Below the pieces are notes generated by a model. That model saw only the letters and a program-made list of their open reading frames with translations, was not told the DNA's origin and made no database searches. DNA of 64,000 bases from Duganella sp. BuS-21 (GTDB lineage: Bacteria; Pseudomonadota; Gammaproteobacteria; Burkholderiales; Burkholderiaceae_D): assembly GCA_041874725.1 (NCBI GenBank), contig CP097466.1:1178001-1242000 (forward strand), read 5' to 3'. Positions 1-64,000 of this stretch are shown here, one piece after another (position 1 is the stretch's first letter; each line of letters opens with the position of its first letter). The translations under genes were made by a program, and so were the position numbers.

Positions 1-2009
1 GGCTGACCACGGTCGGCAACTCGACCCACAACCGCATCTACCTGGCCGATGCCGTGCTGAACAACGGCGCCAGCGTGACCGGTGTGTCGAGCAACGCCAA
101 CACCCCGTCGGCGCCGCTGATCCTGTCGTCGGCCGCCGGCCTGCCGGGCGCCAATCCGGCCCAGCTGGCGCAGTGTTTCGGCGCTGCCGACGGCCTGTCG
201 GCATTGCTTGATCCTGCCAAGGTGAGCGGCAAGGTGCTGGTCTGCGATCGCGGCAACAACGTGCTGGTCAACAAGAGCGCCAACGGTGCGACCGCCGGCG
301 CGGTGGGCGTGATCATCGCCAACGTGGAAGGCGGCGCGACCACCACGCTGACCCAGGCGCACACCATTTCGACCATCCACATCACCAAGGAAAACGGCAA
401 GATCGTCAAGGACTACGTGCTGGCCAATGCATCGGCCAAGGGCGCGTTGGCCAATCTGCGCGCCACCCTCGACACCAGCGTCAAGGCGCCGATCATGAAC
501 GGTTCGTCGTCGCGCGGCCCGAACGTGGCCAGCGCCAACATCCTGAAGCCTGACCTGACCGCACCCGGCACCGACATCCTGGCCGCCGTGACCGCCGGCC
601 TGAGCAAGGACCAGCGCAACGCCGTAGCAGCAGGCGGCGTGGCGCCGGTGACCGACTGGGCGTTCTACACCGGCACCTCGATGGCTTCGCCACACGTGGC
701 GGGCGTGGCGGCGCTGCTCAAGCAGCGTCACCCGGACTGGACCCCGGCCGCCATCAAGTCGGCGCTGATGACCACCGCCTACGACACCTACACCGACGGC
801 CTGACCACCGGCGTGGCGTGGGACGCGACCGCCAAGAACACCGGCACGCTGCCATGGGCGCAGGGCGCCGGCCACATCGCGCCGAGCACCGCCGCCGATC
901 CCGGCCTGGTGTACGACATCGCACCGGTCGACTACGCACGCTTCCTGTGCGGCCAGGGCCTGATCTACACGACCGCGCAGTGCAACAGCATCGGCGGCTC
1001 GATCGCGGCGCAGAACCTGAACCTGGCTTCGCTGACCGCCGGTAATGTGCTCGGTTCGCTGACCTTGACCCGTACCGTAACCAACGTCGGCGCCAACACC
1101 GCGACCTACAACGCCGCAGCGGCCGTGCCCGGCTACTCGGTGGTGGTCTCGCCGTCGCAGCTGGTGCTGGCGCCAAACGCCAAGGGCACCTTCACGGTCA
1201 AGGTCACGCGTACCGACGCGCCGATCGATACCTGGGTGTACGGCAAGCTGACCTGGACCGACGGCACCCACGTGGTGCGCAGCCCGCTGACCCTGCGCGG
1301 CAGCGCGCTGGCGGCCGTGGCAAGCGTGTACAGCGAGGCGACCAGCGGCGCCAAGGTGGTCACCGTGGGCACCGGCTTTGCCGGCACCATGGGCATCGTC
1401 AAGGGCGGCCTGGTTCCTGCTACCAAGGAAACCCGCACCGTGGTGCAGGGCAGCAGCCTGTCGACCGCCAATGCGCAGTGCGCGGCCGGTGGTTCGGCCG
1501 GCGTCAACCTGCATAACGTGACCATCCCAAGTGGCACGCTGACCGCACGCTTCTCGCTGTATGACGACGAAGTGCAGGGCGCGACGTCGGGCCTGAGCGA
1601 CCTCGATCTGGTGGTCATCAAAGGCACGACCGTGGTGGCCAGCAGCGGCGGCGACACCGCCAACGAATCGGCGCAACTGGTCAATCCGGCTGCCGGCGAT
1701 TACAAGGTGTGCGTGATCGGTTACGCACCGCGCGGCGGTTCGGCGACCTACGCGCTGTCGAGCTGGCTGGTGAATTCGAGCTCGACAGGCGGCAACTTCA
1801 AGGTTGCAGCACCGAGCTCGGCAACGGTTGGCGGCACCGCCAGCGTGGGCTTAAGCTGGTCGGGCCTGGCGGTAGGCAAGCGCTATGTCGGCGCGGTGAA
1901 CTACCTGCTGAGCGGCGTCAAGCAAGGCACCACCGTGATCGATGTTGATACCACCGATCCGCTGCCGATGTTCCAGAACTCCCGCGCGAAGGAAGCGCTG
2001 GCATTCTGA
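1..2009 (+). CDS. S8 family serine peptidase (subtilisin-like), 5' truncated
   Basis: Secreted subtilisin-type endopeptidase; only the C-terminal two thirds lie in the window. The frame is open from base 3, so the start and the catalytic Asp and His lie upstream. The first ~130 residues look like a protease-associated (PA) insert. The catalytic Ser is in the motif GTSMASPHVAGVAALL (about base 675-720). A fibronectin-III-like region follows (TRTVTNVGANTATY), then a pre-peptidase C-terminal-like beta domain (SDLDLVVIKG, about base 1600) ending in AKEALAF. The order catalytic domain with PA insert, then Fn3-like domain, resembles plant-type subtilases. A strong intrinsic terminator follows 20 bases after the stop. 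Family assignment is firm; substrate is unknown. Confidence 0.93.
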   Translation, partial: LTTVGNSTHNRIYLADAVLNNGASVTGVSSNANTPSAPLILSSAAGLPGANPAQLAQCFGAADGLSALLDPAKVSGKVLVCDRGNNVLVNKSANGATAGAVGVIIANVEGGATTTLTQAHTISTIHITKENGKIVKDYVLANASAKGALANLRATLDTSVKAPIMNGSSSRGPNVASANILKPDLTAPGTDILAAVTAGLSKDQRNAVAAGGVAPVTDWAFYTGTSMASPHVAGVAALLKQRHPDWTPAAIKSALMTTAYDTYTDGLTTGVAWDATAKNTGTLPWAQGAGHIAPSTAADPGLVYDIAPVDYARFLCGQGLIYTTAQCNSIGGSIAAQNLNLASLTAGNVLGSLTLTRTVTNVGANTATYNAAAAVPGYSVVVSPSQLVLAPNAKGTFTVKVTRTDAPIDTWVYGKLTWTDGTHVVRSPLTLRGSALAAVASVYSEATSGAKVVTVGTGFAGTMGIVKGGLVPATKETRTVVQGSSLSTANAQCAAGGSAGVNLHNVTIPSGTLTARFSLYDDEVQGATSGLSDLDLVVIKGTTVVASSGGDTANESAQLVNPAAGDYKVCVIGYAPRGGSATYALSSWLVNSSSTGGNFKVAAPSSATVGGTASVGLSWSGLAVGKRYVGAVNYLLSGVKQGTTVIDVDTTDPLPMFQNSRAKEALAF

Positions 2010-2029
2010 TTAAGATAGCCTCAGCCACA

Positions 2030-2063
2030 AAAAACCCGCGTGCAGTCTGACGCGGGTTTTTTT
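2030..2063 (+). terminator. Rho-independent terminator after the subtilisin gene
   Basis: A GC-rich stem (AAACCCGCG paired with CGCGGGTTT) closes a 10-base loop and runs into a seven-T tract. It starts 20 bases after the peptidase stop codon. Confidence 0.88.
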
Positions 2064-2151
2064 ATGGGATCAGCTTGGGCATGGTGGGCTCGAGGTTGCT
2101 TGCCGGTTTACAAGCACGCAGCACCAAGCCAACCCGCACGGCGCTGCGGCC

Positions 2152-2190
2152 AGGGTCAGACCCCGCGGGGTGACCCTTTCGTTCGGGGTG
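2152..2190. repeat. Palindromic GGGTCA-type intergenic repeat
   Basis: AGGGTCA and TGACCCT arms enclose the palindrome CCCCGCGGGG (2161-2170), followed by GTTCGGGGTG. The stretch at 2174-2190 matches 23656-23672 at 16 of 17 bases, and GGGTCAGACCC also recurs at 23648-23658, so this is a dispersed repeat. The rest of the 2064-2254 gap shows no gene. Confidence 0.6.
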
Positions 2191-2254
2191 CTATTTAAGG
2201 ATGGCGCTTGAGTAGCCAACGAGTATTCATTGTGAGCACCCGTGGAGTACCTTT

Positions 2255-2677
2255 TTATTGGGCGTTGGGCTGGCCGCCGGAACCGAAGGGCGAGCGCGGA
2301 TTGAGGGTGCATATGCCGGCGCGGCAGCTGGCGCCGGGATCACTGACGATGGAGCAGGTGGACATCATGCCTAGCCGCTTGTCCTCGGCGCGGCGGGCGG
2401 CGGAATGTTGTTCCGCCAGCGCCTTCAACTGCGCGCCGTCGCTGTTCTTGCTGGACCAGGCGAGGTAGTTTTCCGGCCCGCCGCATGCCTTGGAACCGAC
2501 GCCGATGCTGTGGCATTGGCTGTTGTTGTCGCAAGCGAGGCGGGTGTTGGTGCTCTGGATTTTTTGCCATAGGCCGGCCGTGTCCGTGGTCGGCTCAGGC
2601 GCACGCGCACCGGCACAGGCGGTGAGGATCAACAGGCTGGCGGCAGCCAGGCGCAGGGAGTAGGGAAGAGTGTTCAT
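2255..2677 (-). CDS. Small Cys-containing lipoprotein, unknown function
   Basis: A 140-residue predicted lipoprotein. The signal peptide ends in the lipobox LTAC at about residue 20. The mature part has several Cys (LACDNNSQCHSIG, SKACGG, STCS, ASCRAGIC) that could form disulfides in the periplasm. The start is taken at the ATG at 2677; an in-frame TTG six codons upstream (2695) is possible but gives a less typical signal peptide. It lies 29 bases beyond the next minus-strand gene and may be co-transcribed with it. I do not recognise a named family. Confidence 0.75.
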   Translation of the reverse strand: MNTLPYSLRLAAASLLILTACAGARAPEPTTDTAGLWQKIQSTNTRLACDNNSQCHSIGVGSKACGGPENYLAWSSKNSDGAQLKALAEQHSAARRAEDKRLGMMSTCSIVSDPGASCRAGICTLNPRSPFGSGGQPNAQ

Positions 2678-2706
2678 GGTTTGATGATGATCCAAGGTGA
2701 GGGCAA

Positions 2707-3483
2707 TTACAAGGAGCCTGGCGATTCAAATTCCAGCAGGGTGTCGTCGGACCAGCTGCGGTCCCAGATCGGTGCGTAATAGCTGCGGTCGAGCAGCACC
2801 TGACAGTCGCAATACGGCAGCGTGGCCGCCGTCTGCGTGCCGCCCGCATGGAGCATGGTGGGCCGCAGGTTGGCGCTGCGGTGGCCGTCGTACAGCGTCA
2901 CGCCCAATAGAGGGCGCTCGGCAAAGAACAGGTAGTTGCCATCGGGCGCATTGCATACGCTCTCCGGGCTGGTGAATAGCTCGCCGAGCCAGGCGAATAG
3001 CCGGGAATTATTCGACAGCAAACCGGCCTCGACGCCGACCAGGCATTCGAGCCGCAGGTCGCCCAGGCGGCGTTTGCCTTCCGGCGTATTCGGACTGCGG
3101 ACCTGGGCGCGCCAGGTCAGGGTGCTGGTTTTGCGGCTGGCGATCAGGGCCGCGTCTTCCTTCCAGGCCTGCTGGTGGCGTTCCAGCGTGAAGCTGTGAT
3201 CGGGCGCCACCGGCACCGGCAGCGAGACGGTGTCGCCGGCCACGCGCAGGGTGATGCCGTCGAGCTGCGTGTCCGGCCGGCGCGGCAGCAGCTGGAAGCG
3301 CAAGGTGGCCTGCGGCGCCAGCGCGCGATGGCGCTCGAACAGGTCCATGCCGGCGATCATCTTGCGGTAGGACTTGTCCACCGGATCGCGCGTGGCCTGC
3401 AGCGTGACGCTGGGCGCGGTCTGGGCTGCCGCGCAACTTGCGGCCAGCAGCGTTGCCACCATCAGGAGAGTCGGGATGCGCAT
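2707..3483 (-). CDS. Secreted hypothetical protein
   Basis: A 258-residue protein with a clear Sec signal peptide (MRIPTLLMVATLLAASCAAAQ). The mature part is predicted to be mostly beta-strand, with Cys near the C-terminus (LECLVG, ESVCNAP, PYCDCQVLL). No catalytic motif was recognised. It sits between the small lipoprotein and the RelA/SpoT-like gene, all on the minus strand, and the spacing to the lipoprotein is compatible with one transcript. Function unknown. Confidence 0.72.
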   Translation of the reverse strand: MRIPTLLMVATLLAASCAAAQTAPSVTLQATRDPVDKSYRKMIAGMDLFERHRALAPQATLRFQLLPRRPDTQLDGITLRVAGDTVSLPVPVAPDHSFTLERHQQAWKEDAALIASRKTSTLTWRAQVRSPNTPEGKRRLGDLRLECLVGVEAGLLSNNSRLFAWLGELFTSPESVCNAPDGNYLFFAERPLLGVTLYDGHRSANLRPTMLHAGGTQTAATLPYCDCQVLLDRSYYAPIWDRSWSDDTLLEFESPGSL

Positions 3484-3526
3484 GGTTGCCGATGGTAAGG
3501 CAAGGCCGCCGCCGGCGGCGCACCGT

Positions 3527-4675
3527 TCAGCCTGCGGGCTGGGCGTCGATCCAGCGCACCAGGTCGCGCCCGAAGACGCGGGTGCGGGCGGTGTCGATCT
3601 GGCGCTTCTTGTAGGCTTCGTGGCTGGCCGGCCCGCTCAGGCTGCGCTGGTAGCTGGCTTCGTCCATCAGCTGGATTTCGTACTCGAAAAAAAAGCCGAC
3701 GTCGTAGTCCAGCTCGGGCGCGGCGTCGAGTTGCTGCACGTGGATCATCTTGCGCACCGTCACCTGTATGCTGTTGAAGCCGACACCGCTGTGCGGATTG
3801 TCGCAGCGCGTTTGCGGCTGCGCGATCTCGGCCAGTTCGGCGTCCATGGCGCGCAGCAGGTCAAGCGGATAATCCTTGCTGTGCTCCAGCTGCGCCCGGT
3901 ACTTGCAGAACACCTGCTTGGCCGCGTCCAGGTCGAGCAGGGTGTTGCGGGTGCGCTCGGCGTCGACGTTGGTGACGGACAGCAAATGCGCGCGCTGCAG
4001 CGTGCGCAGCGCCAGCAGGCATTCGCAGCGGGTGGCGAACACCAGTCGCACGCCCAGGTGGTCGAAGATGTCGGCCGCCAGGTAGGCGGCTTTTTGCAGC
4101 AGCTTGAGCAGGATGCTGTTGCGGCCCTTGTTGTCCTTGCGGTCGTAGTGCAGCAGCGGCAGGCAGACTTCGCCGTCGGTGAGGAAATGTTGATCGCCGT
4201 CGTGGCGGATCACTTCGTCCAGCGTGCCGAACACCTGGGCGCGGATGGCGTGGAAGTGGCGCAGCTTGAGGTTGTTGTCGATGTAGAAGATCCCATGCAT
4301 CACCTTCAGCACCGCGCACGACCACATGCGCCGCGCGTCCACGTGCTGGCCGCGCAGGGAGGCGAACACCAGCAGTTGCAGCGGGTCGTCCGGCTCGGCC
4401 ACCTCGGCCGGGATCAGGCCGGCCTGCTCCGGCGTCAGGAAGGAGCAGCGGATGAAGGCCACCGCTTCCACATGGGCGCGACGGATCAGTGCGGCAGCGG
4501 CCGGCTGGTCGAGGTCAAAGCCATACTCGCGCACAAACTGGCGCGCATCGTGCAGGTTGCGCAAGGCCAGCGCCCCCAGATCGATCGCCGAGATACCATT
4601 GGCGATCGCGTTGAGATAGCTCCAGTTGAGCGACAACTTGCCTTCGCTTTTGAGCGAAGCGTGCAGTTCCGTCAT
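3527..4675 (-). CDS. RelA/SpoT-like nucleotidyltransferase-fold protein (TIGR04552-like)
   Basis: A 382-residue cytoplasmic protein. The middle and C-terminal parts resemble the synthetase fold of RelA/SpoT: AADIFDHLGVRLVFATRCEC looks like the region containing the catalytic Asp, GVGFNSIQVTVRK like the GYxSxH segment, and FFFEYEIQLMDEASY like the EVQIRT strand. The last two parallels are partial: the usual Tyr and His are not both present, so synthesis of (p)ppGpp cannot be assumed. I recall such proteins being annotated as TIGR04552 family, but this is from memory. The gene is divergent from the glycosyltransferase at 4766, with 90 bases between them. Confidence 0.6.
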   Translation of the reverse strand: MTELHASLKSEGKLSLNWSYLNAIANGISAIDLGALALRNLHDARQFVREYGFDLDQPAAAALIRRAHVEAVAFIRCSFLTPEQAGLIPAEVAEPDDPLQLLVFASLRGQHVDARRMWSCAVLKVMHGIFYIDNNLKLRHFHAIRAQVFGTLDEVIRHDGDQHFLTDGEVCLPLLHYDRKDNKGRNSILLKLLQKAAYLAADIFDHLGVRLVFATRCECLLALRTLQRAHLLSVTNVDAERTRNTLLDLDAAKQVFCKYRAQLEHSKDYPLDLLRAMDAELAEIAQPQTRCDNPHSGVGFNSIQVTVRKMIHVQQLDAAPELDYDVGFFFEYEIQLMDEASYQRSLSGPASHEAYKKRQIDTARTRVFGRDLVRWIDAQPAG

Positions 4676-4765
4676 GTCTCCTCCACCGCATTACTTTTCT
4701 AATAATTGCTTGTCGGTTGGAACTATAATAGCGCCTTTGCCTGCCACCATCCTCCTTTTCGCATC

Positions 4766-5713
4766 ATGACCCTACCCCGCACCACGCGCGTTGCCATTCT
4801 GGTGCCTTGTTACAACGAGGCGTTGACGATTGCCGCCATCGTGCGCGATTTCCAGACCTATTTGCCGCAGGCGCAAGTCTATGTGTTCGACAATAACTCG
4901 ACCGACGACACCGTGCTGATTGCGCGCGAGGCCGGCGCCATCGTGCGTCACGTGCCGGCGCAGGGCAAGGGCAGCGTGGTGCGGCGCATGTTCGCCGACA
5001 TCGAGGCCGATGCCTATGTGATGGTCGACGGCGACGATACCTACGATGCCAGCGTGGCGCCGCAACTGGTGGCGCGACTGGTGGAGGAAGGACTGGACAT
5101 GGTGGTCGGCAACCGCATCAGCATCGAGCAGGCAGCTTATCGCCCGGGCCACCGTTTCGGCAACGCCATGCTGACCGGCTTCGTGTCGTCGATTTTCGGC
5201 CGCACCTTTACCGACATCCTGTCCGGCTACCGCGTGTTCTCGCGCCGCTACGTCAAGTCGTTCGCGGCGCACTCGGCCGGCTTCGAGATCGAGACCGAAC
5301 TGACGGTGCACGCGCTGGCCCTGCGCATGCCGGTGGCCGAGGTGCCGACCGTATACAAGGCGCGTCCGGAAGGCTCGGTCAGCAAGCTCAATACGTATCG
5401 CGATGGTTTTCGCATCCTCGGCACCATCTTGCGGCTGTTCAAGTCCGAGCGGCCGCTGGCGTTTTATTCGATCTTTGCGGCGCTGAGCGCGCTGCTGTCG
5501 CTGGCCCTGGCCGAGCCCATCGTGCAGACCTATCTGGAGACCGGCCTGGTGCCGCGCCTGCCGACCGCCACGCTGTGCGCCGCGCTGATGTTGCTGGGCG
5601 TGATCCTGCTGGTGTGCGGCATCGTGCTGGACGCGGTCACCAAGGGCCGCACCGAGCAGAAGCGGTTTGCCTACCTGGCCCAGCCTGGGCCGGGCGCGTC
5701 CGCCGATGATTGA
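4766..5713 (+). CDS. Family 2 glycosyltransferase (polyprenyl-phosphate sugar transferase type)
   Basis: A 315-residue GT2 enzyme. The N-terminal Rossmann-like GT-A domain begins VAILVPCYNEALTI, contains the FDNNSTDDT loop and the metal-binding MVDGDDTYDA motif, and continues through DILSGYRVFSRR. Two hydrophobic segments follow at the C-terminus (about residues 232-250 and 270-295), as in dolichol-phosphate mannose synthase-like or GtrB-like enzymes that load a lipid carrier at the inner membrane. The start is the ATG at 4766 rather than an upstream in-frame one, because similarity begins at MTLPRTTR. A TATAAT box lies at 4724-4729. The stop overlaps the next gene, so the two are probably translationally coupled. 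Confidence 0.85.
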   Translation: MTLPRTTRVAILVPCYNEALTIAAIVRDFQTYLPQAQVYVFDNNSTDDTVLIAREAGAIVRHVPAQGKGSVVRRMFADIEADAYVMVDGDDTYDASVAPQLVARLVEEGLDMVVGNRISIEQAAYRPGHRFGNAMLTGFVSSIFGRTFTDILSGYRVFSRRYVKSFAAHSAGFEIETELTVHALALRMPVAEVPTVYKARPEGSVSKLNTYRDGFRILGTILRLFKSERPLAFYSIFAALSALLSLALAEPIVQTYLETGLVPRLPTATLCAALMLLGVILLVCGIVLDAVTKGRTEQKRFAYLAQPGPGASADD

Positions 5714-7583
5714 TCGCCTCGACGCACTTCTGGCGGCACCCTGCGCCTGGCTGGCGCGCCGTACCGCTTTGCTCAACCATCGGCACGCCGGCTGGTGGGC
5801 CATGCTGCTGGTGCCGGCGCTGCTGGGCTGGTTGTCGGTGGCCAGCGGCCAGGACGACGGCTGGGACATGCGCAACTACCACCTGTACAACGTTCACGCG
5901 CTGCTGAATGGCCGCATCGGTTTCGACCTGTCGCCGGCCGGCTTCCAGAGCTATTTCAACCCGACGCTGGATCTGCCGTATTACTATCTGAACCAGTGGC
6001 TGCCGCCGCGCGCGGTCGGTTTCGTGCTGGGGGCCTTGCACGGACTGGCGTTTGTGCTGTTGTACGGTATCGCGCGCCAGCTGTTGGGCGTTGCCGCGCC
6101 GCGCCGGCTGGTGTTGCTGCTGGCCGCCGCCGGCCTGTGCGCGCCGGGCTTTCTCAGCGAGCTGGGCAATACGATGGGCGACAACCTGAGCGCGCTGCCG
6201 GTGCTGGCCTCGCTATACCTGGTGCTGCGCGGCTGGGACACGTTGGCGCAACGGAGCGCGCCGACGTCGCCGGCATGGTCGCTGCTGCCGGCCCTGCGGG
6301 TGCTGCTGGCGGCGGGCGTGGCGATGGGGTTGGGTGCGGGACTCAAGCTGACCAACGCGCTGTATGCGGTGGCGCTGTGCGCGACCTTGCTGAGCGTGCC
6401 GCTGCCTTGGTGGCAGCGCCTGCGGCTGTCGCTGCTGTTCGGCATCGGCGTGCTGGGCGGCATGGCCGTCAGCGGCGGCTGGTGGTTCCTCAAGATGTGG
6501 CAGAGCTTCGGCAACCCGGTGTTCCCGCAATTTAACAACATCTTCCGCAGTCCGCTGGCGCCGGAGCAGGGCGTGATCGACGTCTTCTTCCGTCCGCAAG
6601 GCGTGGTGGAAAATCTGCTGTGGCCGTTTATCTTCATGGTTAACACGCGCCGCGTGTCGGAGATTCCGCTCAAGCTGGCGGTGTGGCCGGTGCTGTATCT
6701 GTCGCTGCTGGCGGCGGCGGTGTGGCTGCTGCGCCGCTGGCGCGCCAGCCTGACGCCAACGCCAACGCCAACGCCAACGCTGGCGCCACGCAGCGGCTTC
6801 CTGTTGCTGTTCGTGGCGCTGGCCTATCTGGTGTGGATGCGTATGTTCAGCATCTACCGCTACCTGGTGCCGCTGGAGTTGCTGGCGCCGCTGGCGATCT
6901 GGCTGGCATGGCGCTACATCGCGCCGCAGGCGCAGCGCCTGGTTGCCCTGGTGCTGGCCGTGCTGGCCCTCGGCGTGTTCCCGATGGCCAACTGGGGCCA
7001 CGCGGCATGGGCCGACCAGTCCTTCACTGCCGAGTTGCCGCCGATCGCCAAACCGGCCGACAGCATCGTCTTCTTTGCTCAGCCCGATCCGCCATCGGGC
7101 TGGATGGCGACCTTCCTGCCGCCGGCGGTGCGGGTGGTCGCGCTGGGCACCGGCATGCCGGAATCGCCGGCCTGGCGCGCGCGCCAACTGGCGGCCATCG
7201 CCGAACGCGCAGGCCCGCATTATCTGCTGCTGAGCGCCGCCCGCAACGACCGCGACGGCACGCGCTTGCGTAAGCTGGCGGTGGCGCAGTGGCTGGGCTT
7301 GACCGACGATGCGGCCGGCTGCGACAAGCTGGACAGCCTGATGCAGCGCGTGCGGCTGCAAGTGGAGCTGCGTCGACTGCCGGCGGGCGGTTGCACTTTC
7401 GAGCTGCCGCCGCAACACCGCGTCGACCTGGCCGCGCAGGACCGCGCCACCATCGCGGCGGCGGCACAGCGCCTGCAGCAATACGGCCTGCAACTCGACG
7501 CCGCCGCCTGCGGCTCGCACAGTGCGGCGGTGGGCGCCGAGCCGCGTCCCTTCCTGTGGTGCCCGGTGACGCGCCAGCCTTAG
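5706..7583 (+). CDS. Polytopic membrane protein, probable lipid-linked sugar transferase (GT-C-like)
   Basis: A 625-residue protein with about ten or more hydrophobic helices and a soluble C-terminal domain (from about residue 430). The early periplasmic loop contains DDGWDMRNYHLYN, with acidic residues placed as in GT-C glycosyltransferases that use polyprenyl-phosphate sugars. The start ATG at 5706 overlaps the stop of the GT2 gene (ATGATTGA), which suggests the GT2 enzyme loads a carrier that this protein consumes; that pairing is inference. A run of in-frame ACGCCA hexamers at about 6752-6785 encodes a TPTPTPTP linker between helices and may vary in length. Acceptor unknown. Confidence 0.7.
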   Translation: MIDRLDALLAAPCAWLARRTALLNHRHAGWWAMLLVPALLGWLSVASGQDDGWDMRNYHLYNVHALLNGRIGFDLSPAGFQSYFNPTLDLPYYYLNQWLPPRAVGFVLGALHGLAFVLLYGIARQLLGVAAPRRLVLLLAAAGLCAPGFLSELGNTMGDNLSALPVLASLYLVLRGWDTLAQRSAPTSPAWSLLPALRVLLAAGVAMGLGAGLKLTNALYAVALCATLLSVPLPWWQRLRLSLLFGIGVLGGMAVSGGWWFLKMWQSFGNPVFPQFNNIFRSPLAPEQGVIDVFFRPQGVVENLLWPFIFMVNTRRVSEIPLKLAVWPVLYLSLLAAAVWLLRRWRASLTPTPTPTPTLAPRSGFLLLFVALAYLVWMRMFSIYRYLVPLELLAPLAIWLAWRYIAPQAQRLVALVLAVLALGVFPMANWGHAAWADQSFTAELPPIAKPADSIVFFAQPDPPSGWMATFLPPAVRVVALGTGMPESPAWRARQLAAIAERAGPHYLLLSAARNDRDGTRLRKLAVAQWLGLTDDAAGCDKLDSLMQRVRLQVELRRLPAGGCTFELPPQHRVDLAAQDRATIAAAAQRLQQYGLQLDAAACGSHSAAVGAEPRPFLWCPVTRQP

Positions 7584-7616
7584 CGCAGCATTGTCCTTGC
7601 TGGGGCGCGACGCCCT

Positions 7617-7793
7617 CGCGCAACAGGCCTGACCGAGCCGGGCGCGGTAGCGCCGGTGTTCAGCGGCATCTTCATGGACAAGATGGTCGGCTTCATCAAG
7701 CGCTACTTCCCGCTATTCCTGCTGGACGCGGTGTTCGGCAAGCTGATCGAACTGTCCGATTTTTCGGAAGCTATCGTGGTGGCGGCCATACCT
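7617..7793 (+). pseudogene. Remnant of a GntP-family (gluconate-type) permease
   Basis: One frame from about 7617 encodes GLTEPGAVAPVFSG, DKMVGFIKRYFPLFLL, then DAVFGKLIELSDFSEAIV and VVAAI. This closely resembles the early membrane region of GntP/H+:gluconate symporters (family pattern, from memory: GAVFGKLIELSGFSRSIV). Two positions that are usually Gly are Asp here. Similarity starts without a credible start codon and stops at about 7793, so only ~60 of ~450 residues survive. Bases 7584-7616 may be more of the same, frameshifted. It lies antisense to the 3' end of the nei gene. Confidence 0.68.
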
Positions 7794-8557
7794 GACCGGG
7801 CGGGTGTAGTGTTCATCGCCGGCGGGTACTGCTTCTGGCACTGCACGCAGAAGAAGCTGCGCCGGTGCGTCTTGCCCAGGTGGGCCTTGTGGAAGGGAAT
7901 GTCGCAGCGCGGGCAGATGCGTTTGGTGTGCGCCAGCCAGTGCTGCTTGAGCACCAAGGCCTGCTTCCATGTGAGGAAATCGAAACTGTACTCGCGCGCC
8001 TGCGCCGCCAGTTCGCGCAGCTTGGCGGCCGGCAGCGCGCCCACCGTCGATAGTGGATGGACGCGGATGCGGAACAGCACCTCGTTCTTGATGATGTTGC
8101 CGACCCCGGCAAAGATGTCCTGATCGAGCAGGGCGTCGCACACCAGCGTATCCGGCGCCGCGCGCAGCTTCTTCAGCGCCAGCCTCGGTTCCCACAGGTC
8201 GGACATCACGTCGCCGCGCCAGTCGTAGGTGGCGTCGAGGTCCGGCGGCAGCGGCTTGACCGAGCAGGTGTAGAAATTGAATTCATCGCCATCGTCGAAC
8301 TGCAAGCTCAGGCGCGGCTCGGCGTCCTTGCGTTGGTTGATGCGGTAACTGCCGAACATCAGCAGATGGATGCGCAGGGCCAGTTGCGGCAGCTGGATCA
8401 GGAAGTGCTTGCCCCAGCTGCGCAGCGCCACGATAGGCTGTCCTTCGAGCGCGGCAAAGTCGATGCCCTTGCTATTGCCGCTGGCGCGGGCGATGGTGCG
8501 GCCGGCGAAGCCCTCCGCCTGCTCGCGCAAAATAACAATCGATGGACCTTCCGGCAT
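7703..8557 (-). CDS. nei: Fpg/Nei family DNA glycosylase (endonuclease VIII-like)
   Basis: Base-excision repair glycosylase/AP lyase, 284 residues. The N-terminus MPEGPS supplies the catalytic Pro2 and Glu3. The helix-two-turn-helix region includes DQDIFAGVGNIIKNEVLFR, and the zinc finger has the pairs CPRC and CVQC, ending QKQYPP at about residue 246. The last ~38 residues (7703-7819), rich in Ser, Thr and Asn, do not look like the family; they are read antisense through the GntP-like remnant, so the original stop was probably lost at a rearrangement near 7793-7815. The core domain is complete and likely active. Possible alternative substrate class: Nei2-like. Confidence 0.88.
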   Translation of the reverse strand: MPEGPSIVILREQAEGFAGRTIARASGNSKGIDFAALEGQPIVALRSWGKHFLIQLPQLALRIHLLMFGSYRINQRKDAEPRLSLQFDDGDEFNFYTCSVKPLPPDLDATYDWRGDVMSDLWEPRLALKKLRAAPDTLVCDALLDQDIFAGVGNIIKNEVLFRIRVHPLSTVGALPAAKLRELAAQAREYSFDFLTWKQALVLKQHWLAHTKRICPRCDIPFHKAHLGKTHRRSFFCVQCQKQYPPAMNTTPARSGMAATTIASEKSDSSISLPNTASSRNSGK

Positions 8558-8573
8558 CGCCAGCCTCCGCGTA

Positions 8574-8629
8574 CGGTGAGCTGTCAGTGTCGCCGCACCT
8601 CGTGCGCCGAACTGTACGTTAGCTCACCG
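8574..8629. repeat. 9-bp inverted repeat between nei and the ATPase pseudogene
   Basis: CGGTGAGCT (8574-8582) and its exact reverse complement AGCTCACCG (8621-8629) are separated by 38 bases. The right arm contains the stop of the ATPase pseudogene. There is no T-tract, so it is not a typical terminator. Role unknown. Confidence 0.45.
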
Positions 8630-9434
8630 AGCCATCTATTCGGAGCAGCGACTGCTTTTCCTGCCAGGCTTGCTGCACGAACGGGGCGGCGATGGCGTAG
8701 TGCCCGTGACTGCGCCGCATGATAAGGTTGGCGGCCATCAGTTCGTTGACCACCGGCTGTATGTGTTCAATTTTTACTTCCCGGCCGACCGCCATGGTGT
8801 AAGCGACGGCGCCTACGCCGGAAAAGACGCCGGTAGCCTCACCTGTGGTTGCTGCAATGCGTACAAAGACGGCCGTGGCCAGGGCGCCGAGCTGTTCCAG
8901 CTTGGCCAATTCGACGTCGGCGGCGGTGGAGCGCAGCGTCATGGCGATGATGGCCAGCGCGGTATCGGTCGGCGCGTCTGCGGTTTGTAGCTGGCGCAAC
9001 GCCCGCAGAAGCTCTTCCGGTCGATGACCCAGCGCCTGGAACGCATTGATCGCCGCCTCGCGTGACGGCATTGGTGCTGCGCCGGATTCCCGCAATCGCG
9101 CCAGGACGTGGTCCTTCAATGCCAGCAGAAGTTCGTTGCCTTCGTCGGTGGTGATAGCTTGCTGAACTTCATCGACCACCAGCACGACATCTCGTTTGGA
9201 CTGGTATTGGCCTTGAGGTCGCTCCACAAGTCGACATAGATCACGAGCGCGCCCAGTTGTTCCAGCGCTGGAATCAGGTCGCGTTGCAGAAAGGTGGTTT
9301 TGCCGGTCCGGCGCTGACCGGCGCTGACCGGCGATGAACAGGCCCGAGCGCAGGCCCTCGTCGAGCACGCCGGGATGGAGCAGTTGCCCCGCCATTTGCG
9401 CGGCAAGCTCGGTACGTGGAAAGTATTGGCTCAT
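8619..9434 (-). pseudogene. AAA ATPase, disrupted by a 10-bp duplication and internal deletions
   Basis: The N-terminus (MSQYFPRTELAAQMAGQLLH) and C-terminus belong to a prokaryotic P-loop ATPase family. Walker A is broken: a tandem duplication of 10 bases (9311-9320 and 9321-9330) shifts the frame just after FIAGQRR. Removing one copy restores AGQRRTGKTTFLQRDLIP and IYVDLWSDLKANTSP. A second frame change near 9190-9210 returns to the original frame at VVLVVDEVQQAIT (Walker B). The spans between these blocks, and between LLLALK and ARLRESGAAP, look shorter than in intact relatives, which implies internal deletions (family length from memory). As written it would give a 271-residue protein without a P-loop. 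Confidence 0.78.
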
Positions 9435-9446
9435 GGAATTAATCCA

Positions 9447-9483
9447 GATTATGGGCAGCCATAATTATGGTAAGCCCATAATC
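9447..9483. promoter_or_regulatory. Nested palindromes, candidate operator
   Basis: A perfect 10-base inverted repeat (GATTATGGGC at 9447-9456, GCCCATAATC at 9474-9483) encloses a perfect 12-base palindrome CCATAATTATGG (9459-9470). Together they give four ATTATGG half-sites. The block lies just upstream of the ATPase pseudogene start and directly after the M50 protease stop. There is no T-tract, so an operator fits better than a terminator. Confidence 0.5.
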
Positions 9484-9484
9484 C

Positions 9485-10189
9485 TCATAACGCCAGCATG
9501 CTGTGGATGCTGTAGCTCATCATGGCAAGGAAGACAACCAGACCGAGGTACAGCACGCCGTAGTTGATGCGGGTGTCGCGCGGCACCTCGTAGTACGTGG
9601 CGGGCTTGGCAGGATTGCCCCAGAGTGCTTCCTTCAGTTGCGGATAGGCCAGCACGGCCACCAGGATCAGCATCGGACTCGGATGGTAGAAGAACAGCGC
9701 TGCCAGCAGCGGCACCCCCGCCAGCCAGACCTTGGGCGAGATGATGGCCGTGATGCGTCCACCGTCCAGCGGCGAGATCGGAATCAGATTGAACAGGTTG
9801 AGCATGCAACCGGCGTAGGCCAGGGCCATCAACAGGTTGCTGTCGTGATCGCGTGCGACAAAGTAACAGGCCACCGACGCCAGCGTGCCGGCCAGCGGCC
9901 CGGCAAAGCCGATGTAGGCTTCGGTCTCCACATCGTGCGGCAGCTCCTTGAGCTCGATCCAGGCGCCGACAAACGGAATGAACGTCGGCGCGCCGACGTC
10001 CAGGCCGCGCTGGCGCGCTGCAGCGTAGTGGCCCATCTCGTGGACGAAGATCAGCGCCACGAAGCCGGCCGCGTAGCGCCAGCCGTAGATCCAGCTGTAG
10101 GCGATCACCGATAGCAGCATGGTGCCGCAAGTCATCAGCAGCTTGCCCATTTTGCCGGCCGCCAGCAGCCAGATGATCAGCTTACCCAT
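9485..10189 (-). CDS. M50 family site-2 protease-like metallopeptidase
   Basis: A 234-residue integral membrane protein. The zinc-binding HEMGH is at residues 50-54 inside a hydrophobic helix, and the second motif NLIPISPLDGGRI supplies the third ligand (Asp). Four to six helices are predicted and no PDZ domain is present, so this is a small S2P rather than RseP. The start codon lies three bases after the stop of the DUF2167 gene, so the two genes are almost certainly one operon. Substrate unknown. Confidence 0.88.
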   Translation of the reverse strand: MGKLIIWLLAAGKMGKLLMTCGTMLLSVIAYSWIYGWRYAAGFVALIFVHEMGHYAAARQRGLDVGAPTFIPFVGAWIELKELPHDVETEAYIGFAGPLAGTLASVACYFVARDHDSNLLMALAYAGCMLNLFNLIPISPLDGGRITAIISPKVWLAGVPLLAALFFYHPSPMLILVAVLAYPQLKEALWGNPAKPATYYEVPRDTRINYGVLYLGLVVFLAMMSYSIHSMLAL

Positions 10190-10192
10190 GGA

Positions 10193-11143
10193 TTACTCCG
10201 GCTTGCTCAGATCGACGGTGCCTGCCGCTTGGACTTGTACCGCCTGCTCGGCTTTTTCCGCCTTCTTGCGGCCCAGCAGCTTGTAGACCCAGCTACCCAC
10301 GGCGGCAACGCCGATCAGGATGATTTTCTTAAATGCCAGCAGTAGCGCAAAGATCTTGCCGAAGAAGCCCAGCTTGGCCGCGACGCCGCCGGCCACCAGC
10401 GCGGCGAGGCCGTACTCTGCCACCTTGTCGGTGCTGGCGTTGAAGTCGGTGTAGCGGTTGCCCGGCGTGAAATCGGTGAAGGCCGTTACGTTCTTCATTT
10501 CTTGCCGTACCTGTGCGATCTGGTCCATACCGGCTACCGCGTTGAGCACCAGCACGCCTTCGCGGCCAAGCACGCGGATGTTGTAGTTCAAGCCATTGTA
10601 TTGGTCGCCCTCGGTACGCAGCTCCTTGGCCCAGTACAGCTTGTGCTGGCCTTTGTTGTAGCTCGGTTGTTCGGCCCATCCCACCAGGGTCATCGGCGCA
10701 TAACCTTGCTCCTTGCGCGCCTTGTTGTTTTCTTCCATGCCTTCCTGCATGTCCTTGAGCAGGTCGGTGTAGTTGATCTTGTCGGCATCGTCGTCCTTGA
10801 CGTGGCCGTCCTTGTCATAGGTGACCACCACGCCCCAACCGGCTGAACTGAGTGGATTGACGTCGGCCGGCACGATCATGCCCAGCGTTTTCGCGCCCGG
10901 TGGATTGCCCCAGCCCTCGCTCAGCAGCTTGCCGGTGTCGGCCGGATCGAGATAGCGAAAGTGGGACGGAAGGTCCAGCGTGGCGATCTGACCCGGCAGC
11001 TGGATTTTTCCTTCGCGGAAGGTCAGTGTAGCCAGCAATTGTTCGGCGCTCAGCTTGGGGGCGGCGTCGGTTGCGGCGGCGGCGGTGGCCGGCAGACCGG
11101 CGATCAGAATCAGGCTCAGCAGAGCGGCAAAAAAGCGGGGCAT
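10193..11143 (-). CDS. DUF2167 domain membrane protein
   Basis: A 316-residue exported protein. It has a signal peptide (MPRFFAALLSLILIAGLPATAAAA), a long extracytoplasmic domain with LSEGWGNPPGAKTLGMIVP and MTLVGWAEQPSYNKGQHKLY, and C-terminal hydrophobic segments (about residues 248-290) followed by a Lys-rich tail (RKKAEKAEQ). These features match DUF2167, a family of unknown function. It is first in a two-gene operon with the M50 protease, which suggests it is a partner or substrate of that protease; this is inference. Confidence 0.85.
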   Translation of the reverse strand: MPRFFAALLSLILIAGLPATAAAATDAAPKLSAEQLLATLTFREGKIQLPGQIATLDLPSHFRYLDPADTGKLLSEGWGNPPGAKTLGMIVPADVNPLSSAGWGVVVTYDKDGHVKDDDADKINYTDLLKDMQEGMEENNKARKEQGYAPMTLVGWAEQPSYNKGQHKLYWAKELRTEGDQYNGLNYNIRVLGREGVLVLNAVAGMDQIAQVRQEMKNVTAFTDFTPGNRYTDFNASTDKVAEYGLAALVAGGVAAKLGFFGKIFALLLAFKKIILIGVAAVGSWVYKLLGRKKAEKAEQAVQVQAAGTVDLSKPE

Positions 11144-11263
11144 GCATTCTCCTTGTAGAAAGTTAATATCCTACAGGAAATAGTTGCGCATTTGGTAATT
11201 ACTTATGGCATTGTCGGCAAGGTTGATTCGTGGCAGTATGTCCGGTCAATACAAGGGGAATGA

Positions 11264-12727
11264 ATGCGACTTCAGAGCAAGCTGGCCGGTGTGGCCCTGG
11301 TTTTCAGCGCCGCTGCGATGGCGCAGACGCCGTCCGCCGAAGTACGCAAGTTCATCCAGTACGACCAGCCGCTGATCGCCCTCACGCATGTGCGCGTGAT
11401 CGACGGCACCGGCGCTCCCGCGCAGGAAGACCGCACCATCGTGCTGCGCAACGGCCGCATCGCATCGATTTCCGACGCGCACAGCGTGCCGCCCAAGGGC
11501 GCGCATGTGATCGACCTGAGCGGCCGCAGCGTGATCCCCGGCCTGGTCGGCATGCACAACCACCTGATGTACGTGGAGTCGATCAACCGCGACGAAGACG
11601 GCAAGACGCCGCCGCCCGGCGTGTTCGTCACCGAGATCGCCTTCAGCGCGCCGCGCATGTACCTGGCGGCCGGCGTCACCACCATGCGCACCACCGGTAG
11701 CGTTGAGCCGTACACCGATCTGAATATCCGCCGCCAGATCGACGAATTCAAGATCCCCGGCCCGCACATCGACGTCACCGGCCCTTACCTCGAAGGCAAG
11801 GACAGCTTCTTCCCGCAGATGGCGATGCTGACCGAGAGCGAACACGCGCGCAAGACCGTCGACTTCTGGGCCGGCGAAGGCGCGACTTCGTTCAAGGCCT
11901 ACATGAAGATCTCCGGCGCGGTGCTGGGCGCGGCCATCGACCAGGCCCACAAGCACGGCCTGAAAGTGACCGGCCACCTGTGCGCCGTCGATTACCGCCA
12001 GGCCGCAGCACTCGGCATCGACAACCTGGAACACGGCCCGGTGTTCACCGACACCGGCTTCGTCGCCGACCGCAAGCCCGATGAATGCCCGGCCGGCGGC
12101 GCGGTGGCCGCGTCGTGGGAGAAGCGCGAGATCGACAGCCCGGAAGTGCGTTCGCTGATCGCCGAGCTGGTGGCGCGCAAGGTCGCCATCACTTCCACGC
12201 TGCCGGTGTTCGAGGCCTTCGTGCCGACACGCCCGCTGTTGTCGCGCAAGCAGATGGCGATGATGTCGCCGGAGGCGCTGCGCAGCCATCTGGAGGCGCG
12301 CGCGCTGACGGCCGCCGTGCCGGGCTACGCCGCGCGCCAGGAAGCGTTGTTGAAAAAAGAGATGGCCTTCGAACTGGCCTTCGTGCGCGCCGGCGGCCTG
12401 CTGATCGCCGGTCCCGACCCGACCGGCAACGGCGGTACCTTGCCCGGCTTCGGCGATCAGCGCGAAGTGCAGTTGCTGGTGGAGGCGGGCTTCACACCGG
12501 TCGAGGCGATCCGCATCGCCACGCTGAACGGCGCGCAGTACCTGGGCCGGCAGGACAGCATCGGCAGCATCGCGCCCGGCAAGCACGCCGACCTGGTGGT
12601 GCTCAAGGGTGATCCGACACGGCGCATCGCCGATGTCGAAAACGTGGAAATCGTGTTCAAGGACGGCTACGGCTACGACCCGGTCAAGCTGAACGCGTCC
12701 GTTCGCGGCATGGTCGGCATACGCTGA
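11264..12727 (+). CDS. Secreted amidohydrolase (imidazolonepropionase-like)
   Basis: A 487-residue metal-dependent hydrolase with a signal peptide (MRLQSKLAGVALVFSAAAMAQ), so it acts in the periplasm or outside the cell. Metal-site motifs are visible: VIPGLVGMHNHLMY (HxH), TSFKAYMKIS (probable carboxylated Lys), GHLCAVDY and NLEHG (His ligands), and GPDPTGNGG (catalytic Asp). The C-terminus DSIGSIAPGKHADLVVLKGD is typical of the superfamily. It precedes an M28 peptidase by 30 bases on the same strand, which suggests cooperation in extracellular peptide or amide breakdown. Substrate unknown. Confidence 0.87.
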   Translation: MRLQSKLAGVALVFSAAAMAQTPSAEVRKFIQYDQPLIALTHVRVIDGTGAPAQEDRTIVLRNGRIASISDAHSVPPKGAHVIDLSGRSVIPGLVGMHNHLMYVESINRDEDGKTPPPGVFVTEIAFSAPRMYLAAGVTTMRTTGSVEPYTDLNIRRQIDEFKIPGPHIDVTGPYLEGKDSFFPQMAMLTESEHARKTVDFWAGEGATSFKAYMKISGAVLGAAIDQAHKHGLKVTGHLCAVDYRQAAALGIDNLEHGPVFTDTGFVADRKPDECPAGGAVAASWEKREIDSPEVRSLIAELVARKVAITSTLPVFEAFVPTRPLLSRKQMAMMSPEALRSHLEARALTAAVPGYAARQEALLKKEMAFELAFVRAGGLLIAGPDPTGNGGTLPGFGDQREVQLLVEAGFTPVEAIRIATLNGAQYLGRQDSIGSIAPGKHADLVVLKGDPTRRIADVENVEIVFKDGYGYDPVKLNASVRGMVGIR

Positions 12728-12757
12728 CCGTTTTTTATGTAACCAAGGGAGAGTAGC

Positions 12758-14425
12758 TTGAAAAAAACCATGCTTGTAATGTCGCTGATCGCGGCGTTTT
12801 CGGCGGTCGCCGCGCAGGCGGCAAACGGTCCTGAGTTCGACGCAAAACGTCTGTCCCAGGATGTGAAAGTCCTGTCCTCCGACGAATTCGAAGGCCGTGG
12901 CCCGAACACCGCCGGCGAAGTGAAAACCGTCGATTACCTGATCGCCCAGTTCAAGGCCGCCGGTCTGCAGCCGGGTGGTGACCTGATTAAAGGTCAATCT
13001 GGCCAGCGCGCCTGGACCCAGGACGTGCCGCTGGGCCGCTTTGAAATCAAGGGCCCGGTCAAGCTGAGCGTCAACGACGGCAAGACCACGCAGGAACTCA
13101 AGCAGGGCGATGACCTGGCCGTGCGCGCGTCGATGAACGGTTCCAAGCTGGTCGACTTCAAGAACGCGCCGCTGGTGTTCGTCGGCTATGGCGTGACCGC
13201 GCCGGAGCGCAAGTGGGACGACTTCAAGGGCCAGGACCTGAAGGGCAAGCTGGCCGTGGTGCTGATCAATGATCCGGACTTCGAAACCGGCGCCGGTGAA
13301 TTCGGCGGCAAGGCCATGACCTACTACGGCCGCTGGACCTACAAGTATGAAGAAATGGCGCGTCGCGGCGCGCTGGGCACCATCATCGTGCACGAAACCG
13401 CGCCGGCTTCCTATGGCTGGGCGACGGTGAAGAATTCCAACACCAACGTCATGTACGACATCGTGCGCAAGAAGCCGACCGAGGCGCACGCGCCGATGGA
13501 AGCGTGGATCCAGCGCGACCTGGCGGTCGATCTGTTCAAGCGCGGCGGCCTCGATTTCGACGCGCTGAAGAAGCAGGCGCAGACGCGCGACTTCAAGCCG
13601 GCGCTGCTCAAGGGCGTAACCCTGTCGGCCAACTATGCGGTCGACGCGCAGGTGATCACGTCGAAGAACGTGGTGGCACGCGTGGTCGGCGCCAAAAAGC
13701 CTGACGAAACCGTGATCTACAGCGGCCACTGGGACCATCTGGGTGTCGGCCTGCCGGACGCCAAGGGCGACAAAATCTACAACGGCGCGATCGACAACGG
13801 CACCGGCATCGCCGCCCTGCTGGAACTGGCGCGTGCTTATGGCAAGGCGCCTGCGCCTGCGCGCAGCGTGGTGTTCCTGGCGGTGACGGCCGAAGAAAAA
13901 GGCTTGCTCGGTTCGGAGTACTATTCGGCCAATCCGGTGTATCCGCTGGCGACCACCGTGGGCGTGATCAATATGGATGCGCTGAGCGCGACCGGCATCG
14001 CCCGCAACTTCACCATTTCGGGCAGCGCCAAGCTGGATCTGCTGGATCAGCTGATCGCCAAGGCCAAGCAGTACAACCTGGCTTACACGCCGGATCCGCT
14101 GCCGGAAGCGGGCCACTTCTTCCGCTCGGACCACTTCCCGTTCGCCAAGCGCGGCGTGCCGGCCATCTCGTATGGCTCGGGTAAAGATCTGGTCGACGGT
14201 GGCGAGGCAGCCGGCCGCAAGGCGGAGGAGGCTTACACCGCCAACAACTACCATCAGCCGTCCGACGAGTGGAGCGCCGACTGGAGCTTCGCCGGCATGT
14301 CGCACGACCTGGGCATGTTGTATTCGCTGGGCCGCGATCTGGCCGACTCGAAGGCGTGGCCTAACTGGTCCAAGGACGCCGAGTTCCGCGCCGCGCGTGA
14401 CGCCAGCGCGGCCAAGCGAAAATAA
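12758..14425 (+). CDS. M28 family zinc aminopeptidase, secreted
   Basis: A 555-residue exported peptidase (signal peptide ending AAQAANG). A PA-like insert (FVGYGVTAPERKWDDFKG) precedes the catalytic domain. Zinc and catalytic residues are in YSGHWDHLGV (His), YNGAIDNGTGIAALLE (bridging Asp), TAEEKGLLGSEYY (Glu-Glu), INMDAL (Asp) and SDHFPFAKRGVPA (His). The start is taken as TTG at 12758, because AAGGGAGAG lies about 5-8 bases upstream and the signal peptide begins KKTMLVMS; an ATG at 12770 is the alternative. It probably shares a transcript with the amidohydrolase. Confidence 0.9.
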   Translation: MKKTMLVMSLIAAFSAVAAQAANGPEFDAKRLSQDVKVLSSDEFEGRGPNTAGEVKTVDYLIAQFKAAGLQPGGDLIKGQSGQRAWTQDVPLGRFEIKGPVKLSVNDGKTTQELKQGDDLAVRASMNGSKLVDFKNAPLVFVGYGVTAPERKWDDFKGQDLKGKLAVVLINDPDFETGAGEFGGKAMTYYGRWTYKYEEMARRGALGTIIVHETAPASYGWATVKNSNTNVMYDIVRKKPTEAHAPMEAWIQRDLAVDLFKRGGLDFDALKKQAQTRDFKPALLKGVTLSANYAVDAQVITSKNVVARVVGAKKPDETVIYSGHWDHLGVGLPDAKGDKIYNGAIDNGTGIAALLELARAYGKAPAPARSVVFLAVTAEEKGLLGSEYYSANPVYPLATTVGVINMDALSATGIARNFTISGSAKLDLLDQLIAKAKQYNLAYTPDPLPEAGHFFRSDHFPFAKRGVPAISYGSGKDLVDGGEAAGRKAEEAYTANNYHQPSDEWSADWSFAGMSHDLGMLYSLGRDLADSKAWPNWSKDAEFRAARDASAAKRK

Positions 14426-14440
14426 GACTGCTGCCCTGCG

Positions 14441-15076
14441 ATGACGTTACAGGCTCACGATCTATGCTGCGTTCGCGGAGAACGCCGCCTGTTCAAAGGC
14501 TTGTCGTTGTCGCTGGCGGCGGGGCAGGCGCTGCGCGTGCGCGGCGCCAACGGCAGCGGCAAGACGACCTTGCTGCGCACCCTGGCCGGCCTGGCGCAAG
14601 CCGAGTCGGGCGAGGTGCGCTGGCAGGGGCGTGCGCTTGCCGCCTGCCGCGACGAATATCATAGCCGGATGATTTATCTGGGCCATGCGGCGGCGGTGAA
14701 GGACGAGCTGCTGGCATGGGAAAACCTGGTCTACGCCGCGCGCCTGAACGGACGGCTGCTGGAGCGCGCAGATGCCGAGCGTTCGCTGGCCGCGTTGGGA
14801 TTGGGCCGCGCCGCGCAACTGCCGGCGCGCGCGCTGTCGCAAGGGCAGCGCAAGCGTCTGGCGCTGGCGCGCTTGCACGGCGCCGAGGGCGAAGCCGCGC
14901 CGCTGTGGATACTCGATGAACCTTTCAATGCGCTGGACCAGGATGCGGTCGCCGTTCTGTGCGGCGCGCTCGATCAGCATTTCGCCCGTGGCGGCATGCT
15001 GGTCTACACCACGCACACCGACCTGCCGCTGCATCCCGCGCAGGCGCTGGAACTAAACCTGGACCGCGCATGCTGA
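14441..15076 (+). CDS. ccmA: Heme exporter ATP-binding protein CcmA
   Basis: A 211-residue ABC ATPase of system I cytochrome c maturation. It has Walker A GANGSGKTT, the signature LSQGQRKRLALARL and Walker B LWILDEPFNALD. With CcmB and CcmC it drives release of heme-loaded CcmE on the periplasmic side of the inner membrane. It is the first gene of a nine-gene ccm operon and overlaps ccmB by seven bases. Confidence 0.95.
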   Translation: MTLQAHDLCCVRGERRLFKGLSLSLAAGQALRVRGANGSGKTTLLRTLAGLAQAESGEVRWQGRALAACRDEYHSRMIYLGHAAAVKDELLAWENLVYAARLNGRLLERADAERSLAALGLGRAAQLPARALSQGQRKRLALARLHGAEGEAAPLWILDEPFNALDQDAVAVLCGALDQHFARGGMLVYTTHTDLPLHPAQALELNLDRAC

Positions 15077-15726
15077 CCGCCTTGCTCGGCATTCTGCGCC
15101 GCGATCTGCTGCTGGCGCTGCGCAACCGCGCGGACGTGCTGTCGTCGCTATTCTTCTTCGTGATCGTCGCCGCACTGGCGCCGTTGGGCCTCGGTCCCGA
15201 GCCGGCCATGTTGCGCGCCATCGGCCCCGGCATGTTGTGGATCGCCGCGCTGCTGGCCTCCATGCTGGCGCTGGGCCGCCTGTTCGCGCAGGACTACGCC
15301 GACGGCACGCTCGAACAAATGCTGCTGTCGCCCGAGCCAATCACGCTACTGGTGGCCGGCAAAATCCTCGCGCACTGGCTCAGCACCGGCGTGCCGCTGA
15401 TCCTGCTCTCGCCGTTGCTCGCACTGCAATTCGGCCTGTCCGCCGAACAAATGGGCGTGCTGATGGCCAGCCTGCTGCTCGGCACCCCCATCCTCAGCCT
15501 GATCGGTGCCATCGGCGCGGCACTCACGCTCGGCCTGCGCGGCGGCGGCGTGCTGATTGCGTTGTTGGTTTTGCCACTGTACGTCCCCGTACTGATTTTC
15601 GGCGCCGGCGCGGCTGTGGCGTCAGATCCACAATCCCATTTATTTTTACTGGGCGGCCTGCTGGCGGGCGCTGTGGCGCTGGCTCCATGGGCCACAGCGG
15701 CGGCTTTGCGCATTGCACTGGAGTGA
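15070..15726 (+). CDS. ccmB: Heme exporter membrane protein CcmB
   Basis: A 218-residue protein with six predicted helices, starting MLTALLGILRRDLLLALRNR. The segment LGRLFAQDYADGTLEQMLLS is characteristic of CcmB. The ATG at 15070 overlaps the ccmA stop, which indicates coupling. It forms the membrane part of the CcmAB transporter. Confidence 0.94.
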   Translation: MLTALLGILRRDLLLALRNRADVLSSLFFFVIVAALAPLGLGPEPAMLRAIGPGMLWIAALLASMLALGRLFAQDYADGTLEQMLLSPEPITLLVAGKILAHWLSTGVPLILLSPLLALQFGLSAEQMGVLMASLLLGTPILSLIGAIGAALTLGLRGGGVLIALLVLPLYVPVLIFGAGAAVASDPQSHLFLLGGLLAGAVALAPWATAAALRIALE

Positions 15727-15751
15727 TAGGGGTTGATACAATGTCATCCTC

Positions 15752-16492
15752 ATGAAAATCCAGCTTAACCGTCTGCTGTTCAGCTACGCATCCCCGCAGT
15801 ACTTCTATCCGTTGGCAGGCAAACTGGTTCCCTGGTTCGCCGCATTGGCGGTATTGCTGACGGCCGCCGGTTTGTACGTCGGCCTGGTACACGCGCCGAC
15901 CGACTGGCAGCAGGGCGACTCCTACCGCATCATCTACGTCCACGTTCCCGCCGCCTGGATGTCCATGGTGATCTATCTGGCGATGGCTTTCTGGGCCGGC
16001 CTGGGGCTGGTGCTGAACACACGCTTGTCCTCGATGATGGCCAGCGCGCTGGCGCCGACCGGCGCCATGTTCACCGTGCTGGCGCTGTGGACCGGCGCCC
16101 TATGGGGCAAGCCGACGTGGGGCGCCTGGTGGGTGTGGGACGCGCGTCTGACCTCCGAACTGATACTGCTGTTCCTCTACATCGGCTTCATGACGCTGCA
16201 ATCGGCCATCACCGATCCGCGCCGCGCCGATCGCGCCGGCGCCGTGCTGGCGCTGGTGGGCGTGGTCAACATCCCGATCATCTACTTCTCCGTCAAATGG
16301 TGGAACACGCTGCACCAGGGCGCCTCCGTCAGCCTGACCGCCGCGCCCAGCATGGCCGCCGTGATGCTGACCGGGATGCTGCTGGTGACGCTGGGCGCCT
16401 GGGCTTACACCTTCGCCGCAGCGTTGTCGCGGGTGCGCAGCATCATCCTTGAACGCGAGCGGCGCAGCCCGTGGTTAAAGGAAGCTGCATGA
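15752..16492 (+). CDS. ccmC: Heme exporter/heme-handling protein CcmC
   Basis: A 246-residue six-helix protein. The Trp-rich heme-binding loop reads WGKPTWGAWWVWDARLTSEL and is flanked by His candidates (YVHVPAAWMS and WWNTLHQGASVS). CcmC transfers heme to His of CcmE. The stop overlaps the ccmD start (ATGA). Confidence 0.95.
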   Translation: MKIQLNRLLFSYASPQYFYPLAGKLVPWFAALAVLLTAAGLYVGLVHAPTDWQQGDSYRIIYVHVPAAWMSMVIYLAMAFWAGLGLVLNTRLSSMMASALAPTGAMFTVLALWTGALWGKPTWGAWWVWDARLTSELILLFLYIGFMTLQSAITDPRRADRAGAVLALVGVVNIPIIYFSVKWWNTLHQGASVSLTAAPSMAAVMLTGMLLVTLGAWAYTFAAALSRVRSIILERERRSPWLKEAA

Positions 16493-16647
16493 GCGAATGG
16501 CTGCATATGGGCGGCTACGCCGTCTACGTATGGGGTTCGATCGGCGCGGCGTTGCTGCTGCCGGTCTGCGAAAGCGTGGCCCTGCGGCTGCGCCGGCGCG
16601 CTGCGCTGGAGCAGCTGAAACATCAACAGGATCACGATGAAACCTAG
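16489..16647 (+). CDS. ccmD: Heme exporter protein CcmD
   Basis: A 52-residue single-helix protein, MSEWLHMGGYAVYVWGS followed by a hydrophobic stretch and a basic tail (LRLRRRAALEQLKH). Position, size and the GGYAxYVW pattern identify it. It overlaps ccmC by four bases and ccmE by eleven. CcmD helps release holo-CcmE from CcmABC. Confidence 0.92.
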   Translation: MSEWLHMGGYAVYVWGSIGAALLLPVCESVALRLRRRAALEQLKHQQDHDET

Positions 16648-17074
16648 ACAAAAGCGCCTGGCGCTGGTGGCGGCGGGCCTGGCCCTGCTGGCGCTGGCGG
16701 CCTGGCTGATCTCGTCCGCCTTCCAGAAAAACCTGGTGTTCTCGGTGACGCCGACCGAAGTGCTGGCTAGCCATGACCGTACGCGCAGTCTGCGCATGGG
16801 CGGCCTGGTGGAGAAGGGCAGTTTGCGCCGGGACGGCGACGGCGTCACCGTCGACTTCTTCATCACCGACCTGGCGCAGCGCGTGCCGGTGCGCTACAGC
16901 GGCATCCTGCCGGACCTGTTCAAGGAAGGCAAAGGCGCGGTGGTGCAGGGCAAGCTGGATGAGAAGGGCTTCTTCATCGCCACCGAAGTACTGGCCAAGC
17001 ACGACGAAAACTATATGCCGCCGGATGCCGCGCGCGCACTCAAAGAGGCCGCCGAGGCCAAGGAAAAGAAATGA
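16637..17074 (+). CDS. ccmE: Cytochrome c maturation heme chaperone CcmE
   Basis: A 145-residue protein anchored by one N-terminal helix, with a periplasmic beta-barrel domain. The covalent heme ligand is His122 in VLAKHDENYMPP. The motif VPVRYSGILPDLFKEGKGAV is typical. It accepts heme from CcmC and delivers it to CcmF/H. It overlaps ccmD and ccmF. Confidence 0.96.
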   Translation: MKPRQKRLALVAAGLALLALAAWLISSAFQKNLVFSVTPTEVLASHDRTRSLRMGGLVEKGSLRRDGDGVTVDFFITDLAQRVPVRYSGILPDLFKEGKGAVVQGKLDEKGFFIATEVLAKHDENYMPPDAARALKEAAEAKEKK

Positions 17075-19026
17075 TCGCTGAACTGGGTTCCTTCGCGCTG
17101 ATGGTGGCGTTTTGTGTCGCGCTGCTGCAGGGCGTGGTGCCACTGGCCGCGTCGCTGGGCAAGCCCACGCCAGCCGCCGCGCGCTGGATGGCGCTGGCGC
17201 GGCCGGCCGCCTATGCGCAGTTCTGGCTGGTGACGTTCGCCTTCCTGTGCCTGATGCAGGCGTTCGTGGTCAACGACTTCTCGGTGCTGTACGTAGCCTC
17301 GCATTCGAACACGCTGCTGCCGCTGCACTACCGCATTTCCGCCGTGTGGGGCGGCCACGAAGGTTCGCTGCTGTTGTGGATCCAGATCCTGGTGGTATGG
17401 ACCGCCGCCGTGGCGGCGCTGAGCCGGCAACTGCCGGCCGAAATGGTGGCGCGCGTGCTGGGCGTGATGGGCCTGATCAGCGTCGGCTTCCTGGCCTTCA
17501 CGCTGTGGACTTCGAATCCGTTCGAGCGCCTGCTGCCGGCCGCCGTCGAAGGGCGCGATTTGAACCCGCTGCTGCAGGATATCGGCATGATCGCGCATCC
17601 GCCGCTGCTGTACATGGGCTACGTCGGCTTCTCGGTGGCGTTCGCGTTCGCCATCGCCGCGCTGATCGGCGGCCAGCTTGATGCCGCGTGGGCGCGCTGG
17701 TCGCGTCCATGGACGCTGGTAGCGTGGACGTTCATGACCTTGGGGATATTCCTCGGCAGCTTTTGGGCGTATTACGAATTGGGTTGGGGCGGCTGGTGGT
17801 TCTGGGACGCAGTGGAAAACGCCTCCTTCATGCCTTGGCTGGTCGGCACGGCGCTGATCCACTCGCTGTCGGTGACGGAAAAGCGCGGCAGCTTCAAGAA
17901 CTGGACCGTGCTGCTGGCGATCATGGCGTTCGCGCTGTCGCTGCTAGGTACTTTCCTGGTGCGTTCGGGCGTGCTGACGTCGGTGCATGCCTTCGCCACC
18001 GATCCCGCACGCGGCCTGTTCATCCTGGTGTTCCTGGCCATCGTGGTCGGCGGCTCGTTGTTGCTATACGCGTGGCGCGCGCCGCAGGTGGGCGTGGGCG
18101 GGCGCTTCGCCGTGTTCTCGCGCGAGTCGCTGCTGCTGATGAATAACCTGCTGCTGGTGGCTGCCGCCGGCACTGTGCTGCTCGGCACGCTGTACCCGCT
18201 GTTCCTCGATGCGCTGGACATGGGTAAGATCTCGGTCGGGCCGCCGTACTTCGAAACCGTGTTTGTACCGCTGATGGCGCCGATGCTGCTGTTGCTGGCC
18301 GCCGGCCCGTTCCTGCGCTGGAAGCAGGCCGGCTTCAAGGATGTGCGCAGTCTGCGCTGGGTGGGCGTGGCCGCCTTGCTGTGCGCGATCGCCGCCGCTG
18401 TCGCGGTGGGCGCCTCGCCGCTTCTGGTGATGGGCCTGACCTTGGCCGCGTGGATTTTGCTGGCCTCCGTCTGGCACCTGCTGCAACGCCTGCGCGTGTT
18501 TGAAGACAACCGCACGCGCTTGAGTCATCGGCTGTCGACGCTGCCGGGCAGCTACTGGGGCATGCTGATTGCACACGCCGGCATCGGCGTGTTCGTGATC
18601 GGCGTGACGCTGGTGAAGGGACGCGAGATTTCGCATGATGTGCCGATGCAGAGCGGCGACATCCATCACGTGGGCGGCTACGACTTCCGGTTTGTCGGTT
18701 TGCAGAACGTGCAGGGTCCGAATTACACGGCGGTGCGCGGCACCTTCGATGTGACGCGTGACGGCAAGCATATCGCCACGCTGCTGCCGGAGAAGCGCCA
18801 GTTCGCGTCCGGCGGCATGCCGATGACGGAAGCCGCGATCAATCGCGGCTTGTCGCGCGATCTGTATCTGGCGCTTGGTGAAGAGGTCAAGCCGGGCAAC
18901 TGGATCGTGCGTATTCAGCACAAGCCGTTCGTCGCGTGGATCTGGGCTGGCGCCTTGCTGATCGCGTTCGGCGGCTTGCTGGCGGCGCTGGACAAACGCT
19001 ACCGCCTGAAGAAGGGCAAGGCATGA
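17071..19026 (+). CDS. ccmF: Cytochrome c heme lyase subunit CcmF
   Basis: A 651-residue polytopic protein. It carries the Trp-rich loop GWGGWWFWDAVENASFMPWL and conserved His residues (VWGGHEGSLLLW, IAHPPLLYMGY), as expected for the CcmF b-heme and CcmE-docking sites. It attaches heme to apocytochrome CxxCH motifs. It overlaps ccmE and ccmG by four bases each. Confidence 0.96.
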   Translation: MIAELGSFALMVAFCVALLQGVVPLAASLGKPTPAAARWMALARPAAYAQFWLVTFAFLCLMQAFVVNDFSVLYVASHSNTLLPLHYRISAVWGGHEGSLLLWIQILVVWTAAVAALSRQLPAEMVARVLGVMGLISVGFLAFTLWTSNPFERLLPAAVEGRDLNPLLQDIGMIAHPPLLYMGYVGFSVAFAFAIAALIGGQLDAAWARWSRPWTLVAWTFMTLGIFLGSFWAYYELGWGGWWFWDAVENASFMPWLVGTALIHSLSVTEKRGSFKNWTVLLAIMAFALSLLGTFLVRSGVLTSVHAFATDPARGLFILVFLAIVVGGSLLLYAWRAPQVGVGGRFAVFSRESLLLMNNLLLVAAAGTVLLGTLYPLFLDALDMGKISVGPPYFETVFVPLMAPMLLLLAAGPFLRWKQAGFKDVRSLRWVGVAALLCAIAAAVAVGASPLLVMGLTLAAWILLASVWHLLQRLRVFEDNRTRLSHRLSTLPGSYWGMLIAHAGIGVFVIGVTLVKGREISHDVPMQSGDIHHVGGYDFRFVGLQNVQGPNYTAVRGTFDVTRDGKHIATLLPEKRQFASGGMPMTEAAINRGLSRDLYLALGEEVKPGNWIVRIQHKPFVAWIWAGALLIAFGGLLAALDKRYRLKKGKA

Positions 19027-19562
19027 AGCGCTTCATCGTACCGCTGGGCGTATTCATTGCGCTGCTGGGATTCCTGTGGGTGGGCCTGCGGTTGAATCCG
19101 CGCGAGGTGCCGTCGCCATTGATCGGCAAGCCGGCGCCGGCGTTCGCGCTGACGCAGCTGCATTTGCCCGAGCGCCGCATCGGCACGGCCGATATGGCGG
19201 GGCAGGTATGGATATTGAATGTGTGGGCTTCGTGGTGTGTGGCTTGCCGCCAGGAGCATCCGCTGCTGATGGAAATGGCGCGCATGAAGCTGGCGCCCAT
19301 CGTTGGGCTGAATTACAAGGACGGGCGCGACGACGCCATCGCCAACCTTCGGCAGGCTGGCGATCCTTATATGGTGTCGGCGTTCGACCAGGATGGCCGG
19401 GTTGGCATCGACTATGGCGTGTATGGCGTGCCGGAGACTTTTGTGATCGACAAGCGCGGCGTGATCCGCCACAAGCAGATCGGCATTTTGACGCCGGAGG
19501 TGATGACTCGCACCATCGTGCCGCTGATTGAAAAGTTGAACAAGGAGAGCGGCAATGGTTAA
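19023..19562 (+). CDS. ccmG: Thiol:disulfide interchange protein CcmG/DsbE
   Basis: A 179-residue membrane-anchored thioredoxin-fold protein. The redox motif is WASWCVACRQEHP, and the cis-Pro loop is in GVPETFVIDKRG. It reduces CxxCH cysteines of apocytochromes before heme attachment. The start ATG at 19023 overlaps the ccmF stop. Confidence 0.95.
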   Translation: MKRFIVPLGVFIALLGFLWVGLRLNPREVPSPLIGKPAPAFALTQLHLPERRIGTADMAGQVWILNVWASWCVACRQEHPLLMEMARMKLAPIVGLNYKDGRDDAIANLRQAGDPYMVSAFDQDGRVGIDYGVYGVPETFVIDKRGVIRHKQIGILTPEVMTRTIVPLIEKLNKESGNG

Positions 19563-19995
19563 GTGGATTGCCGCTTTGCTGATGGTGTTGGCCTGCGGTG
19601 CGCAAGCCAGCGAGGATCTGGACAAACGCGCGGCGGCGCTGGAGGAAGAGCTGCGCTGCCTGGTGTGCCAGAACCAGACCATCGCCGATTCGCACGCCGG
19701 TTTGGCGTCGGATTTGCGGCGCGAGGTGCGCGAGCAGCTGGCGCAGGGCAAGTCGGAGCAGGAGGTGCTGGATTTTATGGTGCAGCGTTATGGCGATTTC
19801 GTGCTGTATCGGCCGCCGGTGAAGAGCAGTACCTGGTTGCTGTGGTTCGGGCCTTTTCTGTTGGTGGCGGCCGGCGCGTTGTTGCTGATTTCGCGCTTGC
19901 GCGCGGCGCGGACCCGCGTCGCCGGAGTGCAGCCGTCCGAACAACAATTGCAACGCGCTCGCGCGCTGCTCGATAACGACAAGGAGCAGCCATGA
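19555..19995 (+). CDS. ccmH: Cytochrome c maturation protein CcmH
   Basis: A 146-residue protein with a signal peptide, the redox motif LRCLVCQNQ and one C-terminal helix (STWLLWFGPFLLVAAGALLL). The TPR part found in fused CcmH proteins is a separate gene here (ccmI, next). CcmH handles apocytochrome thiols together with CcmG and CcmF. Confidence 0.95.
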   Translation: MVKWIAALLMVLACGAQASEDLDKRAAALEEELRCLVCQNQTIADSHAGLASDLRREVREQLAQGKSEQEVLDFMVQRYGDFVLYRPPVKSSTWLLWFGPFLLVAAGALLLISRLRAARTRVAGVQPSEQQLQRARALLDNDKEQP

Positions 19996-21224
19996 ACGGC
20001 TTCGTATTCGCCGCCGCTGTGATGTGCGCGCCGGTCCTGTGGCTGCTTTTGCGTCCCTTGCTGTCGCGCCGCGACATGACCGCCTCGCCGCAGGCCGATC
20101 AACTGAACCTGGCCGTGCTGCGCGACCAGTTGCGCGAACTGGATGCGGACCGCGAGCAGGGCAGCATCGATCCCGAGGCCTACGCCGCCGCCCGCCGCGA
20201 GCTCGAACAGCGCGTCACCGAAGATGTGCATCCGGCCACGCGGCCTGCCGCAGCAGCGTCGCCGGCCTTGCGCTGGCAGGCTGCCGTGGTGTCGGTCGCG
20301 CTGGTCGCCGGTGCGGCAGGTCTGTACGCCACTCTCGGCACGCCGCGAGCTCTGGTCACGCCCGACGCCGCGCCTGCGGTGACCGGGCAGGGCCTCGATC
20401 CGCACACCAGCACCGAAGCGGAAGCGATGGTCGCCAAACTCGCCGAGCGCATGGCGCGCGAGCCGCAGGACCCGAACGGCTGGGCGCTGCTGGCCCGCTC
20501 CTACAGCGCCATGGGCCGCTTCGTCGCCGCCAGCGGCGCCTACGCGCGCCTGGTCGCGCTGATCCCTGACGACGCCCAGATTCTGGCCGACTACGCCGAC
20601 GTACTGGCCATGACGCAGAACCAGAAACTGGACGGCGAGCCGGAACGCCTGCTGGCGCGCGCCCTGGCGGCCGACCCTAAAAACGTCAAAGCCTTGATTC
20701 TGTCCGGCGACGCCGCCTTCAGCCGCCAGGACCACGCTACCGCCGCGCTGCGCTGGCAAGCCGCCCTGGCCAACGCCGCCCCCGGCTCGGAATTCGCCCA
20801 AATGGCGCGCGACAACCTGGCCCACCTTGGCGCGCCAAGCGTAGGCCCGGCATCAGCGACTGCCCCGGCCCCGGCTGCCGCTGGCGCTGCCGCCGTCAGC
20901 GGCAGCCTCGAACTCGATCCCGCGCTGCGCGACCAGGTCTCGGACACCGACACCGTCTTCATCGTCGCCAAAGCCGCCGACGGCCCGCGCTTCCCGCTCG
21001 CCGTGCTGCGCAAGCAGGTGCGCGACCTGCCGCTGCGATTTACGCTGGACGACAGCATGGGCATGATGCCCGACGTGAAACTGTCGCAGTTCGACAAGCT
21101 GATCATCACCGCCCGCATCTCCAAATCCGGCAACGCCATCGCCGCGCCGGGCGATCTGGAATCGACGCCACAGTCCGCGAAACCAGGCGATGCGTCGATA
21201 CAGTTGCGTATACGCCCCAAATGA
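19992..21224 (+). CDS. ccmI: Cytochrome c maturation TPR protein CcmI
   Basis: A 410-residue protein. Two N-terminal helices enclose a short cytoplasmic coiled region (LNLAVLRDQLRELDADREQG). Periplasmic TPR repeats follow (NGWALLARSYSAMGRF and the repeats after it), then a C-terminal beta domain. It binds apocytochrome C-termini. It is the last gene of the ccm operon and overlaps ccmH by four bases; the multiheme operon begins 130 bases downstream. Confidence 0.92.
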   Translation: MNGFVFAAAVMCAPVLWLLLRPLLSRRDMTASPQADQLNLAVLRDQLRELDADREQGSIDPEAYAAARRELEQRVTEDVHPATRPAAAASPALRWQAAVVSVALVAGAAGLYATLGTPRALVTPDAAPAVTGQGLDPHTSTEAEAMVAKLAERMAREPQDPNGWALLARSYSAMGRFVAASGAYARLVALIPDDAQILADYADVLAMTQNQKLDGEPERLLARALAADPKNVKALILSGDAAFSRQDHATAALRWQAALANAAPGSEFAQMARDNLAHLGAPSVGPASATAPAPAAAGAAAVSGSLELDPALRDQVSDTDTVFIVAKAADGPRFPLAVLRKQVRDLPLRFTLDDSMGMMPDVKLSQFDKLIITARISKSGNAIAAPGDLESTPQSAKPGDASIQLRIRPK

Positions 21225-21244
21225 ACATATCTAAAAATTTCCCA

Positions 21245-21299
21245 AGTTTAATAGTGTTAAACTGCAAGAACATAGTTAACTATTTGTAATCATAGTTAA
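21245..21299. promoter_or_regulatory. Palindrome cluster upstream of the multiheme operon
   Basis: The AT-rich 130-base gap holds AGTTTAA-N5-TTAAACT (21245-21263, perfect arms), the 12-base palindrome ATAGTTAACTAT (21272-21283) and a third ATAGTTAA half-site (21292-21299). No T-tract follows, so a regulator-binding region for the downstream operon is the best reading. No known FNR or ArcA consensus was recognised. Confidence 0.55.
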
Positions 21300-21354
21300 A
21301 TAATCAGACACCAGCCCACCGCCAGAAGTCGCATTTATGTTGCAAGAGAATTTC

Positions 21355-22155
21355 ATGTCATTCCAGCGCTTTCGCTACGCCAAGTGGGCCATAGTCCTGC
21401 TGGCGGCGTGCATCGCGCTGTACGCCGCCGACAACCCGCCGATCAAACCCGGCGGCGGCACCATCCTCGGTTACGTGCTTGGCACCTTGGGCGCGCTGCT
21501 GATCTTGTTCTTGCTGCTGCTCGGCGTGCGCAAGCGCGCCTATGCTTCGCGCATGGGCACACTGCGCGGCTGGCTGTCGGCCCACGTCTACCTCGGCCTC
21601 GCGCTGGCGGTGGTGGCGACGCTGCACAGCGGCTTTGAATTCGGCTGGAACATCCACACCTTCGCCTACGCCCTCACCATGGCCGTCATCATCAGCGGTA
21701 TCTGGGGCGTGGTGCTTTATCTATACCACCCGTCGCTGATGGGCGACCTGCTCGACGGCCGCACGCTGGACCAGATCGCGCAAGACCTGCGCGACCTCGA
21801 CGACCGCTGCCGCATGCTGGCGCAAGGCCGCCCGCCGATGCTGCTGGCGCTGGTGGAGGAATCGGCCGCCTGCGCGATCTTCAATAAACGCCGCCAGCGC
21901 CTGACTGGCCGCAACCGTCAATGCGCCACCACGCGCGTGCTGAAGCGGCTGCGTGAAGTGGGCGACCAGGCCGACCCCAACGCGAACGAAATCTACACCC
22001 TGCAATTCCGTCGCCTGCAACAGCTCAAACGCATCCGCTCCTTCGTCCGACTGCGCACGCTGACGGAAATCTGGCTCCTGTTCCATGTACCGATGTCGAT
22101 CGCACTGCTGGTCGCGCTGACCGCGCACATCGTCTCGGTTTTCTTCTACTGGTAA
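21355..22155 (+). CDS. Membrane di-heme-type cytochrome b-like protein
   Basis: A 266-residue protein with about five hydrophobic helices. His77 and His91 sit in one hydrophobic region, and His244 and His258 in the last; both pairs are 14 residues apart. His101 is an extra candidate. Such spacing fits transmembrane b-heme ligation and a quinone-linked role. A cytoplasmic basic loop of ~110 residues (KRRQRLTGRNRQCATTRVLK) separates the two halves. The start is taken at 21355 (AAGAGA upstream); the ATG at 21337 is possible. First gene of a seven-gene operon. Heme binding is inferred from His placement only. Confidence 0.7.
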   Translation: MSFQRFRYAKWAIVLLAACIALYAADNPPIKPGGGTILGYVLGTLGALLILFLLLLGVRKRAYASRMGTLRGWLSAHVYLGLALAVVATLHSGFEFGWNIHTFAYALTMAVIISGIWGVVLYLYHPSLMGDLLDGRTLDQIAQDLRDLDDRCRMLAQGRPPMLLALVEESAACAIFNKRRQRLTGRNRQCATTRVLKRLREVGDQADPNANEIYTLQFRRLQQLKRIRSFVRLRTLTEIWLLFHVPMSIALLVALTAHIVSVFFYW

Positions 22156-22161
22156 TCGCTT

Positions 22162-23610
22162 ATGCAATCTCGTAACAACGATAAGCTCCAGAAGGAGATC
22201 GATGCGCTTCAACGTCCGCTGGTCGGACGGCGGGGCATGTCATGGCTACTGTTCGTGCTGGTGCTGCTGGGCGCCCTGGTGTTGCCGGTGCTGGCATCGG
22301 TATGGCCGGACGTCTTCCATCCGGTGGAGGAGACGGCCGTTAAGCTGCGCAAGACGCCGGCGCAGGCGCCGGTGCTCAACCACGCCTATGTGCGGGCTTC
22401 GCCGACGGCGCTGGGACTGGACGCGCAATGGAATCCCGGCACGCTGTCGTCATCGCACCAGCCTTTTGGACTGGACTGCAAGTCCTGCCACTCCAAGCCG
22501 TTCCAGCAGGTGCAGGACAAGGACTGCCTCGCGTGCCATCGCGGCATCGGCAATCACGTGGCCGACAAAGTCGCCTCGATGCCGGCCCTGCACGAAACGC
22601 GCTGCGCCACCTGCCACCGTGACCATCAGGGGCCGGAGGGACTGGTATCGCAGAATCGTCGCTACATCGGCGCCGGTTGCGCGTCCTGCCATGCGGACCT
22701 GGAAAGCAAGTTGCCCGGCACGCAGGTGGCCGACGTCAAGGACTTCGCCAAGGCGCACCCGCAATTCCGCGTGCAGGTTGCCGCTTCCGAGACCACTTTC
22801 GTGCGACTACGCCAAGGTAGCCAGGCGATTGGCCAGGCCAACACGCTCAAGTTCCCGCACGATAAACACCTGGCCGTGGGCGGCATCGCCGGGCCGGAGG
22901 GCAAGACCAGGCTGGAATGCGCAAGCTGCCATCGTCCGACCCAGAGCGGCGTTGGTTTCGAGCGGGTGAGCATGCAGCGCGACTGCCAGTCCTGCCACGC
23001 GCTGGCGTTTGAGCCGGCGCTGTCGCAACGGCAGGTGCCGCATGGTGCGCCGTCCGAGGTGCTGTCCACGCTGCGCGAGTTCTACGGCTACGTTAATGGC
23101 AGCAAGGTTGCCATCGATACGCCGCCGGCCAGCGGGCCGGTGTTCACGGTACGTCCCGGCATGCCGGAGCGTGCGCCCGCCAGTTTTGTGCAAGGCCCAG
23201 GCGATGCGCGCGCACGCGCCGCCGCTGCCGCGACTGAGTTGTTTGAGAAGACTTCGTGCATCACCTGTCATGAAGTGAGCCGCGTGCCGGGTCCGGGCAA
23301 GGCGGGGACGCCGGGTGCGGATCTGCCGCAGTGGAAGATCGCGCCGGTTACGCCGTCGCATCCTTGGATGCCGAAGGCTGGATTCGATCATGCCGCGCAC
23401 CGGCAGGCGCCTTGCGCCGATTGCCATCTGGCGGCCAAGTCGAGCAAGTCCAGCGACGTGCTGATGCCGACCATTAAAGAGTGCCGCGATTGTCACGGCG
23501 GCACGGAGCCGGTGGTCGGCAAGGTGAAGTCGGATTGCGCGATGTGCCACGGTTATCACATGCCGGATCTTCACACGGCGGCGAAACCGGCGAAGGCGAT
23601 GAAGCCATGA
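22162..23610 (+). CDS. Membrane-anchored decaheme cytochrome c
   Basis: A 482-residue protein with one N-terminal helix (SWLLFVLVLLGALVLPVLAS, about residues 30-50) and a periplasmic domain with ten CxxCH motifs: CKSCH, CLACH, CATCH, CASCH twice, CQSCH, CITCH, CADCH, CRDCH and CAMCH. It probably takes electrons from the cytochrome b encoded six bases upstream and carries them across the periplasm. The next gene overlaps its stop by four bases. The heme count is direct; electron direction is inference. Confidence 0.88.
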   Translation: MQSRNNDKLQKEIDALQRPLVGRRGMSWLLFVLVLLGALVLPVLASVWPDVFHPVEETAVKLRKTPAQAPVLNHAYVRASPTALGLDAQWNPGTLSSSHQPFGLDCKSCHSKPFQQVQDKDCLACHRGIGNHVADKVASMPALHETRCATCHRDHQGPEGLVSQNRRYIGAGCASCHADLESKLPGTQVADVKDFAKAHPQFRVQVAASETTFVRLRQGSQAIGQANTLKFPHDKHLAVGGIAGPEGKTRLECASCHRPTQSGVGFERVSMQRDCQSCHALAFEPALSQRQVPHGAPSEVLSTLREFYGYVNGSKVAIDTPPASGPVFTVRPGMPERAPASFVQGPGDARARAAAAATELFEKTSCITCHEVSRVPGPGKAGTPGADLPQWKIAPVTPSHPWMPKAGFDHAAHRQAPCADCHLAAKSSKSSDVLMPTIKECRDCHGGTEPVVGKVKSDCAMCHGYHMPDLHTAAKPAKAMKP

Positions 23611-25568
23611 GCGCGGGGGAAAAGGCGAAGCCACTATCCCTGGCCCTGGGTCAGACCCTTTTGTTCGGGGTGATGGTGGCGTTGTTGGCAGCATGCAGCG
23701 GTGGCGGCAGCACTGTGGTACCCCCTGTCGCGCCGACCAACAGCAGCTGCTTTACCCCCGCCGCCACCCCGCAGTCGATCACTGCTGCCGAAGTGGAGCT
23801 GGTGCTGGCGCAAGGCGCGGAGGCCGCGTCCAAATTGGGCGCCAAGGCCACCCTGGCCGTGGTGGACCGCGCCGGCAACGTGCTGGCCGTGTACCGCATG
23901 ACCGGCGCCGGCACGACCGTGAATATCCTCAGCGGCAGCGGCAAGAACAGCGCCGACAGCCCGCAAGGCCTCGATGGCCTGAGCGGCTTGATCGGCTCCG
24001 ACCTGGCGGCCGTGGCCAAAGCATTGACAGGCGCCTACCTGTCCTCGTCCGGCAACGCCTTCAGCACCCGCACCGCCAGCTTCATCGTGCAGGAGCATTT
24101 CGTGCCCGGCATCGCGCAGACCGCAGGCGGTCCGCTGTTCGGCGTGCAGTTCAGCCAACTGCCTTGCGGCGATCTGGTTCAGCGTGGCGCCGGCGTCGGC
24201 GTCGGGCCGAAGCGCTCGCCGCTGGGACTATCGGCCGATCCGGGCGGCTTCCCCTTGTATAAAAACGGCCGCGTGGTCGGCGGCGTCGGCGTGATCGCGG
24301 ATGGCGTGTACGGCCTCGATCCCAACCCGACCACCAGCGGTGCGGACCTCGACGAACGCATCGCCTTGTCGGCGCAAAGCGGCTTTGCCGCGCCGGATTG
24401 CATCCGAGCCGACCGCATCACTGCCGGTGGCGTGACCCTGACCTACGCTAACGCGGCTTCCTCACCGGTGCCGGTGACGGCCAAGCGTATCGGTGACCTG
24501 GCTGCCGGTCCTGCCGGCGGCCTGTTGGCGGTGGACGGTTACTACGACGGTGCGGCCATCCTGGCCGGCGTGGCATTCGGCGAACCGGCTTCCGGCTTCG
24601 TCGCGCAGGGCAGCACACAGATACTGGTCAACGCGGCGCAGGGCAATCGCTATCCGGCCAGCGCTTCGCTGTCGCCGACGCCGGTGGCTTCCGGCGGCGC
24701 CGGCATGAGCGCGGCCGAGGTGCAGGAATTGTTGTCGCAGGCCTTGGGCGTGGCGGCGCAGGCGCGCGCGCAGATCCGCATACCGGTAGGTTCGGCGGCC
24801 GAGGTGACGGTGTCCATCGTGGATGCGGGCGGCCATGTATTGGGCCTGGCGCGCAGCGGCGATGGTCCGGTGTTCGGCGTGGACGTGTCCTTGCAAAAGG
24901 CGCGCACGGCGGCGTTCTTCTCGTCCGCCGGGGCGTCGGCATCGTTGTCGGCCTTGCCGCAGCTGGGCTACTTCAATGGCTCGCTCAAGCAGGGTGCTTT
25001 GTTCGGCATCGATGGCTACATGGCTGGTTCGCGCAGCTTGTTTGCCAATGGGGCCGCGTTCAGCGACGGCGTGGCGTTTTCGGCGCGCGCGATCGGCAAT
25101 ATCGCGCGACCCAATTTCCCGGATGGGATAGATGGCAATCCTGCCGGGCCGTTGTCCAAGCCTGCCGCCACCTGGAGTCCGTTCAACGTCGGCCTGCAGC
25201 TGGATCTGGTGTATCCATCCCTGGTGGGTGCAATCTTGGCGCCGGCATCGGCCAACCGCAGCTGCACCGGCAATCCCATTGGGCTGGAAAATGGCATGCA
25301 GACTTTCCCTGGCGGCTTCCCGATTTATCGCGGCGCGACCTTGATCGGCGCGATCGGCGTGTCCGGCGACGGCGTCGATCAGGATGACATGATCGGCATG
25401 CTGGGCGTGTCGCGCGCGGCGACCGCGCTCAAGACCGGCATCGGCCACGCGCCGGCTGCACGCCGCGCCGATACGCTGGCGCCGCTGGGCCGTCACCTGC
25501 GCTATGCGCAGTGCCCGCAGGCGCCGTTCAACAATAGTACAGAGCAGAGCGTGTGCGATGGCATATAG
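23607..25568 (+). CDS. Lipoprotein with two GlcG/HbpS (heme-binding) domains
   Basis: A 653-residue predicted lipoprotein (lipobox LLAAC, mature part from Cys at about residue 31). Two domains show the GlcG/HbpS pattern: one from about residue 53 (AAEVELVLAQGAEAASKLGA, then LAVVDRAGNVLAVYRM) and one from about residue 367 (SAAEVQELLSQALGVAAQA, then VSIVDAGGHVLGLARSGD). HbpS proteins bind heme, so storage, delivery or redox sensing for the cytochromes is plausible. A dispersed repeat (23648-23672) encodes part of the signal peptide. The start ATG overlaps the decaheme stop and the 3' end overlaps the next gene by eleven bases. Confidence 0.78.
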   Translation: MSAGEKAKPLSLALGQTLLFGVMVALLAACSGGGSTVVPPVAPTNSSCFTPAATPQSITAAEVELVLAQGAEAASKLGAKATLAVVDRAGNVLAVYRMTGAGTTVNILSGSGKNSADSPQGLDGLSGLIGSDLAAVAKALTGAYLSSSGNAFSTRTASFIVQEHFVPGIAQTAGGPLFGVQFSQLPCGDLVQRGAGVGVGPKRSPLGLSADPGGFPLYKNGRVVGGVGVIADGVYGLDPNPTTSGADLDERIALSAQSGFAAPDCIRADRITAGGVTLTYANAASSPVPVTAKRIGDLAAGPAGGLLAVDGYYDGAAILAGVAFGEPASGFVAQGSTQILVNAAQGNRYPASASLSPTPVASGGAGMSAAEVQELLSQALGVAAQARAQIRIPVGSAAEVTVSIVDAGGHVLGLARSGDGPVFGVDVSLQKARTAAFFSSAGASASLSALPQLGYFNGSLKQGALFGIDGYMAGSRSLFANGAAFSDGVAFSARAIGNIARPNFPDGIDGNPAGPLSKPAATWSPFNVGLQLDLVYPSLVGAILAPASANRSCTGNPIGLENGMQTFPGGFPIYRGATLIGAIGVSGDGVDQDDMIGMLGVSRAATALKTGIGHAPAARRADTLAPLGRHLRYAQCPQAPFNNSTEQSVCDGI

Positions 25569-27585
25569 AACCACGCTCGCTCTCGGCGCGACTACAGTGC
25601 TGGTCGCCGCCGCCGCGCAGGCAGCACCTCTCCAGCAGCTGCAGGTGCTGGCCGTCACGGTGCCGGTGCGCGCCGAGCCGTCGGTTCGCGCGCTGCCGCT
25701 GGCCGAGTTGTCGCGCGGCGCTGTGGTCGCCATTCTTGAACAGCGCGGCGACTGGTACAAGGTCGCCGTGGACGGCCAGCGCGCCGGCTGGGTACAAATG
25801 GCGCCGGCCGAATACGATGAAATGACCATCGAAGTGTTCAATGCTGCCGCCGGCGCGGCGGTAGCCGCCGCAGCTAGTGCGGACGACGATGGCGCCGGCC
25901 GGCCCGGCATCACGCCAGCACGTCCCGGCGCGACCGCCGGCGTGCCGCAACTTGCCGTGGTGCCGACTATCGATCCCCTGCAAGTACCGCCGCCGCAAGC
26001 GCACTTGCCGCGCGAGTCGATCTCCGTGCCGGACCGCTGGCGTCTGATGCAAACCCTGGGTTTCAAATTTCCATGGTACGACCCGTATAACCAGAACGCC
26101 TTGAAGGCCGATCTGCCGGTGCTGCAGCAATACGCGCCGGACCTGTTCTTCAACCTCGGCGTGGTCTCGGACTCGCTGCTGGAACTGCGCCGCCTGCCGA
26201 CGCCGGTGTCCGGCCAGATCGGCATCGCGCCCGGCGCCAACGACATTTTCGGCCGTGGCCAGCAAACGATCATGGTGCAGAACCTGATCCTGAACCTGGG
26301 CCTGAGCAAAGGCGACACCACCTTCCGTCCGCCGGACTATGAGTTTCGCTTTGTCCCGGTGTTCAACTTCAACCGCGTGATGGTGGAGGAAGCCGGTGCG
26401 TTGCGCATCGACCCTTCGCTGGGCAAGCGCCGCAATGACAATTTCGTCGGCGTTCAGGAGCTGTTCGCCGATATTCACCTGCGCAACGTCTCCGACCGCT
26501 ACGATTTCGACAGCCTGCGCGTGGGCGTGCAGCCGTTCACCAACGACTTCCGTGGTTTCCTGTTCCAGGACTCGCCGTTCGGCGTACGTCTGTTCGGCAA
26601 CCGCGACAATAATCGCTGGCAGTACAACATCGCCGCCTTTGCGCGCTTTGAGAAAGACAGCAACAGCGGCTTGAACGCCGTCGGTAAAGGCCTGCGCCAC
26701 GACCAGATCTATCTGGCCAACCTGTATCGACAGGATTGGCCGTTCATCGGTTTTACCTCACAGGCCAGCGTGGTCCACAACCGCAACTCGGAAACCGAGA
26801 AGGCCTACGACACCAACGGTTTCCTGGTACGCCCGGCTTTCCTCGGCGACCTGCGTTCGCACCGCTACCACGTCACCTATCTCGGCTACAGCGGCGACGG
26901 CCATATCGGCGCTTGGAACCTGGCCACATCGACCTACCTGGCGCTGGGCCACAATGAGCACGATCCGCTGGCGCACACATCGCAGAAAATCCGCGCCGGC
27001 TTCCACGCCAGCGAACTCTCGCGCGACTTCAGCTGGATACGCGCGCGCGCCTCGCTGGTGCTGGCTTCCGGCGACAAAGACCCCTACGACAACAAGTCCA
27101 CCGGCTACGACGCCATCATGGAAAACCCGCAGATCGCCGGTTCGGACACCAGCTTCTCGATCCGCCAGAACCTGCCGCTGATCGGCGGCGGCGGGGTGGC
27201 GCTGTCGGGCCGCAATGGCATCCTGCCGTCGCTGCGTTCGTCCAAGGACGAGGGTCAGTCCAACTTCGTCAATCCCGGCCTGGCCTTGATCGGCGTCGGC
27301 GCGGATCTGGACCTGGCGCCGGAACTGCGCGTATTCGGCAACGTATCGTATTTGCGCTTCATGGACACCCGCGTGTTGGAAGTGCTGCGCGCGCAGGCAT
27401 TGCCCTCGAAAGAGATGGGCATCGATTTCTCGGCCGGCATGCACTGGCGGCCTTTCTACAACCAGAACGTAATCATCAACAGCTCCGTCGCCGCCCTGCG
27501 GCCCGGCAAAGCGCTCAAAGCCCTGTATGGCGAGAAGCAGGGCACGCTGTATTCCGTTTTATTCAACATGGTACTGAGTTTCTGA
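25558..27585 (+). CDS. SH3b domain protein with predicted outer-membrane beta-barrel
   Basis: A 675-residue exported protein (signal peptide ending AAQAAP). Residues ~25-90 form a bacterial SH3 domain (VRAEPSVRALPLAELSRGAV, then GDWYKVAVDGQRAGWV). The rest has alternating polar/apolar strands with many aromatic residues and ends LYSVLFNMVLSF; the terminal Phe is typical of BAM-inserted barrels. Size and neighbours recall the MtrB/PioB-type porin that houses a multiheme cytochrome, but no sequence relationship is shown. It overlaps the HbpS-like gene and precedes the LVIVD cytochrome by one base. Confidence 0.65.
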   Translation: MAYRTTLALGATTVLVAAAAQAAPLQQLQVLAVTVPVRAEPSVRALPLAELSRGAVVAILEQRGDWYKVAVDGQRAGWVQMAPAEYDEMTIEVFNAAAGAAVAAAASADDDGAGRPGITPARPGATAGVPQLAVVPTIDPLQVPPPQAHLPRESISVPDRWRLMQTLGFKFPWYDPYNQNALKADLPVLQQYAPDLFFNLGVVSDSLLELRRLPTPVSGQIGIAPGANDIFGRGQQTIMVQNLILNLGLSKGDTTFRPPDYEFRFVPVFNFNRVMVEEAGALRIDPSLGKRRNDNFVGVQELFADIHLRNVSDRYDFDSLRVGVQPFTNDFRGFLFQDSPFGVRLFGNRDNNRWQYNIAAFARFEKDSNSGLNAVGKGLRHDQIYLANLYRQDWPFIGFTSQASVVHNRNSETEKAYDTNGFLVRPAFLGDLRSHRYHVTYLGYSGDGHIGAWNLATSTYLALGHNEHDPLAHTSQKIRAGFHASELSRDFSWIRARASLVLASGDKDPYDNKSTGYDAIMENPQIAGSDTSFSIRQNLPLIGGGGVALSGRNGILPSLRSSKDEGQSNFVNPGLALIGVGADLDLAPELRVFGNVSYLRFMDTRVLEVLRAQALPSKEMGIDFSAGMHWRPFYNQNVIINSSVAALRPGKALKALYGEKQGTLYSVLFNMVLSF

Positions 27586-27586
27586 C

Positions 27587-30500
27587 ATGAAGGCGTTTAA
27601 ACACATCCTCGCACTGGCGCTGCTGCTGATGGCCGCAGCGGCGGTCTCGCTGGTGAGCGCCAATTCCACGGCGGTCGTCAGCCTGCGCCAGTACATCATG
27701 GCGCCGGCAGCACCCGCCGCGCAAACCGAGCAGCAGGCCGATGCCAAAACTTCGGGATGCCTGAGCTGCCACACCACGACCGACCGCCACACCATGCACG
27801 CCAATCCCGGCGTGGTGCTGGGCTGTACCGACTGCCATGGCGGCAATGCCTCCGTGGTCGGCGAAGGTAAGCCGGATAGCCCGGCTTACCGCTCCGCGCA
27901 AGACGCCGCGCACATCCTGCCGCGCAACGAGAAATATTGGCAGTATCCGTCGTCGGCCAATCCGCAAGGCTCCTACGCCAAGCTGAATCAGGAACATCCG
28001 GCCTACGTCCGCTTCATCAATCCGGGCGACCTGCGCGTGGCGCGCGACGCTTGCGGCGCCTGCCACCTGCCCATCATCCAGGCGCAGGAACGCAGCCTGA
28101 TGGCGACGTCCGCCATGCTGTGGGGCGGCGCCAGCTACAACAACGGCATCTTGCCGTACAAACGCTACATCCTGGGCGAGTCCTACACGCCGGAAGGCGC
28201 GGCGGCGGCCATCGTCAATCCCTTGCGCGTGGACCAGCAGCTGTTTGTGGAAAAGGGCATCCTGGATCGCCTGTATCCGTTGCCGGCGTGGGAAACCATC
28301 GCCCCGGCCGACGTGTTCCGCGTGTTCGAGCGCGGCGGCCGCGTGATCGGCAGCCAGTTCCCGGAGGTCGGTTTGCCGAACGGCTCTGGCACGCTGCAGA
28401 AGCTCGATGAGCCGGGCCGTCCGGACATCCACCAGTCGAACCGCGGTCCCGGTACCGGCGGACGCATCGCCGTCCCGGCCATCAACATCACCAAGACGCG
28501 GTTGAACGATCCGCACCTATGGTTCCTCGGCACCAATGAGCAGCCGGGCGATTACCGTTCTTCCGGCTGCACATCCTGCCACACCATCTACGCCAACGAC
28601 CGCGATCCGCTGCACTCCGGTCCTTACGCGGCGGCCGGCAACAGCGGCATGAGCCAGACCGCCGATCCGACCATACCGAAGAACCGTTCCGGCCATCCGA
28701 TCAAGCACGAATTCACGCGCGCGATTCCGTCGTCGCAGTGCATGACCTGCCATATGCACCAGCCGAACATCTTCGTGAACTCGTTCTACGGCTACACCAT
28801 GTGGGACTACGAATCGGATGCGCCGTCGATGTGGCCGAAGAAGCAGAAGTATCCGACCGACGCCGAGATCCGCACCATCCAGGCGCGCAACCCGGAAGAA
28901 GCGGCGATACGCGGCAACTGGAGCGATCCGGAATTCCTGAAGAACGTCTCCAAGCTGAATCCGACTCTGAAGGACACGCAGTTCGCCGACTATCACGGCC
29001 ACGGCTGGAACTTCCGCGCCATCTACAAGCGTGACCGCAAGGGCGCGCTGCTGGACAAGACCGGCAACATCATCGACGACAACGATCCGGACAAGTTCAA
29101 GAAAACCGTGCACCTGGCTTCTATCCACATGGAGAAGGGCATGCAGTGCGTGGACTGCCACTTCTCGCAGGATGCGCACGGCAATGGTCACATCTATGGC
29201 GAAGTGGCGGCGGCGATCGAGGTCGATTGCATCGACTGCCACGGCAGCGCCTCCAAGTATCCGACCTTGCGCACCAGCGGCCCTGCCGCCAAGCCGGGCG
29301 GCATGGACATGTCGCTGCTGAAAACGCAGGACGGCCGCCAGCGCTTCGAGTGGCGCGAAGGCCGCTTGTTCCAGCGCGCCGCCACCGATCCGAAGAAGGA
29401 ATGGGAAGTCAGCCTGGTGAAGGATTCCGTCAATCCGGCCAATCCGCACTACAACGAGAAGGCTGCGCGCGCCAAGTTGATGAGCGCCGGGCCCGAAGGC
29501 CAGCAGGGCAAGTGGGGACCGGGCGTCGGCAAGCTGGCGCACGACAACGACAAGATGAGCTGCCACAGCTGCCACCTGTCCTGGACCACCAGCTGCGCCG
29601 GTTGCCATTTGCCGATCCAGGCCAACTGGAAGACGGAACGCCTGCACTACGAGGGCGGCGAATCGCGCAACTACGCTTCCTATAACCCGCAGGTGGCGCG
29701 CGACGACATGTTCCAGCTGGGCGTGGCCGGCCCGGTCAAGGGCTCGAAGATTACGCCGGTGCGTTCCAGCTCCGCGCTGGTGCTGTCGTCGGTGAACGCC
29801 AACCGCGAGAAGATCTATATCCAGCAACCGCCGATTGCCGCCAGCGGTTTCTCGTCGCAGGCGTTCGCGCCGCACTATCCGCACACGGAGCGCAAGGAAG
29901 AGACCAAAACCTGCTCCGACTGCCACGTCTCCAAGGCCAACGATAACAACGCCATCATGGCGCAGTTGCTGCTGCAAGGGACCAACTTCGTCAACTTCGT
30001 CGGCTACAACGCCTGGATCGGCGAGGCCGGCCACGTGGAAGCGGCTACCGTCACCGAGTGGGACGAGCCGCAGGCGGTGAAAGGCAGCTATCTGCAGCGC
30101 TACGCTTATCCTGACTGGTACGAGCAGCACAAAGACCGCAAGATGGAGCTGACCGAAACGCACTCGCATCCAACCGACGGCGCGGCCAACTGCCTGCAGT
30201 TGCGCGGCGAGTATTTGTTCACGGCGGAAGGCAAGGGTGGCTTGCGCGTGTACGACGTGGCCAGCATCGCCAACAAAGGCATCTCGCAGCGCATCGTCAC
30301 TGCGCCTTATTCGCCGCTGGGCCAGAACACGCAGGTGAAGTCGAAGGACGCGACCTGCATGGCACTGCCGACCAACCAGCCGATCGCGCCGACACGCAAT
30401 ATGGGCGACTTGATGCGGGTGACCAATCAGGAGCAGGCTTTCCATCCGATCTATCACTACGCCGTCATCAGCGATGCGCAGGAAGGCCTGATCCTGGTAA

Positions 30501-31348
30501 ACGTCGACACGCTGGCCGACGGCGAGGCGCGCAACAACTTCCTCAAGCGCGCACTGACATGGAATCCCAACGGCCTGCTGAACGGCGCGCAGCACATCGT
30601 GCTGGGCGGGCATATCGCCTACATCGCCGCCGATGCCGGCATGGTGATCGTTGACCTGGACGACCCGCTCAAGCCGCGTCACCTGGCGACCGTGGCGCTG
30701 AACGGTGCGCGCGCTTCGGCGCTGCAGTTCCGCTACCTGTTCGTGACCGACAAGAGCGGCCTGCGCGTGATCGACGCGACGCTGCCGGCCAAGCCGGTGC
30801 TGCTGCCGGGCGGCGTGGCGCTGGCCGATGCGCGCAAGGTCTACCTGGCGCGAACCTACGCCTATGTGGCGGCGGGCAAGCAGGGCCTGGCCATCATCGA
30901 TATCGAGAAGCCGGCGGCACCCAAGGTGTACCAGATGTTCGACGCCGATGGCCAGTTGAACGACGCACGCGACATCATCGTCGGTTCCACCAATGCTTCG
31001 CTGTTCGGCTACGTCGCGGACGGCGCCAATGGACTCAAGGTGCTGCAGCTGACCGCACCCGATACGCAGCCGCGCTTCTACGGCTTCTCGCCGGAACCGA
31101 AGCCGCAGTTGATCGCCTGGAGCCGCACGCGCACGCCGGCGCTGGCGCTGTCCAAAGGTCTGGACCGCGACCGCGCGGTCGATGAAACGGGCGGCCAGAT
31201 TGCCGTATTCGGCCGCATCGGTTCGCGTCCGTTCAACGCCGCCGAGATGGCGAAACTGTATTTGCGGCCGGATTCACAGGTATGGACTGTGAGCGACCAG
31301 GGTGTGCCCGGCGACTATGTGCCGCGCACCCAGAAAGGAAAGAAATGA
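27587..31348 (+). CDS. Decaheme cytochrome c with C-terminal LVIVD repeats
   Basis: A 1253-residue exported protein (signal peptide MKAFKHILALALLLMAAAAV). The first ~790 residues carry ten CxxCH motifs: CLSCH, CTDCH, CGACH, CTSCH, CMTCH, CVDCH, CIDCH, CHSCH, CAGCH and CSDCH. The last ~400 residues contain LVIVD-type repeats (GGLRVYDVASI, AGMVIVDLDDPLKPRHLA, SGLRVIDATLPAKP, QGLAIIDIEKPAAP, NGLKVLQLTAP), which form a beta-propeller in relatives. It is a candidate for the outermost electron carrier or a redox enzyme. Substrate unknown. The next gene overlaps by four bases. Confidence 0.85.
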   Translation: MKAFKHILALALLLMAAAAVSLVSANSTAVVSLRQYIMAPAAPAAQTEQQADAKTSGCLSCHTTTDRHTMHANPGVVLGCTDCHGGNASVVGEGKPDSPAYRSAQDAAHILPRNEKYWQYPSSANPQGSYAKLNQEHPAYVRFINPGDLRVARDACGACHLPIIQAQERSLMATSAMLWGGASYNNGILPYKRYILGESYTPEGAAAAIVNPLRVDQQLFVEKGILDRLYPLPAWETIAPADVFRVFERGGRVIGSQFPEVGLPNGSGTLQKLDEPGRPDIHQSNRGPGTGGRIAVPAINITKTRLNDPHLWFLGTNEQPGDYRSSGCTSCHTIYANDRDPLHSGPYAAAGNSGMSQTADPTIPKNRSGHPIKHEFTRAIPSSQCMTCHMHQPNIFVNSFYGYTMWDYESDAPSMWPKKQKYPTDAEIRTIQARNPEEAAIRGNWSDPEFLKNVSKLNPTLKDTQFADYHGHGWNFRAIYKRDRKGALLDKTGNIIDDNDPDKFKKTVHLASIHMEKGMQCVDCHFSQDAHGNGHIYGEVAAAIEVDCIDCHGSASKYPTLRTSGPAAKPGGMDMSLLKTQDGRQRFEWREGRLFQRAATDPKKEWEVSLVKDSVNPANPHYNEKAARAKLMSAGPEGQQGKWGPGVGKLAHDNDKMSCHSCHLSWTTSCAGCHLPIQANWKTERLHYEGGESRNYASYNPQVARDDMFQLGVAGPVKGSKITPVRSSSALVLSSVNANREKIYIQQPPIAASGFSSQAFAPHYPHTERKEETKTCSDCHVSKANDNNAIMAQLLLQGTNFVNFVGYNAWIGEAGHVEAATVTEWDEPQAVKGSYLQRYAYPDWYEQHKDRKMELTETHSHPTDGAANCLQLRGEYLFTAEGKGGLRVYDVASIANKGISQRIVTAPYSPLGQNTQVKSKDATCMALPTNQPIAPTRNMGDLMRVTNQEQAFHPIYHYAVISDAQEGLILVNVDTLADGEARNNFLKRALTWNPNGLLNGAQHIVLGGHIAYIAADAGMVIVDLDDPLKPRHLATVALNGARASALQFRYLFVTDKSGLRVIDATLPAKPVLLPGGVALADARKVYLARTYAYVAAGKQGLAIIDIEKPAAPKVYQMFDADGQLNDARDIIVGSTNASLFGYVADGANGLKVLQLTAPDTQPRFYGFSPEPKPQLIAWSRTRTPALALSKGLDRDRAVDETGGQIAVFGRIGSRPFNAAEMAKLYLRPDSQVWTVSDQGVPGDYVPRTQKGKK

Positions 31349-32700
31349 AAAGGATGCTGTCCGCCTGCCTGATGCTGGCCTGCGGGCTGGTGCTGGCCGC
31401 CAGTTCGTCCACCACGCCTTTGCTTCCCAACGCTTCGCCGCACCAGTCGGTGGGCACGGTTAACTGCGCCAGCAGTACCTGCCACGGCGCCGTCGCCCCA
31501 TGGACCGGCTCCAATGTGCAGCAGGACGAGTACACCACCTGGCTGCGGCTGGACAAGCACGCCAAGGCCTACGCCATCCTGCTGAACGCCCAGTCGCGCT
31601 CCATCGCCGCCAAGCTGGGACTCAAGCAGGGCGCCGAGAATGCGCAGGAATGCCTGGACTGTCACGCGCATACGCCGCCGCCGGCGCAGCGCGGCGAGCG
31701 TCATATGGTGACGGACGGCGTGGGCTGCGAAGCCTGCCACGGCCCGGCCGATAAATGGATACGCTCGCACACAGCACCCGGCGCCACCCATGCCGACAAC
31801 GTCGCCAAGGGCATGTACCCGACCGAGAAGCCGGTGGAGCAGGCGAAGTTGTGCCTGTCCTGCCACGTCGGCGACAGCAGCCGTTTCGTCTCGCACCGCT
31901 TGATGGGCGCAGGCCACCCGCGCCTGAGTTTCGAGCTGGACACCTTCGCCCAGCTGGCGCCGGCGCACTACAAGGTCGATGACGACTGGCGCAAGCGCAA
32001 GGGCGACTACGACAGCGTGCGCCTGTGGGCCATCGGCCAGGCGCTGGCGTCGAAGAACCAGCTCGATGCGCTGACCGATCCGAAACGCGGCCGCGACGGC
32101 CTGTTCCCGGAACTGGCGCTGTTCGATTGCCACTCCTGCCATCACCCGATGAGCGAGAAGAAGTGGACCCCGCGCCTCGGCGTCGGACCGGGCCGCATGC
32201 GCCTGAACGACAGCAATCTGCTGATGCTGCGCGCCATCGTACGCGCCACCGATCCATCCGGCGCGAATGCGTTCAGCGACCAGGTGGCGAAGCTGCACCT
32301 GGCGGTGTCGGGCAATCCCGGCGATGCCGGTCGCGGCGCCGACCCATTGGTGCTGGCCGCCGGGCTGTCTGCCAGTATTCAGCGCTATATCGGCAAGCTG
32401 GAACAGCAGCGCTTCACGCCGGCCTTGCAACGCGCGGTGCTGGCGGGCCTGATCGATGAAGCCAAACGCCAGCAGTTTTCCGACTATGCCGGCGCCGAAC
32501 AGGCTTACATGGCGATTTCCAGCGTGTCGTCCGCGCTGGCGCGCGAGGGCGCGCTGGGCGGGCCGGCCGGCGCGGCCGAGATGAACCGCAAGCTGACCGC
32601 GCTGCGCGCGTCGCTGGCGAACGAAGACGCATTCAAGCCGGACGTATTTGCGCAAGGCCTGCAAGGCCTGTCGCGCACCATTTCACTGCAGGCGAATTAA
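31345..32700 (+). CDS. Pentaheme c554-like cytochrome
   Basis: A 451-residue exported protein (signal peptide MKRMLSACLMLACGLVLAAS). It has four CxxCH motifs (CLDCH, CEACH, CLSCH, CHSCH) and one unusual Cx4CH motif, NCASSTCHG, near the N-terminus. The overall pattern, including the CEACHGPADKW region, resembles cytochrome c554/NrfA-like multiheme proteins. Its start overlaps the LVIVD cytochrome stop, and the oxidoreductase gene follows two bases after its stop. It probably works in the same conduit. Confidence 0.82.
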   Translation: MKRMLSACLMLACGLVLAASSSTTPLLPNASPHQSVGTVNCASSTCHGAVAPWTGSNVQQDEYTTWLRLDKHAKAYAILLNAQSRSIAAKLGLKQGAENAQECLDCHAHTPPPAQRGERHMVTDGVGCEACHGPADKWIRSHTAPGATHADNVAKGMYPTEKPVEQAKLCLSCHVGDSSRFVSHRLMGAGHPRLSFELDTFAQLAPAHYKVDDDWRKRKGDYDSVRLWAIGQALASKNQLDALTDPKRGRDGLFPELALFDCHSCHHPMSEKKWTPRLGVGPGRMRLNDSNLLMLRAIVRATDPSGANAFSDQVAKLHLAVSGNPGDAGRGADPLVLAAGLSASIQRYIGKLEQQRFTPALQRAVLAGLIDEAKRQQFSDYAGAEQAYMAISSVSSALAREGALGGPAGAAEMNRKLTALRASLANEDAFKPDVFAQGLQGLSRTISLQAN

Positions 32701-32702
32701 TC

Positions 32703-35132
32703 ATGGACGCTACTGAACTGTACGAGATCGTTATCGTCGGCTCCGGGCCGGCCGGCCTGTCGGCCGCCGCCCGCGCCAAGGCGCTGGGCGTGCGCCACGT
32801 GCTGCTGGAAGCGCAGCCGCACCTGTCCGACACCATCTACCAGTACCAGAAGGGCAAGCACGTGATGGCCGAACCGGGCATCCTGCCGCTGCGCAGCGAC
32901 CTGAGTTTCGGCGCTGGCAAGCGCGAGATGCTGCTCTCGACCTGGAACGAGGAGATGGGCAGCCAGGACGTCAACGTGGTGAACGGCCAACGCGTTAGCG
33001 CCATCGTGCGCGACGTCGACACTGGCGTCTTCACGCTGACCACCCAAAGCAACGGCGGCGGTGCGCTGACGTGGCGTTCGAAGGCGGTGATCCTGGCCAT
33101 CGGCCTGCAAGGAAATATCCGCAAGCTGGGCGTGCCGGGCGAAGACCTGCCGCAGGTGCAGTACACGCTGTCCGATCCGGACGAATACTCGGGCGAGACC
33201 ATCGTGGTGGTGGGCGCGGGCGACGCCGGCATCGAGAACGCGCTGGCGCTGGCCGAGAAGAATACGGTTTATATCCTGAACCGCCAGGAGGAATTCGCCA
33301 CCTGCAAGGAAGGCAACCGGGTGCTGATCATGGCCGCTGAACGCAGCGGCAAGATCAAGGTGCGCTATAGCGCTTCCACCAAGTACATCGAAACGGCGGA
33401 TGATACGCCGCTGCTGTTCGTCTTCAACGGCAAGCACGGCGAGGAATCGGTGCATGCGCACCGCGTGATCGCGCGCCTCGGCGCGACGCCGCCGCGCAAG
33501 CTGATCGAAAGTTTCGGCGTGGTGTTCCCGAACGCGAATCCTGCCTCCACGCCGGCGCTGTCGGATTCCTACGAGTCCAACGTGCCGGGCCTGTACATCG
33601 TCGGTGCGCTGGGCGGCTACCCGCTGATCAAACAGGCCATGAACCAGGGCTACGAGGTGGTGCAGACCATCGTCGGCAAGCCGGTGCAGCCGGTGGACGA
33701 GGACCTGCTGCGCGGGAAGCTGGCACCGTGGCGTCCGAACATGGTGGTGTCGCAGGTGATCGACGAGATCAAGGCCAGCGTGCCGCTGTTTAACCAGGTG
33801 ACCACGCTGCAGCTGCGCGAGTTCATGCTCGACTCGACCCTGCTGACGCCGAAGAAGGGCGACATCATCTTCCGCAAGTTCGACTACACCAACACCTTCT
33901 ATTCGATTTTGGATGGCGTGGTGGAGATCGAGCTGACCGGCAACGACGGCAAGGTGCGCCAGATTAAACTCGACAAGGGCCAGTACTTCGGCGAGATGGG
34001 CCTGATCTCCGGCCGCCGCCGTACCGCCACCATCCGCGCCGGCCAGGGTTGCGTGCTGATGGAGACGCCGCGCCGCACCATGCTCAAGCTGATCGCTTCG
34101 GTGGACGATGTGCGCAAGCGCATGGACATGGTCTTCGTGCGCAACGCGATCTACAACTACCTGGGCAATATGCTGTCGCGCACCGCCATCGATGCGCTGG
34201 TGGCCGGCGGCGTGACGGTGAAACGCTACGAGGCCAAGCAGGTGCTGTTCAAGGAAGGCGACCGCGCGGACGGCATGTATCTGATCCGTCGCGGTTCGGT
34301 GACGGTGTCGCGCAAGGACGATGTGCGCGGTGGCGAACGTGTCCTGTCGTATGTCGCCGCCGGCAATTACGTCGGCGAGATGGCGCTGCTGCGCGATGCG
34401 CCGCGCAGCGCCACGGTGACCGCTACGGTGCTGACGGAAGCGCTGGTGCTGGATGCGGAAACGGTGCGCGATCAGCTGATTGCCAATCCAAGCTGGCGCA
34501 AGTCGGTCGAGGACCAGGTGATCTCGCGCACCGAGCAGAACGTGCTGCTGGAGCACACCAAGAGCCGCGACGGCGAGTTGATGCAGTTCCTGCTGGGCCA
34601 GGGCGTGGGCGAGGCCTCCGACGTCCTGCTGATCAACGAGACCATGTGCATCCAGTGTAATAACTGCGAGACGGCGTGCGCGGAGACGCACAACGGCACT
34701 TCGCGTTTAAAGCGCGCGCTGGGGCCGACCTTCGCCAACATCCACCTGCCGACCGCCTGCCGCCATTGCGAGAACCCGCACTGTATGAAAGACTGCCCAC
34801 CGGACGCCATCGGCCGTTCGCTGCAAGGGGAAGTGTTCATCAGTGACGCCTGCATCGGCTGCGGCAACTGCGAGCGCAATTGCCCGTATGGCGTGATTCA
34901 GATGGCGGTGGACAAGCCGCCCAAGCGCGGCGGCGGTTTATCGTGGCTGCTGTTCGGCCTTGGCGCCACGCCAGGCGAGCGTCAGGCCGATTACGATCCG
35001 GCGGTGCAGAAGAAGGCCGTCAAGTGCGACCTGTGCAAGGATCTTAAAGGCGGCCCGTCCTGCGTGCGCGCCTGCCCGACCGGCGCCGCCATCCGCATCT
35101 CGCCGGAGAAGTTCTTCAAGAACCAGGTGTAG
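32703..35132 (+). CDS. FAD oxidoreductase fused to two cNMP-binding domains and a four-cluster ferredoxin
   Basis: An 809-residue cytoplasmic protein with no signal peptide. Residues ~1-330 form a thioredoxin-reductase-like FAD/NAD(P)H module (IVGSGPAGLSAAARAK and VVVGAGDAGIENALALAE), but the CxxC redox pair is absent. Two cyclic-nucleotide-binding domains follow (about residues 370-490 with GQYFGEMGLISGRRRTATI, and 500-615 with GNYVGEMALLRDAPRSATVT). The C-terminal ~170 residues hold four [4Fe-4S] motifs: CIQCNNCETAC, CRHCENPHCMKDC, CIGCGNCERNC and the CDLCKDLKGGPSCVRAC set. It probably links NAD(P)H to the membrane cytochrome. Its 3' end overlaps the convergent S9 gene by 17 bases. Confidence 0.88.
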   Translation: MDATELYEIVIVGSGPAGLSAAARAKALGVRHVLLEAQPHLSDTIYQYQKGKHVMAEPGILPLRSDLSFGAGKREMLLSTWNEEMGSQDVNVVNGQRVSAIVRDVDTGVFTLTTQSNGGGALTWRSKAVILAIGLQGNIRKLGVPGEDLPQVQYTLSDPDEYSGETIVVVGAGDAGIENALALAEKNTVYILNRQEEFATCKEGNRVLIMAAERSGKIKVRYSASTKYIETADDTPLLFVFNGKHGEESVHAHRVIARLGATPPRKLIESFGVVFPNANPASTPALSDSYESNVPGLYIVGALGGYPLIKQAMNQGYEVVQTIVGKPVQPVDEDLLRGKLAPWRPNMVVSQVIDEIKASVPLFNQVTTLQLREFMLDSTLLTPKKGDIIFRKFDYTNTFYSILDGVVEIELTGNDGKVRQIKLDKGQYFGEMGLISGRRRTATIRAGQGCVLMETPRRTMLKLIASVDDVRKRMDMVFVRNAIYNYLGNMLSRTAIDALVAGGVTVKRYEAKQVLFKEGDRADGMYLIRRGSVTVSRKDDVRGGERVLSYVAAGNYVGEMALLRDAPRSATVTATVLTEALVLDAETVRDQLIANPSWRKSVEDQVISRTEQNVLLEHTKSRDGELMQFLLGQGVGEASDVLLINETMCIQCNNCETACAETHNGTSRLKRALGPTFANIHLPTACRHCENPHCMKDCPPDAIGRSLQGEVFISDACIGCGNCERNCPYGVIQMAVDKPPKRGGGLSWLLFGLGATPGERQADYDPAVQKKAVKCDLCKDLKGGPSCVRACPTGAAIRISPEKFFKNQV

Positions 35133-37074
35133 CCGCGCCGAGATGCTTGCCGAGGAAGGCTTCGATGCGTCGCCACAGATCGATGCTATTGCCCTGGGTC
35201 TTCCAGTCTTCCACGCTCGGCGTGTATTCCAGCCACTCCACTTGCGGATTGGTCGCGGATAGCGCCTGGTAAAACTTGCGGCCGTCGCTGAACGGCACGC
35301 GGCCGTCTTCCTTGCCGTAGGCGAGCAGCACCGGCTGTTTGATGCGGGCGGCGTTGTGCAGCGGCGAGGTGGCTTTGAACTGCTCCGCGTCAGCCTTGGG
35401 ATCGCCCACCATCGCGCGCAGCTGCGACAGCGCGAGAGATCCCGCCGTATCTTTCCAGTCGCGGCTGAACATGGACGTGATGTCGGTGATGCCCGACCAG
35501 CTGACGCCACACTTGAACAGCGCCGGGTCGCGGATCAATCCCATCATGGCCGCATAGCCGCCGTAGCCCGTGCCGGCAATGCAGACGCGCGCCGGATCGG
35601 TGTGGCCCTGCGTCACCGACCATTTGACCGCATCGGCGATATCGTCCTGCATCGCCAGGCCCCATTGCTTGGCGCCCGCCGCTTCGTGCGCGCGGCCGAA
35701 GCCCGACATGCCGCGTGTCTGCGGCTGCAGCACGGCGTAGCCGCGCGAGGCCAGGAACTGCACTTCGGCATTCCATTGCCAACGGTCGGTGCGCTGCCAT
35801 TGCGGATCGCTTACCAGCACGATGGTGGGCAAGGATTTTTTCGGTCCGCTGACCGGCAGGGTGAGATAGGTGGGAATTTGCAGGCCGTCGCGCGCCGGGT
35901 AGCGCACCATGGCCATGCGTGACATCCGGGCAGCATCGAGGCCGGGGCGCGCTGCGCCGAGGTTCAGTACCTTCTTGGTGTCGCGGTTGAACAGCAGGTA
36001 GAGATGACTCTGGGTGTCGTTGTAGCTATCGATCAGCACATGCGGTGTTTCGCTGTGCGCGCCGTAGCTGATGATGTTGACGTCGCCGGGCAGCAGGGCA
36101 TCGACTTCGCGCTGGAGCGCTTTCATGGAGTCGTCGAACCAGACGGTGGTTTCGGAATCCGTATCGACGCGAAAGCCGAGCGTCTTGACGTCATTGACGA
36201 TGAAGTATCCTTCAGCGTCGTAGCCGGGCACCGTGATCACCGGTTGTTCGCCCAGCTTGTTGGTGTCCACGTCGTACAGATAGATGGCCGATTCGTTCTT
36301 GCCGTTGAAGGCCCGCACATACAGCTTGCCGTCGTCATACAGCAATGGTTGCAGGCGGCCGGCGGAGTCGGGATCGAACGAGGCCAGTTGGCGCCAGCCT
36401 CTCTCGTCCTTGAAGTGCATGACGTCCTTGCCGTTGATGCGGGATACGGCGACACGAATGTCGCCGTTGGGATCGGACAGCCAGCGGTAGGTCCTGCGTG
36501 GCGCGTGCACGGGAATAACCCTGCCGCCGTGCGTGCCGATGAGCGCCAGAGAGTTTTCGTCGTCGTAGTTGGCGATCACGAACATGGCTTCGGATTTCCG
36601 GTACGGGAAACCGTTGATGGTGGGCGCGGACAGGTAATTGCGAGCGGCGCGATAGCCGTCGGCAAAGGAGCGCTGGCGTTCGATGGTGCGCGACAAGGGC
36701 TTGAAACGCTTGCCGTCGCGGTCGACCGCATACAGGCCGGGATCGCCCATGTCGCCGCCGTGATCGACATTGACGATGCTGTAGATGAGCCGCTGGTCGC
36801 TCTGCCAGTAGAACATGTCGACGTCGGCGTTGCGGTAACTGGCGATGATTTTCTGCGTACGTGCGTCGGCGTCGACCACGTTCAACATGCTGCGTCCCGC
36901 CGGTGAGGTCATGCGCAGCGCGACGTGCCTGCCGTCGGGCGAGATGCTGGCGCCGGTCACTGCGGGCTTTTTGAAGAATTGCTCGACCGGGATGGGCGCG
37001 GTGTCGGCCGTCTGCGCAGCGCCAGCGACCAGGAGGCAAGCGAAGAAAGTGCTAGCTAGTTTCATACAAGTCAC
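35116..37074 (-). CDS. S9 prolyl-oligopeptidase family protein, catalytic residues missing
   Basis: A 652-residue exported protein (signal peptide ending GAAQTADT) with an N-terminal beta-propeller (SISPDGRHVALRM) and an alpha/beta-hydrolase C-terminal domain. The nucleophile motif, usually GxSYGGY, reads CIAGTGYGGYAAMMG, with Gly503 where Ser is expected. The acid region YGKEDGRVPFSDG is kept, but the usual His loop before the C-terminus reads YTPSVEDWKTQG and has no His. It therefore looks like a pseudo-enzyme with an intact reading frame. The convergent oxidoreductase gene overlaps its 3' end. Confidence 0.87.
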   Translation of the reverse strand: MTCMKLASTFFACLLVAGAAQTADTAPIPVEQFFKKPAVTGASISPDGRHVALRMTSPAGRSMLNVVDADARTQKIIASYRNADVDMFYWQSDQRLIYSIVNVDHGGDMGDPGLYAVDRDGKRFKPLSRTIERQRSFADGYRAARNYLSAPTINGFPYRKSEAMFVIANYDDENSLALIGTHGGRVIPVHAPRRTYRWLSDPNGDIRVAVSRINGKDVMHFKDERGWRQLASFDPDSAGRLQPLLYDDGKLYVRAFNGKNESAIYLYDVDTNKLGEQPVITVPGYDAEGYFIVNDVKTLGFRVDTDSETTVWFDDSMKALQREVDALLPGDVNIISYGAHSETPHVLIDSYNDTQSHLYLLFNRDTKKVLNLGAARPGLDAARMSRMAMVRYPARDGLQIPTYLTLPVSGPKKSLPTIVLVSDPQWQRTDRWQWNAEVQFLASRGYAVLQPQTRGMSGFGRAHEAAGAKQWGLAMQDDIADAVKWSVTQGHTDPARVCIAGTGYGGYAAMMGLIRDPALFKCGVSWSGITDITSMFSRDWKDTAGSLALSQLRAMVGDPKADAEQFKATSPLHNAARIKQPVLLAYGKEDGRVPFSDGRKFYQALSATNPQVEWLEYTPSVEDWKTQGNSIDLWRRIEAFLGKHLGAATPGS

Positions 37075-37162
37075 CGTTGCTTAAAAAATAACGATAGCGC
37101 AGATGCCCGGTACTGTCCAGCGGAATGGTATGCTGTCGCCTTCGTTTATAAGGAGTGGCAAC

Positions 37163-37699
37163 ATGGGACTGGCAGATCAGTTGTTAAAAGCCGGTTTGGT
37201 CGACAAGAACAAAGTCAAAGTCGCCAATCAGAACAAGAGCAAGCAGAAAAAAGAAGAGCGCCGCAGCGGCACGGAGACCGTGGACGAGGCGCGCCTGGCC
37301 GCACTGGAACTGCAGCGCGTGAATGCCGAGAAGGCACGCCTGGCCAACGCCCAGCGCGACGCCGCCGCGCAGCAGAAGGCCATCGCCGCGCAGATCACGC
37401 AGATGGTGCAGCAGAATAAGCAGAGCAAGGGCCACAACGGCGACATCGCCTACAACTTCACCTTCGGCACCAAGATCGAGCGCATCTACGTGAGCGCCGC
37501 CGTGCGCGAGCATCTGGTGGCCGGACGCCTGGTGATCGTCGGCGACGGCGGCAGCTACGAGTTGGTGCCGCGCGTGTTCGCCGACAAGATCGCCCAGCGC
37601 AATCCGGACATCGTGGTGCGCGTCAAGCAGTCCACCACCGAAGTGGTGGAAGACGATCCGTACGCCGACTTCAAGATCCCTGATGACCTGATGTGGTAA
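37163..37699 (+). CDS. DUF2058 family protein (YaiL-like)
   Basis: A 178-residue soluble protein starting MGLADQLLKAGLVDKNKV, which is diagnostic of DUF2058. A Lys/Arg-rich N-terminal third (NKSKQKKEERRSG) and an Ala/Gln-rich helix precede a small C-terminal domain (YNFTFGTKIERIYVSAAVRE). Family members are described as nucleic-acid-associated, but the role is unclear. The start is set by AAGGAG at 37150-37155; an upstream ATG at 37103 lacks such a site. Confidence 0.88.
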   Translation: MGLADQLLKAGLVDKNKVKVANQNKSKQKKEERRSGTETVDEARLAALELQRVNAEKARLANAQRDAAAQQKAIAAQITQMVQQNKQSKGHNGDIAYNFTFGTKIERIYVSAAVREHLVAGRLVIVGDGGSYELVPRVFADKIAQRNPDIVVRVKQSTTEVVEDDPYADFKIPDDLMW

Positions 37700-37712
37700 T
37701 CCGTGGCGGCCA

Positions 37713-39725
37713 TCACTGCCAGCGCAGGATGCCTGCCGCCGCCAGCCGTTCGAAGTGGGCGGCCAGCAGCGCCTGCGGCACCGGCGCATAACGGCCGCTG
37801 AGGATGTCGTGGATCTCGCCGACGCTGCGGCGGCCATCGGCCAGGTTCATGGCTTCGTACAGCAGCAGGCCGGTGTCGCCATCGTAGGCCGGCAGCGGCG
37901 CGGCGGTGAGGCCGCGCGCTTTCTCCATTGCTTCCACGTGATCGTAGTAGTAGACGCCTAGCGGGCCTTGTATGGCCGGTGACGGCAGCGGCACGCGCGT
38001 ATCGCGCTGGTTCCCTTTCACCGGCAGCGGCAGGGCCGCTTGCTGCGTCTTGATTTGTTCCGTCAGCACGCGCGTCGCGGCGGCGGTCGAGGGCCAGCGC
38101 CGCGCCACCGATTGCAGGCTGGCGGCATTCATCGCCAGCGTTTCGCGCACGGCCAGCGCGCCGTCGCGCGTATCGTCGTCCAGCGCCGCGCGCAGGCGCG
38201 CCTGCGCCAGCTGCTGCTCGCCCTGATAGCGGTTGAGCGCCAACAGGCGCGGCGCCTCCGCCTCCGGCAGCGCCGCCAGCGTGTAGGCGATGCCGGCGCC
38301 GAGATAGGTCACGCGTCCCAGCTTGGTGGCGTCCAGGTTTTCCGGCTGGTCCTTGTTGGTGTGGATGGTGACGTCCGGCCAGTCGTGGAAGTACAGCATC
38401 GGTACGCCCCAGCCGGCGGACTGGAACACTTCATGATCGCTGCCCAGTTCTACATTGCGCACGTCGCCGAGGAACAGGTCGCGCGAGGCGCCCGGCGTGA
38501 CGAAGCCGGCGTAGCCATCGCCGCCGCGCTCCGCGTAGCGCGCCGAGGCGGTGCTGACCTGGTCGAAGAAGGCCTGGCCGATATCGTTGAGTACATGCGG
38601 CAGTGTTTGCGCGGTGCGCGACAGGTGGAAGGTGCTGTGCGTGGTACCCAGCAGTGCGCCCACCATGTCCATGTGGATGCCGCCGACGATGCGGCCCTTG
38701 AGTTCGGGATGGCGTGCCAGCCACGCTTGGGAACCGGCGATCTCCGGCGTCCACAGGAAGCGGATGCTCAGACGCGGGCGGGCGATGGCGCCGGACTGGA
38801 TGGCCTGGTTGAGCGCGCGCGCCACTTGCAGGATGGCGGCGCTGCCGGAGGCGTTGTCGTTGGCCCCGGCCGACTGGTGGCACAGGTGCGCGGTCAGTAT
38901 CACTTCGCCGGCATCGGGATCGGCGCCGGGAATGGTGGCGGTGACCACGTCGAAGCTGGCGGGCTTCATGCTGGCGCGTACCTGCGCATGCAGCGTGATC
39001 GCTGCGCCGGCGGACAGGCGCGCACGGTAGCCATTGGCCTGGCGTTTGGACAGCATGAAGGCGAAGCGGTTCTGCTTCTGGTAGGGCGACAGATGGCCCC
39101 AGCGCACCAGGTCCGTATCGTCGCCGGACCAGGCGCTGGTCTGGTTCGGATAATCGGACAGGATACCGAGCGCGCCGCGTTCCTCCACCGCCAGCCGGTG
39201 CACCAACGCCAGCGGGCCGCTGGCCAATACCAGCTTGCCCTTGACGTCCTTGCCCTCGTAGTCTTTGGCGGTGGCGCCTGCGCCTACGCTGACCAGCTGC
39301 GCCTTGACGTCGGCGTCCTGGCTGTAGTCGGCCAGCGCGACCGGCAGTTCCGGGAAGCGGGCCACGGGCCGCACCTGCGGCGACACTTCGTCGAGCCGCG
39401 CATCCTGCGCATCCCAACCGAGATAGCTGCGGAAGTGCGCGTACTGCGTGCTGCCGTCGGCGGGGAAGTGTTCGACCGTGGCGTCGCGCATGCCGGCGGC
39501 GCGCGCCTGCTCCTGCATCCACTGCGCGGCCGCCGCGTAGCCGGGCGAACCGTGGACGCGATGGAAGCGGCCCAGCGTGCGCACGCTTTCCAGCGCGGCC
39601 TGGCCGTCCACTGCGGCGTGGATGGCATCCGGCACGGGGTTCGGCCAGAAGGGAATGTGGCGCTCGGCGGCGGAGGTGGTAGCAGCGGCGAAGAGCAAGA
39701 CAAGCAGCGGCGGTAGTTTGGACAA
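37713..39725 (-). CDS. M28-like exported aminopeptidase (DUF4910/PA-domain type)
   Basis: A 670-residue exported protein (signal MSKLPPLLVLLFAAATTSAAE). A PA-like region (YEGKDVKGKLVLASGP) precedes the zinc-peptidase domain with TAHLCHQSAGANDNASG (His and Asp ligands), FLWTPEIAGSQAWL (Glu), GIHMDMVGA (Asp) and DVTIHTNKDQPENLD (His). The C-terminal ~180 residues are an extra helical domain. The His-x-x-His plus NDNxSG form recalls aminopeptidase-like DUF4910 proteins. It is convergent with DUF2058, 13 bases apart. Confidence 0.8.
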   Translation of the reverse strand: MSKLPPLLVLLFAAATTSAAERHIPFWPNPVPDAIHAAVDGQAALESVRTLGRFHRVHGSPGYAAAAQWMQEQARAAGMRDATVEHFPADGSTQYAHFRSYLGWDAQDARLDEVSPQVRPVARFPELPVALADYSQDADVKAQLVSVGAGATAKDYEGKDVKGKLVLASGPLALVHRLAVEERGALGILSDYPNQTSAWSGDDTDLVRWGHLSPYQKQNRFAFMLSKRQANGYRARLSAGAAITLHAQVRASMKPASFDVVTATIPGADPDAGEVILTAHLCHQSAGANDNASGSAAILQVARALNQAIQSGAIARPRLSIRFLWTPEIAGSQAWLARHPELKGRIVGGIHMDMVGALLGTTHSTFHLSRTAQTLPHVLNDIGQAFFDQVSTASARYAERGGDGYAGFVTPGASRDLFLGDVRNVELGSDHEVFQSAGWGVPMLYFHDWPDVTIHTNKDQPENLDATKLGRVTYLGAGIAYTLAALPEAEAPRLLALNRYQGEQQLAQARLRAALDDDTRDGALAVRETLAMNAASLQSVARRWPSTAAATRVLTEQIKTQQAALPLPVKGNQRDTRVPLPSPAIQGPLGVYYYDHVEAMEKARGLTAAPLPAYDGDTGLLLYEAMNLADGRRSVGEIHDILSGRYAPVPQALLAAHFERLAAAGILRWQ

Positions 39726-39783
39726 GGCGGCTCCTGAGCGGTAATCGTGCGGCCCATTCTACAGCCGGTTCCGCGCCGTGCCG

Positions 39784-39928
39784 CTTAAGGGCACCTCGAA
39801 AAACCGTCATTTCGCATCGGCGGACCGCCGCGCACGCGGGAATCCATAGATCGCATGTTTGCTGGCTCGGCATGGGTTCCCGCTTCCGCGGGAACGACGA
39901 ACTCCAGGTTTTTCGACGCCCCCTTAAG
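39784..39928. mobile_element. MITE-like 145-bp element with terminal inverted repeats
   Basis: The ends CTTAAGGGCACCTCGAAAAA (left) and the reverse complement of TTTTTCGACGCCCCCTTAAG (right) match at about 17 of 20 positions. Internally GCGGGAATCCAT and ATGGGTTCCCGC form an inverted pair that recurs in the hairpin at 57769-57839. No coding capacity. The right end contains the TAA stop of the parA gene (39924-39926). Confidence 0.68.
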
Positions 39929-40694
39929 CTGGTTGCAGTTCGCCGTACAGCGCCAGATATTCCTGGCTCAGCTTGTGGTTGCGGTCGAGGTGGATCATCG
40001 GCAGGTTGCGCTCGTGCGATTCGCGGATGCGGATCGAACTCGATAGCTTGTTGTCGAACACCGGCAAGCCTTCTTGCTTGAGTTGATCGACCATGCGTTG
40101 CGGCAGCAGGGCGCGCGGCTGGAACTGGTTGACCACGATGCCTTCAATGACCAGGTCGGCATTGTGGTCGGCCTTGATCTCCTTGACGTTGTTGATCAGG
40201 GTGTACAAGGCTTGGCGCGAAAAGTCGTCGCAGTCGAAGGGGATCAGGCAGCTGTCGGCCGCAATCAGGGCGGACTGGCTGAAGAAGTTATAGGCGGGCG
40301 GGGTGTCGACGAAGATTTCGTCGTATTCCTTGGCCAGTTCCCGCAGCAGGTCGCGCAGCTTGTAGATCTTGTTGCGCGATTCCAGCTTGGACTGCAGGTC
40401 GCCCAGTTCGGGATGGGAGACGATGACGGACAGGTTTTCAAACGGCGTCGCATGGACGTAGTAGCTGGCCGGCTGGGCAAACATGCTGAAGCTGAGCACT
40501 TGCTCAAAGTAGGCGCCCAGCGTCGGCACCGCCTCTTGCGCCGCCGCGCCCAGCAGATAGCGGCTGGAATTGCACTGCGGGTCGATGTCGATCAAGAGGG
40601 TGCGTTTGCCCTGACTGGCAGCGATGGCCGCCAGGTTGACCGCAATGGTCGATTTACCCACGCCACCTTTTTGATTGAAGATTACCCGTTTCAT
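39924..40694 (-). CDS. ParA family ATPase, orphan
   Basis: A 256-residue deviant-Walker ATPase with KGGVGKSTIAVNLA (residues 9-22), the A' region LLIDIDPQCNSS and the Walker B-like IFVDTPPAYN. No ParB, parS-like cluster or replication gene adjoins it, so chromosome segregation is not implied; positioning of another cargo is possible. The stop codon lies inside the terminal repeat of the MITE-like element, so the C-terminus may have been altered by insertion. Confidence 0.88.
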   Translation of the reverse strand: MKRVIFNQKGGVGKSTIAVNLAAIAASQGKRTLLIDIDPQCNSSRYLLGAAAQEAVPTLGAYFEQVLSFSMFAQPASYYVHATPFENLSVIVSHPELGDLQSKLESRNKIYKLRDLLRELAKEYDEIFVDTPPAYNFFSQSALIAADSCLIPFDCDDFSRQALYTLINNVKEIKADHNADLVIEGIVVNQFQPRALLPQRMVDQLKQEGLPVFDNKLSSSIRIRESHERNLPMIHLDRNHKLSQEYLALYGELQPA

Positions 40695-40756
40695 AGCTTG
40701 CCCATCTCATGATGAAAATACAAGCATTCTAGATGATGTGGGCCAGCCCTGGACAC

Positions 40757-40776
40757 AAAAATTGTGCGATGCACAA
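40757..40776 (-). terminator. Rho-independent terminator of the DUF885 gene
   Basis: On the minus strand TTGTGC-ATC-GCACAA forms a perfect six-base stem followed by five T. It lies about 30 bases beyond the DUF885 stop. Confidence 0.72.
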
Positions 40777-40806
40777 ACAAAAGCGGCGGCGTGGTTTTTT
40801 GGTGAC

Positions 40807-42588
40807 TCAGCCTTGCTTCTGAGCGCCGATCCAGCGTTCCACCGCTGCGTCCAGCACATCCAGCGGCACCGATCCGTGCGACAGCACTTCGTTGTGGAAG
40901 GCGCGCAGGTCGAAGTCTTTGCCCAGCGCTTTTTCCGCACGCGCACGCAGTTCGCGCAGCTTGAGTTCACCGATCTTGTAGCTCAAAGCCTGGCCCGGCA
41001 CCGCGATGTAGCGCTCGACTTCCTGCACCGCCGTCACCTCGTCCTGCGGCACGTTGTCCTTGAAGTAGGCGATGGCCTGCTCGCGCGTCCAGCCTTTCGA
41101 ATGGATGCCGGTATCGACCACCAGGCGCACGCCGCGCCAGATTTCCGCCGTCAGGCGACCGACCCACTGCCACGGATCGTCGTACATGCCGATCTCCTGG
41201 CCCAGCATTTCGCTGTACAGTCCCCAGCCTTCGGAGAAGGCGATGCTGCTGCCGAAGCGGCGGAAGGCGGGCAGGCCGGTGGTTTCCTGCGCCAGGCTGC
41301 GCTCGAAGTGGTGGCCCGGAATCGCTTCGTGCAGGAAGAAGGCGGTGGTGGTGAAGCGCGTGCGCGTTTCCGGCTTGTAGGCGTTGAAGTAGAACACGCC
41401 TGGACGCTTGCCATCCACCGAGCCACGCTGGTAGGACGCCGGCGCGGCGCTCACTTCGCGGAAGGCCTCGACCGGACGGATCTCGAACGGCGCCTTCGGC
41501 ACACTGGCGAACAGCAGGCCGACCTTGGCTTCCACGCGCGGACGCATGGCTTCATATGCGGCCTGGATTTCGTCGCGCGACTTGAAGCGCAGCTCGGGTG
41601 CGGTGTTCAGATAGGTGAAGAATTCCTTGAGCGTGCCTTTGAAGCCGACCTTGACCTTGGCTTCCTCGAACTGCGCACGGATGCGCGCCACTTCGCGCAG
41701 GCCGATGTCGTGGATCTGCGCCGGCGTCAGCGCGGTGGTGGTCGAGCGGCGCGCCAGAAAGGCGTACCAGTCCTGGCCGCCGGGCAGGGCGCCGATGCCG
41801 GCGGTGTCGCGGCCGGCCGGCAGGTAGGTGTCGCGCATGAAGGCCAGCAGCTTGCGGTTGGCGGGCGCCAGCTGTTCGCGCACCAGCTTGCCATAGGCGT
41901 CGGTCAGGCGCGTCTTGTCGGCGTCGCTGAAGGAGGCCGGGAATTTCTTGACCGGGCCCATGTAGGTGCTTTTTTCCAGGTCGCCGGTGCCGACGTTTTC
42001 CAGCTGCGGCAGCACGCGGCTGATCAGCGCCTTCGGCATCACCACGCCCTGGGCGATGCCGGTGCGCATATCGACCATCATGGCGTCGACCGCCGGGGCG
42101 TAGCCGGCGGCGCGCTGCAGCCAGTTGTCGTAATCCTGCACGGTCTGGAACGGTTGCGCCGAGGTGCCGGAGCCGAGTTGGGCCAGCGTCAGGTGCAGGC
42201 CGGAGAACTGGTCCACCGGCGCCAGGTCGGTCGGGAAGCGCAGGCCGTTCAGCACTTCCTGCAGGCGGTAGCGCAGCAGGTCATAGCTGATGCGGTCTTC
42301 CGGCGGCAGCGGCGCGGGATCGAACTGGGCGCTGCGCGCCAGGTATTTTTCCGCCAGCGCGCGGCTTTGCGCGCGCTGCTCGGCCGAGGTGACGGCGCCG
42401 AAGCGGTTGTTGTAGCGCTGGTCGCCGTTGAAGGTGGCGGCGATCGGATTGTCGCGCAGGTAGTCTTCCCAATACTCGGCGTACAGCTGGTTCATCTTTT
42501 CCGGCGTGGCCGGGCTCTTCGTTTGGGCCAAGGCGGGCAGGGCGGCGCACAGCAGGGCGCACAGCAGAATCGGGAGCGGGCGGGTCAT
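40807..42588 (-). CDS. DUF885 family metallocarboxypeptidase-like protein, exported
   Basis: A 593-residue protein with a signal peptide (MTRPLPILLCALLCAALPALA). The zinc-type motif ALIAL is replaced by the family form FFLHEAIPGHHFERSLAQE (HExxxHH), with a downstream Glu in FSEGWGLYSE. These are characteristic of DUF885, whose members are predicted metallopeptidases. It is monocistronic, with its own terminator. Substrate unknown. Confidence 0.87.
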   Translation of the reverse strand: MTRPLPILLCALLCAALPALAQTKSPATPEKMNQLYAEYWEDYLRDNPIAATFNGDQRYNNRFGAVTSAEQRAQSRALAEKYLARSAQFDPAPLPPEDRISYDLLRYRLQEVLNGLRFPTDLAPVDQFSGLHLTLAQLGSGTSAQPFQTVQDYDNWLQRAAGYAPAVDAMMVDMRTGIAQGVVMPKALISRVLPQLENVGTGDLEKSTYMGPVKKFPASFSDADKTRLTDAYGKLVREQLAPANRKLLAFMRDTYLPAGRDTAGIGALPGGQDWYAFLARRSTTTALTPAQIHDIGLREVARIRAQFEEAKVKVGFKGTLKEFFTYLNTAPELRFKSRDEIQAAYEAMRPRVEAKVGLLFASVPKAPFEIRPVEAFREVSAAPASYQRGSVDGKRPGVFYFNAYKPETRTRFTTTAFFLHEAIPGHHFERSLAQETTGLPAFRRFGSSIAFSEGWGLYSEMLGQEIGMYDDPWQWVGRLTAEIWRGVRLVVDTGIHSKGWTREQAIAYFKDNVPQDEVTAVQEVERYIAVPGQALSYKIGELKLRELRARAEKALGKDFDLRAFHNEVLSHGSVPLDVLDAAVERWIGAQKQG

Positions 42589-42733
42589 GTTTTCCTTCGA
42601 TGATTAAAGCAATGAAAAAGCATAGCATGGCGTCCACCGCCGCAAGGATTTTCAAGCACTTGATTAATAATTAAGTTGCGGTACTAAAACACAGTATGAT
42701 TGATTGTCATTCAACTATTCATTGGAGGAACGC

Positions 42734-43612
42734 GTGCAAGGAGATCTGCTTTCATCGGTGCTGCTGCCACTGTCGCTGGCGCTGATCATGTTCTCGCTGG
42801 GGCTGGGCCTGACGCCGGCCGACTTTGCGCGCATCGTGCGCCAGCCGCGCGCCCTGCTGGTGGGCGTGCTGTGCCACTTCGTCCTGCTGCCGCTGGTGTG
42901 CTTCGCGATGATCAAAGTGAGCGGCATGGCCGGTGTGTTCGCGGTCGGCTTCATGATTCTGGCGGCCAGTCCCACCGGCACCACCTCCAATCTGCTGACC
43001 TATCTGGCGCGCGGCGACGTGGCGCTGGCGTTGAGCTTTACCGCCGTGGCCAGCGTGCTCACCATTTTCACCCTGCCGTTGATCGTGTCGTTCGCGCTCG
43101 ACCATTTCGCCGGCGCCAGCCAGACCGTGCGTGCGCCGGTGGGCATGATGATGGGGCAGATCTTCGTGATGCTGGGCCTGCCAGTGGCGCTGGGCATGAT
43201 CGTGCGCCGGTTCTGGACCGCGCACGCCTTGCGCATCGAGCCGGTGGCGACCAGGATCGCCACGGTGCTGTTTGTGGTGATCGTGCTGGGCGCGGTGTTA
43301 AAGAATTGGGCGGCGCTGCGCGATAATTTCGCCACGCTGGCGCCGTTCGCCATTGCGCTGAACCTGCTGATGCTGGCGGTCGGCTTTGGCATGGCCCGGC
43401 TCGCGCGCCTGTCGCGCCAGCAGTCGGTCACGCTCGGCATCGAGACCTCGGTGCAGAACGCCACGCTGGCCATGGTCATCGCCAGCACCGTGCTGCAGCA
43501 GGACCAGATGGCCGTGCCGGGCGCCCTGTACGGCGTGCTGATGTATGCCGGCGGCTTGCTGTTCGCCTGGCTGATGCGGCGGCAGGCAGCGCTGCAAGCT
43601 GAGCTGCGCTAG
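42734..43612 (+). CDS. Bile acid:sodium symporter (BASS) family transporter
   Basis: A 292-residue protein with 9-10 hydrophobic helices. Motifs FSLGLGLTPADFARIVRQPR, ILAASPTGTTSNLLTYLARG and GIETSVQNATLAMVIAS are typical of BASS family proteins with sodium-binding crossover helices. The start is the GTG at 42734, because GGAGG (42724-42728) lies five bases upstream; the TTG at 42704 would include that site in the coding region. Substrate unknown; organic anions are likely for the family. Confidence 0.88.
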   Translation: MQGDLLSSVLLPLSLALIMFSLGLGLTPADFARIVRQPRALLVGVLCHFVLLPLVCFAMIKVSGMAGVFAVGFMILAASPTGTTSNLLTYLARGDVALALSFTAVASVLTIFTLPLIVSFALDHFAGASQTVRAPVGMMMGQIFVMLGLPVALGMIVRRFWTAHALRIEPVATRIATVLFVVIVLGAVLKNWAALRDNFATLAPFAIALNLLMLAVGFGMARLARLSRQQSVTLGIETSVQNATLAMVIASTVLQQDQMAVPGALYGVLMYAGGLLFAWLMRRQAALQAELR

Positions 43613-43647
43613 TATTCGTCCTTTCAGCTTCAACGATTGGATTCACC

Positions 43648-44601
43648 ATGGTCATAGTTACTCACAGCGGCAAGTTCCACGCGGACGATGCGTGGGCTTG
43701 TGCGGTGCTGTTTATCTTGTTCCCGGATGCCGAACTGGTTCGGACGCGCGACCCTGCGGTGATCGAGGCGGCCGACTTCGCGATCGACGTTGGCGGCGTT
43801 TATGATCCGGCTGCGGGCCGTTTCGATCATCATCAGAAGGGTTTCGATGTCGTGCGGCAGACCGGCGTTCCTTACGCCAGCGCGGGCTTGGTATGGCGGG
43901 AGTACGGTGCGCGCTGCGTCGGTGCGCTGGCGGCATCCCTTGCCGGGCATCAGCTCTCGGAAGACAAGGCGCGGGACATTGCCTACGCCATCGACGCCGA
44001 CATCGTGCAATACCTGGATTTGTCCGATGTCGGCGCGGCGAAAAGCGCGCCCGGCGGCTATGGGCTGTCGGCCGTGGTCTCGGGCTTCAATACCAACTGG
44101 CTCGATGAGCAGAGGCTGGGCTATGGCGAGGCGGCCGACACCTACCGCCTCGACCAGTTCCGCATGGCGATGGCGATGCTGACCAATGTTCTGGTCAACG
44201 CGGTAAGGTACCGGCTGGGCGCGATGCTGGCGGTCGAGCAAGTCCGTCAGTCGGAAGCGCTGGCGGACGGCAAGCTGCTGTTCTTGGAGAACGGCGCGCT
44301 GCCGTGGGGCCAGGTGGTCCGCAAGGAAATGCCCAAGGTGCTGTTCGTCATCAGCCACAACCTCGCCGAGCAGCGCTACATGCTGCACACCGTGCCCACC
44401 AGCACGGAGAATTTCATCGCACGGGCCGACTTGCCCGAAGCCTGGGCGGGACTGCGCGATGCCGAGCTGGCCGCCGTCACCGGCGTGGCCGATGCCGGCT
44501 TCTGCCACAACGGCAGGTTTATCGCTTCAGCCAAATCCTACGACGGCATTCGCGCCATGGCGGACCTGGCGCTGAAGGAAGTGGGGGCCTTACGCATTTA
44601 G
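43648..44601 (+). CDS. MYG1 family protein (DHH-like hydrolase)
   Basis: A 317-residue protein. The metal-site motifs THSGKFHADDAWACAVL, AIDVGGVYDPAAGRFDHHQK and YAIDADIVQYLDL are diagnostic of MYG1, a family with predicted or shown 3'-5' RNA exonuclease activity in eukaryotes. The gene lies 35 bases after the BASS transporter and may share its transcript. The bacterial role is not established. Confidence 0.9.
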   Translation: MVIVTHSGKFHADDAWACAVLFILFPDAELVRTRDPAVIEAADFAIDVGGVYDPAAGRFDHHQKGFDVVRQTGVPYASAGLVWREYGARCVGALAASLAGHQLSEDKARDIAYAIDADIVQYLDLSDVGAAKSAPGGYGLSAVVSGFNTNWLDEQRLGYGEAADTYRLDQFRMAMAMLTNVLVNAVRYRLGAMLAVEQVRQSEALADGKLLFLENGALPWGQVVRKEMPKVLFVISHNLAEQRYMLHTVPTSTENFIARADLPEAWAGLRDAELAAVTGVADAGFCHNGRFIASAKSYDGIRAMADLALKEVGALRI

Positions 44602-44721
44602 CGCCTGTCGATATGAGAGTCACTCTGCTTTAGATCGAAGTTTTTATTGTTTGTTTCGCTTGTCTGTAGGTTGTAACTTCTTCCTGGCACATTTTGCACC
44701 ACCGTCCGGAGAACAAGACAA

Positions 44722-46857
44722 GTGAATCAAGTGAAGAAAATAAAATATAGCGTCGGCGCCGCCTTGTGGCTGGCGGCCGGCGTGACGCAAGCGGCGGACG
44801 CCGCCGCCTCGGCCTCGGCCGTAGCCGCCGCAGACGAAACGCTGGTTGGGGCCACGGTCGTGGTCGCAGGTAAGTCGCAAAGCGCGTCCGACAAGGCCAA
44901 AGCCCGGCTCGACGAGATTGCAGGAACCGTCAGCATCGTGAACAACGCCGACGTCGAGCGCGGCCGCGCGGCCAATGCGGAAGATGTGCTGGCCTACCAG
45001 CCCGGCGTGTTTGCCGCCGCCACCAGCGGCAACGGCGCCAACAAGATTTCCATCCGTGGCTCGGGGTTGAATGCCTTCTATCAGGGCTATTCGCTCGGCA
45101 TCAAGTACCTCTACGACGGCCTGCCGATCACCGGCCCCGGCGGCACGCAGGAAGACCTGCTGACCCTGAACGGGCTCGATTACACCGAGATCCTGAACGG
45201 TGCCAACGCGTTCTCGTATGCGGCGCTGTCGCTTGGCGGCGCCATCAACTTCGTCACGCACACCGGCCGCTCCTCGCCGGGCAGTGCGGTCGGCGTGGAA
45301 GCCGGCAGCTTCGGCTATCGTAAATACGCGCTCAGTACCGGTGGCGTGTCGGCCGACAACAACACCGACTATTACCTCGCTTACTTCCGCAACGAGCGCG
45401 ATGGTTTTCAACGCGATACGCCCAACAGCGGCAATGAGTATGTCGCCAATTTTGGCCACCGTTTCAGCGACCGCGTGCAGACGCGCTTGACCATACGCCA
45501 TCGCAACGAGGAACTGCGCAACGGCAGCACGATCACCTTGGCTCAGCTGGAGGCCGATCCGCAGCAGAGCAACGCGACCACCAGCGCGCGGCGGAAAAAG
45601 GGCACCACGCTGATCACCAGCAAGACCACGTTCACGCTGGACGAGCGCGCCAAGCTGGAACTGGGCCTCGCCTACAACAACTACCCGCTGGACAACGGCT
45701 GGCGCTATTCGACCACGCCGCAGGATTGGCGTTCGACCGACGCTTCCGTGTCGCTGCGCTACCTGCGCACCGGCGACACCTGGTTCGGCAAACCGAGCGA
45801 CACCACCATCGCCTTCAGCGATACGCGCCTGCTGAAGGGCGATGTTACGGCGTACAACCAGAACATCGTGACCGCCGTGCGCTCGAACGAACGTCAGTAC
45901 GCCGTCTACTCGGGATCGCGCGACACGGTGCTGTCGTTCGCCAATGAGTTGCGTTGGAGCGAACAGTTCACCGTGTCGACCGGCTTGTCGTTCATCGAGG
46001 TGGACCGCGATGCGCACATCGACCGCACCATCCTTACCACGACCGAGAAATTCCCGCGCGCCGTGCGCTACAACGAACACGCCATCGCGCCGCGCCTCGG
46101 CTTCCGCTATCAGGCCACGCCCGAGCTGGCGGTGTTTGGCAACGTATCGCGGTCGATCGATCCGCCGGTGACGTGGCAGATGGGCAGTACCGGCGTTCCC
46201 TATATCCGCCCGCTGAAGCCGCAGAAGGCCAACACGGCGGAACTGGGTCTGCGCGCCGGGAACTACAACCATGAAGGGACGTTGTCCGTCTACCGTTCCT
46301 ATGTTCACGATGAATTGCTGTCGACGGTGGTGCGGCAGGCCAGTGCGGGTGTGGACGCACTGATTGCCAATGCCAACGCCAGCAAGACCATCCATCAAGG
46401 GATCGAAGCGGCGCTGACGTCCAAGCTGTGGGAAAGCGGCGCCGGGGATCGCCTGAGCTACCGCCAGGCTTACACCTTCAGCGATTTCTACTACCGTGGC
46501 GATGCGCGCTACGGCACGAACGAACTGCCAAGCTTGCCGCGCCGGGTGTATCAGGGCGAGTTGCTGTTGCAGCGGGCCGGAGGATTATATGCGGGCATCA
46601 GCACCCGCGCGCTGTCGGGCTACTACGTCGACTATGCCAACAGCCTGAAAGCGCCGTCGGCCGTGATCTGGGCTGCCAAGCTGGGCTATGAGGAGCCGGG
46701 CAAGAAGTGGAAAGCCTACCTCGATCTGCGCAATCTGGGCGATAAACACTATGCCTCCGCCGCCAACACGATCGATAACGCCAGGGGACTGGACTCCGCC
46801 AACTTCTATCCGGGGGATGGGTTCTCGGTGTATGGCGGTGTCGTCTATCGGTTTTAA
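44722..46857 (+). CDS. TonB-dependent outer-membrane receptor
   Basis: A 711-residue receptor with a signal peptide (GAALWLAAGVTQAADA), a plug domain (GRAANAEDVLAYQPGVFAA, then KISIRGSGLNAFYQGY) and a 22-strand-type barrel ending VVYRF. There is no N-terminal signalling (STN) domain and no adjacent sigma/anti-sigma pair. The start is GTG at 44722, with GGAG ten bases upstream. The plug resembles FecA-like siderophore receptors, but the substrate cannot be read from sequence. Confidence 0.92.
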   Translation: MNQVKKIKYSVGAALWLAAGVTQAADAAASASAVAAADETLVGATVVVAGKSQSASDKAKARLDEIAGTVSIVNNADVERGRAANAEDVLAYQPGVFAAATSGNGANKISIRGSGLNAFYQGYSLGIKYLYDGLPITGPGGTQEDLLTLNGLDYTEILNGANAFSYAALSLGGAINFVTHTGRSSPGSAVGVEAGSFGYRKYALSTGGVSADNNTDYYLAYFRNERDGFQRDTPNSGNEYVANFGHRFSDRVQTRLTIRHRNEELRNGSTITLAQLEADPQQSNATTSARRKKGTTLITSKTTFTLDERAKLELGLAYNNYPLDNGWRYSTTPQDWRSTDASVSLRYLRTGDTWFGKPSDTTIAFSDTRLLKGDVTAYNQNIVTAVRSNERQYAVYSGSRDTVLSFANELRWSEQFTVSTGLSFIEVDRDAHIDRTILTTTEKFPRAVRYNEHAIAPRLGFRYQATPELAVFGNVSRSIDPPVTWQMGSTGVPYIRPLKPQKANTAELGLRAGNYNHEGTLSVYRSYVHDELLSTVVRQASAGVDALIANANASKTIHQGIEAALTSKLWESGAGDRLSYRQAYTFSDFYYRGDARYGTNELPSLPRRVYQGELLLQRAGGLYAGISTRALSGYYVDYANSLKAPSAVIWAAKLGYEEPGKKWKAYLDLRNLGDKHYASAANTIDNARGLDSANFYPGDGFSVYGGVVYRF

Positions 46858-46886
46858 GCCAGACTGCCGCCGGGCGCGCTAGCCGC

Positions 46887-47213
46887 TCACGCCGCCAATA
46901 CCTGGCTGTTGCCACCGGCATTGCGCGGCTCGATCTCATCGATGATTTTGTGCATTGCTTGTCTGGAGGCCACTTTCAGATCGTAGGCTTGTTGTAGGTT
47001 GAGCCAAGACTGTGGGTCGCCACCGAAGTAGCGAGCTAGCCGCAGCGCGGTATCTGCGGTAATGCCACGCCTTTCGTTGACGATGTCATGGACACGCGAC
47101 GGCGTGACGTGAAGTGCCTTTGATAGCGCGTGTGGCGTCATCCCCAACGGGGCAAGAAACTCCTCCCGTAAAATCTCACCGGGATGGATGGGCCGCATTT
47201 CATTCTTCATCAT
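46887..47213 (-). CDS. higA: HigA family antitoxin (XRE-type HTH)
   Basis: A 108-residue helix-turn-helix protein: MRPIHPGEILREEFLAPLGM starts the family pattern, and HALSKALHVTPSRVHDIVNE is the DNA-binding HTH. It normally neutralises and represses the HigB RNase encoded just upstream. Here the upstream higB is deleted (47231-47361), so this is an orphan antitoxin. Base composition from about 46.9 to 47.6 kb is visibly lower in GC than the neighbours, in keeping with transfer. Confidence 0.9.
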   Translation of the reverse strand: MMKNEMRPIHPGEILREEFLAPLGMTPHALSKALHVTPSRVHDIVNERRGITADTALRLARYFGGDPQSWLNLQQAYDLKVASRQAMHKIIDEIEPRNAGGNSQVLAA

Positions 47214-47230
47214 TTCGCAGCTTCGATCAG

Positions 47231-47361
47231 TTAGTGATAGTCCGTGATTTCAACGTCTTGCGGCCCGTTCGCTGGCTGGTTCGAAAGTTAGCGAACTGCG
47301 GCACGGCCTTTCCTTCGAGCAGCTTTTTGGTCTGCTTGCACCGAAAGGACTGGATGGCCAT
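47231..47361 (-). pseudogene. higB: HigB toxin remnant with internal deletion
   Basis: On the minus strand the ATG at 47361 begins MAIQSFRCKQTKKLLEGKAV, then PQFANF, as in HigB. After about 36 codons the +1 frame gives VEITDYH and a TAA stop (47231-47233), which matches the usual HigB C-terminus. The ~50-residue core between these parts, including the catalytic region, is missing. As written, the ORF stops after 44 residues. It lies 17 bases upstream of higA. Confidence 0.78.
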
Positions 47362-47691
47362 ATTGTATGCCGTTTATCAGAGTGCGGTAAGCTACCATAG
47401 CACTCGATAAATACGTTAAGAATGAGCTCTGTCATTGCGACACGCTATTGTCGTCTTGATGATTTCAGATAGTGCTAACCGAGCCAGATTGCGGAAGCGC
47501 AAGCAAAATGTGGAGTGGTCGAATGTCGATCGATATCCTATTGGTCTGATCGTTCGGGTAACTGTTACACGGCCTCATGAGCTAGCGAAACTCAACACCG
47601 TGTGAGGCCATGAATTTTGGCGAAGGTTACGATCAAATAATAGCGGGATAGCACCGGAAATAGACTGGAGCCGAGGACTGCGGCATCCCAA
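47362..47691. other. Low-GC gap without a recognisable gene
   Basis: About 330 bases, lower in GC than the surroundings. All short open frames are broken, and no family was recognised on either strand. It may be part of the transferred higBA segment. Confidence 0.5.
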
Positions 47692-47728
47692 AACAAAAAC
47701 GCCGATCTACATGGATCGGCGTTTTGTT
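47692..47728 (-). terminator. Terminator downstream of tRNA-Phe
   Basis: AACAAAA-CGCCGATC and GATCGGCG-TTTTGTT form a 15-base stem around a six-base loop, with T-runs on both strands. It starts 12 bases after the tRNA 3' end. Confidence 0.85.
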
Positions 47729-47739
47729 AGGAATGTTTT

Positions 47740-47815
47740 TGGTGGCCCGGGGCGGAATCGAACCACCGACACAAGGATTTTCAATCCTCTGCTCTACCAA
47801 CTGAGCTACCAGGCC
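47740..47815 (-). tRNA. tRNA-Phe (GAA)
   Basis: A 76-base cloverleaf on the minus strand. The acceptor stem GGCCTGG pairs with the 3' end before the encoded CCA. The D arm reads TAGCTCAGTTGGTAGAGCA, the anticodon loop TTGAAAA has anticodon GAA, and the T loop is GGTTCGATTCC. Confidence 0.96.
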
Positions 47816-47825
47816 AAGGAGCAGA

Positions 47826-47853
47826 ATTATAGCATCTGCCGGAAAAAGCGCAA
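47826..47853 (-). promoter_or_regulatory. Promoter of tRNA-Phe
   Basis: On the minus strand TTGCGC (47853-47848) and TATAAT (47831-47826) are 16 bases apart. The -10 box ends ten bases before the mature 5' end of the tRNA. Confidence 0.75.
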
Positions 47854-47892
47854 GGGGCAAATTCTGTTTCCTACAAACGCTATAATGGACGG

Positions 47893-49113
47893 ATGAATAA
47901 GCCCACCTCTCCCGCTGCGCTGCGCGTGATCGAAAGTGATATTTGCATCGTTGGCAATGGCGCAATTGCCAAGACCGCTGCGCTGGGCCTGGCCCAGGCC
48001 GGCCTGAGTGTCACTTTGCTCGGGCCGCCGCCGTCTTCGCTACAGCAGCAGGCCGGCGAGACGGGATGGGATGCGCGCGTCTACGCGCTCAATCACACCG
48101 CACATCATCTGTTGTCGTCCCTGCGGGTCTGGGATGCGCTGGATCACGCCCGCGTGGCGCCGGTCGATGCGATGATCGTCCAGGGCGACGGCCCGCACGC
48201 CGGCGCGCTGGCCTTCGACGCCTACGGCGCCCACACCAATGCGCTGACCTGGATCCTGGAAGACCGCAACCTGAACCAGGCGCTCGACGCCGCGCTGCGC
48301 TTCGCCCAGAACGTGAAACTGGTCAGCGGCCGCGCCACCGGCCTGCTGCGCGCCGACGACAGCGCCAGCGTCCACCTCGACGACGGCACCAGCATCAAGG
48401 CCGCGCTGGTGGTCGGTGCCGACGGCGCCCAGTCCTGGGTGCGCGGCCAGTGCGACATCGGCCTCGATTATCGTAGCTACAACCAGTGCGCCGTGGTGTC
48501 CAACTTCGCATCCGAACTGCCGCACCACGGCGCCGCCTACCAGTGGTTCACCGGCGCCGAAGGCATCGTGGCGCTGCTGCCGCTGCCCGGCAACATGGTG
48601 TCGCTGGTGTGGTCCGCGCCGGAACAGCTGGCCGATACGCTGCGCACCGAATCGGCCGCGCAGATCGCCGCCCGCCTGGCCGTCTACGCGCAGGAGAAAC
48701 TGGGTGCGCTGACGCCGCTGCAGCCGGAGCTGGTGTGCGACTTCCCATTGCGTCTGGTCCGTCCGCACAGCATGATCGCGCCGCGCGTGGCCCTGATCGG
48801 CGACGCCGCCCACGTGATCCATCCGCTGGCCGGCCATGGCATGAACCTCGGCTTTGCCGATGTGGCGCAGCTGGTCAAGACGTTGTCCGAGCGCGAGCCG
48901 CAGCGCGGCATCGGCGACGACCGCGTGCTGGCCCGCTACGAACGCGCGCGCAAGGAGGACGTGCTGCTGATGCAGCTGACCACCGACGGCCTGGCGCGCT
49001 TGTTCGAGACCGATATCGGGCCCCTGCGCGTGGCGCGCAATTTGGGATTAAACTTGTTGAATAAATTACCTGTGCTGAAGCGCCGCCTCATCTCCCACGC
49101 GATGGGCAAGTAA
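47893..49113 (+). CDS. UbiH/UbiF/Coq6 family FAD-dependent hydroxylase
   Basis: A 406-residue flavoprotein monooxygenase. It has the N-terminal FAD motif ICIVGNGAIAKTAALGLAQA, the DG motif VVGADGAQSWVRG and the second FAD motif ALIGDAAHVIHPLAGHGMNL. These place it with the ubiquinone-ring hydroxylases; which ring carbon it modifies is not readable. A TATAAT box at 47881-47886 ends only six bases before the ATG, so the transcript may be leaderless. dsbC follows 33 bases downstream. Confidence 0.88.
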   Translation: MNKPTSPAALRVIESDICIVGNGAIAKTAALGLAQAGLSVTLLGPPPSSLQQQAGETGWDARVYALNHTAHHLLSSLRVWDALDHARVAPVDAMIVQGDGPHAGALAFDAYGAHTNALTWILEDRNLNQALDAALRFAQNVKLVSGRATGLLRADDSASVHLDDGTSIKAALVVGADGAQSWVRGQCDIGLDYRSYNQCAVVSNFASELPHHGAAYQWFTGAEGIVALLPLPGNMVSLVWSAPEQLADTLRTESAAQIAARLAVYAQEKLGALTPLQPELVCDFPLRLVRPHSMIAPRVALIGDAAHVIHPLAGHGMNLGFADVAQLVKTLSEREPQRGIGDDRVLARYERARKEDVLLMQLTTDGLARLFETDIGPLRVARNLGLNLLNKLPVLKRRLISHAMGK

Positions 49114-49146
49114 TCGGCAGTTGAAACAGCAGTTACCGGAGAAGTC

Positions 49147-49875
49147 ATGAGAAAGAGTAAGTTCGCGTTGTTGTCCTTGTCCGTGCTGATGGCGTCCTGC
49201 GTCGGCGCACAAACGCCGCCCAGCACGGAAGCCATCAAGAAGCTGATCGAGCCGCGCCTGGGGGTGAACGTCAAGGTCGATTCGATCAAGGAAACGCCGT
49301 ACAGCGGCCTGTATGAAGTGCGCATCGGCAGCGACATCCTCTACACCGACAAAACCGCCACCTATCTGATCAACGGCCATATCTTCAACCTCAGCACCGG
49401 CGCCGACCTGACGCGCGAGCGCATCGAGGAAATTTCGAAGATCAAGTTCTCCGATCTGCCGCTGGACAAATCCATCAAGACCGTCAAGGGCGACGGTTCG
49501 CGCGTGATCGCGGTGTTCGAAGATCCGAACTGCGGCTATTGCAAGCGCCTGCGCCAGACCACGCTCAAGGAAATCGACAACGTCACCATCTACACCTTCA
49601 TGTATAACATCCTGTCGGACGATTCGTTCGCCAAGTCGAAGAACATCTGGTGCTCGGCGGATCGCGGCAAGGCTTGGGACGACTGGATGATCGGCGGTAA
49701 AGCCGCACCGGCGGCGGCCGCGTCGTGCGAGTCGCCGAACGATGAAGTGCTGGCGCTGGGCCGCAAGCTGGGCGTGCAGGGCACGCCGGCGATTTTCTTC
49801 GCCGACGGGTCGCGCGTTCCGGGTGCGATCGACACCAAGACGCTGGAAGAGAAGTTCAGCAAGGTTAAGCAATAA
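49147..49875 (+). CDS. dsbC: DsbC-like periplasmic disulfide isomerase
   Basis: A 242-residue exported thioredoxin-fold protein. It has a signal peptide ([17 protein letters not shown]), an N-terminal dimerisation domain ([18 protein letters not shown]), the active site [12 protein letters not shown] and the cis-Pro loop [15 protein letters not shown]. It rearranges wrong disulfides in the periplasm and may also assist multi-Cys exported proteins such as those in this window. It is probably co-transcribed with the upstream hydroxylase. Confidence 0.92.
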
Positions 49876-49903
49876 CAATCGTAGCCAAACCAGGGAGACA
49901 TGC

Positions 49904-50362
49904 ATGATCACTTTGAACGTCAATGGTAAAGATGTACAGGTGGACGCCGATCCATCGACGCCTATCCTGTGGGCCCTGCGGGATAACCTGAATATGACAG
50001 GCACCAAGTTCGGCTGCGGCATGGCGCTGTGCGGCGCCTGCACCGTGCACCTGGACGGCCAGCCGACCCGCTCCTGCGTGACGCCGATTTCGGCCGTCGC
50101 CGGGCAGAAGATCACCACCATCGAAGCCATGGAAACCGACAAGGTCGGCAAGGCCGTGCAGGATGCCTGGGTCAAGATCGATGTGCCGCAATGCGGCTAC
50201 TGCCAGAGCGGCCAGATCATGAGCGCCACGGCGCTGCTGCGCACGAATAAAAATCCTTCGGATGCCGATATCGACAACGCCATGAGCGGCAATATCTGCC
50301 GATGCGGCACCTATCAGCGCATTCGGTCCGCCATCAAAGACGCCGCCAAATCCATCGCCTGA
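49904..50362 (+). CDS. [2Fe-2S] subunit of a molybdenum hydroxylase (IorA-like)
   Basis: A 152-residue protein with two [2Fe-2S] sites: [16 protein letters not shown] plus a later Cys (TRSCVTP), and [10 protein letters not shown] with [12 protein letters not shown]. This is the small subunit of the xanthine oxidase family, in the isoquinoline 1-oxidoreductase/aldehyde oxidase branch. The start ATG at 49904 has AGGGAG upstream. The Mo subunit gene follows eleven bases later. Confidence 0.92.
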
Positions 50363-50372
50363 GGAAAACACC

Positions 50373-52601
50373 ATGCGTATCGAATGGATTAATCAAGGCA
50401 TGACGATGAGCGCTTCGTCGTCGGACTCCGGCCTGTCGCGCCGCAGCTTCATGAAAACCGGTGCAGTGGCCGGCGGTGGCCTGGTACTGGGCTTCTTCCT
50501 GCCCGGCGCCGGCCGCTTCGCCAACGCGCAGCAGCCGCCGGCGACGGTGCATCAGCCCAACGCTTTCCTGCGGATTACGCCGGACAACCGGGTGACGGTG
50601 CAGGTCAACCGACTGGAATTCGGCCAGGGTGTGCAGACTTCGCTGCCGATGCTGATCGCCGAAGAGCTGGAGGCCGATTGGTCGCTGGTGGACGGCGCGT
50701 TGGCGCCGGCAGGTGATCAGTACAAGGATCCGCTGTTCGGCATCCAGATCACCGGCGGCTCGGGCAGCGTGGCGCATTCCTTCATCCAGTACCGCGAAAT
50801 CGGCGCCAGGGCGCGCATGATGCTGGTAGCGGCGGCGGCCGAACAGTGGCAGGTGCCGGCCGACCAGATCAAGACCGTCAAGAGCACGCTGATCGGACCT
50901 GCGGGGCAGCGTGCCACGTACGGTTCGCTGGCCGATGCGGCCATGAAGCAGCCGGTGCCCGCCACCGTCAAGCTGAAGGATCCGAAGGACTTCACTCTCA
51001 TTGGCAAGCCGGTCAAGCGTCTTGACGCGCGCGCCAAGTCCACCGGCAAGCAGCAGTTCGGCATGGACTTCAAGGCGCCCGACAGCAAGGTTGCGGTGGT
51101 GGCGCGTCCGCCGGTGTTCGGCGCCAAGGTGGCCAAGTTCGACGCCAGCAAGGCCAAGGCCATCAAGGGCGTGATCGACGTGCTGGAAGTGAAGACCGAC
51201 CGTGGCGGCAGTGGCGTGGTGGTGATCGCCGACGGTTACTGGCCAGCGAAGAGCGGCCGCGAAGCGTTGGCCATTGATTGGGACACCAGCGGCGTCGAGA
51301 AAGTCAGCAGCGACAAGCAGCTGGGCGAGTACAAGGCGCTGGCGCAAAAGCCGGGCAATCCCGCGCGCAAGGCCGATATCTCGAAGTTGGCCGGCGCGGC
51401 GAAGAAAATCTCCGCCGTCTATGAGTTCCCGTATCTGGCGCACGCGCCGATGGAGCCGCTGAACTGCGTGGTCGACCTGCGCAAGGACGGTTGCACCGTG
51501 TGGGCCGGTTCACAGTTCCAGACTGTGGACCAGGGCGCTATCGCCGCCACCGCCGGTTTGAAGCCGGAACAGGTGACGCTGAATACGATGATGGCCGGCG
51601 GCGGTTTCGGCCGCCGCGCAGTGCCGACTTCCGACTATCTGGTGGAAGCGGTCAACATCGCCAAGGTGTGGCAGGCCGCTGGCCACAAGGAGCCGATTAA
51701 AGTCGTCTGGAGCCGCGAGGACGACATCAAGGGCGGCTACTACCGTCCGTCGCACGTGCACCGCGCCGACATCGGCATCGATGCCAAGGGCGAGATCGTG
51801 GCCTGGGATCATGTGATCGTCGGCCAGTCCATCATTACCGGCACGCCGTTCGAGGCGGTGATGATGAAGGACGGCGTGGATTCGACCATGGTGGAAGGCA
51901 TGGGCAAGCCATACGACGTGCCGTTGAACTTGAGCGTACACAACGTCAAGGCCAATGTGCCGGTGTTGTGGTGGCGCTCCGTCGGCTCGACCCACACCGC
52001 CTTTGTGATGGAAACCCTGATCGACGAAGCCGCGCACGCGGCCAAGATGGATCCGGTGGCCTACCGCAGGAAGCTGATGGGCGAGGAGGGCAAGCGCCAC
52101 ATGGCCGCGCTGGACCTGGCCGTGGCCAAATCCGGCTACGGCAAGAAGGCTTTGCCGAAAGGCCAGGCTTATGGACTGGCCGTGCATGATTCGTTCAACA
52201 CCGTGATCGCTTACGTTGTGGTGGCGTCGATCAAGAACGGCCAGCCCAAGCTGCTCAAGGTCACTGCCGGCGTCCACTGCAACACGGCGGTCAATCCCTT
52301 GACCATCGAAGCGCAGATCCAGGGCGCGGCACTGATGGGCCTCGGCATGACCCTGCCGGGCGCCGCCATCACGCTGAAGGACGGCGTGGTGGAGCAACAG
52401 AACTTCAGCGACTACACGGTGGCGCGCATGACCGACATGCCGAAGATCGACGTCCACATCGTGCCGTCGAACGATCCGCCTACCGGCATGGGCGAACCGG
52501 GCCTGCCGCCGCTGGCGCCGGCCTTCGCCAACGCCCTGTTCAAGTTGACCGGCAAGCGCCTGCGCAAACTGCCGTTCGACCTGGCCAGCGCCCAGGCGTA
52601 A
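50373..52601 (+). CDS. Molybdopterin-binding subunit of a molybdenum hydroxylase (IorB-like)
   Basis: A 742-residue protein with a Tat signal (SRRSFMKTGAVAGGG, Arg23-Arg24), so the folded enzyme is exported to the periplasm; the small subunit lacks a signal and presumably hitch-hikes. Mo-cofactor motifs include NTMMAGGGFGRRAVPTSDY, VPVLWWRSVGSTHTAF and the final GMGEPGLPPLAPAFANAL, where Glu is the catalytic base of the family. The partner electron acceptor is not encoded here, but a c-type cytochrome is common in relatives. Substrate unknown (N-heterocycle or aldehyde). Confidence 0.9.
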   Translation: MRIEWINQGMTMSASSSDSGLSRRSFMKTGAVAGGGLVLGFFLPGAGRFANAQQPPATVHQPNAFLRITPDNRVTVQVNRLEFGQGVQTSLPMLIAEELEADWSLVDGALAPAGDQYKDPLFGIQITGGSGSVAHSFIQYREIGARARMMLVAAAAEQWQVPADQIKTVKSTLIGPAGQRATYGSLADAAMKQPVPATVKLKDPKDFTLIGKPVKRLDARAKSTGKQQFGMDFKAPDSKVAVVARPPVFGAKVAKFDASKAKAIKGVIDVLEVKTDRGGSGVVVIADGYWPAKSGREALAIDWDTSGVEKVSSDKQLGEYKALAQKPGNPARKADISKLAGAAKKISAVYEFPYLAHAPMEPLNCVVDLRKDGCTVWAGSQFQTVDQGAIAATAGLKPEQVTLNTMMAGGGFGRRAVPTSDYLVEAVNIAKVWQAAGHKEPIKVVWSREDDIKGGYYRPSHVHRADIGIDAKGEIVAWDHVIVGQSIITGTPFEAVMMKDGVDSTMVEGMGKPYDVPLNLSVHNVKANVPVLWWRSVGSTHTAFVMETLIDEAAHAAKMDPVAYRRKLMGEEGKRHMAALDLAVAKSGYGKKALPKGQAYGLAVHDSFNTVIAYVVVASIKNGQPKLLKVTAGVHCNTAVNPLTIEAQIQGAALMGLGMTLPGAAITLKDGVVEQQNFSDYTVARMTDMPKIDVHIVPSNDPPTGMGEPGLPPLAPAFANALFKLTGKRLRKLPFDLASAQA

Positions 52602-52609
52602 TCAAGCGG

Positions 52610-53176
52610 ATGGCTTTAACCGGCATCCTGCTGGCAGCCGGTCGCGGTCGACGCTTCGACCCGTCCGGCGTACAAAACAAACTGCTGCAAACCATGGCGG
52701 ACGGCGACATCGTCGTTGCCGCCAGTGCCAGGAATATGCTGGCCGTGCTGCCACGCGTGGTGGCCGTGGTGCGCGAAGGCGACGACAAGGTCGCCGCGCT
52801 GCTGGGCCGCCTCGGTTGCGAAGTGCGCGTCTGCGTCGATGCGGACCTGGGGATGGCTGAATCCCTCCTCACCGCGATTGAACACACCAGGGGCGCAGAA
52901 GGGTGGCTGATCGGCCTGGGCGACATGCCGCGCGTGCGCCCCGACACCATGCGCGCCCTGGTCGCTACAATAGAGCGCGGCGCACGCATCGCCGCGCCGG
53001 TGTTCGAAGGGCGGCGCGGCAATCCGGTCGCCTTCAGTTCTTATCACCTGCCGTTGCTGCTGGCGGTGGAAGGCGACCAGGGGGCGCGCGCGATTTTAAA
53101 AAGCCACACGGTCAGCGAAGTGGCGGTTGATGATGACGGCGTGGTGCGCGACATCGACACGCCGGGCGATCTATAA
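52610..53176 (+). CDS. MocA-like molybdenum cofactor cytidylyltransferase
   Basis: A 188-residue nucleotidyltransferase with LTGILLAAGRGRRFD and LIGLGDMPRVRPDTM (the metal-binding Asp region). It probably makes the cytosine-dinucleotide form of the Mo cofactor used by the xanthine-oxidase-family enzyme encoded eight bases upstream. The gene order IorA-IorB-MocA supports this; MobA-type GMP transfer is the alternative. Confidence 0.84.
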   Translation: MALTGILLAAGRGRRFDPSGVQNKLLQTMADGDIVVAASARNMLAVLPRVVAVVREGDDKVAALLGRLGCEVRVCVDADLGMAESLLTAIEHTRGAEGWLIGLGDMPRVRPDTMRALVATIERGARIAAPVFEGRRGNPVAFSSYHLPLLLAVEGDQGARAILKSHTVSEVAVDDDGVVRDIDTPGDL

Positions 53177-53184
53177 CAGGATTT

Positions 53185-55008
53185 ATGATGAAAAAACCGA
53201 GTAAAACTCTCCCTTCCATAGCCTATACCATCGCCGGCCATGATCTGGCCGCACACCTGTTCCATGTGTCGGTCACGGTGGCCGCGCCGGCCGAAACGGG
53301 CCAGATTTTCGCGCTGCCGGCGTGGATACCCGGCAGCTACATGATCCGCGAGTTTTCCCGCAATATTGTGCGCATCCGCGCCGAATCCCGGGGCCAGCCG
53401 GTGGAACTGAGCAAGCTCGATAAACACTCGTGGCAGGCTGCACCGCTGGCCGACCGCAGCGCGCCGCTGACTGTCCACTACGAAGTCTACGCCTGGGACT
53501 TGTCGGTGCGCGCCGCGCATCTGGACCAGCATCATGGTTTCTTCAACGGCACCAGCGTTTTCCTGCGCGTGCTCGGACAGGAGGAGCGGCCGCACGTGGT
53601 GGACATCCAGCGCCCGGCCGACGAAGCGGCGCAGAACTGGCGCGTGGCTACCTCGCTGCCGGAGCTGAAAGCGAAACGTTATGGTTTTGGCAGCTATATC
53701 GCGTCGAATTACGATGAGCTGATCGACCACCCGGTGGAGCAGGGCGACTTTGCGCTGGCTACCTTCAAGGCCCACGGCGTACCGCACGACATCGTCATCA
53801 CCGGCCGCGTGCCGAACCTGGACCTGGCCCGCCTGAGCGCCGACCTGAAAAAAATCTGCGAAACCCAGATCGCCTTCTTTGAACCAAAGACCAAAAAAGC
53901 GCCGATGGACCGCTATGTCTTTATGACCATGGCGGTGGGCGACGGCTACGGCGGCCTGGAGCATCGCGCCTCGACCGCGCTGATCTGCAACCGTGGCGAC
54001 CTGCCGACCACTTCCGCCAAGAGCACGGAGATCAGTGATGGCTACCTGCAATACCTCGGCCTGTGCAGCCATGAATATTTCCACACCTGGAATGTGAAGC
54101 GCATCAAGCCGGCTGCCTTTGCTCCTTATAATCTTCAGGTCGAGAATTATTCGCCGCTCCTGTGGCTGTTTGAAGGGTTCACCAGTTATTACGATGATTT
54201 AATGCTGGTGCGTGCCGGCGTCATTGCCGAGCCGGCGTATTTTAAATTACTGGGTAAAACCGTCGGCAACGTATTGCGCGGCAGCGGCCGCACCAAGCAA
54301 AGCGTCGCCGATTCAAGTTTCGACGCCTGGGGTAAATATTATCGCCAGGATGAAAACGCGCCAAATGCCATTATCAGCTACTACACCAAAGGTTCTTTAA
54401 TCGGTCTGGCGCTGGATTTAAGCATCCGCGCCAAGACCGGGGGCAAGAAATCGCTGGACGACGTGATGCGTGCGTTGTGGCAACGTTATGGCAGCGACTT
54501 TTATAATGGCGGTGGTCGTGGTGTAACGCCTGTCGAAGCCGAAGCCTTATTTGATGAAATCAGCGGTGGCCGCTTCAAGGCATTTTTCGATAAATATATC
54601 CGTGGCACGGAAGATTTGCCTTTGGCTAAATTGCTGGCACCGTTCGGCGTTAAATATGCCGACGAGCGTCGATCGGCCAAGCCGAGTTTCGATGTCAATC
54701 TCGGCCGCGATGGCAATGACTGCAAGCTGTCGGTGGTCCATGAAAATGGCGCTGCCCATCAAGCTGGATTATCGGCCGGCGACATTCTGATTGCCGTCGA
54801 TGGCCTGCGCGTTACCGCCACCAATCTGGATAGTCTACTGTCACGTTACGCTGTAGGCGATACGGTGGAAGTCCACGCCTTCCGGCGCGACGAGTTGATG
54901 ACCGTCTTTCTCACCTTGCAAGGCGACCGCGTTCCGGGAATTACCTTGGCGCTGGATTCCTCGGCCAGAAAGCCGGCCGGTCCGCTGCGGCCAAGTGCCA
55001 GCAGATAA
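53185..55008 (+). CDS. M61 family metallopeptidase with PDZ domain
   Basis: A 607-residue protein. The zinc site is HEYFHTWNVKRIKP with a downstream Glu in LWLFEGFTSYYDD. The C-terminal PDZ domain reads HQAGLSAGDILIAVDGLRV. The N-terminal beta domain (LPAWIPGSYMIREFSRNIV) is typical of glycyl aminopeptidase-like M61. No signal peptide is evident. It lies eight bases after the MocA-like gene and is followed by a terminator. Confidence 0.92.
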   Translation: MMKKPSKTLPSIAYTIAGHDLAAHLFHVSVTVAAPAETGQIFALPAWIPGSYMIREFSRNIVRIRAESRGQPVELSKLDKHSWQAAPLADRSAPLTVHYEVYAWDLSVRAAHLDQHHGFFNGTSVFLRVLGQEERPHVVDIQRPADEAAQNWRVATSLPELKAKRYGFGSYIASNYDELIDHPVEQGDFALATFKAHGVPHDIVITGRVPNLDLARLSADLKKICETQIAFFEPKTKKAPMDRYVFMTMAVGDGYGGLEHRASTALICNRGDLPTTSAKSTEISDGYLQYLGLCSHEYFHTWNVKRIKPAAFAPYNLQVENYSPLLWLFEGFTSYYDDLMLVRAGVIAEPAYFKLLGKTVGNVLRGSGRTKQSVADSSFDAWGKYYRQDENAPNAIISYYTKGSLIGLALDLSIRAKTGGKKSLDDVMRALWQRYGSDFYNGGGRGVTPVEAEALFDEISGGRFKAFFDKYIRGTEDLPLAKLLAPFGVKYADERRSAKPSFDVNLGRDGNDCKLSVVHENGAAHQAGLSAGDILIAVDGLRVTATNLDSLLSRYAVGDTVEVHAFRRDELMTVFLTLQGDRVPGITLALDSSARKPAGPLRPSASR

Positions 55009-55025
55009 TTAATTATCAATTATTT

Positions 55026-55055
55026 AGCCGTGCCCCTATGGCGCGGCTTTTTTTT
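55026..55055 (+). terminator. Rho-independent terminator after the M61 gene
   Basis: AGCCGTGCC and GGCGCGGCT form a nine-base stem with one G-U pair, followed by eight T. It is 17 bases after the M61 stop. Confidence 0.85.
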
Positions 55056-55109
55056 GCGCTACACTTATGCCAATTTTTAGCATGTAAAAGCTCAATTCTG
55101 GCGCATATA

Positions 55110-56291
55110 GTGACTTTGCTCGATCCTCTTACCGTTGTAGTGATGGGCACGCTGATGGCCGCAGCGATGAGCGTGGTCCTCTATTCCGCCCATCTGAATT
55201 TCCCCAAGGAGATTCAAGGCTTGCGCGATTGGGCATTGGGCCTGATATTGCTGGTGCTGGGTGCGGTGTTGTTCAGCCTGCGTGACCTATCGCCGATCAT
55301 CCCTATTTGTGCTAATTCCTTCCTGATCTGGGGCGTGGGATTAACCATGATCGGCACCGAGCGGTTTTATGGTGTACGCCCCTCCTGGTGGATATTCAAT
55401 CTGGTGTGGGGCATGGCGGTGGCCGGAATTATATTCTGGCTGTTGGTGGTGCCGAGCTTCAGTGCGAGGGTCGCCACTTTTTCTATCCTTGCGTTCGTAT
55501 TTTATTCCAGGCAGGTTTTTTTGATCTGGAAATACGGTGATACCCATTTCAGTTCGCAGTTTTTCGGCGCTTTAATGATTATCCAGTCTGCAGTCGTTTT
55601 AACGCGGGGATTATTGGCTGTGATATATGGCAGCGCAAATGTTAATCTGATGATCGCCGGTCCGTTCCCCAGTATCTATCTGGCTGTCGGCCATTTCATG
55701 ATATTGCTGATGACCGTCGGTTTTATGACGGTATGCACGCGCCGCCTGCAAACCACTTTGGAACTGCGCTCCACGCTCGATCCTTTGACGGAAATTTTAA
55801 ATCGTCGCGGATTTGCAGATATTTATGCCAAGGAACACGCTTTGATGCGTCGCGAAGGCACCTGCATGACGATGCTGAGTATCGATATCGATTACTTTAA
55901 AAAGATTAACGACGGCCATGGCCACGCCGTTGGCGACCGGGTATTAATCGACGTTGCGCAGGTTATTTCCAAAGCGCTGCGCGCATCGGATCATGTGGCC
56001 CGTTTCGGCGGTGAGGAGTTTGTCGTGCTGCTGCCGGCCACCGGATTGGACCGTGCGCTGCATGTCACCGAACGCATCCAGTCCGCCTTGCGCGCGCCGC
56101 GCACGGACGTGCCGCCGTACACCGTCAGTTTCGGCGTGGCGTGCCAATCCAGCGCGGACGAAAGCCTGGAAGGCGTTCTGATCCGGGCGGACAAGGCATT
56201 GTATTGCGCTAAGGAAAGTGGACGCGATCGTTACGAGATCGCGCCGGATGCCGGCATGACGCTGCCGGCGCGCACGGAATTGCGAGCTTAG
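55110..56291 (+). CDS. Membrane diguanylate cyclase (GGDEF)
   Basis: A 393-residue protein with six to seven N-terminal helices (residues ~10-205) and a C-terminal GGDEF domain beginning [12 protein letters not shown]. The active site is GGEEF, and the inhibitory I-site RASD lies five residues before it, so product feedback is likely. It makes c-di-GMP. The GTG at 55110 is preferred; an ATG at 55038 would lie inside the preceding terminator. Convergent with trpC. Confidence 0.88.
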
Positions 56292-57088
56292 TCGAACAGG
56301 CGGGCCAGTTCGGCGCCCGGGTCCTGGGCGCGCATGAAAGCTTCGCCCACCAGAAAAGCGTGGACATTGGCGTCGCGCATGCGTTTCACGTCGGCCGGGG
56401 TCAGGATGCCGGATTCGGTGATGACCATCTTCTCCGGCGGCATGCGGTCCAGCAGGACCAGCGTATTTTCCAGCGACACCTCGAAGGTGCGCAGATTGCG
56501 GTTGTTGACGCCAACTAGTTTGGTATTCAGCTTAAGGGCGGCGGTCAGCTCGTCGCCGTCGTGGGTTTCCACCAGCACGTCCATGCCCAATTCGTGGGCC
56601 ACGGCTTCCATTTCCGCCATCAGGCCGTGATCGAGCGCGGAGACGATGAGCAGGATCGCATCGGCACCCATCGCGCGCGCCTCGTAGATCTGGTAAATGT
56701 CGACCATGAAGTCCTTGCGCAGCACCGGCAGCGCACAGGCGCCGCGCGCCTGCTGCAGGTAGGTCACGGAGCCCTGGAAGAACTGTTCGTCGGTCAGCAC
56801 CGACAGGCACGCGGAGCCGTTGGATTCGTAGCTCGCGGCGATGTCGGCAGGACGGAAGTCCGCGCGCAGCACGCCTTTGGACGGCGAGGCCTTTTTGATT
56901 TCGGTGATGACGCCGGCCTTGCCGGCGGCGATCTTGGCGCGCAGGCTGGCTTCAAAGCCGCGCAGGCCGGCGCGCAGTTCGGCGTTGGATTCCACCTCGT
57001 CGCGCAAGCTGGTCAAGCTGCGGTACTTCTTGGCGGCGGCCACTTCGTCGGCTTTCACCGCCAGGATTTTGTTCAGGATGTCAGACAT
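56288..57088 (-). CDS. trpC: Indole-3-glycerol-phosphate synthase
   Basis: A 266-residue TIM-barrel enzyme of tryptophan synthesis. Key motifs are [16 protein letters not shown] (catalytic Lys), [20 protein letters not shown] and [12 protein letters not shown], then [15 protein letters not shown]. It starts [12 protein letters not shown]; the ATG at 57088 shares one base with the stop of the lysE-like gene (TAATG), so the two are translationally coupled. The 3' end overlaps the convergent cyclase gene by four bases. Confidence 0.96.
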
Positions 57089-57750
57089 TAACGTTGCTCC
57101 GAAAGGGCGAGGCGCACGCCGAGGGCCAGGAACAAGCCGCCCATGGTGCGGTTCAGCCACAGCGACACCAGCGGCTTGATGTTCAAGCGCGCGCTGGCAA
57201 AGGCGGTGAAGATGGCCAGGCCATGGCAATACAGCATGCCATTGAAATTAAAAATAGTGCCCAGGATGATGAAGGCCAGCGGCTTGCTGGTGGAGTCGGC
57301 TCCAATAAACTGCGGCACGAACGCCAGGAAAAACAGCGCCACCTTGGGATTCAGTACATTGGTCAGGAAGCCCTGGAAGAAGATCTTGCGCCAGGCCAGC
57401 GGCTTGGCCGCTTGCGCGAGTGCAGCTGCGTCGGCACTCGCGCTCGCATCGCCTTCCTCGCGCCGCTGCGCGCGCAGCATGCCGATGCCCATGTAGACGA
57501 TGTAGGCGGCGCCCACCCATTTCACCACCGTGAAGGCGGTGGCGGAGGTCGACAGCAGGGCCGACAGGCCCAGCGCTGCCGCCAGCACATGCACCATGGT
57601 GCCGGCGCCGATGCCCAGCGCGGCGGCCGAACCGGCGCGCCAGCCTTGCGTGGCGCTGCGGGTCATAATCAGCAGGTTGTCGGGACCGGGCATGACATTC
57701 AACAGCAGGCCCGAGATGATGAACAGCGTCAGGTCGTGAATTCCAAACAT
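57088..57750 (-). CDS. LysE/RhtB family amino-acid exporter
   Basis: A 220-residue protein with five to six helices. The motif [23 protein letters not shown] is typical of LysE/RhtB exporters. It sits between trpD and trpC and is coupled to trpC, so export of an aromatic amino acid or a related overflow metabolite is an attractive guess. Substrate unknown. Confidence 0.87.
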
Positions 57751-57768
57751 TTCGTTATCCTTTGCGCG

Positions 57769-57839
57769 CCGCCGTCGTTCCCGCGCAAGCGGGAATCCAT
57801 GCGGCCTATGGGTTCCCGCTTGCGCGGGAACGACGGCGG
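57769..57839. repeat. Long hairpin repeat between trpD and lysE
   Basis: Two 32-base arms (57769-57800 and 57808-57839) match as reverse complements at 31 of 32 positions around the loop GCGGCCT. The core GTTCCCGC...GCGGGAATCCAT also occurs in the MITE-like element at 39784-39928. It begins directly after the trpD stop. It could stop, stabilise or process the trp transcript. Confidence 0.8.
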
Positions 57840-58871
57840 TTAGCGGCCGAGGGTCTGCGTTACTGTGACGAACTGCTCGATCTTGCGCAGTGCGTCACCG
57901 GAATGGATCGCAGCGCGGGCGCGCTTCAAGCCATCCTCGATCGAGCTGGCCACGCCGGCCGCGTACAGCGCCGTGCCGGCATTCAGCGAGACGATGTCGT
58001 ACGCCGCACCCGGCTCGCCGCGCAGCGCTTCCATCATGCGCGCCTTCGATTCGGTGGCGTCGGCTACGCGCAGGTTGCGGCTGGCGATCATCTGCATGCC
58101 GAAATCCTCTGGATGGATTTCATACTCGCGGATTTCGCCGTCTATCAGTTCGCCGACCATGGTGGAGGCGCCCAGCGAGACTTCGTCCATATTGTCTTTG
58201 CCATACACCACGATGGCGTGCTGCGCGCCGAGGCGCTGCAGCACGCGCACCTGGATACCGACCAAATCCGCATGGAACACGCCCATCAGGATATTCGGCG
58301 CACCGGCCGGGTTGGTCAGCGGTCCCAGGATGTTGAAGATGGAGCGCACGCCCAGCTCGCGGCGCACCGGCGCCACGTGCTTCATGGCCGCGTGGTGGTT
58401 CGGCGCGAACATGAAGCCGATGCCGGTCTGCGCGATCGATTGCGCAATCTGCTCCGGCTTCAGGTTGATGTTGGCGCCCAGCGATTCGATCACGTCCGCG
58501 CTGCCCGACGACGACGACACGCTGCGGCCGCCGTGCTTGGCCACGCGCGCGCCGGCCGCTGCGGCCACGAACATCGCCGTGGTGGAGATATTGAAGGTGT
58601 GGGCGCCGTCGCCGCCGGTGCCGACGATGTCGAGCAGGCCGGTGGTGTCGGCCATCGGCACCTTGGTGGAGAATTCGCGCATGACGGTGGCGGCGGCGGC
58701 GATTTCGCCGATGGTTTCTTTCTTCACGCGCAGGCCCATGGTCAGGGCCGCGACCATGGTCGGCGACATTTCGCCCGACATGATCTGGCGGAACAGGTGC
58801 AGCATCTCGTCGTGGAAAATCTCGCGGTGTTCGATGCAGCGCAGCAGTGCTTCTTGATGGGTGATAGGCAT
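57840..58871 (-). CDS. trpD: Anthranilate phosphoribosyltransferase
   Basis: A 343-residue enzyme that joins anthranilate to PRPP. The glycine-rich PRPP motif is [16 protein letters not shown], followed by [18 protein letters not shown]. Length and motifs fit the family. It lies 13 bases after trpG on the minus strand; a long hairpin follows its stop. Confidence 0.96.
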
Positions 58872-58884
58872 GGCAATTCCTTAA

Positions 58885-59448
58885 TCAGCGTACGAGAAAG
58901 TTCTTCAACAGTTGGTGGCCGTGTTCGGACAGGATGGACTCGGGGTGGAACTGCACGCCCTCGATGTCGTATTCCTTATGCCGCACGCCCATGATTTCAC
59001 CGTCGTCGGTCCATGCCGTCACCTCCAGGCAGGACGGCAGCGAGCTGCGCTCGATGGCCAACGAGTGATATCGGATCACTGTGAAGGGAGACGGGAGGTC
59101 CTTGAAGACGCCCACGCCCGTATGCGCGATTAAAGAAGTTTTGCCATGCATGACCTGCTTGGCGCGAATGACTTTGCCGCCGAACGCTTCGCCGATGGCC
59201 TGGTGGCCGAGGCACACGCCCAGGATCGGCTTCTTGCCGGCGAAGTGTTTGAGCACGGCGATCGAAATGCCTGCCTGCGACGGGTCTTTCGGTCCCGGCG
59301 AAATGCAGATGTGGTCTGGATTGAGCGCTTCGATCTCCGCGATGGTGATTTCATCGTTGCGGAAAACGCGCACGTCTTCACCCAGTTCGCCGAAGTACTG
59401 CACGATGTTGTAGGTGAAGGAGTCGTAGTTGTCGATCATCAGCAGCAT
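58885..59448 (-). CDS. trpG: Anthranilate synthase glutamine amidotransferase subunit
   Basis: A 187-residue class I amidotransferase. It starts [20 protein letters not shown]; the catalytic Cys is in [15 protein letters not shown], and His-Glu in [10 protein letters not shown]. It may also serve folate synthesis (PabA). Its ATG overlaps the end of trpE by one base step. Confidence 0.95.
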
Positions 59449-59449
59449 A

Positions 59450-60946
59450 TTAGTACTCCCCATCCAGGCCATCTTGCACTTGCTCGGCGGCGCGCAGCAC
59501 GGCGCGCGCCTTGTGTTCAGTTTCCTGCCATTCCATCTCGGCGATGGAGTCGGCGACGATGCCGGCGGCGGCCTGCACGTACAGGTTGCCGTCCTTGATC
59601 ACGCCGGTGCGGATCGCAATCGCCACGTCCATCTCGCCGCCGAACGACAGGTAGCCGCAGGCGCCGCCGTAGATGCCGCGCTTGGAGATTTCCAGTTCGT
59701 CGATGACTTCCATGGCGCGTACTTTCGGCGCACCGGTCAGCGTGCCGGCCGGGAAGGTGGCGCGCAGCACATCCAGGTTGGTCAGGCCGTCTTTCAGCTT
59801 GCCCTCGACGTTGGAGACGATGTGCTGCACATGCGAGTATTTTTCGATGACCAGGCGGTCGGTGACTTTGACGCTGCCGATTTCGGAGATGCGGCCCAGG
59901 TCATTGCGCGCCAGGTCGATCAGCATCACGTGTTCGGCGATTTCCTTCTGGTCGGCCAGCAGTTCCTTGGCCAGTTCCACGTCGCGTTCCGGCGTGGCGC
60001 CGCGCGGACGGGTGCCGGCGATCGGGCGCAGCGTGACCTTCTTCTCGCCGTCAGGGAGCGTTTCGTTACGCACCAAAATCTCCGGCGAGGCGCCGACGAT
60101 CTGCATGTCGCCGAAATTGTAGAAGTACATATACGGCGACGGGTTCAGCGAACGCAGGGCGCGGTACAGGCTCAAAGGCGAATCGACGTAGGGCTTGCGG
60201 ATGCGTTGGCCGATCTGCACCTGCATCAAGTCGCCGGCCATCACGTATTCGTGGGCCTTGGCGACCGCTTTCAGATATTCGTCTTTCGGGAACTCGCGCA
60301 CCGCCTCCGTGCGCACCGAGGCGCTGGTGACCGGCGCTTCAACGCCACGGCGCAGCATCACGCGCAGGTCTTTCAGGCGCTGGCGCGCTTTCGAATACGA
60401 CTCCGGCTGCGTGGTGTCGGCGTAGACGATCAGATACAGCTTGCCGCTCAGGTTATCGATGACGGCCAGTTCCTCGGTCACCATTAGCTGGATGTCGGGC
60501 AGGTTCAGGTCATCCTTCGGCTGCGTGTGGGCCAGCGTTTTTTCGATGTGGCGCACGGTGTCGTAGCCGAAGTAGCCGGCCAGGCCGCCGCAGAAACGCG
60601 GCATGCCGGGACGCACGGCGACCTTGAAACGCTGCTGGTAAGTCTCGATGAAGTCGAGCGGATTGCCTTCGTGGGTTTCGATCACGGCGCCGTTCTTGAC
60701 GATTTCCGTGCGGTTGCCGAAGGTGCGCAGCAGCGTGGTGGCCGGCAGGCCGATGAAGGAGAAGCGGCCGAAACGCTCGCCGCCCACCACCGACTCCAGC
60801 AGGAAGGTGTTCTTGCCGGCGTTCTGGGTTTGCGCCAGTTTCAGGTACAGGGTCAGCGGGGTTTCGAGGTCGGCGAAGGCTTCCGCGATCAGTGGGATGC
60901 GGTTGTAGCCGTCGTTGGCCAACGATTTGAATTCGAGTTCGGTCAT
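59450..60946 (-). CDS. trpE: Anthranilate synthase component I
   Basis: A 498-residue chorismate-utilising enzyme. Motifs include [27 protein letters not shown] and [19 protein letters not shown], and the C-terminal [17 protein letters not shown]. The N-terminal feedback site region [16 protein letters not shown] contains the LLES motif that binds tryptophan. It is preceded by a Trp-rich leader peptide and an attenuator-like hairpin, so expression is predicted to respond to charged tRNA-Trp. Confidence 0.97.
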
Positions 60947-60960
60947 GTCTGCTCTCCATG

Positions 60961-60986
60961 CCGCCGGAATGAGGGAGTGCCGGCGG
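60961..60986 (-). promoter_or_regulatory. Hairpin just upstream of trpE
   Basis: CCGCCGG and CCGGCGG form a seven-base stem with a 12-base loop, ending 15 bases before the trpE ATG. There is no T-tract. It may mask or expose the trpE ribosome-binding site. Confidence 0.45.
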
Positions 60987-60996
60987 TGGTGTGTTC

Positions 60997-61031
60997 AAAA
61001 AACCTGTCGCGCATGAAAATGCGGACGACAG
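60997..61031 (-). terminator. trp attenuator (intrinsic terminator)
   Basis: On the minus strand CTGTCG-TC-CGCAT-TTTC-ATGCG-CGACAG folds into an 11-pair stem with a two-base bulge and a four-base loop, followed by GTTTTTT. It lies 13 bases after the leader peptide stop. A competing stem is possible: minus-strand GCAATC in the Trp codons (61058-61063) pairs with GATTGC (61031-61036), which runs into the 5' arm of the terminator. Confidence 0.82.
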
Positions 61032-61044
61032 CAATCAATTCGGC

Positions 61045-61131
61045 TTAGTGATGCCAGGATTGCCAGCGTCGCCAAAGCCAGGCCTCAATCGAGCCTGTTT
61101 GGTTGACGGTGTGTTTTTTGGTGAGAGACAT
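61045..61131 (-). CDS. trpL: trp operon leader peptide
   Basis: A 28-residue open frame, MSLTKKHTVNQTGSIEAWLW then RRWQSWHH. Four Trp codons fall within nine codons near the end, which is diagnostic for ribosome-mediated attenuation. It precedes an intrinsic terminator and trpE. The peptide itself is not expected to have a function; ribosome stalling at the Trp codons would favour the antiterminator. Confidence 0.85.
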   Translation of the reverse strand: MSLTKKHTVNQTGSIEAWLWRRWQSWHH

Positions 61132-61148
61132 TTCGGTCAATTGTATCG

Positions 61149-61838
61149 CTAATGGTTTGTACGCGAACGGATCAGGCTAGCCGCTTCTAGCAGCGTGGTT
61201 ACTATACCATCGGAATCGGTTTCGTGTATAGACTCTCCGTGGTTATAACCATATGGCACCGTCAGCACCGGACAACCCGCAGCCCGCGCGGCTTGTGCGT
61301 CGTTCGAGGAGTCGCCGATGGCCACCACCTGCGCCGGTTGCAGGCCGAAATCGGCGCACACGGTTTGCAGCGGCAGCGGGTCCGGTTTCTTGCGCGGCAG
61401 CGAGTCGCCGCCGTAGACCACCTCGAAGAAACCGTCCAGGCCTTTGAGCTTGAGCAGCGGCGTGGTGAAGGCGATCGGCTTGTTGGTCACGCAGGCCAGG
61501 CGCAGGCCCTGGGCCTTGAGCGCGGTCAGACCTGCGATCACGTTCGGGTACAGGGCGCTGTGCTGGCCGTTGATGCTCAGGTAGTGGCGCTGGTAGGCGT
61601 CCATCGCTGGCGCGAACGCGGCCTCGATACGGTCCGCGTCCCAGTCCAGCGCCAGCACGGAGCGGATCAGGTTTTCCGAACCTTTGCCGACCATCAGGGC
61701 GATTTGCTCCTGCGTGATCGGACCCAGGCCCAGCTCCGCGCGCATGCCGTTGATCGCGACGTGGAAGTCGGGAATCGTGTCCAGCATGGTGCCGTCAAGG
61801 TCGATGATCGCGGCGCGCACGCCTGCCAGTACGCTCAT
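61149..61838 (-). CDS. gph: Phosphoglycolate phosphatase
   Basis: A 229-residue HAD hydrolase. Motif I is IDLDGTMLDT, motif II is ACVTNKPIAF, and motifs III/IV are RKKPDPLP and AIGDSSNDAQAARAAG. It removes phosphate from 2-phosphoglycolate. It lies four bases after rpe on the same strand, the usual betaproteobacterial order rpe-gph-trpE. Confidence 0.93.
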   Translation of the reverse strand: MSVLAGVRAAIIDLDGTMLDTIPDFHVAINGMRAELGLGPITQEQIALMVGKGSENLIRSVLALDWDADRIEAAFAPAMDAYQRHYLSINGQHSALYPNVIAGLTALKAQGLRLACVTNKPIAFTTPLLKLKGLDGFFEVVYGGDSLPRKKPDPLPLQTVCADFGLQPAQVVAIGDSSNDAQAARAAGCPVLTVPYGYNHGESIHETDSDGIVTTLLEAASLIRSRTNH

Positions 61839-61842
61839 CGGC

Positions 61843-62508
61843 TTATACCTTGGCCAGGTTGGCGCGCATGGCGTCGATCACGGCCTTGTAGTCCGGCTGG
61901 CCGAAGATGGCCGAACCGGCGACAAAGGTGTCGGCGCCGGCGGCGGCGGCGGCGGCGATGTTGTCGATCTTGATGCCGCCGTCCACTTCCAGCAGGATGT
62001 CGCGGCCGGAGTCGTCGATCAGGCGGCGCGCTGCGGCGATTTTCTTCAGCGCTTGCGGAATGAAGGACTGGCCGCCGAAGCCCGGATTGACCGACATGAT
62101 CAGGATCATGTCGATCTTGTCCATCACGTGTTCCAGGTAGCTCAGCGGGGTGGCCGGATTGAACACCAGGCCGGCCTTGCAGCCGTGGTCGCGGATCAGT
62201 TGCAGCGAGCGGTCGATGTGGTCCGACGCTTCCGGGTGGAAGGTGATGATGTTGGCGCCGGCCTTGGCGAAGTCGGGGATGATGCGGTCCACCGGTTTGA
62301 CCATCAGGTGTACATCGATCGGCACATCCACGTGCGGGCGGATCGCCTGGCACACCAGCGGGCCGATGGTCAGGTTGGGAACATAATGGTTGTCCATCAC
62401 GTCAAAGTGGATGATGTCGGCGCCGGCGGTAACGACGTTGCGGACCTCTTCACCCAGGCGGGCGAAGTCGGCGGAGAGGATGCTGGGAGCGATGCGGTAG
62501 GTGGTCAT
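61843..62508 (-). CDS. rpe: Ribulose-phosphate 3-epimerase
   Basis: A 221-residue TIM-barrel enzyme of the pentose phosphate pathway. Motifs: [61 protein letters not shown] and [11 protein letters not shown]. The metal ligands (His, Asp) are present. First gene of rpe-gph. Confidence 0.96.
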
Positions 62509-62678
62509 GGCGTAGGGCTAGCGTAGAAAAAGATGCGCTATTTTACGCTGGTCCGCCTGCTTGCGCCCGTTTTCAGGCGCGTCGTCCTTGCATACGGGGC
62601 CGATTTGCGGTGCAATGGGCGTTTGGCGATAGCAAAGTACAATCACCATCGTCAAGCTTGCATTTTAGAGGAATGTTG

Positions 62679-63053
62679 ATGTCGAATTATGAATTTACCG
62701 TGTCGGTCAGAACCCAGTATCTGCCGGAACAGTCGGACCCGGAGCGCACGAATTTCGTGTTTACGTACTCGATCACGATCAAAAACACCGGCACGGTGGC
62801 CGCGCAGCTGATTTCGCGCCATTGGGTCATCACGGACGCCAACAATCACGTCGAGCAAGTGCGCGGACTAGGCGTGGTCGGCCACCAGCCGCTGCTGCAG
62901 CCGGGCGAGCAGTTCGAGTACACCAGCGGCGCCGCGCTGCAAACCCAGCAGGGCTCCATGGTGGGCGAATACTTCTGTGTGGCCGAAGACGGTCACCAGT
63001 TCGAGGTCAAGATTCCGGAATTCGTGCTGTCGCTGCCGCGCACGCTGCACTAA
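62679..63053 (+). CDS. apaG: Co2+/Mg2+ efflux-associated protein ApaG
   Basis: A 124-residue beta-sandwich protein, MSNYEFTVSVRTQYLPEQSD, with the family motif SRHWVITDANNHVEQVRGLG and later VGEYFCVAEDG. The ATG at 62679 is preferred over the one at 62673 because AGAGGA (62666-62672) is at better spacing. It is divergent from rpe. Confidence 0.94.
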   Translation: MSNYEFTVSVRTQYLPEQSDPERTNFVFTYSITIKNTGTVAAQLISRHWVITDANNHVEQVRGLGVVGHQPLLQPGEQFEYTSGAALQTQQGSMVGEYFCVAEDGHQFEVKIPEFVLSLPRTLH

Positions 63054-63066
63054 TTCGCTGTGCTTA

Positions 63067-63150
63067 TTATTTCTTGCCCTTCATGGTCCACCAGACGATG
63101 AAGACCAGCAAAAAGAACGCCACGCCCGCTTCCACCATTAATATCCACAT
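63067..63150 (-). CDS. 27-residue membrane peptide
   Basis: The sequence MWILMVEAGVAFFLLVFIVW then WTMKGKK is one hydrophobic helix with a basic C-terminal tail, so it probably sits in the inner membrane with the tail in the cytoplasm. It lies between apaG and mltA on the opposite strand, with its start 12 bases from the mltA start. It is too short for most gene finders. Coding status is inferred from composition. Confidence 0.6.
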   Translation of the reverse strand: MWILMVEAGVAFFLLVFIVWWTMKGKK

Positions 63151-63161
63151 ACTCAGCCTTT

Positions 63162-64000
63162 ATGTTATCTCCACGCCGTAGTCTACTCGTTCCGACAGGC
63201 GCCGTTGCGTTCGCGCTTGCGCTGGCCGCCTGCACCACCACGCCGCTGCCGCCGGACAAAGCGCCTGTACCAGCGCAACCGGCGCCGTCACAGCCTGCCA
63301 CGCCTGCGCCGACGGCGCCGACGGCGCCGACGGCGCCGGTCCAGCCGCCCAAGCCGGCCGCCCTGCACATGGTGGCGGCCACTTTTGCCGCGCTGCCGGG
63401 CTGGGACAAGGACGACCTGCGCGCGGCCTGGCCGGCGTTCAGCTCCTCGTGCTCGGTACTGGTCAAGCAGCCGACCTGGAAGGAGGTCTGTACCATCGGC
63501 CGCAGCGTCAACGCCAGCGACGAACGCGCCATCCGCACCTTCTTCGAAACCTTCTTCGAGCCGCAGCAGGTCATCGCACCGGACGGCGCCGCCGAAGGCC
63601 TGGTCACCGGCTATTACGAGCCGTTGCTGCACGGCTCGCGCAAAAAGGGTGGCGCGTACCAGACGCCGCTCTATAAAGTACCGGACGACATGCTCACCAT
63701 CGACCTGGGCAGCGTCTATCCCGAGCTGAAGAATATGCGCCTGCGCGGCAAGCTGGCGGGCAAGAAGGTCGTGCCTTATTCCACCCGCGCCGACATCGAA
63801 GCGGCCAATTTCAGCGGCAAGGAGCTGCTGTGGGTGGATGATCCGGTGGAGTCGTTCTTCCTGCAGGTGCAGGGTTCGGGCCGTGTGCAGCTGAGCGAAA
63901 CCGGCGAAACCGTGCGCGTGGCGTATGCCGACCAGAACGGCCATCCCTACAAGTCGATCGGGAAATACCTGGTGGAGAAGGGCGAGCTGACGCTGGAGCA
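63162..64000 (+). CDS. mltA: Membrane-bound lytic murein transglycosylase A, 3' truncated
   Basis: A lipoprotein (MLSPRRSLLVPTGAVAFALA, lipobox LAAC) that cleaves peptidoglycan at the outer membrane. A Pro/Ala/Thr linker is encoded by GCGCCGACG-type nine-base repeats (63306-63341). The MltA domain follows, with GLVTGYYEPLLHGSRKKGG and FLQVQGSGRVQLSETGE. The frame is open to the window end; the C-terminal 3D domain with the catalytic Asp is outside. Confidence 0.93.
   Translation, partial: MLSPRRSLLVPTGAVAFALALAACTTTPLPPDKAPVPAQPAPSQPATPAPTAPTAPTAPVQPPKPAALHMVAATFAALPGWDKDDLRAAWPAFSSSCSVLVKQPTWKEVCTIGRSVNASDERAIRTFFETFFEPQQVIAPDGAAEGLVTGYYEPLLHGSRKKGGAYQTPLYKVPDDMLTIDLGSVYPELKNMRLRGKLAGKKVVPYSTRADIEAANFSGKELLWVDDPVESFFLQVQGSGRVQLSETGETVRVAYADQNGHPYKSIGKYLVEKGELTLE

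Follow-up and report, generated by a model that had tools for sequence, protein, structure and literature searches.

A seven-gene multiheme cytochrome cluster of Duganella sp. BuS-21 as a candidate conduit from NAD(P)H to the cell exterior

A run of multiheme cytochrome genes beside a cytochrome c maturation operon raises the question of whether its products form one route for electrons across the cell envelope and, if so, where that route starts and ends. The locus was analyzed in a stretch of 64,000 nucleotides from the soil bacterium Duganella sp. BuS-21 (the window). Seven open reading frames, A to G, were confirmed on the plus strand in the expected order, spanning positions 21337-35132, with ATG chosen as the start codon throughout; gene A starts at 21337 or 21355, and both codons are kept across seven Duganella-type sequences. 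Neighboring genes are separated by gaps of 6 (A-B), 1 (D-E) and 2 (F-G) bases or overlap by 4 (B-C), 11 (C-D) and 4 (E-F) bases. The initial annotation had put every spacing at six bases or fewer, which held for all junctions but C-D, where the overlap reaches 11 because the start of D was chosen to give a signal peptide. B and E hold 10 CXXCH motifs each and F holds 4 CXXCH and 1 CX4CH, with the same counts in the Duganella relatives, and their total of 25 agrees with the earlier estimate of about 25 c-type hemes. A candidate cluster promoter, TTAACT-17-AATAAT, lies at 21276..21304 (+) and contains a perfect inverted repeat, TTAACTAT-N8-ATAGTTAA, at 21276-21299. The candidate promoter region is mostly kept among the seven Duganella-type sequences; the perfect repeat was found in 0/136 fetched loci, and promoter-like matches in the upstream region stood at chance level (2 found vs 2.4 expected).

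The predicted inner-membrane part of the cluster comprises A, B and G. Gene A (21337..22155, +) encodes a putative two-heme membrane cytochrome b, with a weak Pfam match to Ni_hydr_CYTB (21.6 bits vs a cut-off of 30.1); four histidines on two H-X13-H helices, invariant as two pairs in a 21-row alignment, are predicted to hold two b hemes. Gene B (22162..23610, +) encodes a decaheme cytochrome with an N-terminal anchor and C7/c3 cytochrome domains in Pfam, and ten CXXCH motifs occur in 32/32 relatives. An extra N-terminal FHA domain scored over the cut-off in 5 of the 9 relatives scanned and is lacking in B of the window. A and B are different open reading frames in all 28 loci holding both (among the best 80 of 122 loci matched by E). 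Gene G (32703..35132, +) combines a FAD/NAD(P) domain of thioredoxin reductase type (Pyr_redox), two cNMP-binding domains and four [4Fe-4S] motifs (Fer4), with the 16 cluster cysteines kept in 89-95% of 38 rows. G was rejected as a thioredoxin reductase, since the redox-active CXXC is absent and the flavin region holds one cysteine, kept in 52% of 27 rows. In two Acidobacteriota (L085 and L093), G and A are joined in one open reading frame, so that the two are coupled in the sequence itself. In Verrucomicrobiota, where G is without its flavin part, a NAD-binding flavoprotein of another kind occupies the place, and this looks like an exchange of the G flavin module. The fusion and the apparent replacement back the proposal of the initial annotation that electrons enter from NAD(P)H.

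The remaining four products are predicted to act farther out in the envelope. Gene C (23607..25568, +) encodes a lipoprotein with a lipobox, LLAAC, and a double HbpS/GlcG domain, matched as HbpS-like by Pfam. The product of gene D (25558..27585, +) carries a signal peptide and an SH3 domain found by Pfam, which returned no barrel family at E<=0.1; NCBIfam likewise returned no MtrB model at E<=0.01. The structure model of D is an 18-strand barrel, and its best matches in a fold search were AlgE/OprD-like, with no MtrB-type barrel among the matches listed. The MtrB barrel, with 26 strands, is larger. As modeled, the D barrel is more like the substrate channels AlgE and OprD than the cytochrome-filled MtrB. 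Gene E (27587..31348, +) encodes a decaheme cytochrome with LVIVD and C7 domains in Pfam; the fold search matched solely its C-terminal beta-propeller, which is large and conserved. D and E matched no solved structure by sequence, either singly or as profiles. Beyond its heme motifs, E holds 12 conserved extra histidines, which could serve as the second axial ligands of all the hemes, so that none would be obviously open. Its signal region has no cysteine and hence no lipobox, so that E could remain periplasmic. Three genomes carry a shorter relative with 10-12 hemes and no propeller, and the 11-14 kb of surrounding sequence contained no other CXXCH gene. Gene F (31345..32700, +) encodes a pentaheme cytochrome c with a c554-type domain in Pfam and CX4CH at the first heme; four CXXCH and one CX4CH were counted in 34 of its 43 relatives, while five of the other nine run off the sequence end and four, all Verrucomicrobiota, hold three plus one.

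We examined how these genes occur across genomes. A, E and G co-occur in the same 7 of 145 family genomes, and D is found in 6 of those 7, a rarity within the family that had been expected. E matched 122 loci, and the locus counts refer to the best 80 of these, L024 and L030 being near-copies. D lies just upstream of E (<=1.5 kb, same strand) in 73/73 testable loci, and the full seven-gene set stands together in 25/80 loci. Where the flanks reach 9 kb or more on either side (38 loci), C is present in 37 and G is absent from the flank in 18. By the phylum labels in the record titles, the D-E pair spans five phyla and the seven-gene set four. The pattern that would have refuted the initial annotation, homologues dispersed and never jointly present, was not seen; on these sequence comparisons, the seven genes are one co-inherited system, as the initial annotation had proposed. 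The all-or-none occurrence, together with the spread of the pair over five phyla and of the set over four, rules out chance clustering. A phage origin was rejected, with no phage record holding E and neither D nor E matching PHROGs, and so was a recent sweep across phyla, since the E tree keeps Verrucomicrobiota as one group. The tree (50 rows) requires 5 label changes for 5 groups, the minimum being 4, and places a Vicinamibacteria bin (L025) among Pseudomonadota; this bin and three others, one labeled Pedobacter (L032) and two labeled Moraxellaceae (L022 and L084), may be binning errors. Isolates carrying the cluster include Duganella, Sphingopyxis, Sphingomonas and Sphingobium, and we know of no metal reducer among them. 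In the accessible part of PMC8258643, Sphingopyxis is named solely in connection with acetate use. The seven-gene set is not described in the accessible parts of PMC5615132, PMC6295460, PMC8258643 and PMC5705915, and a literature search that covered few subscription papers and no preprints found no description of it.

The adjoining operon, ccmABCDEFGHI (14441..21224, +), encodes System I cytochrome c maturation. It proved complete, as had been noted: NCBIfam matched the eight genes other than ccmD, the ccmH match being to an NrfF model and below its cut-off, and a 58-codon open reading frame at 16471-16647 was named ccmD by place and look only. Its CcmF is the sole full-length, over-cut-off match in the Duganella genome. 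System II genes are also present in that genome, the only one in which ResB was sought. CcmF is present in 7/7 family genomes with the cluster (in one as a fragment) vs 28/145 over the cut-off overall. Fisher tests of E against CcmF, which ignore the kinship of the genomes, gave p = 2e-4 with 6/7 counted and p = 9e-6 once the fragment in G051 and the gene split in G118 were included. Weak ccmA/ccmI matches in L022, L042 and L060 were left out of the ccm-neighbor counts. Many other family genomes have weak CcmF matches of CcsA-like length, a hint that System II may be in wider use across the family. Since CcmF tracks the cluster in the family and System II genes are also present in the Duganella genome, the link between the ccm operon and the cluster is stronger than first stated.

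On balance, we consider that the cluster probably encodes one envelope-spanning electron-transfer chain from NAD(P)H to the outside, running over FAD, FeS clusters, b hemes and c hemes to the outer surface. In the cytoplasm, the FAD of G would oxidize NAD(P)H and pass the electrons through the four [4Fe-4S] clusters to A, whose two b hemes would move them over the inner membrane to B, a membrane-tethered decaheme protein reaching into the periplasm. We infer that F would then ferry them to the outer membrane. There, the D barrel and E, with lipoprotein C helping, would pass the electrons to an acceptor on the cell surface or outside it; the candidates are humic or small quinones, Fe(III)/Mn(IV), azo compounds and O2. 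Input may be gated by the two cNMP domains of G and, in some relatives, by the FHA domain of B, and the adjoining System I genes would supply the c hemes. Speaking against this chain are the channel-like form of the D model, the missing lipobox of E, the lack of known metal reducers among the named isolates, the likeness of A and B to CbcL and the 18 loci with no G in the flank.

Multiheme wires are reversible in principle, and the same proteins might run inward. E would then draw electrons from outside, with Fe(II), Mn(II), reduced humics or a second cell as the donor, and A/G would deliver them to a quinone or NAD(P)+. The patchy distribution and the megaplasmid location would fit such an optional trait. 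However, NAD(P)+ reduction with Fe(II)-type donors is uphill, and electrons crossing from the positive side of the membrane to the negative one work against its potential. The six Pfam-named families shared among the neighbors also include no carbon-fixation or coupling gene, and we regard inward flow as unlikely, even though the accessible part of PMC6295460 places CbcL-type proteins in Fe(III) reducers and Fe(II) oxidizers alike.

Nor need electrons leave the cell at all if E works as an enzyme, a multiheme reductase or oxidase that acts on a soluble substrate, with D as import channel and C as substrate or heme binder, the chain ending in the periplasm or at E. The substrate-channel matches of D, the HbpS/GlcG nature of C and the size and conservation of the propeller all speak for this, as does a weak local similarity of E to ExtM (NF040943) of the Ext operon, one of the selenite/tellurite operons, although its 74.6 bits vs a cut-off of 800 led us to reject E as an ExtM equivalog. 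A catalytic role is nevertheless improbable in our view, given that the extra histidines could leave no obvious open heme and that the barrel is the partner of E in all testable loci. Further, A and B resemble the quinol-linked CbcL family in type, so that quinol input is possible: A-B would be a CbcL-type quinol oxidase split over two genes, and G would act chiefly as a regulator under cNMP control or as a side entry. CbcL, in the accessible part of PMC6295460, has nine c hemes and a two-heme HydC/FdnI-like membrane part; A, for its part, has two H-X13-H pairs, with the Ni_hydr_CYTB match below cut-off, and B has ten c hemes. Against this stand the G-A fusion, the retention of the cluster cysteines of G and the other NAD-binding reductase in the flavin place of Verrucomicrobiota, and we give quinol input the smallest chance of the three.

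The preferred outward chain would apparently be an unusual and undescribed way of exchanging electrons with the surroundings. Its NAD(P)H start, its other type of barrel and its cNMP/FHA domains would broaden the mechanism and ecology of electron export, and would bring into the process bacteria that are generally taken for ordinary aerobes. More tentatively, and with somewhat less than even confidence, we propose a quinone-independent, second-messenger-gated export machine, shared by bacteria from soil and fresh water that belong to four or five phyla, in which cytosolic NAD(P)H would be linked over two membranes, with no intermediate pool, to the cell exterior. It would be a trans-envelope counterpart of NADPH oxidases or ferric reductases, and in oxic habitats it might be one origin of extracellular superoxide or of humics and metals in reduced form.

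Several known systems share parts of this arrangement. He et al. (2017; PMC5615132) described, in the accessible part of that paper, Verrucomicrobia clusters in which a novel porin with at least 20 transmembrane motifs adjoins multiheme genes, lies beside an octaheme periplasmic protein and is proposed to serve electron transfer to humics. The cluster is like these in its porin gene adjoining multiheme genes and unlike them in that E has ten CXXCH in 11/11 Verrucomicrobiota rows, in place of the octaheme protein; the comparison is with the published description, and the two may still be the same system. As in MtrCAB/PioAB, a predicted outer-membrane barrel gene adjoins decaheme cytochromes and is combined with an inner-membrane input; in contrast to them, D models as AlgE/OprD-like with 18 strands, E bears a beta-propeller and the input is probably of NAD(P)H type rather than quinol. 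To our knowledge, conduit systems added later are likewise quinol-linked. Membership of the window's proteins in MtrCAB/PioAB was rejected, the family models being below cut-off or unmatched, which bears out the initial view of a likeness to porin-cytochrome systems in type and not evidently in sequence. The MtrB/PioB barrel model (PF11854) found nothing in the whole genome, with a weak control in which 1/14 control genomes matched and none over the cut-off; the MtrA/DmsE model (TIGR03508) gave 30.8 bits for B and 21.5 for F vs a cut-off of 192.2; and the MtrC/MtrF domain II/IV model (PF22113) gave 13.6 bits for B vs a cut-off of 30, with no match to E or F. PF22113 did pass its cut-off in the B relatives of L026 and L042 (30.1) and in an extra cytochrome of L085 (51.1). 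CbcL, MtrH and MtoC combine a multiheme c part and a b-type membrane part with two hemes, and the putative two-heme A together with B recalls them in type. The family tests do not place the cluster in CbcL, since A and B are separate proteins; these lie beside a cytoplasmic FeS/cNMP protein or are joined to it. In type, with no claim of homology, the cluster resembles NADPH oxidases and ferric reductases, enzymes that pass electrons from NAD(P)H through a flavin and two transmembrane b hemes to an outside acceptor; to this scheme it would add FeS clusters, a set of 25 c hemes and the crossing of a second membrane.

The seven ORFs of the cluster lie at 21337–35132 on the + strand in the order ABCDEFG, and encode a two-heme membrane cytochrome b (A), an anchored decaheme cytochrome (B), an HbpS/GlcG lipoprotein (C), an SH3 and 18-strand barrel protein (D), a decaheme cytochrome with an LVIVD propeller (E), a pentaheme cytochrome (F), and a flavin/iron–sulfur protein (G). 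Domain scans concurred with the initial annotation on the domains, and the 25 heme motifs counted (ten each in B and E, and four CXXCH plus one CX4CH in F) matched its estimate of about 25 c-type hemes. With the best starts, the spacings from A to G were +6, −4, −11, +1, −4, and +2 bases; the claim that none exceeds six bases thus held at five junctions and failed only at C–D. E shares 92–96% identity over the best segment with six Duganella records, and the source genome is Duganella-like.

Upstream of the cluster lies ccmABCDEFGHI (System I cytochrome c maturation), and the AT-rich gap between ccmI and A holds a candidate promoter (21276–21304) mostly conserved among seven Duganella-type sequences. 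Since two promoter-like matches were observed across the whole region vs 2.4 expected by chance, a promoter of the cluster's own at this site is only a suggestion. A perfect inverted repeat, TTAACTAT-N8-ATAGTTAA (21276–21299), overlaps the candidate promoter and is kept mostly, not entirely, in relatives; it is a possible operator. Genes for a prolyl oligopeptidase-type (S9) peptidase (35116–37074) and an M28 peptidase (37713–39725) lie on the − strand, convergent to the cluster, and S9-cluster genes were also seen near it in six loci, four from Duganella and two from Sphingomonas. Further downstream, 54001–56000 has a G+C content of 52% vs about 64% in its surroundings, and is possibly a foreign stretch.

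A scan of named genomes yielded 122 relatives of E, and the other six proteins were searched by tblastn (E ≤ 1e-4) in the best 80 of these 122 loci, to which all locus counts refer. In every one of the 73 loci whose upstream flank measured 1 kb or more, D preceded E on the same strand and ended no more than 1.5 kb before it. Where both flanks extended for 9 kb or more (38 loci), 37 loci had C, 31 had F, 20 had G, 17 had A, and 17 had B; the complete set was present in 25 of the 80. The order ABCDEFG was shared by Duganella, other Burkholderiales, and Lysobacteraceae, while FGABCDE was seen in Rhodospirillales and Acetobacteraceae bins. In Sphingomonadales, FCDE opposes B-A-G with a metallophosphoesterase in between; in Acidobacteriota, C and D-E are divergent, and past C lie extra genes and G; in Verrucomicrobiota, D-E is accompanied by B, A, G, and a reductase; and D and E alone were seen in the single Planctomycetota locus. 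In all 10 Sphingopyxis genomes searched in which the flanks of E lacked G, a G protein (44–45% identity) was located outside those flanks. These varying orders, together with the G outside the flanks in Sphingopyxis, suggest that the genes form two blocks of one system, C, D, E, and F making up an outer module and G, A, and B an inner one. A shorter protein related to the heme region of E (760–860 residues, 10–12 CXXCH) occurs in three Pseudomonadota genomes (L134:6044–8425, L135:4539–6827, L136:5177–7741), with no further CXXCH gene within the stretch fetched around it.

E was found in 7 of 145 genomes of the family, after three weak partial matches, two of them to the propeller part, were dropped (G133, G113, G006). 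The same seven genomes held both G and A, and six held D, the exception being the genome with the most fragmented assembly among them. At the cut-offs used, none of A, D, E, and G was present in the seven further genomes sampled from the genus. At the level of the order, 15 of 300 genomes carried E once one weak match had been set aside; for the phylum the figure was 11 of 398, with 12 weak partial matches excluded. Because the E tree tracks phyla closely, an old origin and patchy retention of the system are probable. At least 80% of E was carried by 13 of 15 matched plasmid records (12 Sphingobium, one Sphingopyxis), and the one such plasmid inspected was typed as conjugative.

In the inner module, exactly four His residues of A were invariant in 21 sequences, forming two pairs spaced 14 residues apart within each pair, which is the arrangement predicted for the ligands of two stacked b hemes. 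G combines a TrxR-type FAD/NAD(P) domain lacking the redox disulfide with two cNMP domains and four [4Fe-4S] motifs, whose 16 Cys were kept in 89–95% of 38 aligned rows. The flavin region was filled in 27 of these rows; the remaining 11 comprise one sequence cut short (L061) and ten from Acidobacteriota or Verrucomicrobiota, and a Pfam scan of G from L085 and L094 matched cNMP and Fer4 with no Pyr_redox match. In the Acidobacteriota locus L085, the FeS/cNMP protein continues into an A-like membrane part within a single ORF, with BLAST matches to both; the same continuation was judged by eye in L093 up to the stretch end, and the stretches of L090 and L092 end before the junction point. A separate Pyr_redox and Fer4 protein lies near A in L086, and all four Verrucomicrobiota loci with G have a reductase next to it, these reductases forming one sequence cluster; the one member scanned has FAD-, NAD-, and 2Fe-2S-binding domains from a different family. 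The fusion and the apparent replacement of the flavin module make NAD(P)H the probable redox partner of A. In L085 (2082–6040), extra genes lie between G and C, in the same order as in L090, L092, and L093; three resemble additional multiheme cytochromes, and B was not found in L085.

On the most probable reading, electrons would pass from NAD(P)H through FAD, the FeS centers, and the b hemes to B, and on through F and D/E to the outside. Quinol is a possible electron input to this chain, set against the gene fusion and apparent replacement that point to NAD(P)H. Inward flow through the same chain is possible too; outward flow is favored, because NAD(P)H is a natural donor and the membrane potential draws electrons out. 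It is also possible that the proteins form an enzyme for a soluble substrate instead of a conduit. B carried ten hemes in all 32 relatives, and an N-terminal FHA domain scored above the cut-off in five of nine scanned relatives and below it in two more; the B of the window, with only about 27 residues at that position, lacks it. The cNMP and FHA domains suggest signaling control of the chain. A CHASE2-domain protein and metallophosphoesterases flank the copy on Sphingobium herbicidovorans plasmid pMSHV (L117, 1–31318), as do two ShlB/FhaC two-partner secretion genes and one very long hypothetical protein, hinting at surface structures and signaling.

The source genome has a ResB gene with an adjacent weak CcsA-like CcmF match (System II), and its single full CcmF is the window copy. 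Of the 145 family genomes, 28 had a CcmF above cut-off, including six of the seven with the cluster (the seventh, G051, holds a fragment) and 22 without it, an association unlikely to arise by chance by a statistic that ignores relatedness. Four of the seven have CcmF and A on one contig, no more than 5 kb apart (the source genome G000, G010, G020, and G035); in G121, G009, and G051 the two are on different contigs. The ccm genes adjoin the cluster in six Duganella loci (ccmF to ccmI in five, ccmI alone at a stretch end in one) and in three loci from other Burkholderiales, two of which are near-copies. From this association and adjacency, System I seems to accompany the cluster in this order, and it would load the hemes of the cluster cytochromes.

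Two relatives of B attained the MtrC/MtrF domain model, just at the cut-off, so that single cytochromes are likely to be distantly akin to that family. No account of the seven-gene set emerged from full-text literature searches. The nearest published idea in the portions available, a cluster from Verrucomicrobia that combines a porin with multiheme cytochromes and includes an octaheme protein (PMC5615132), differs by the comparison of heme counts, and the accessible part of a 2018 survey of entry points to extracellular electron transfer (PMC6295460) covers quinol-linked families only. On these comparisons, the cluster is treated as a proposed, apparently distinct variant among extracellular electron-transfer conduits and is assigned to none of the named ones.
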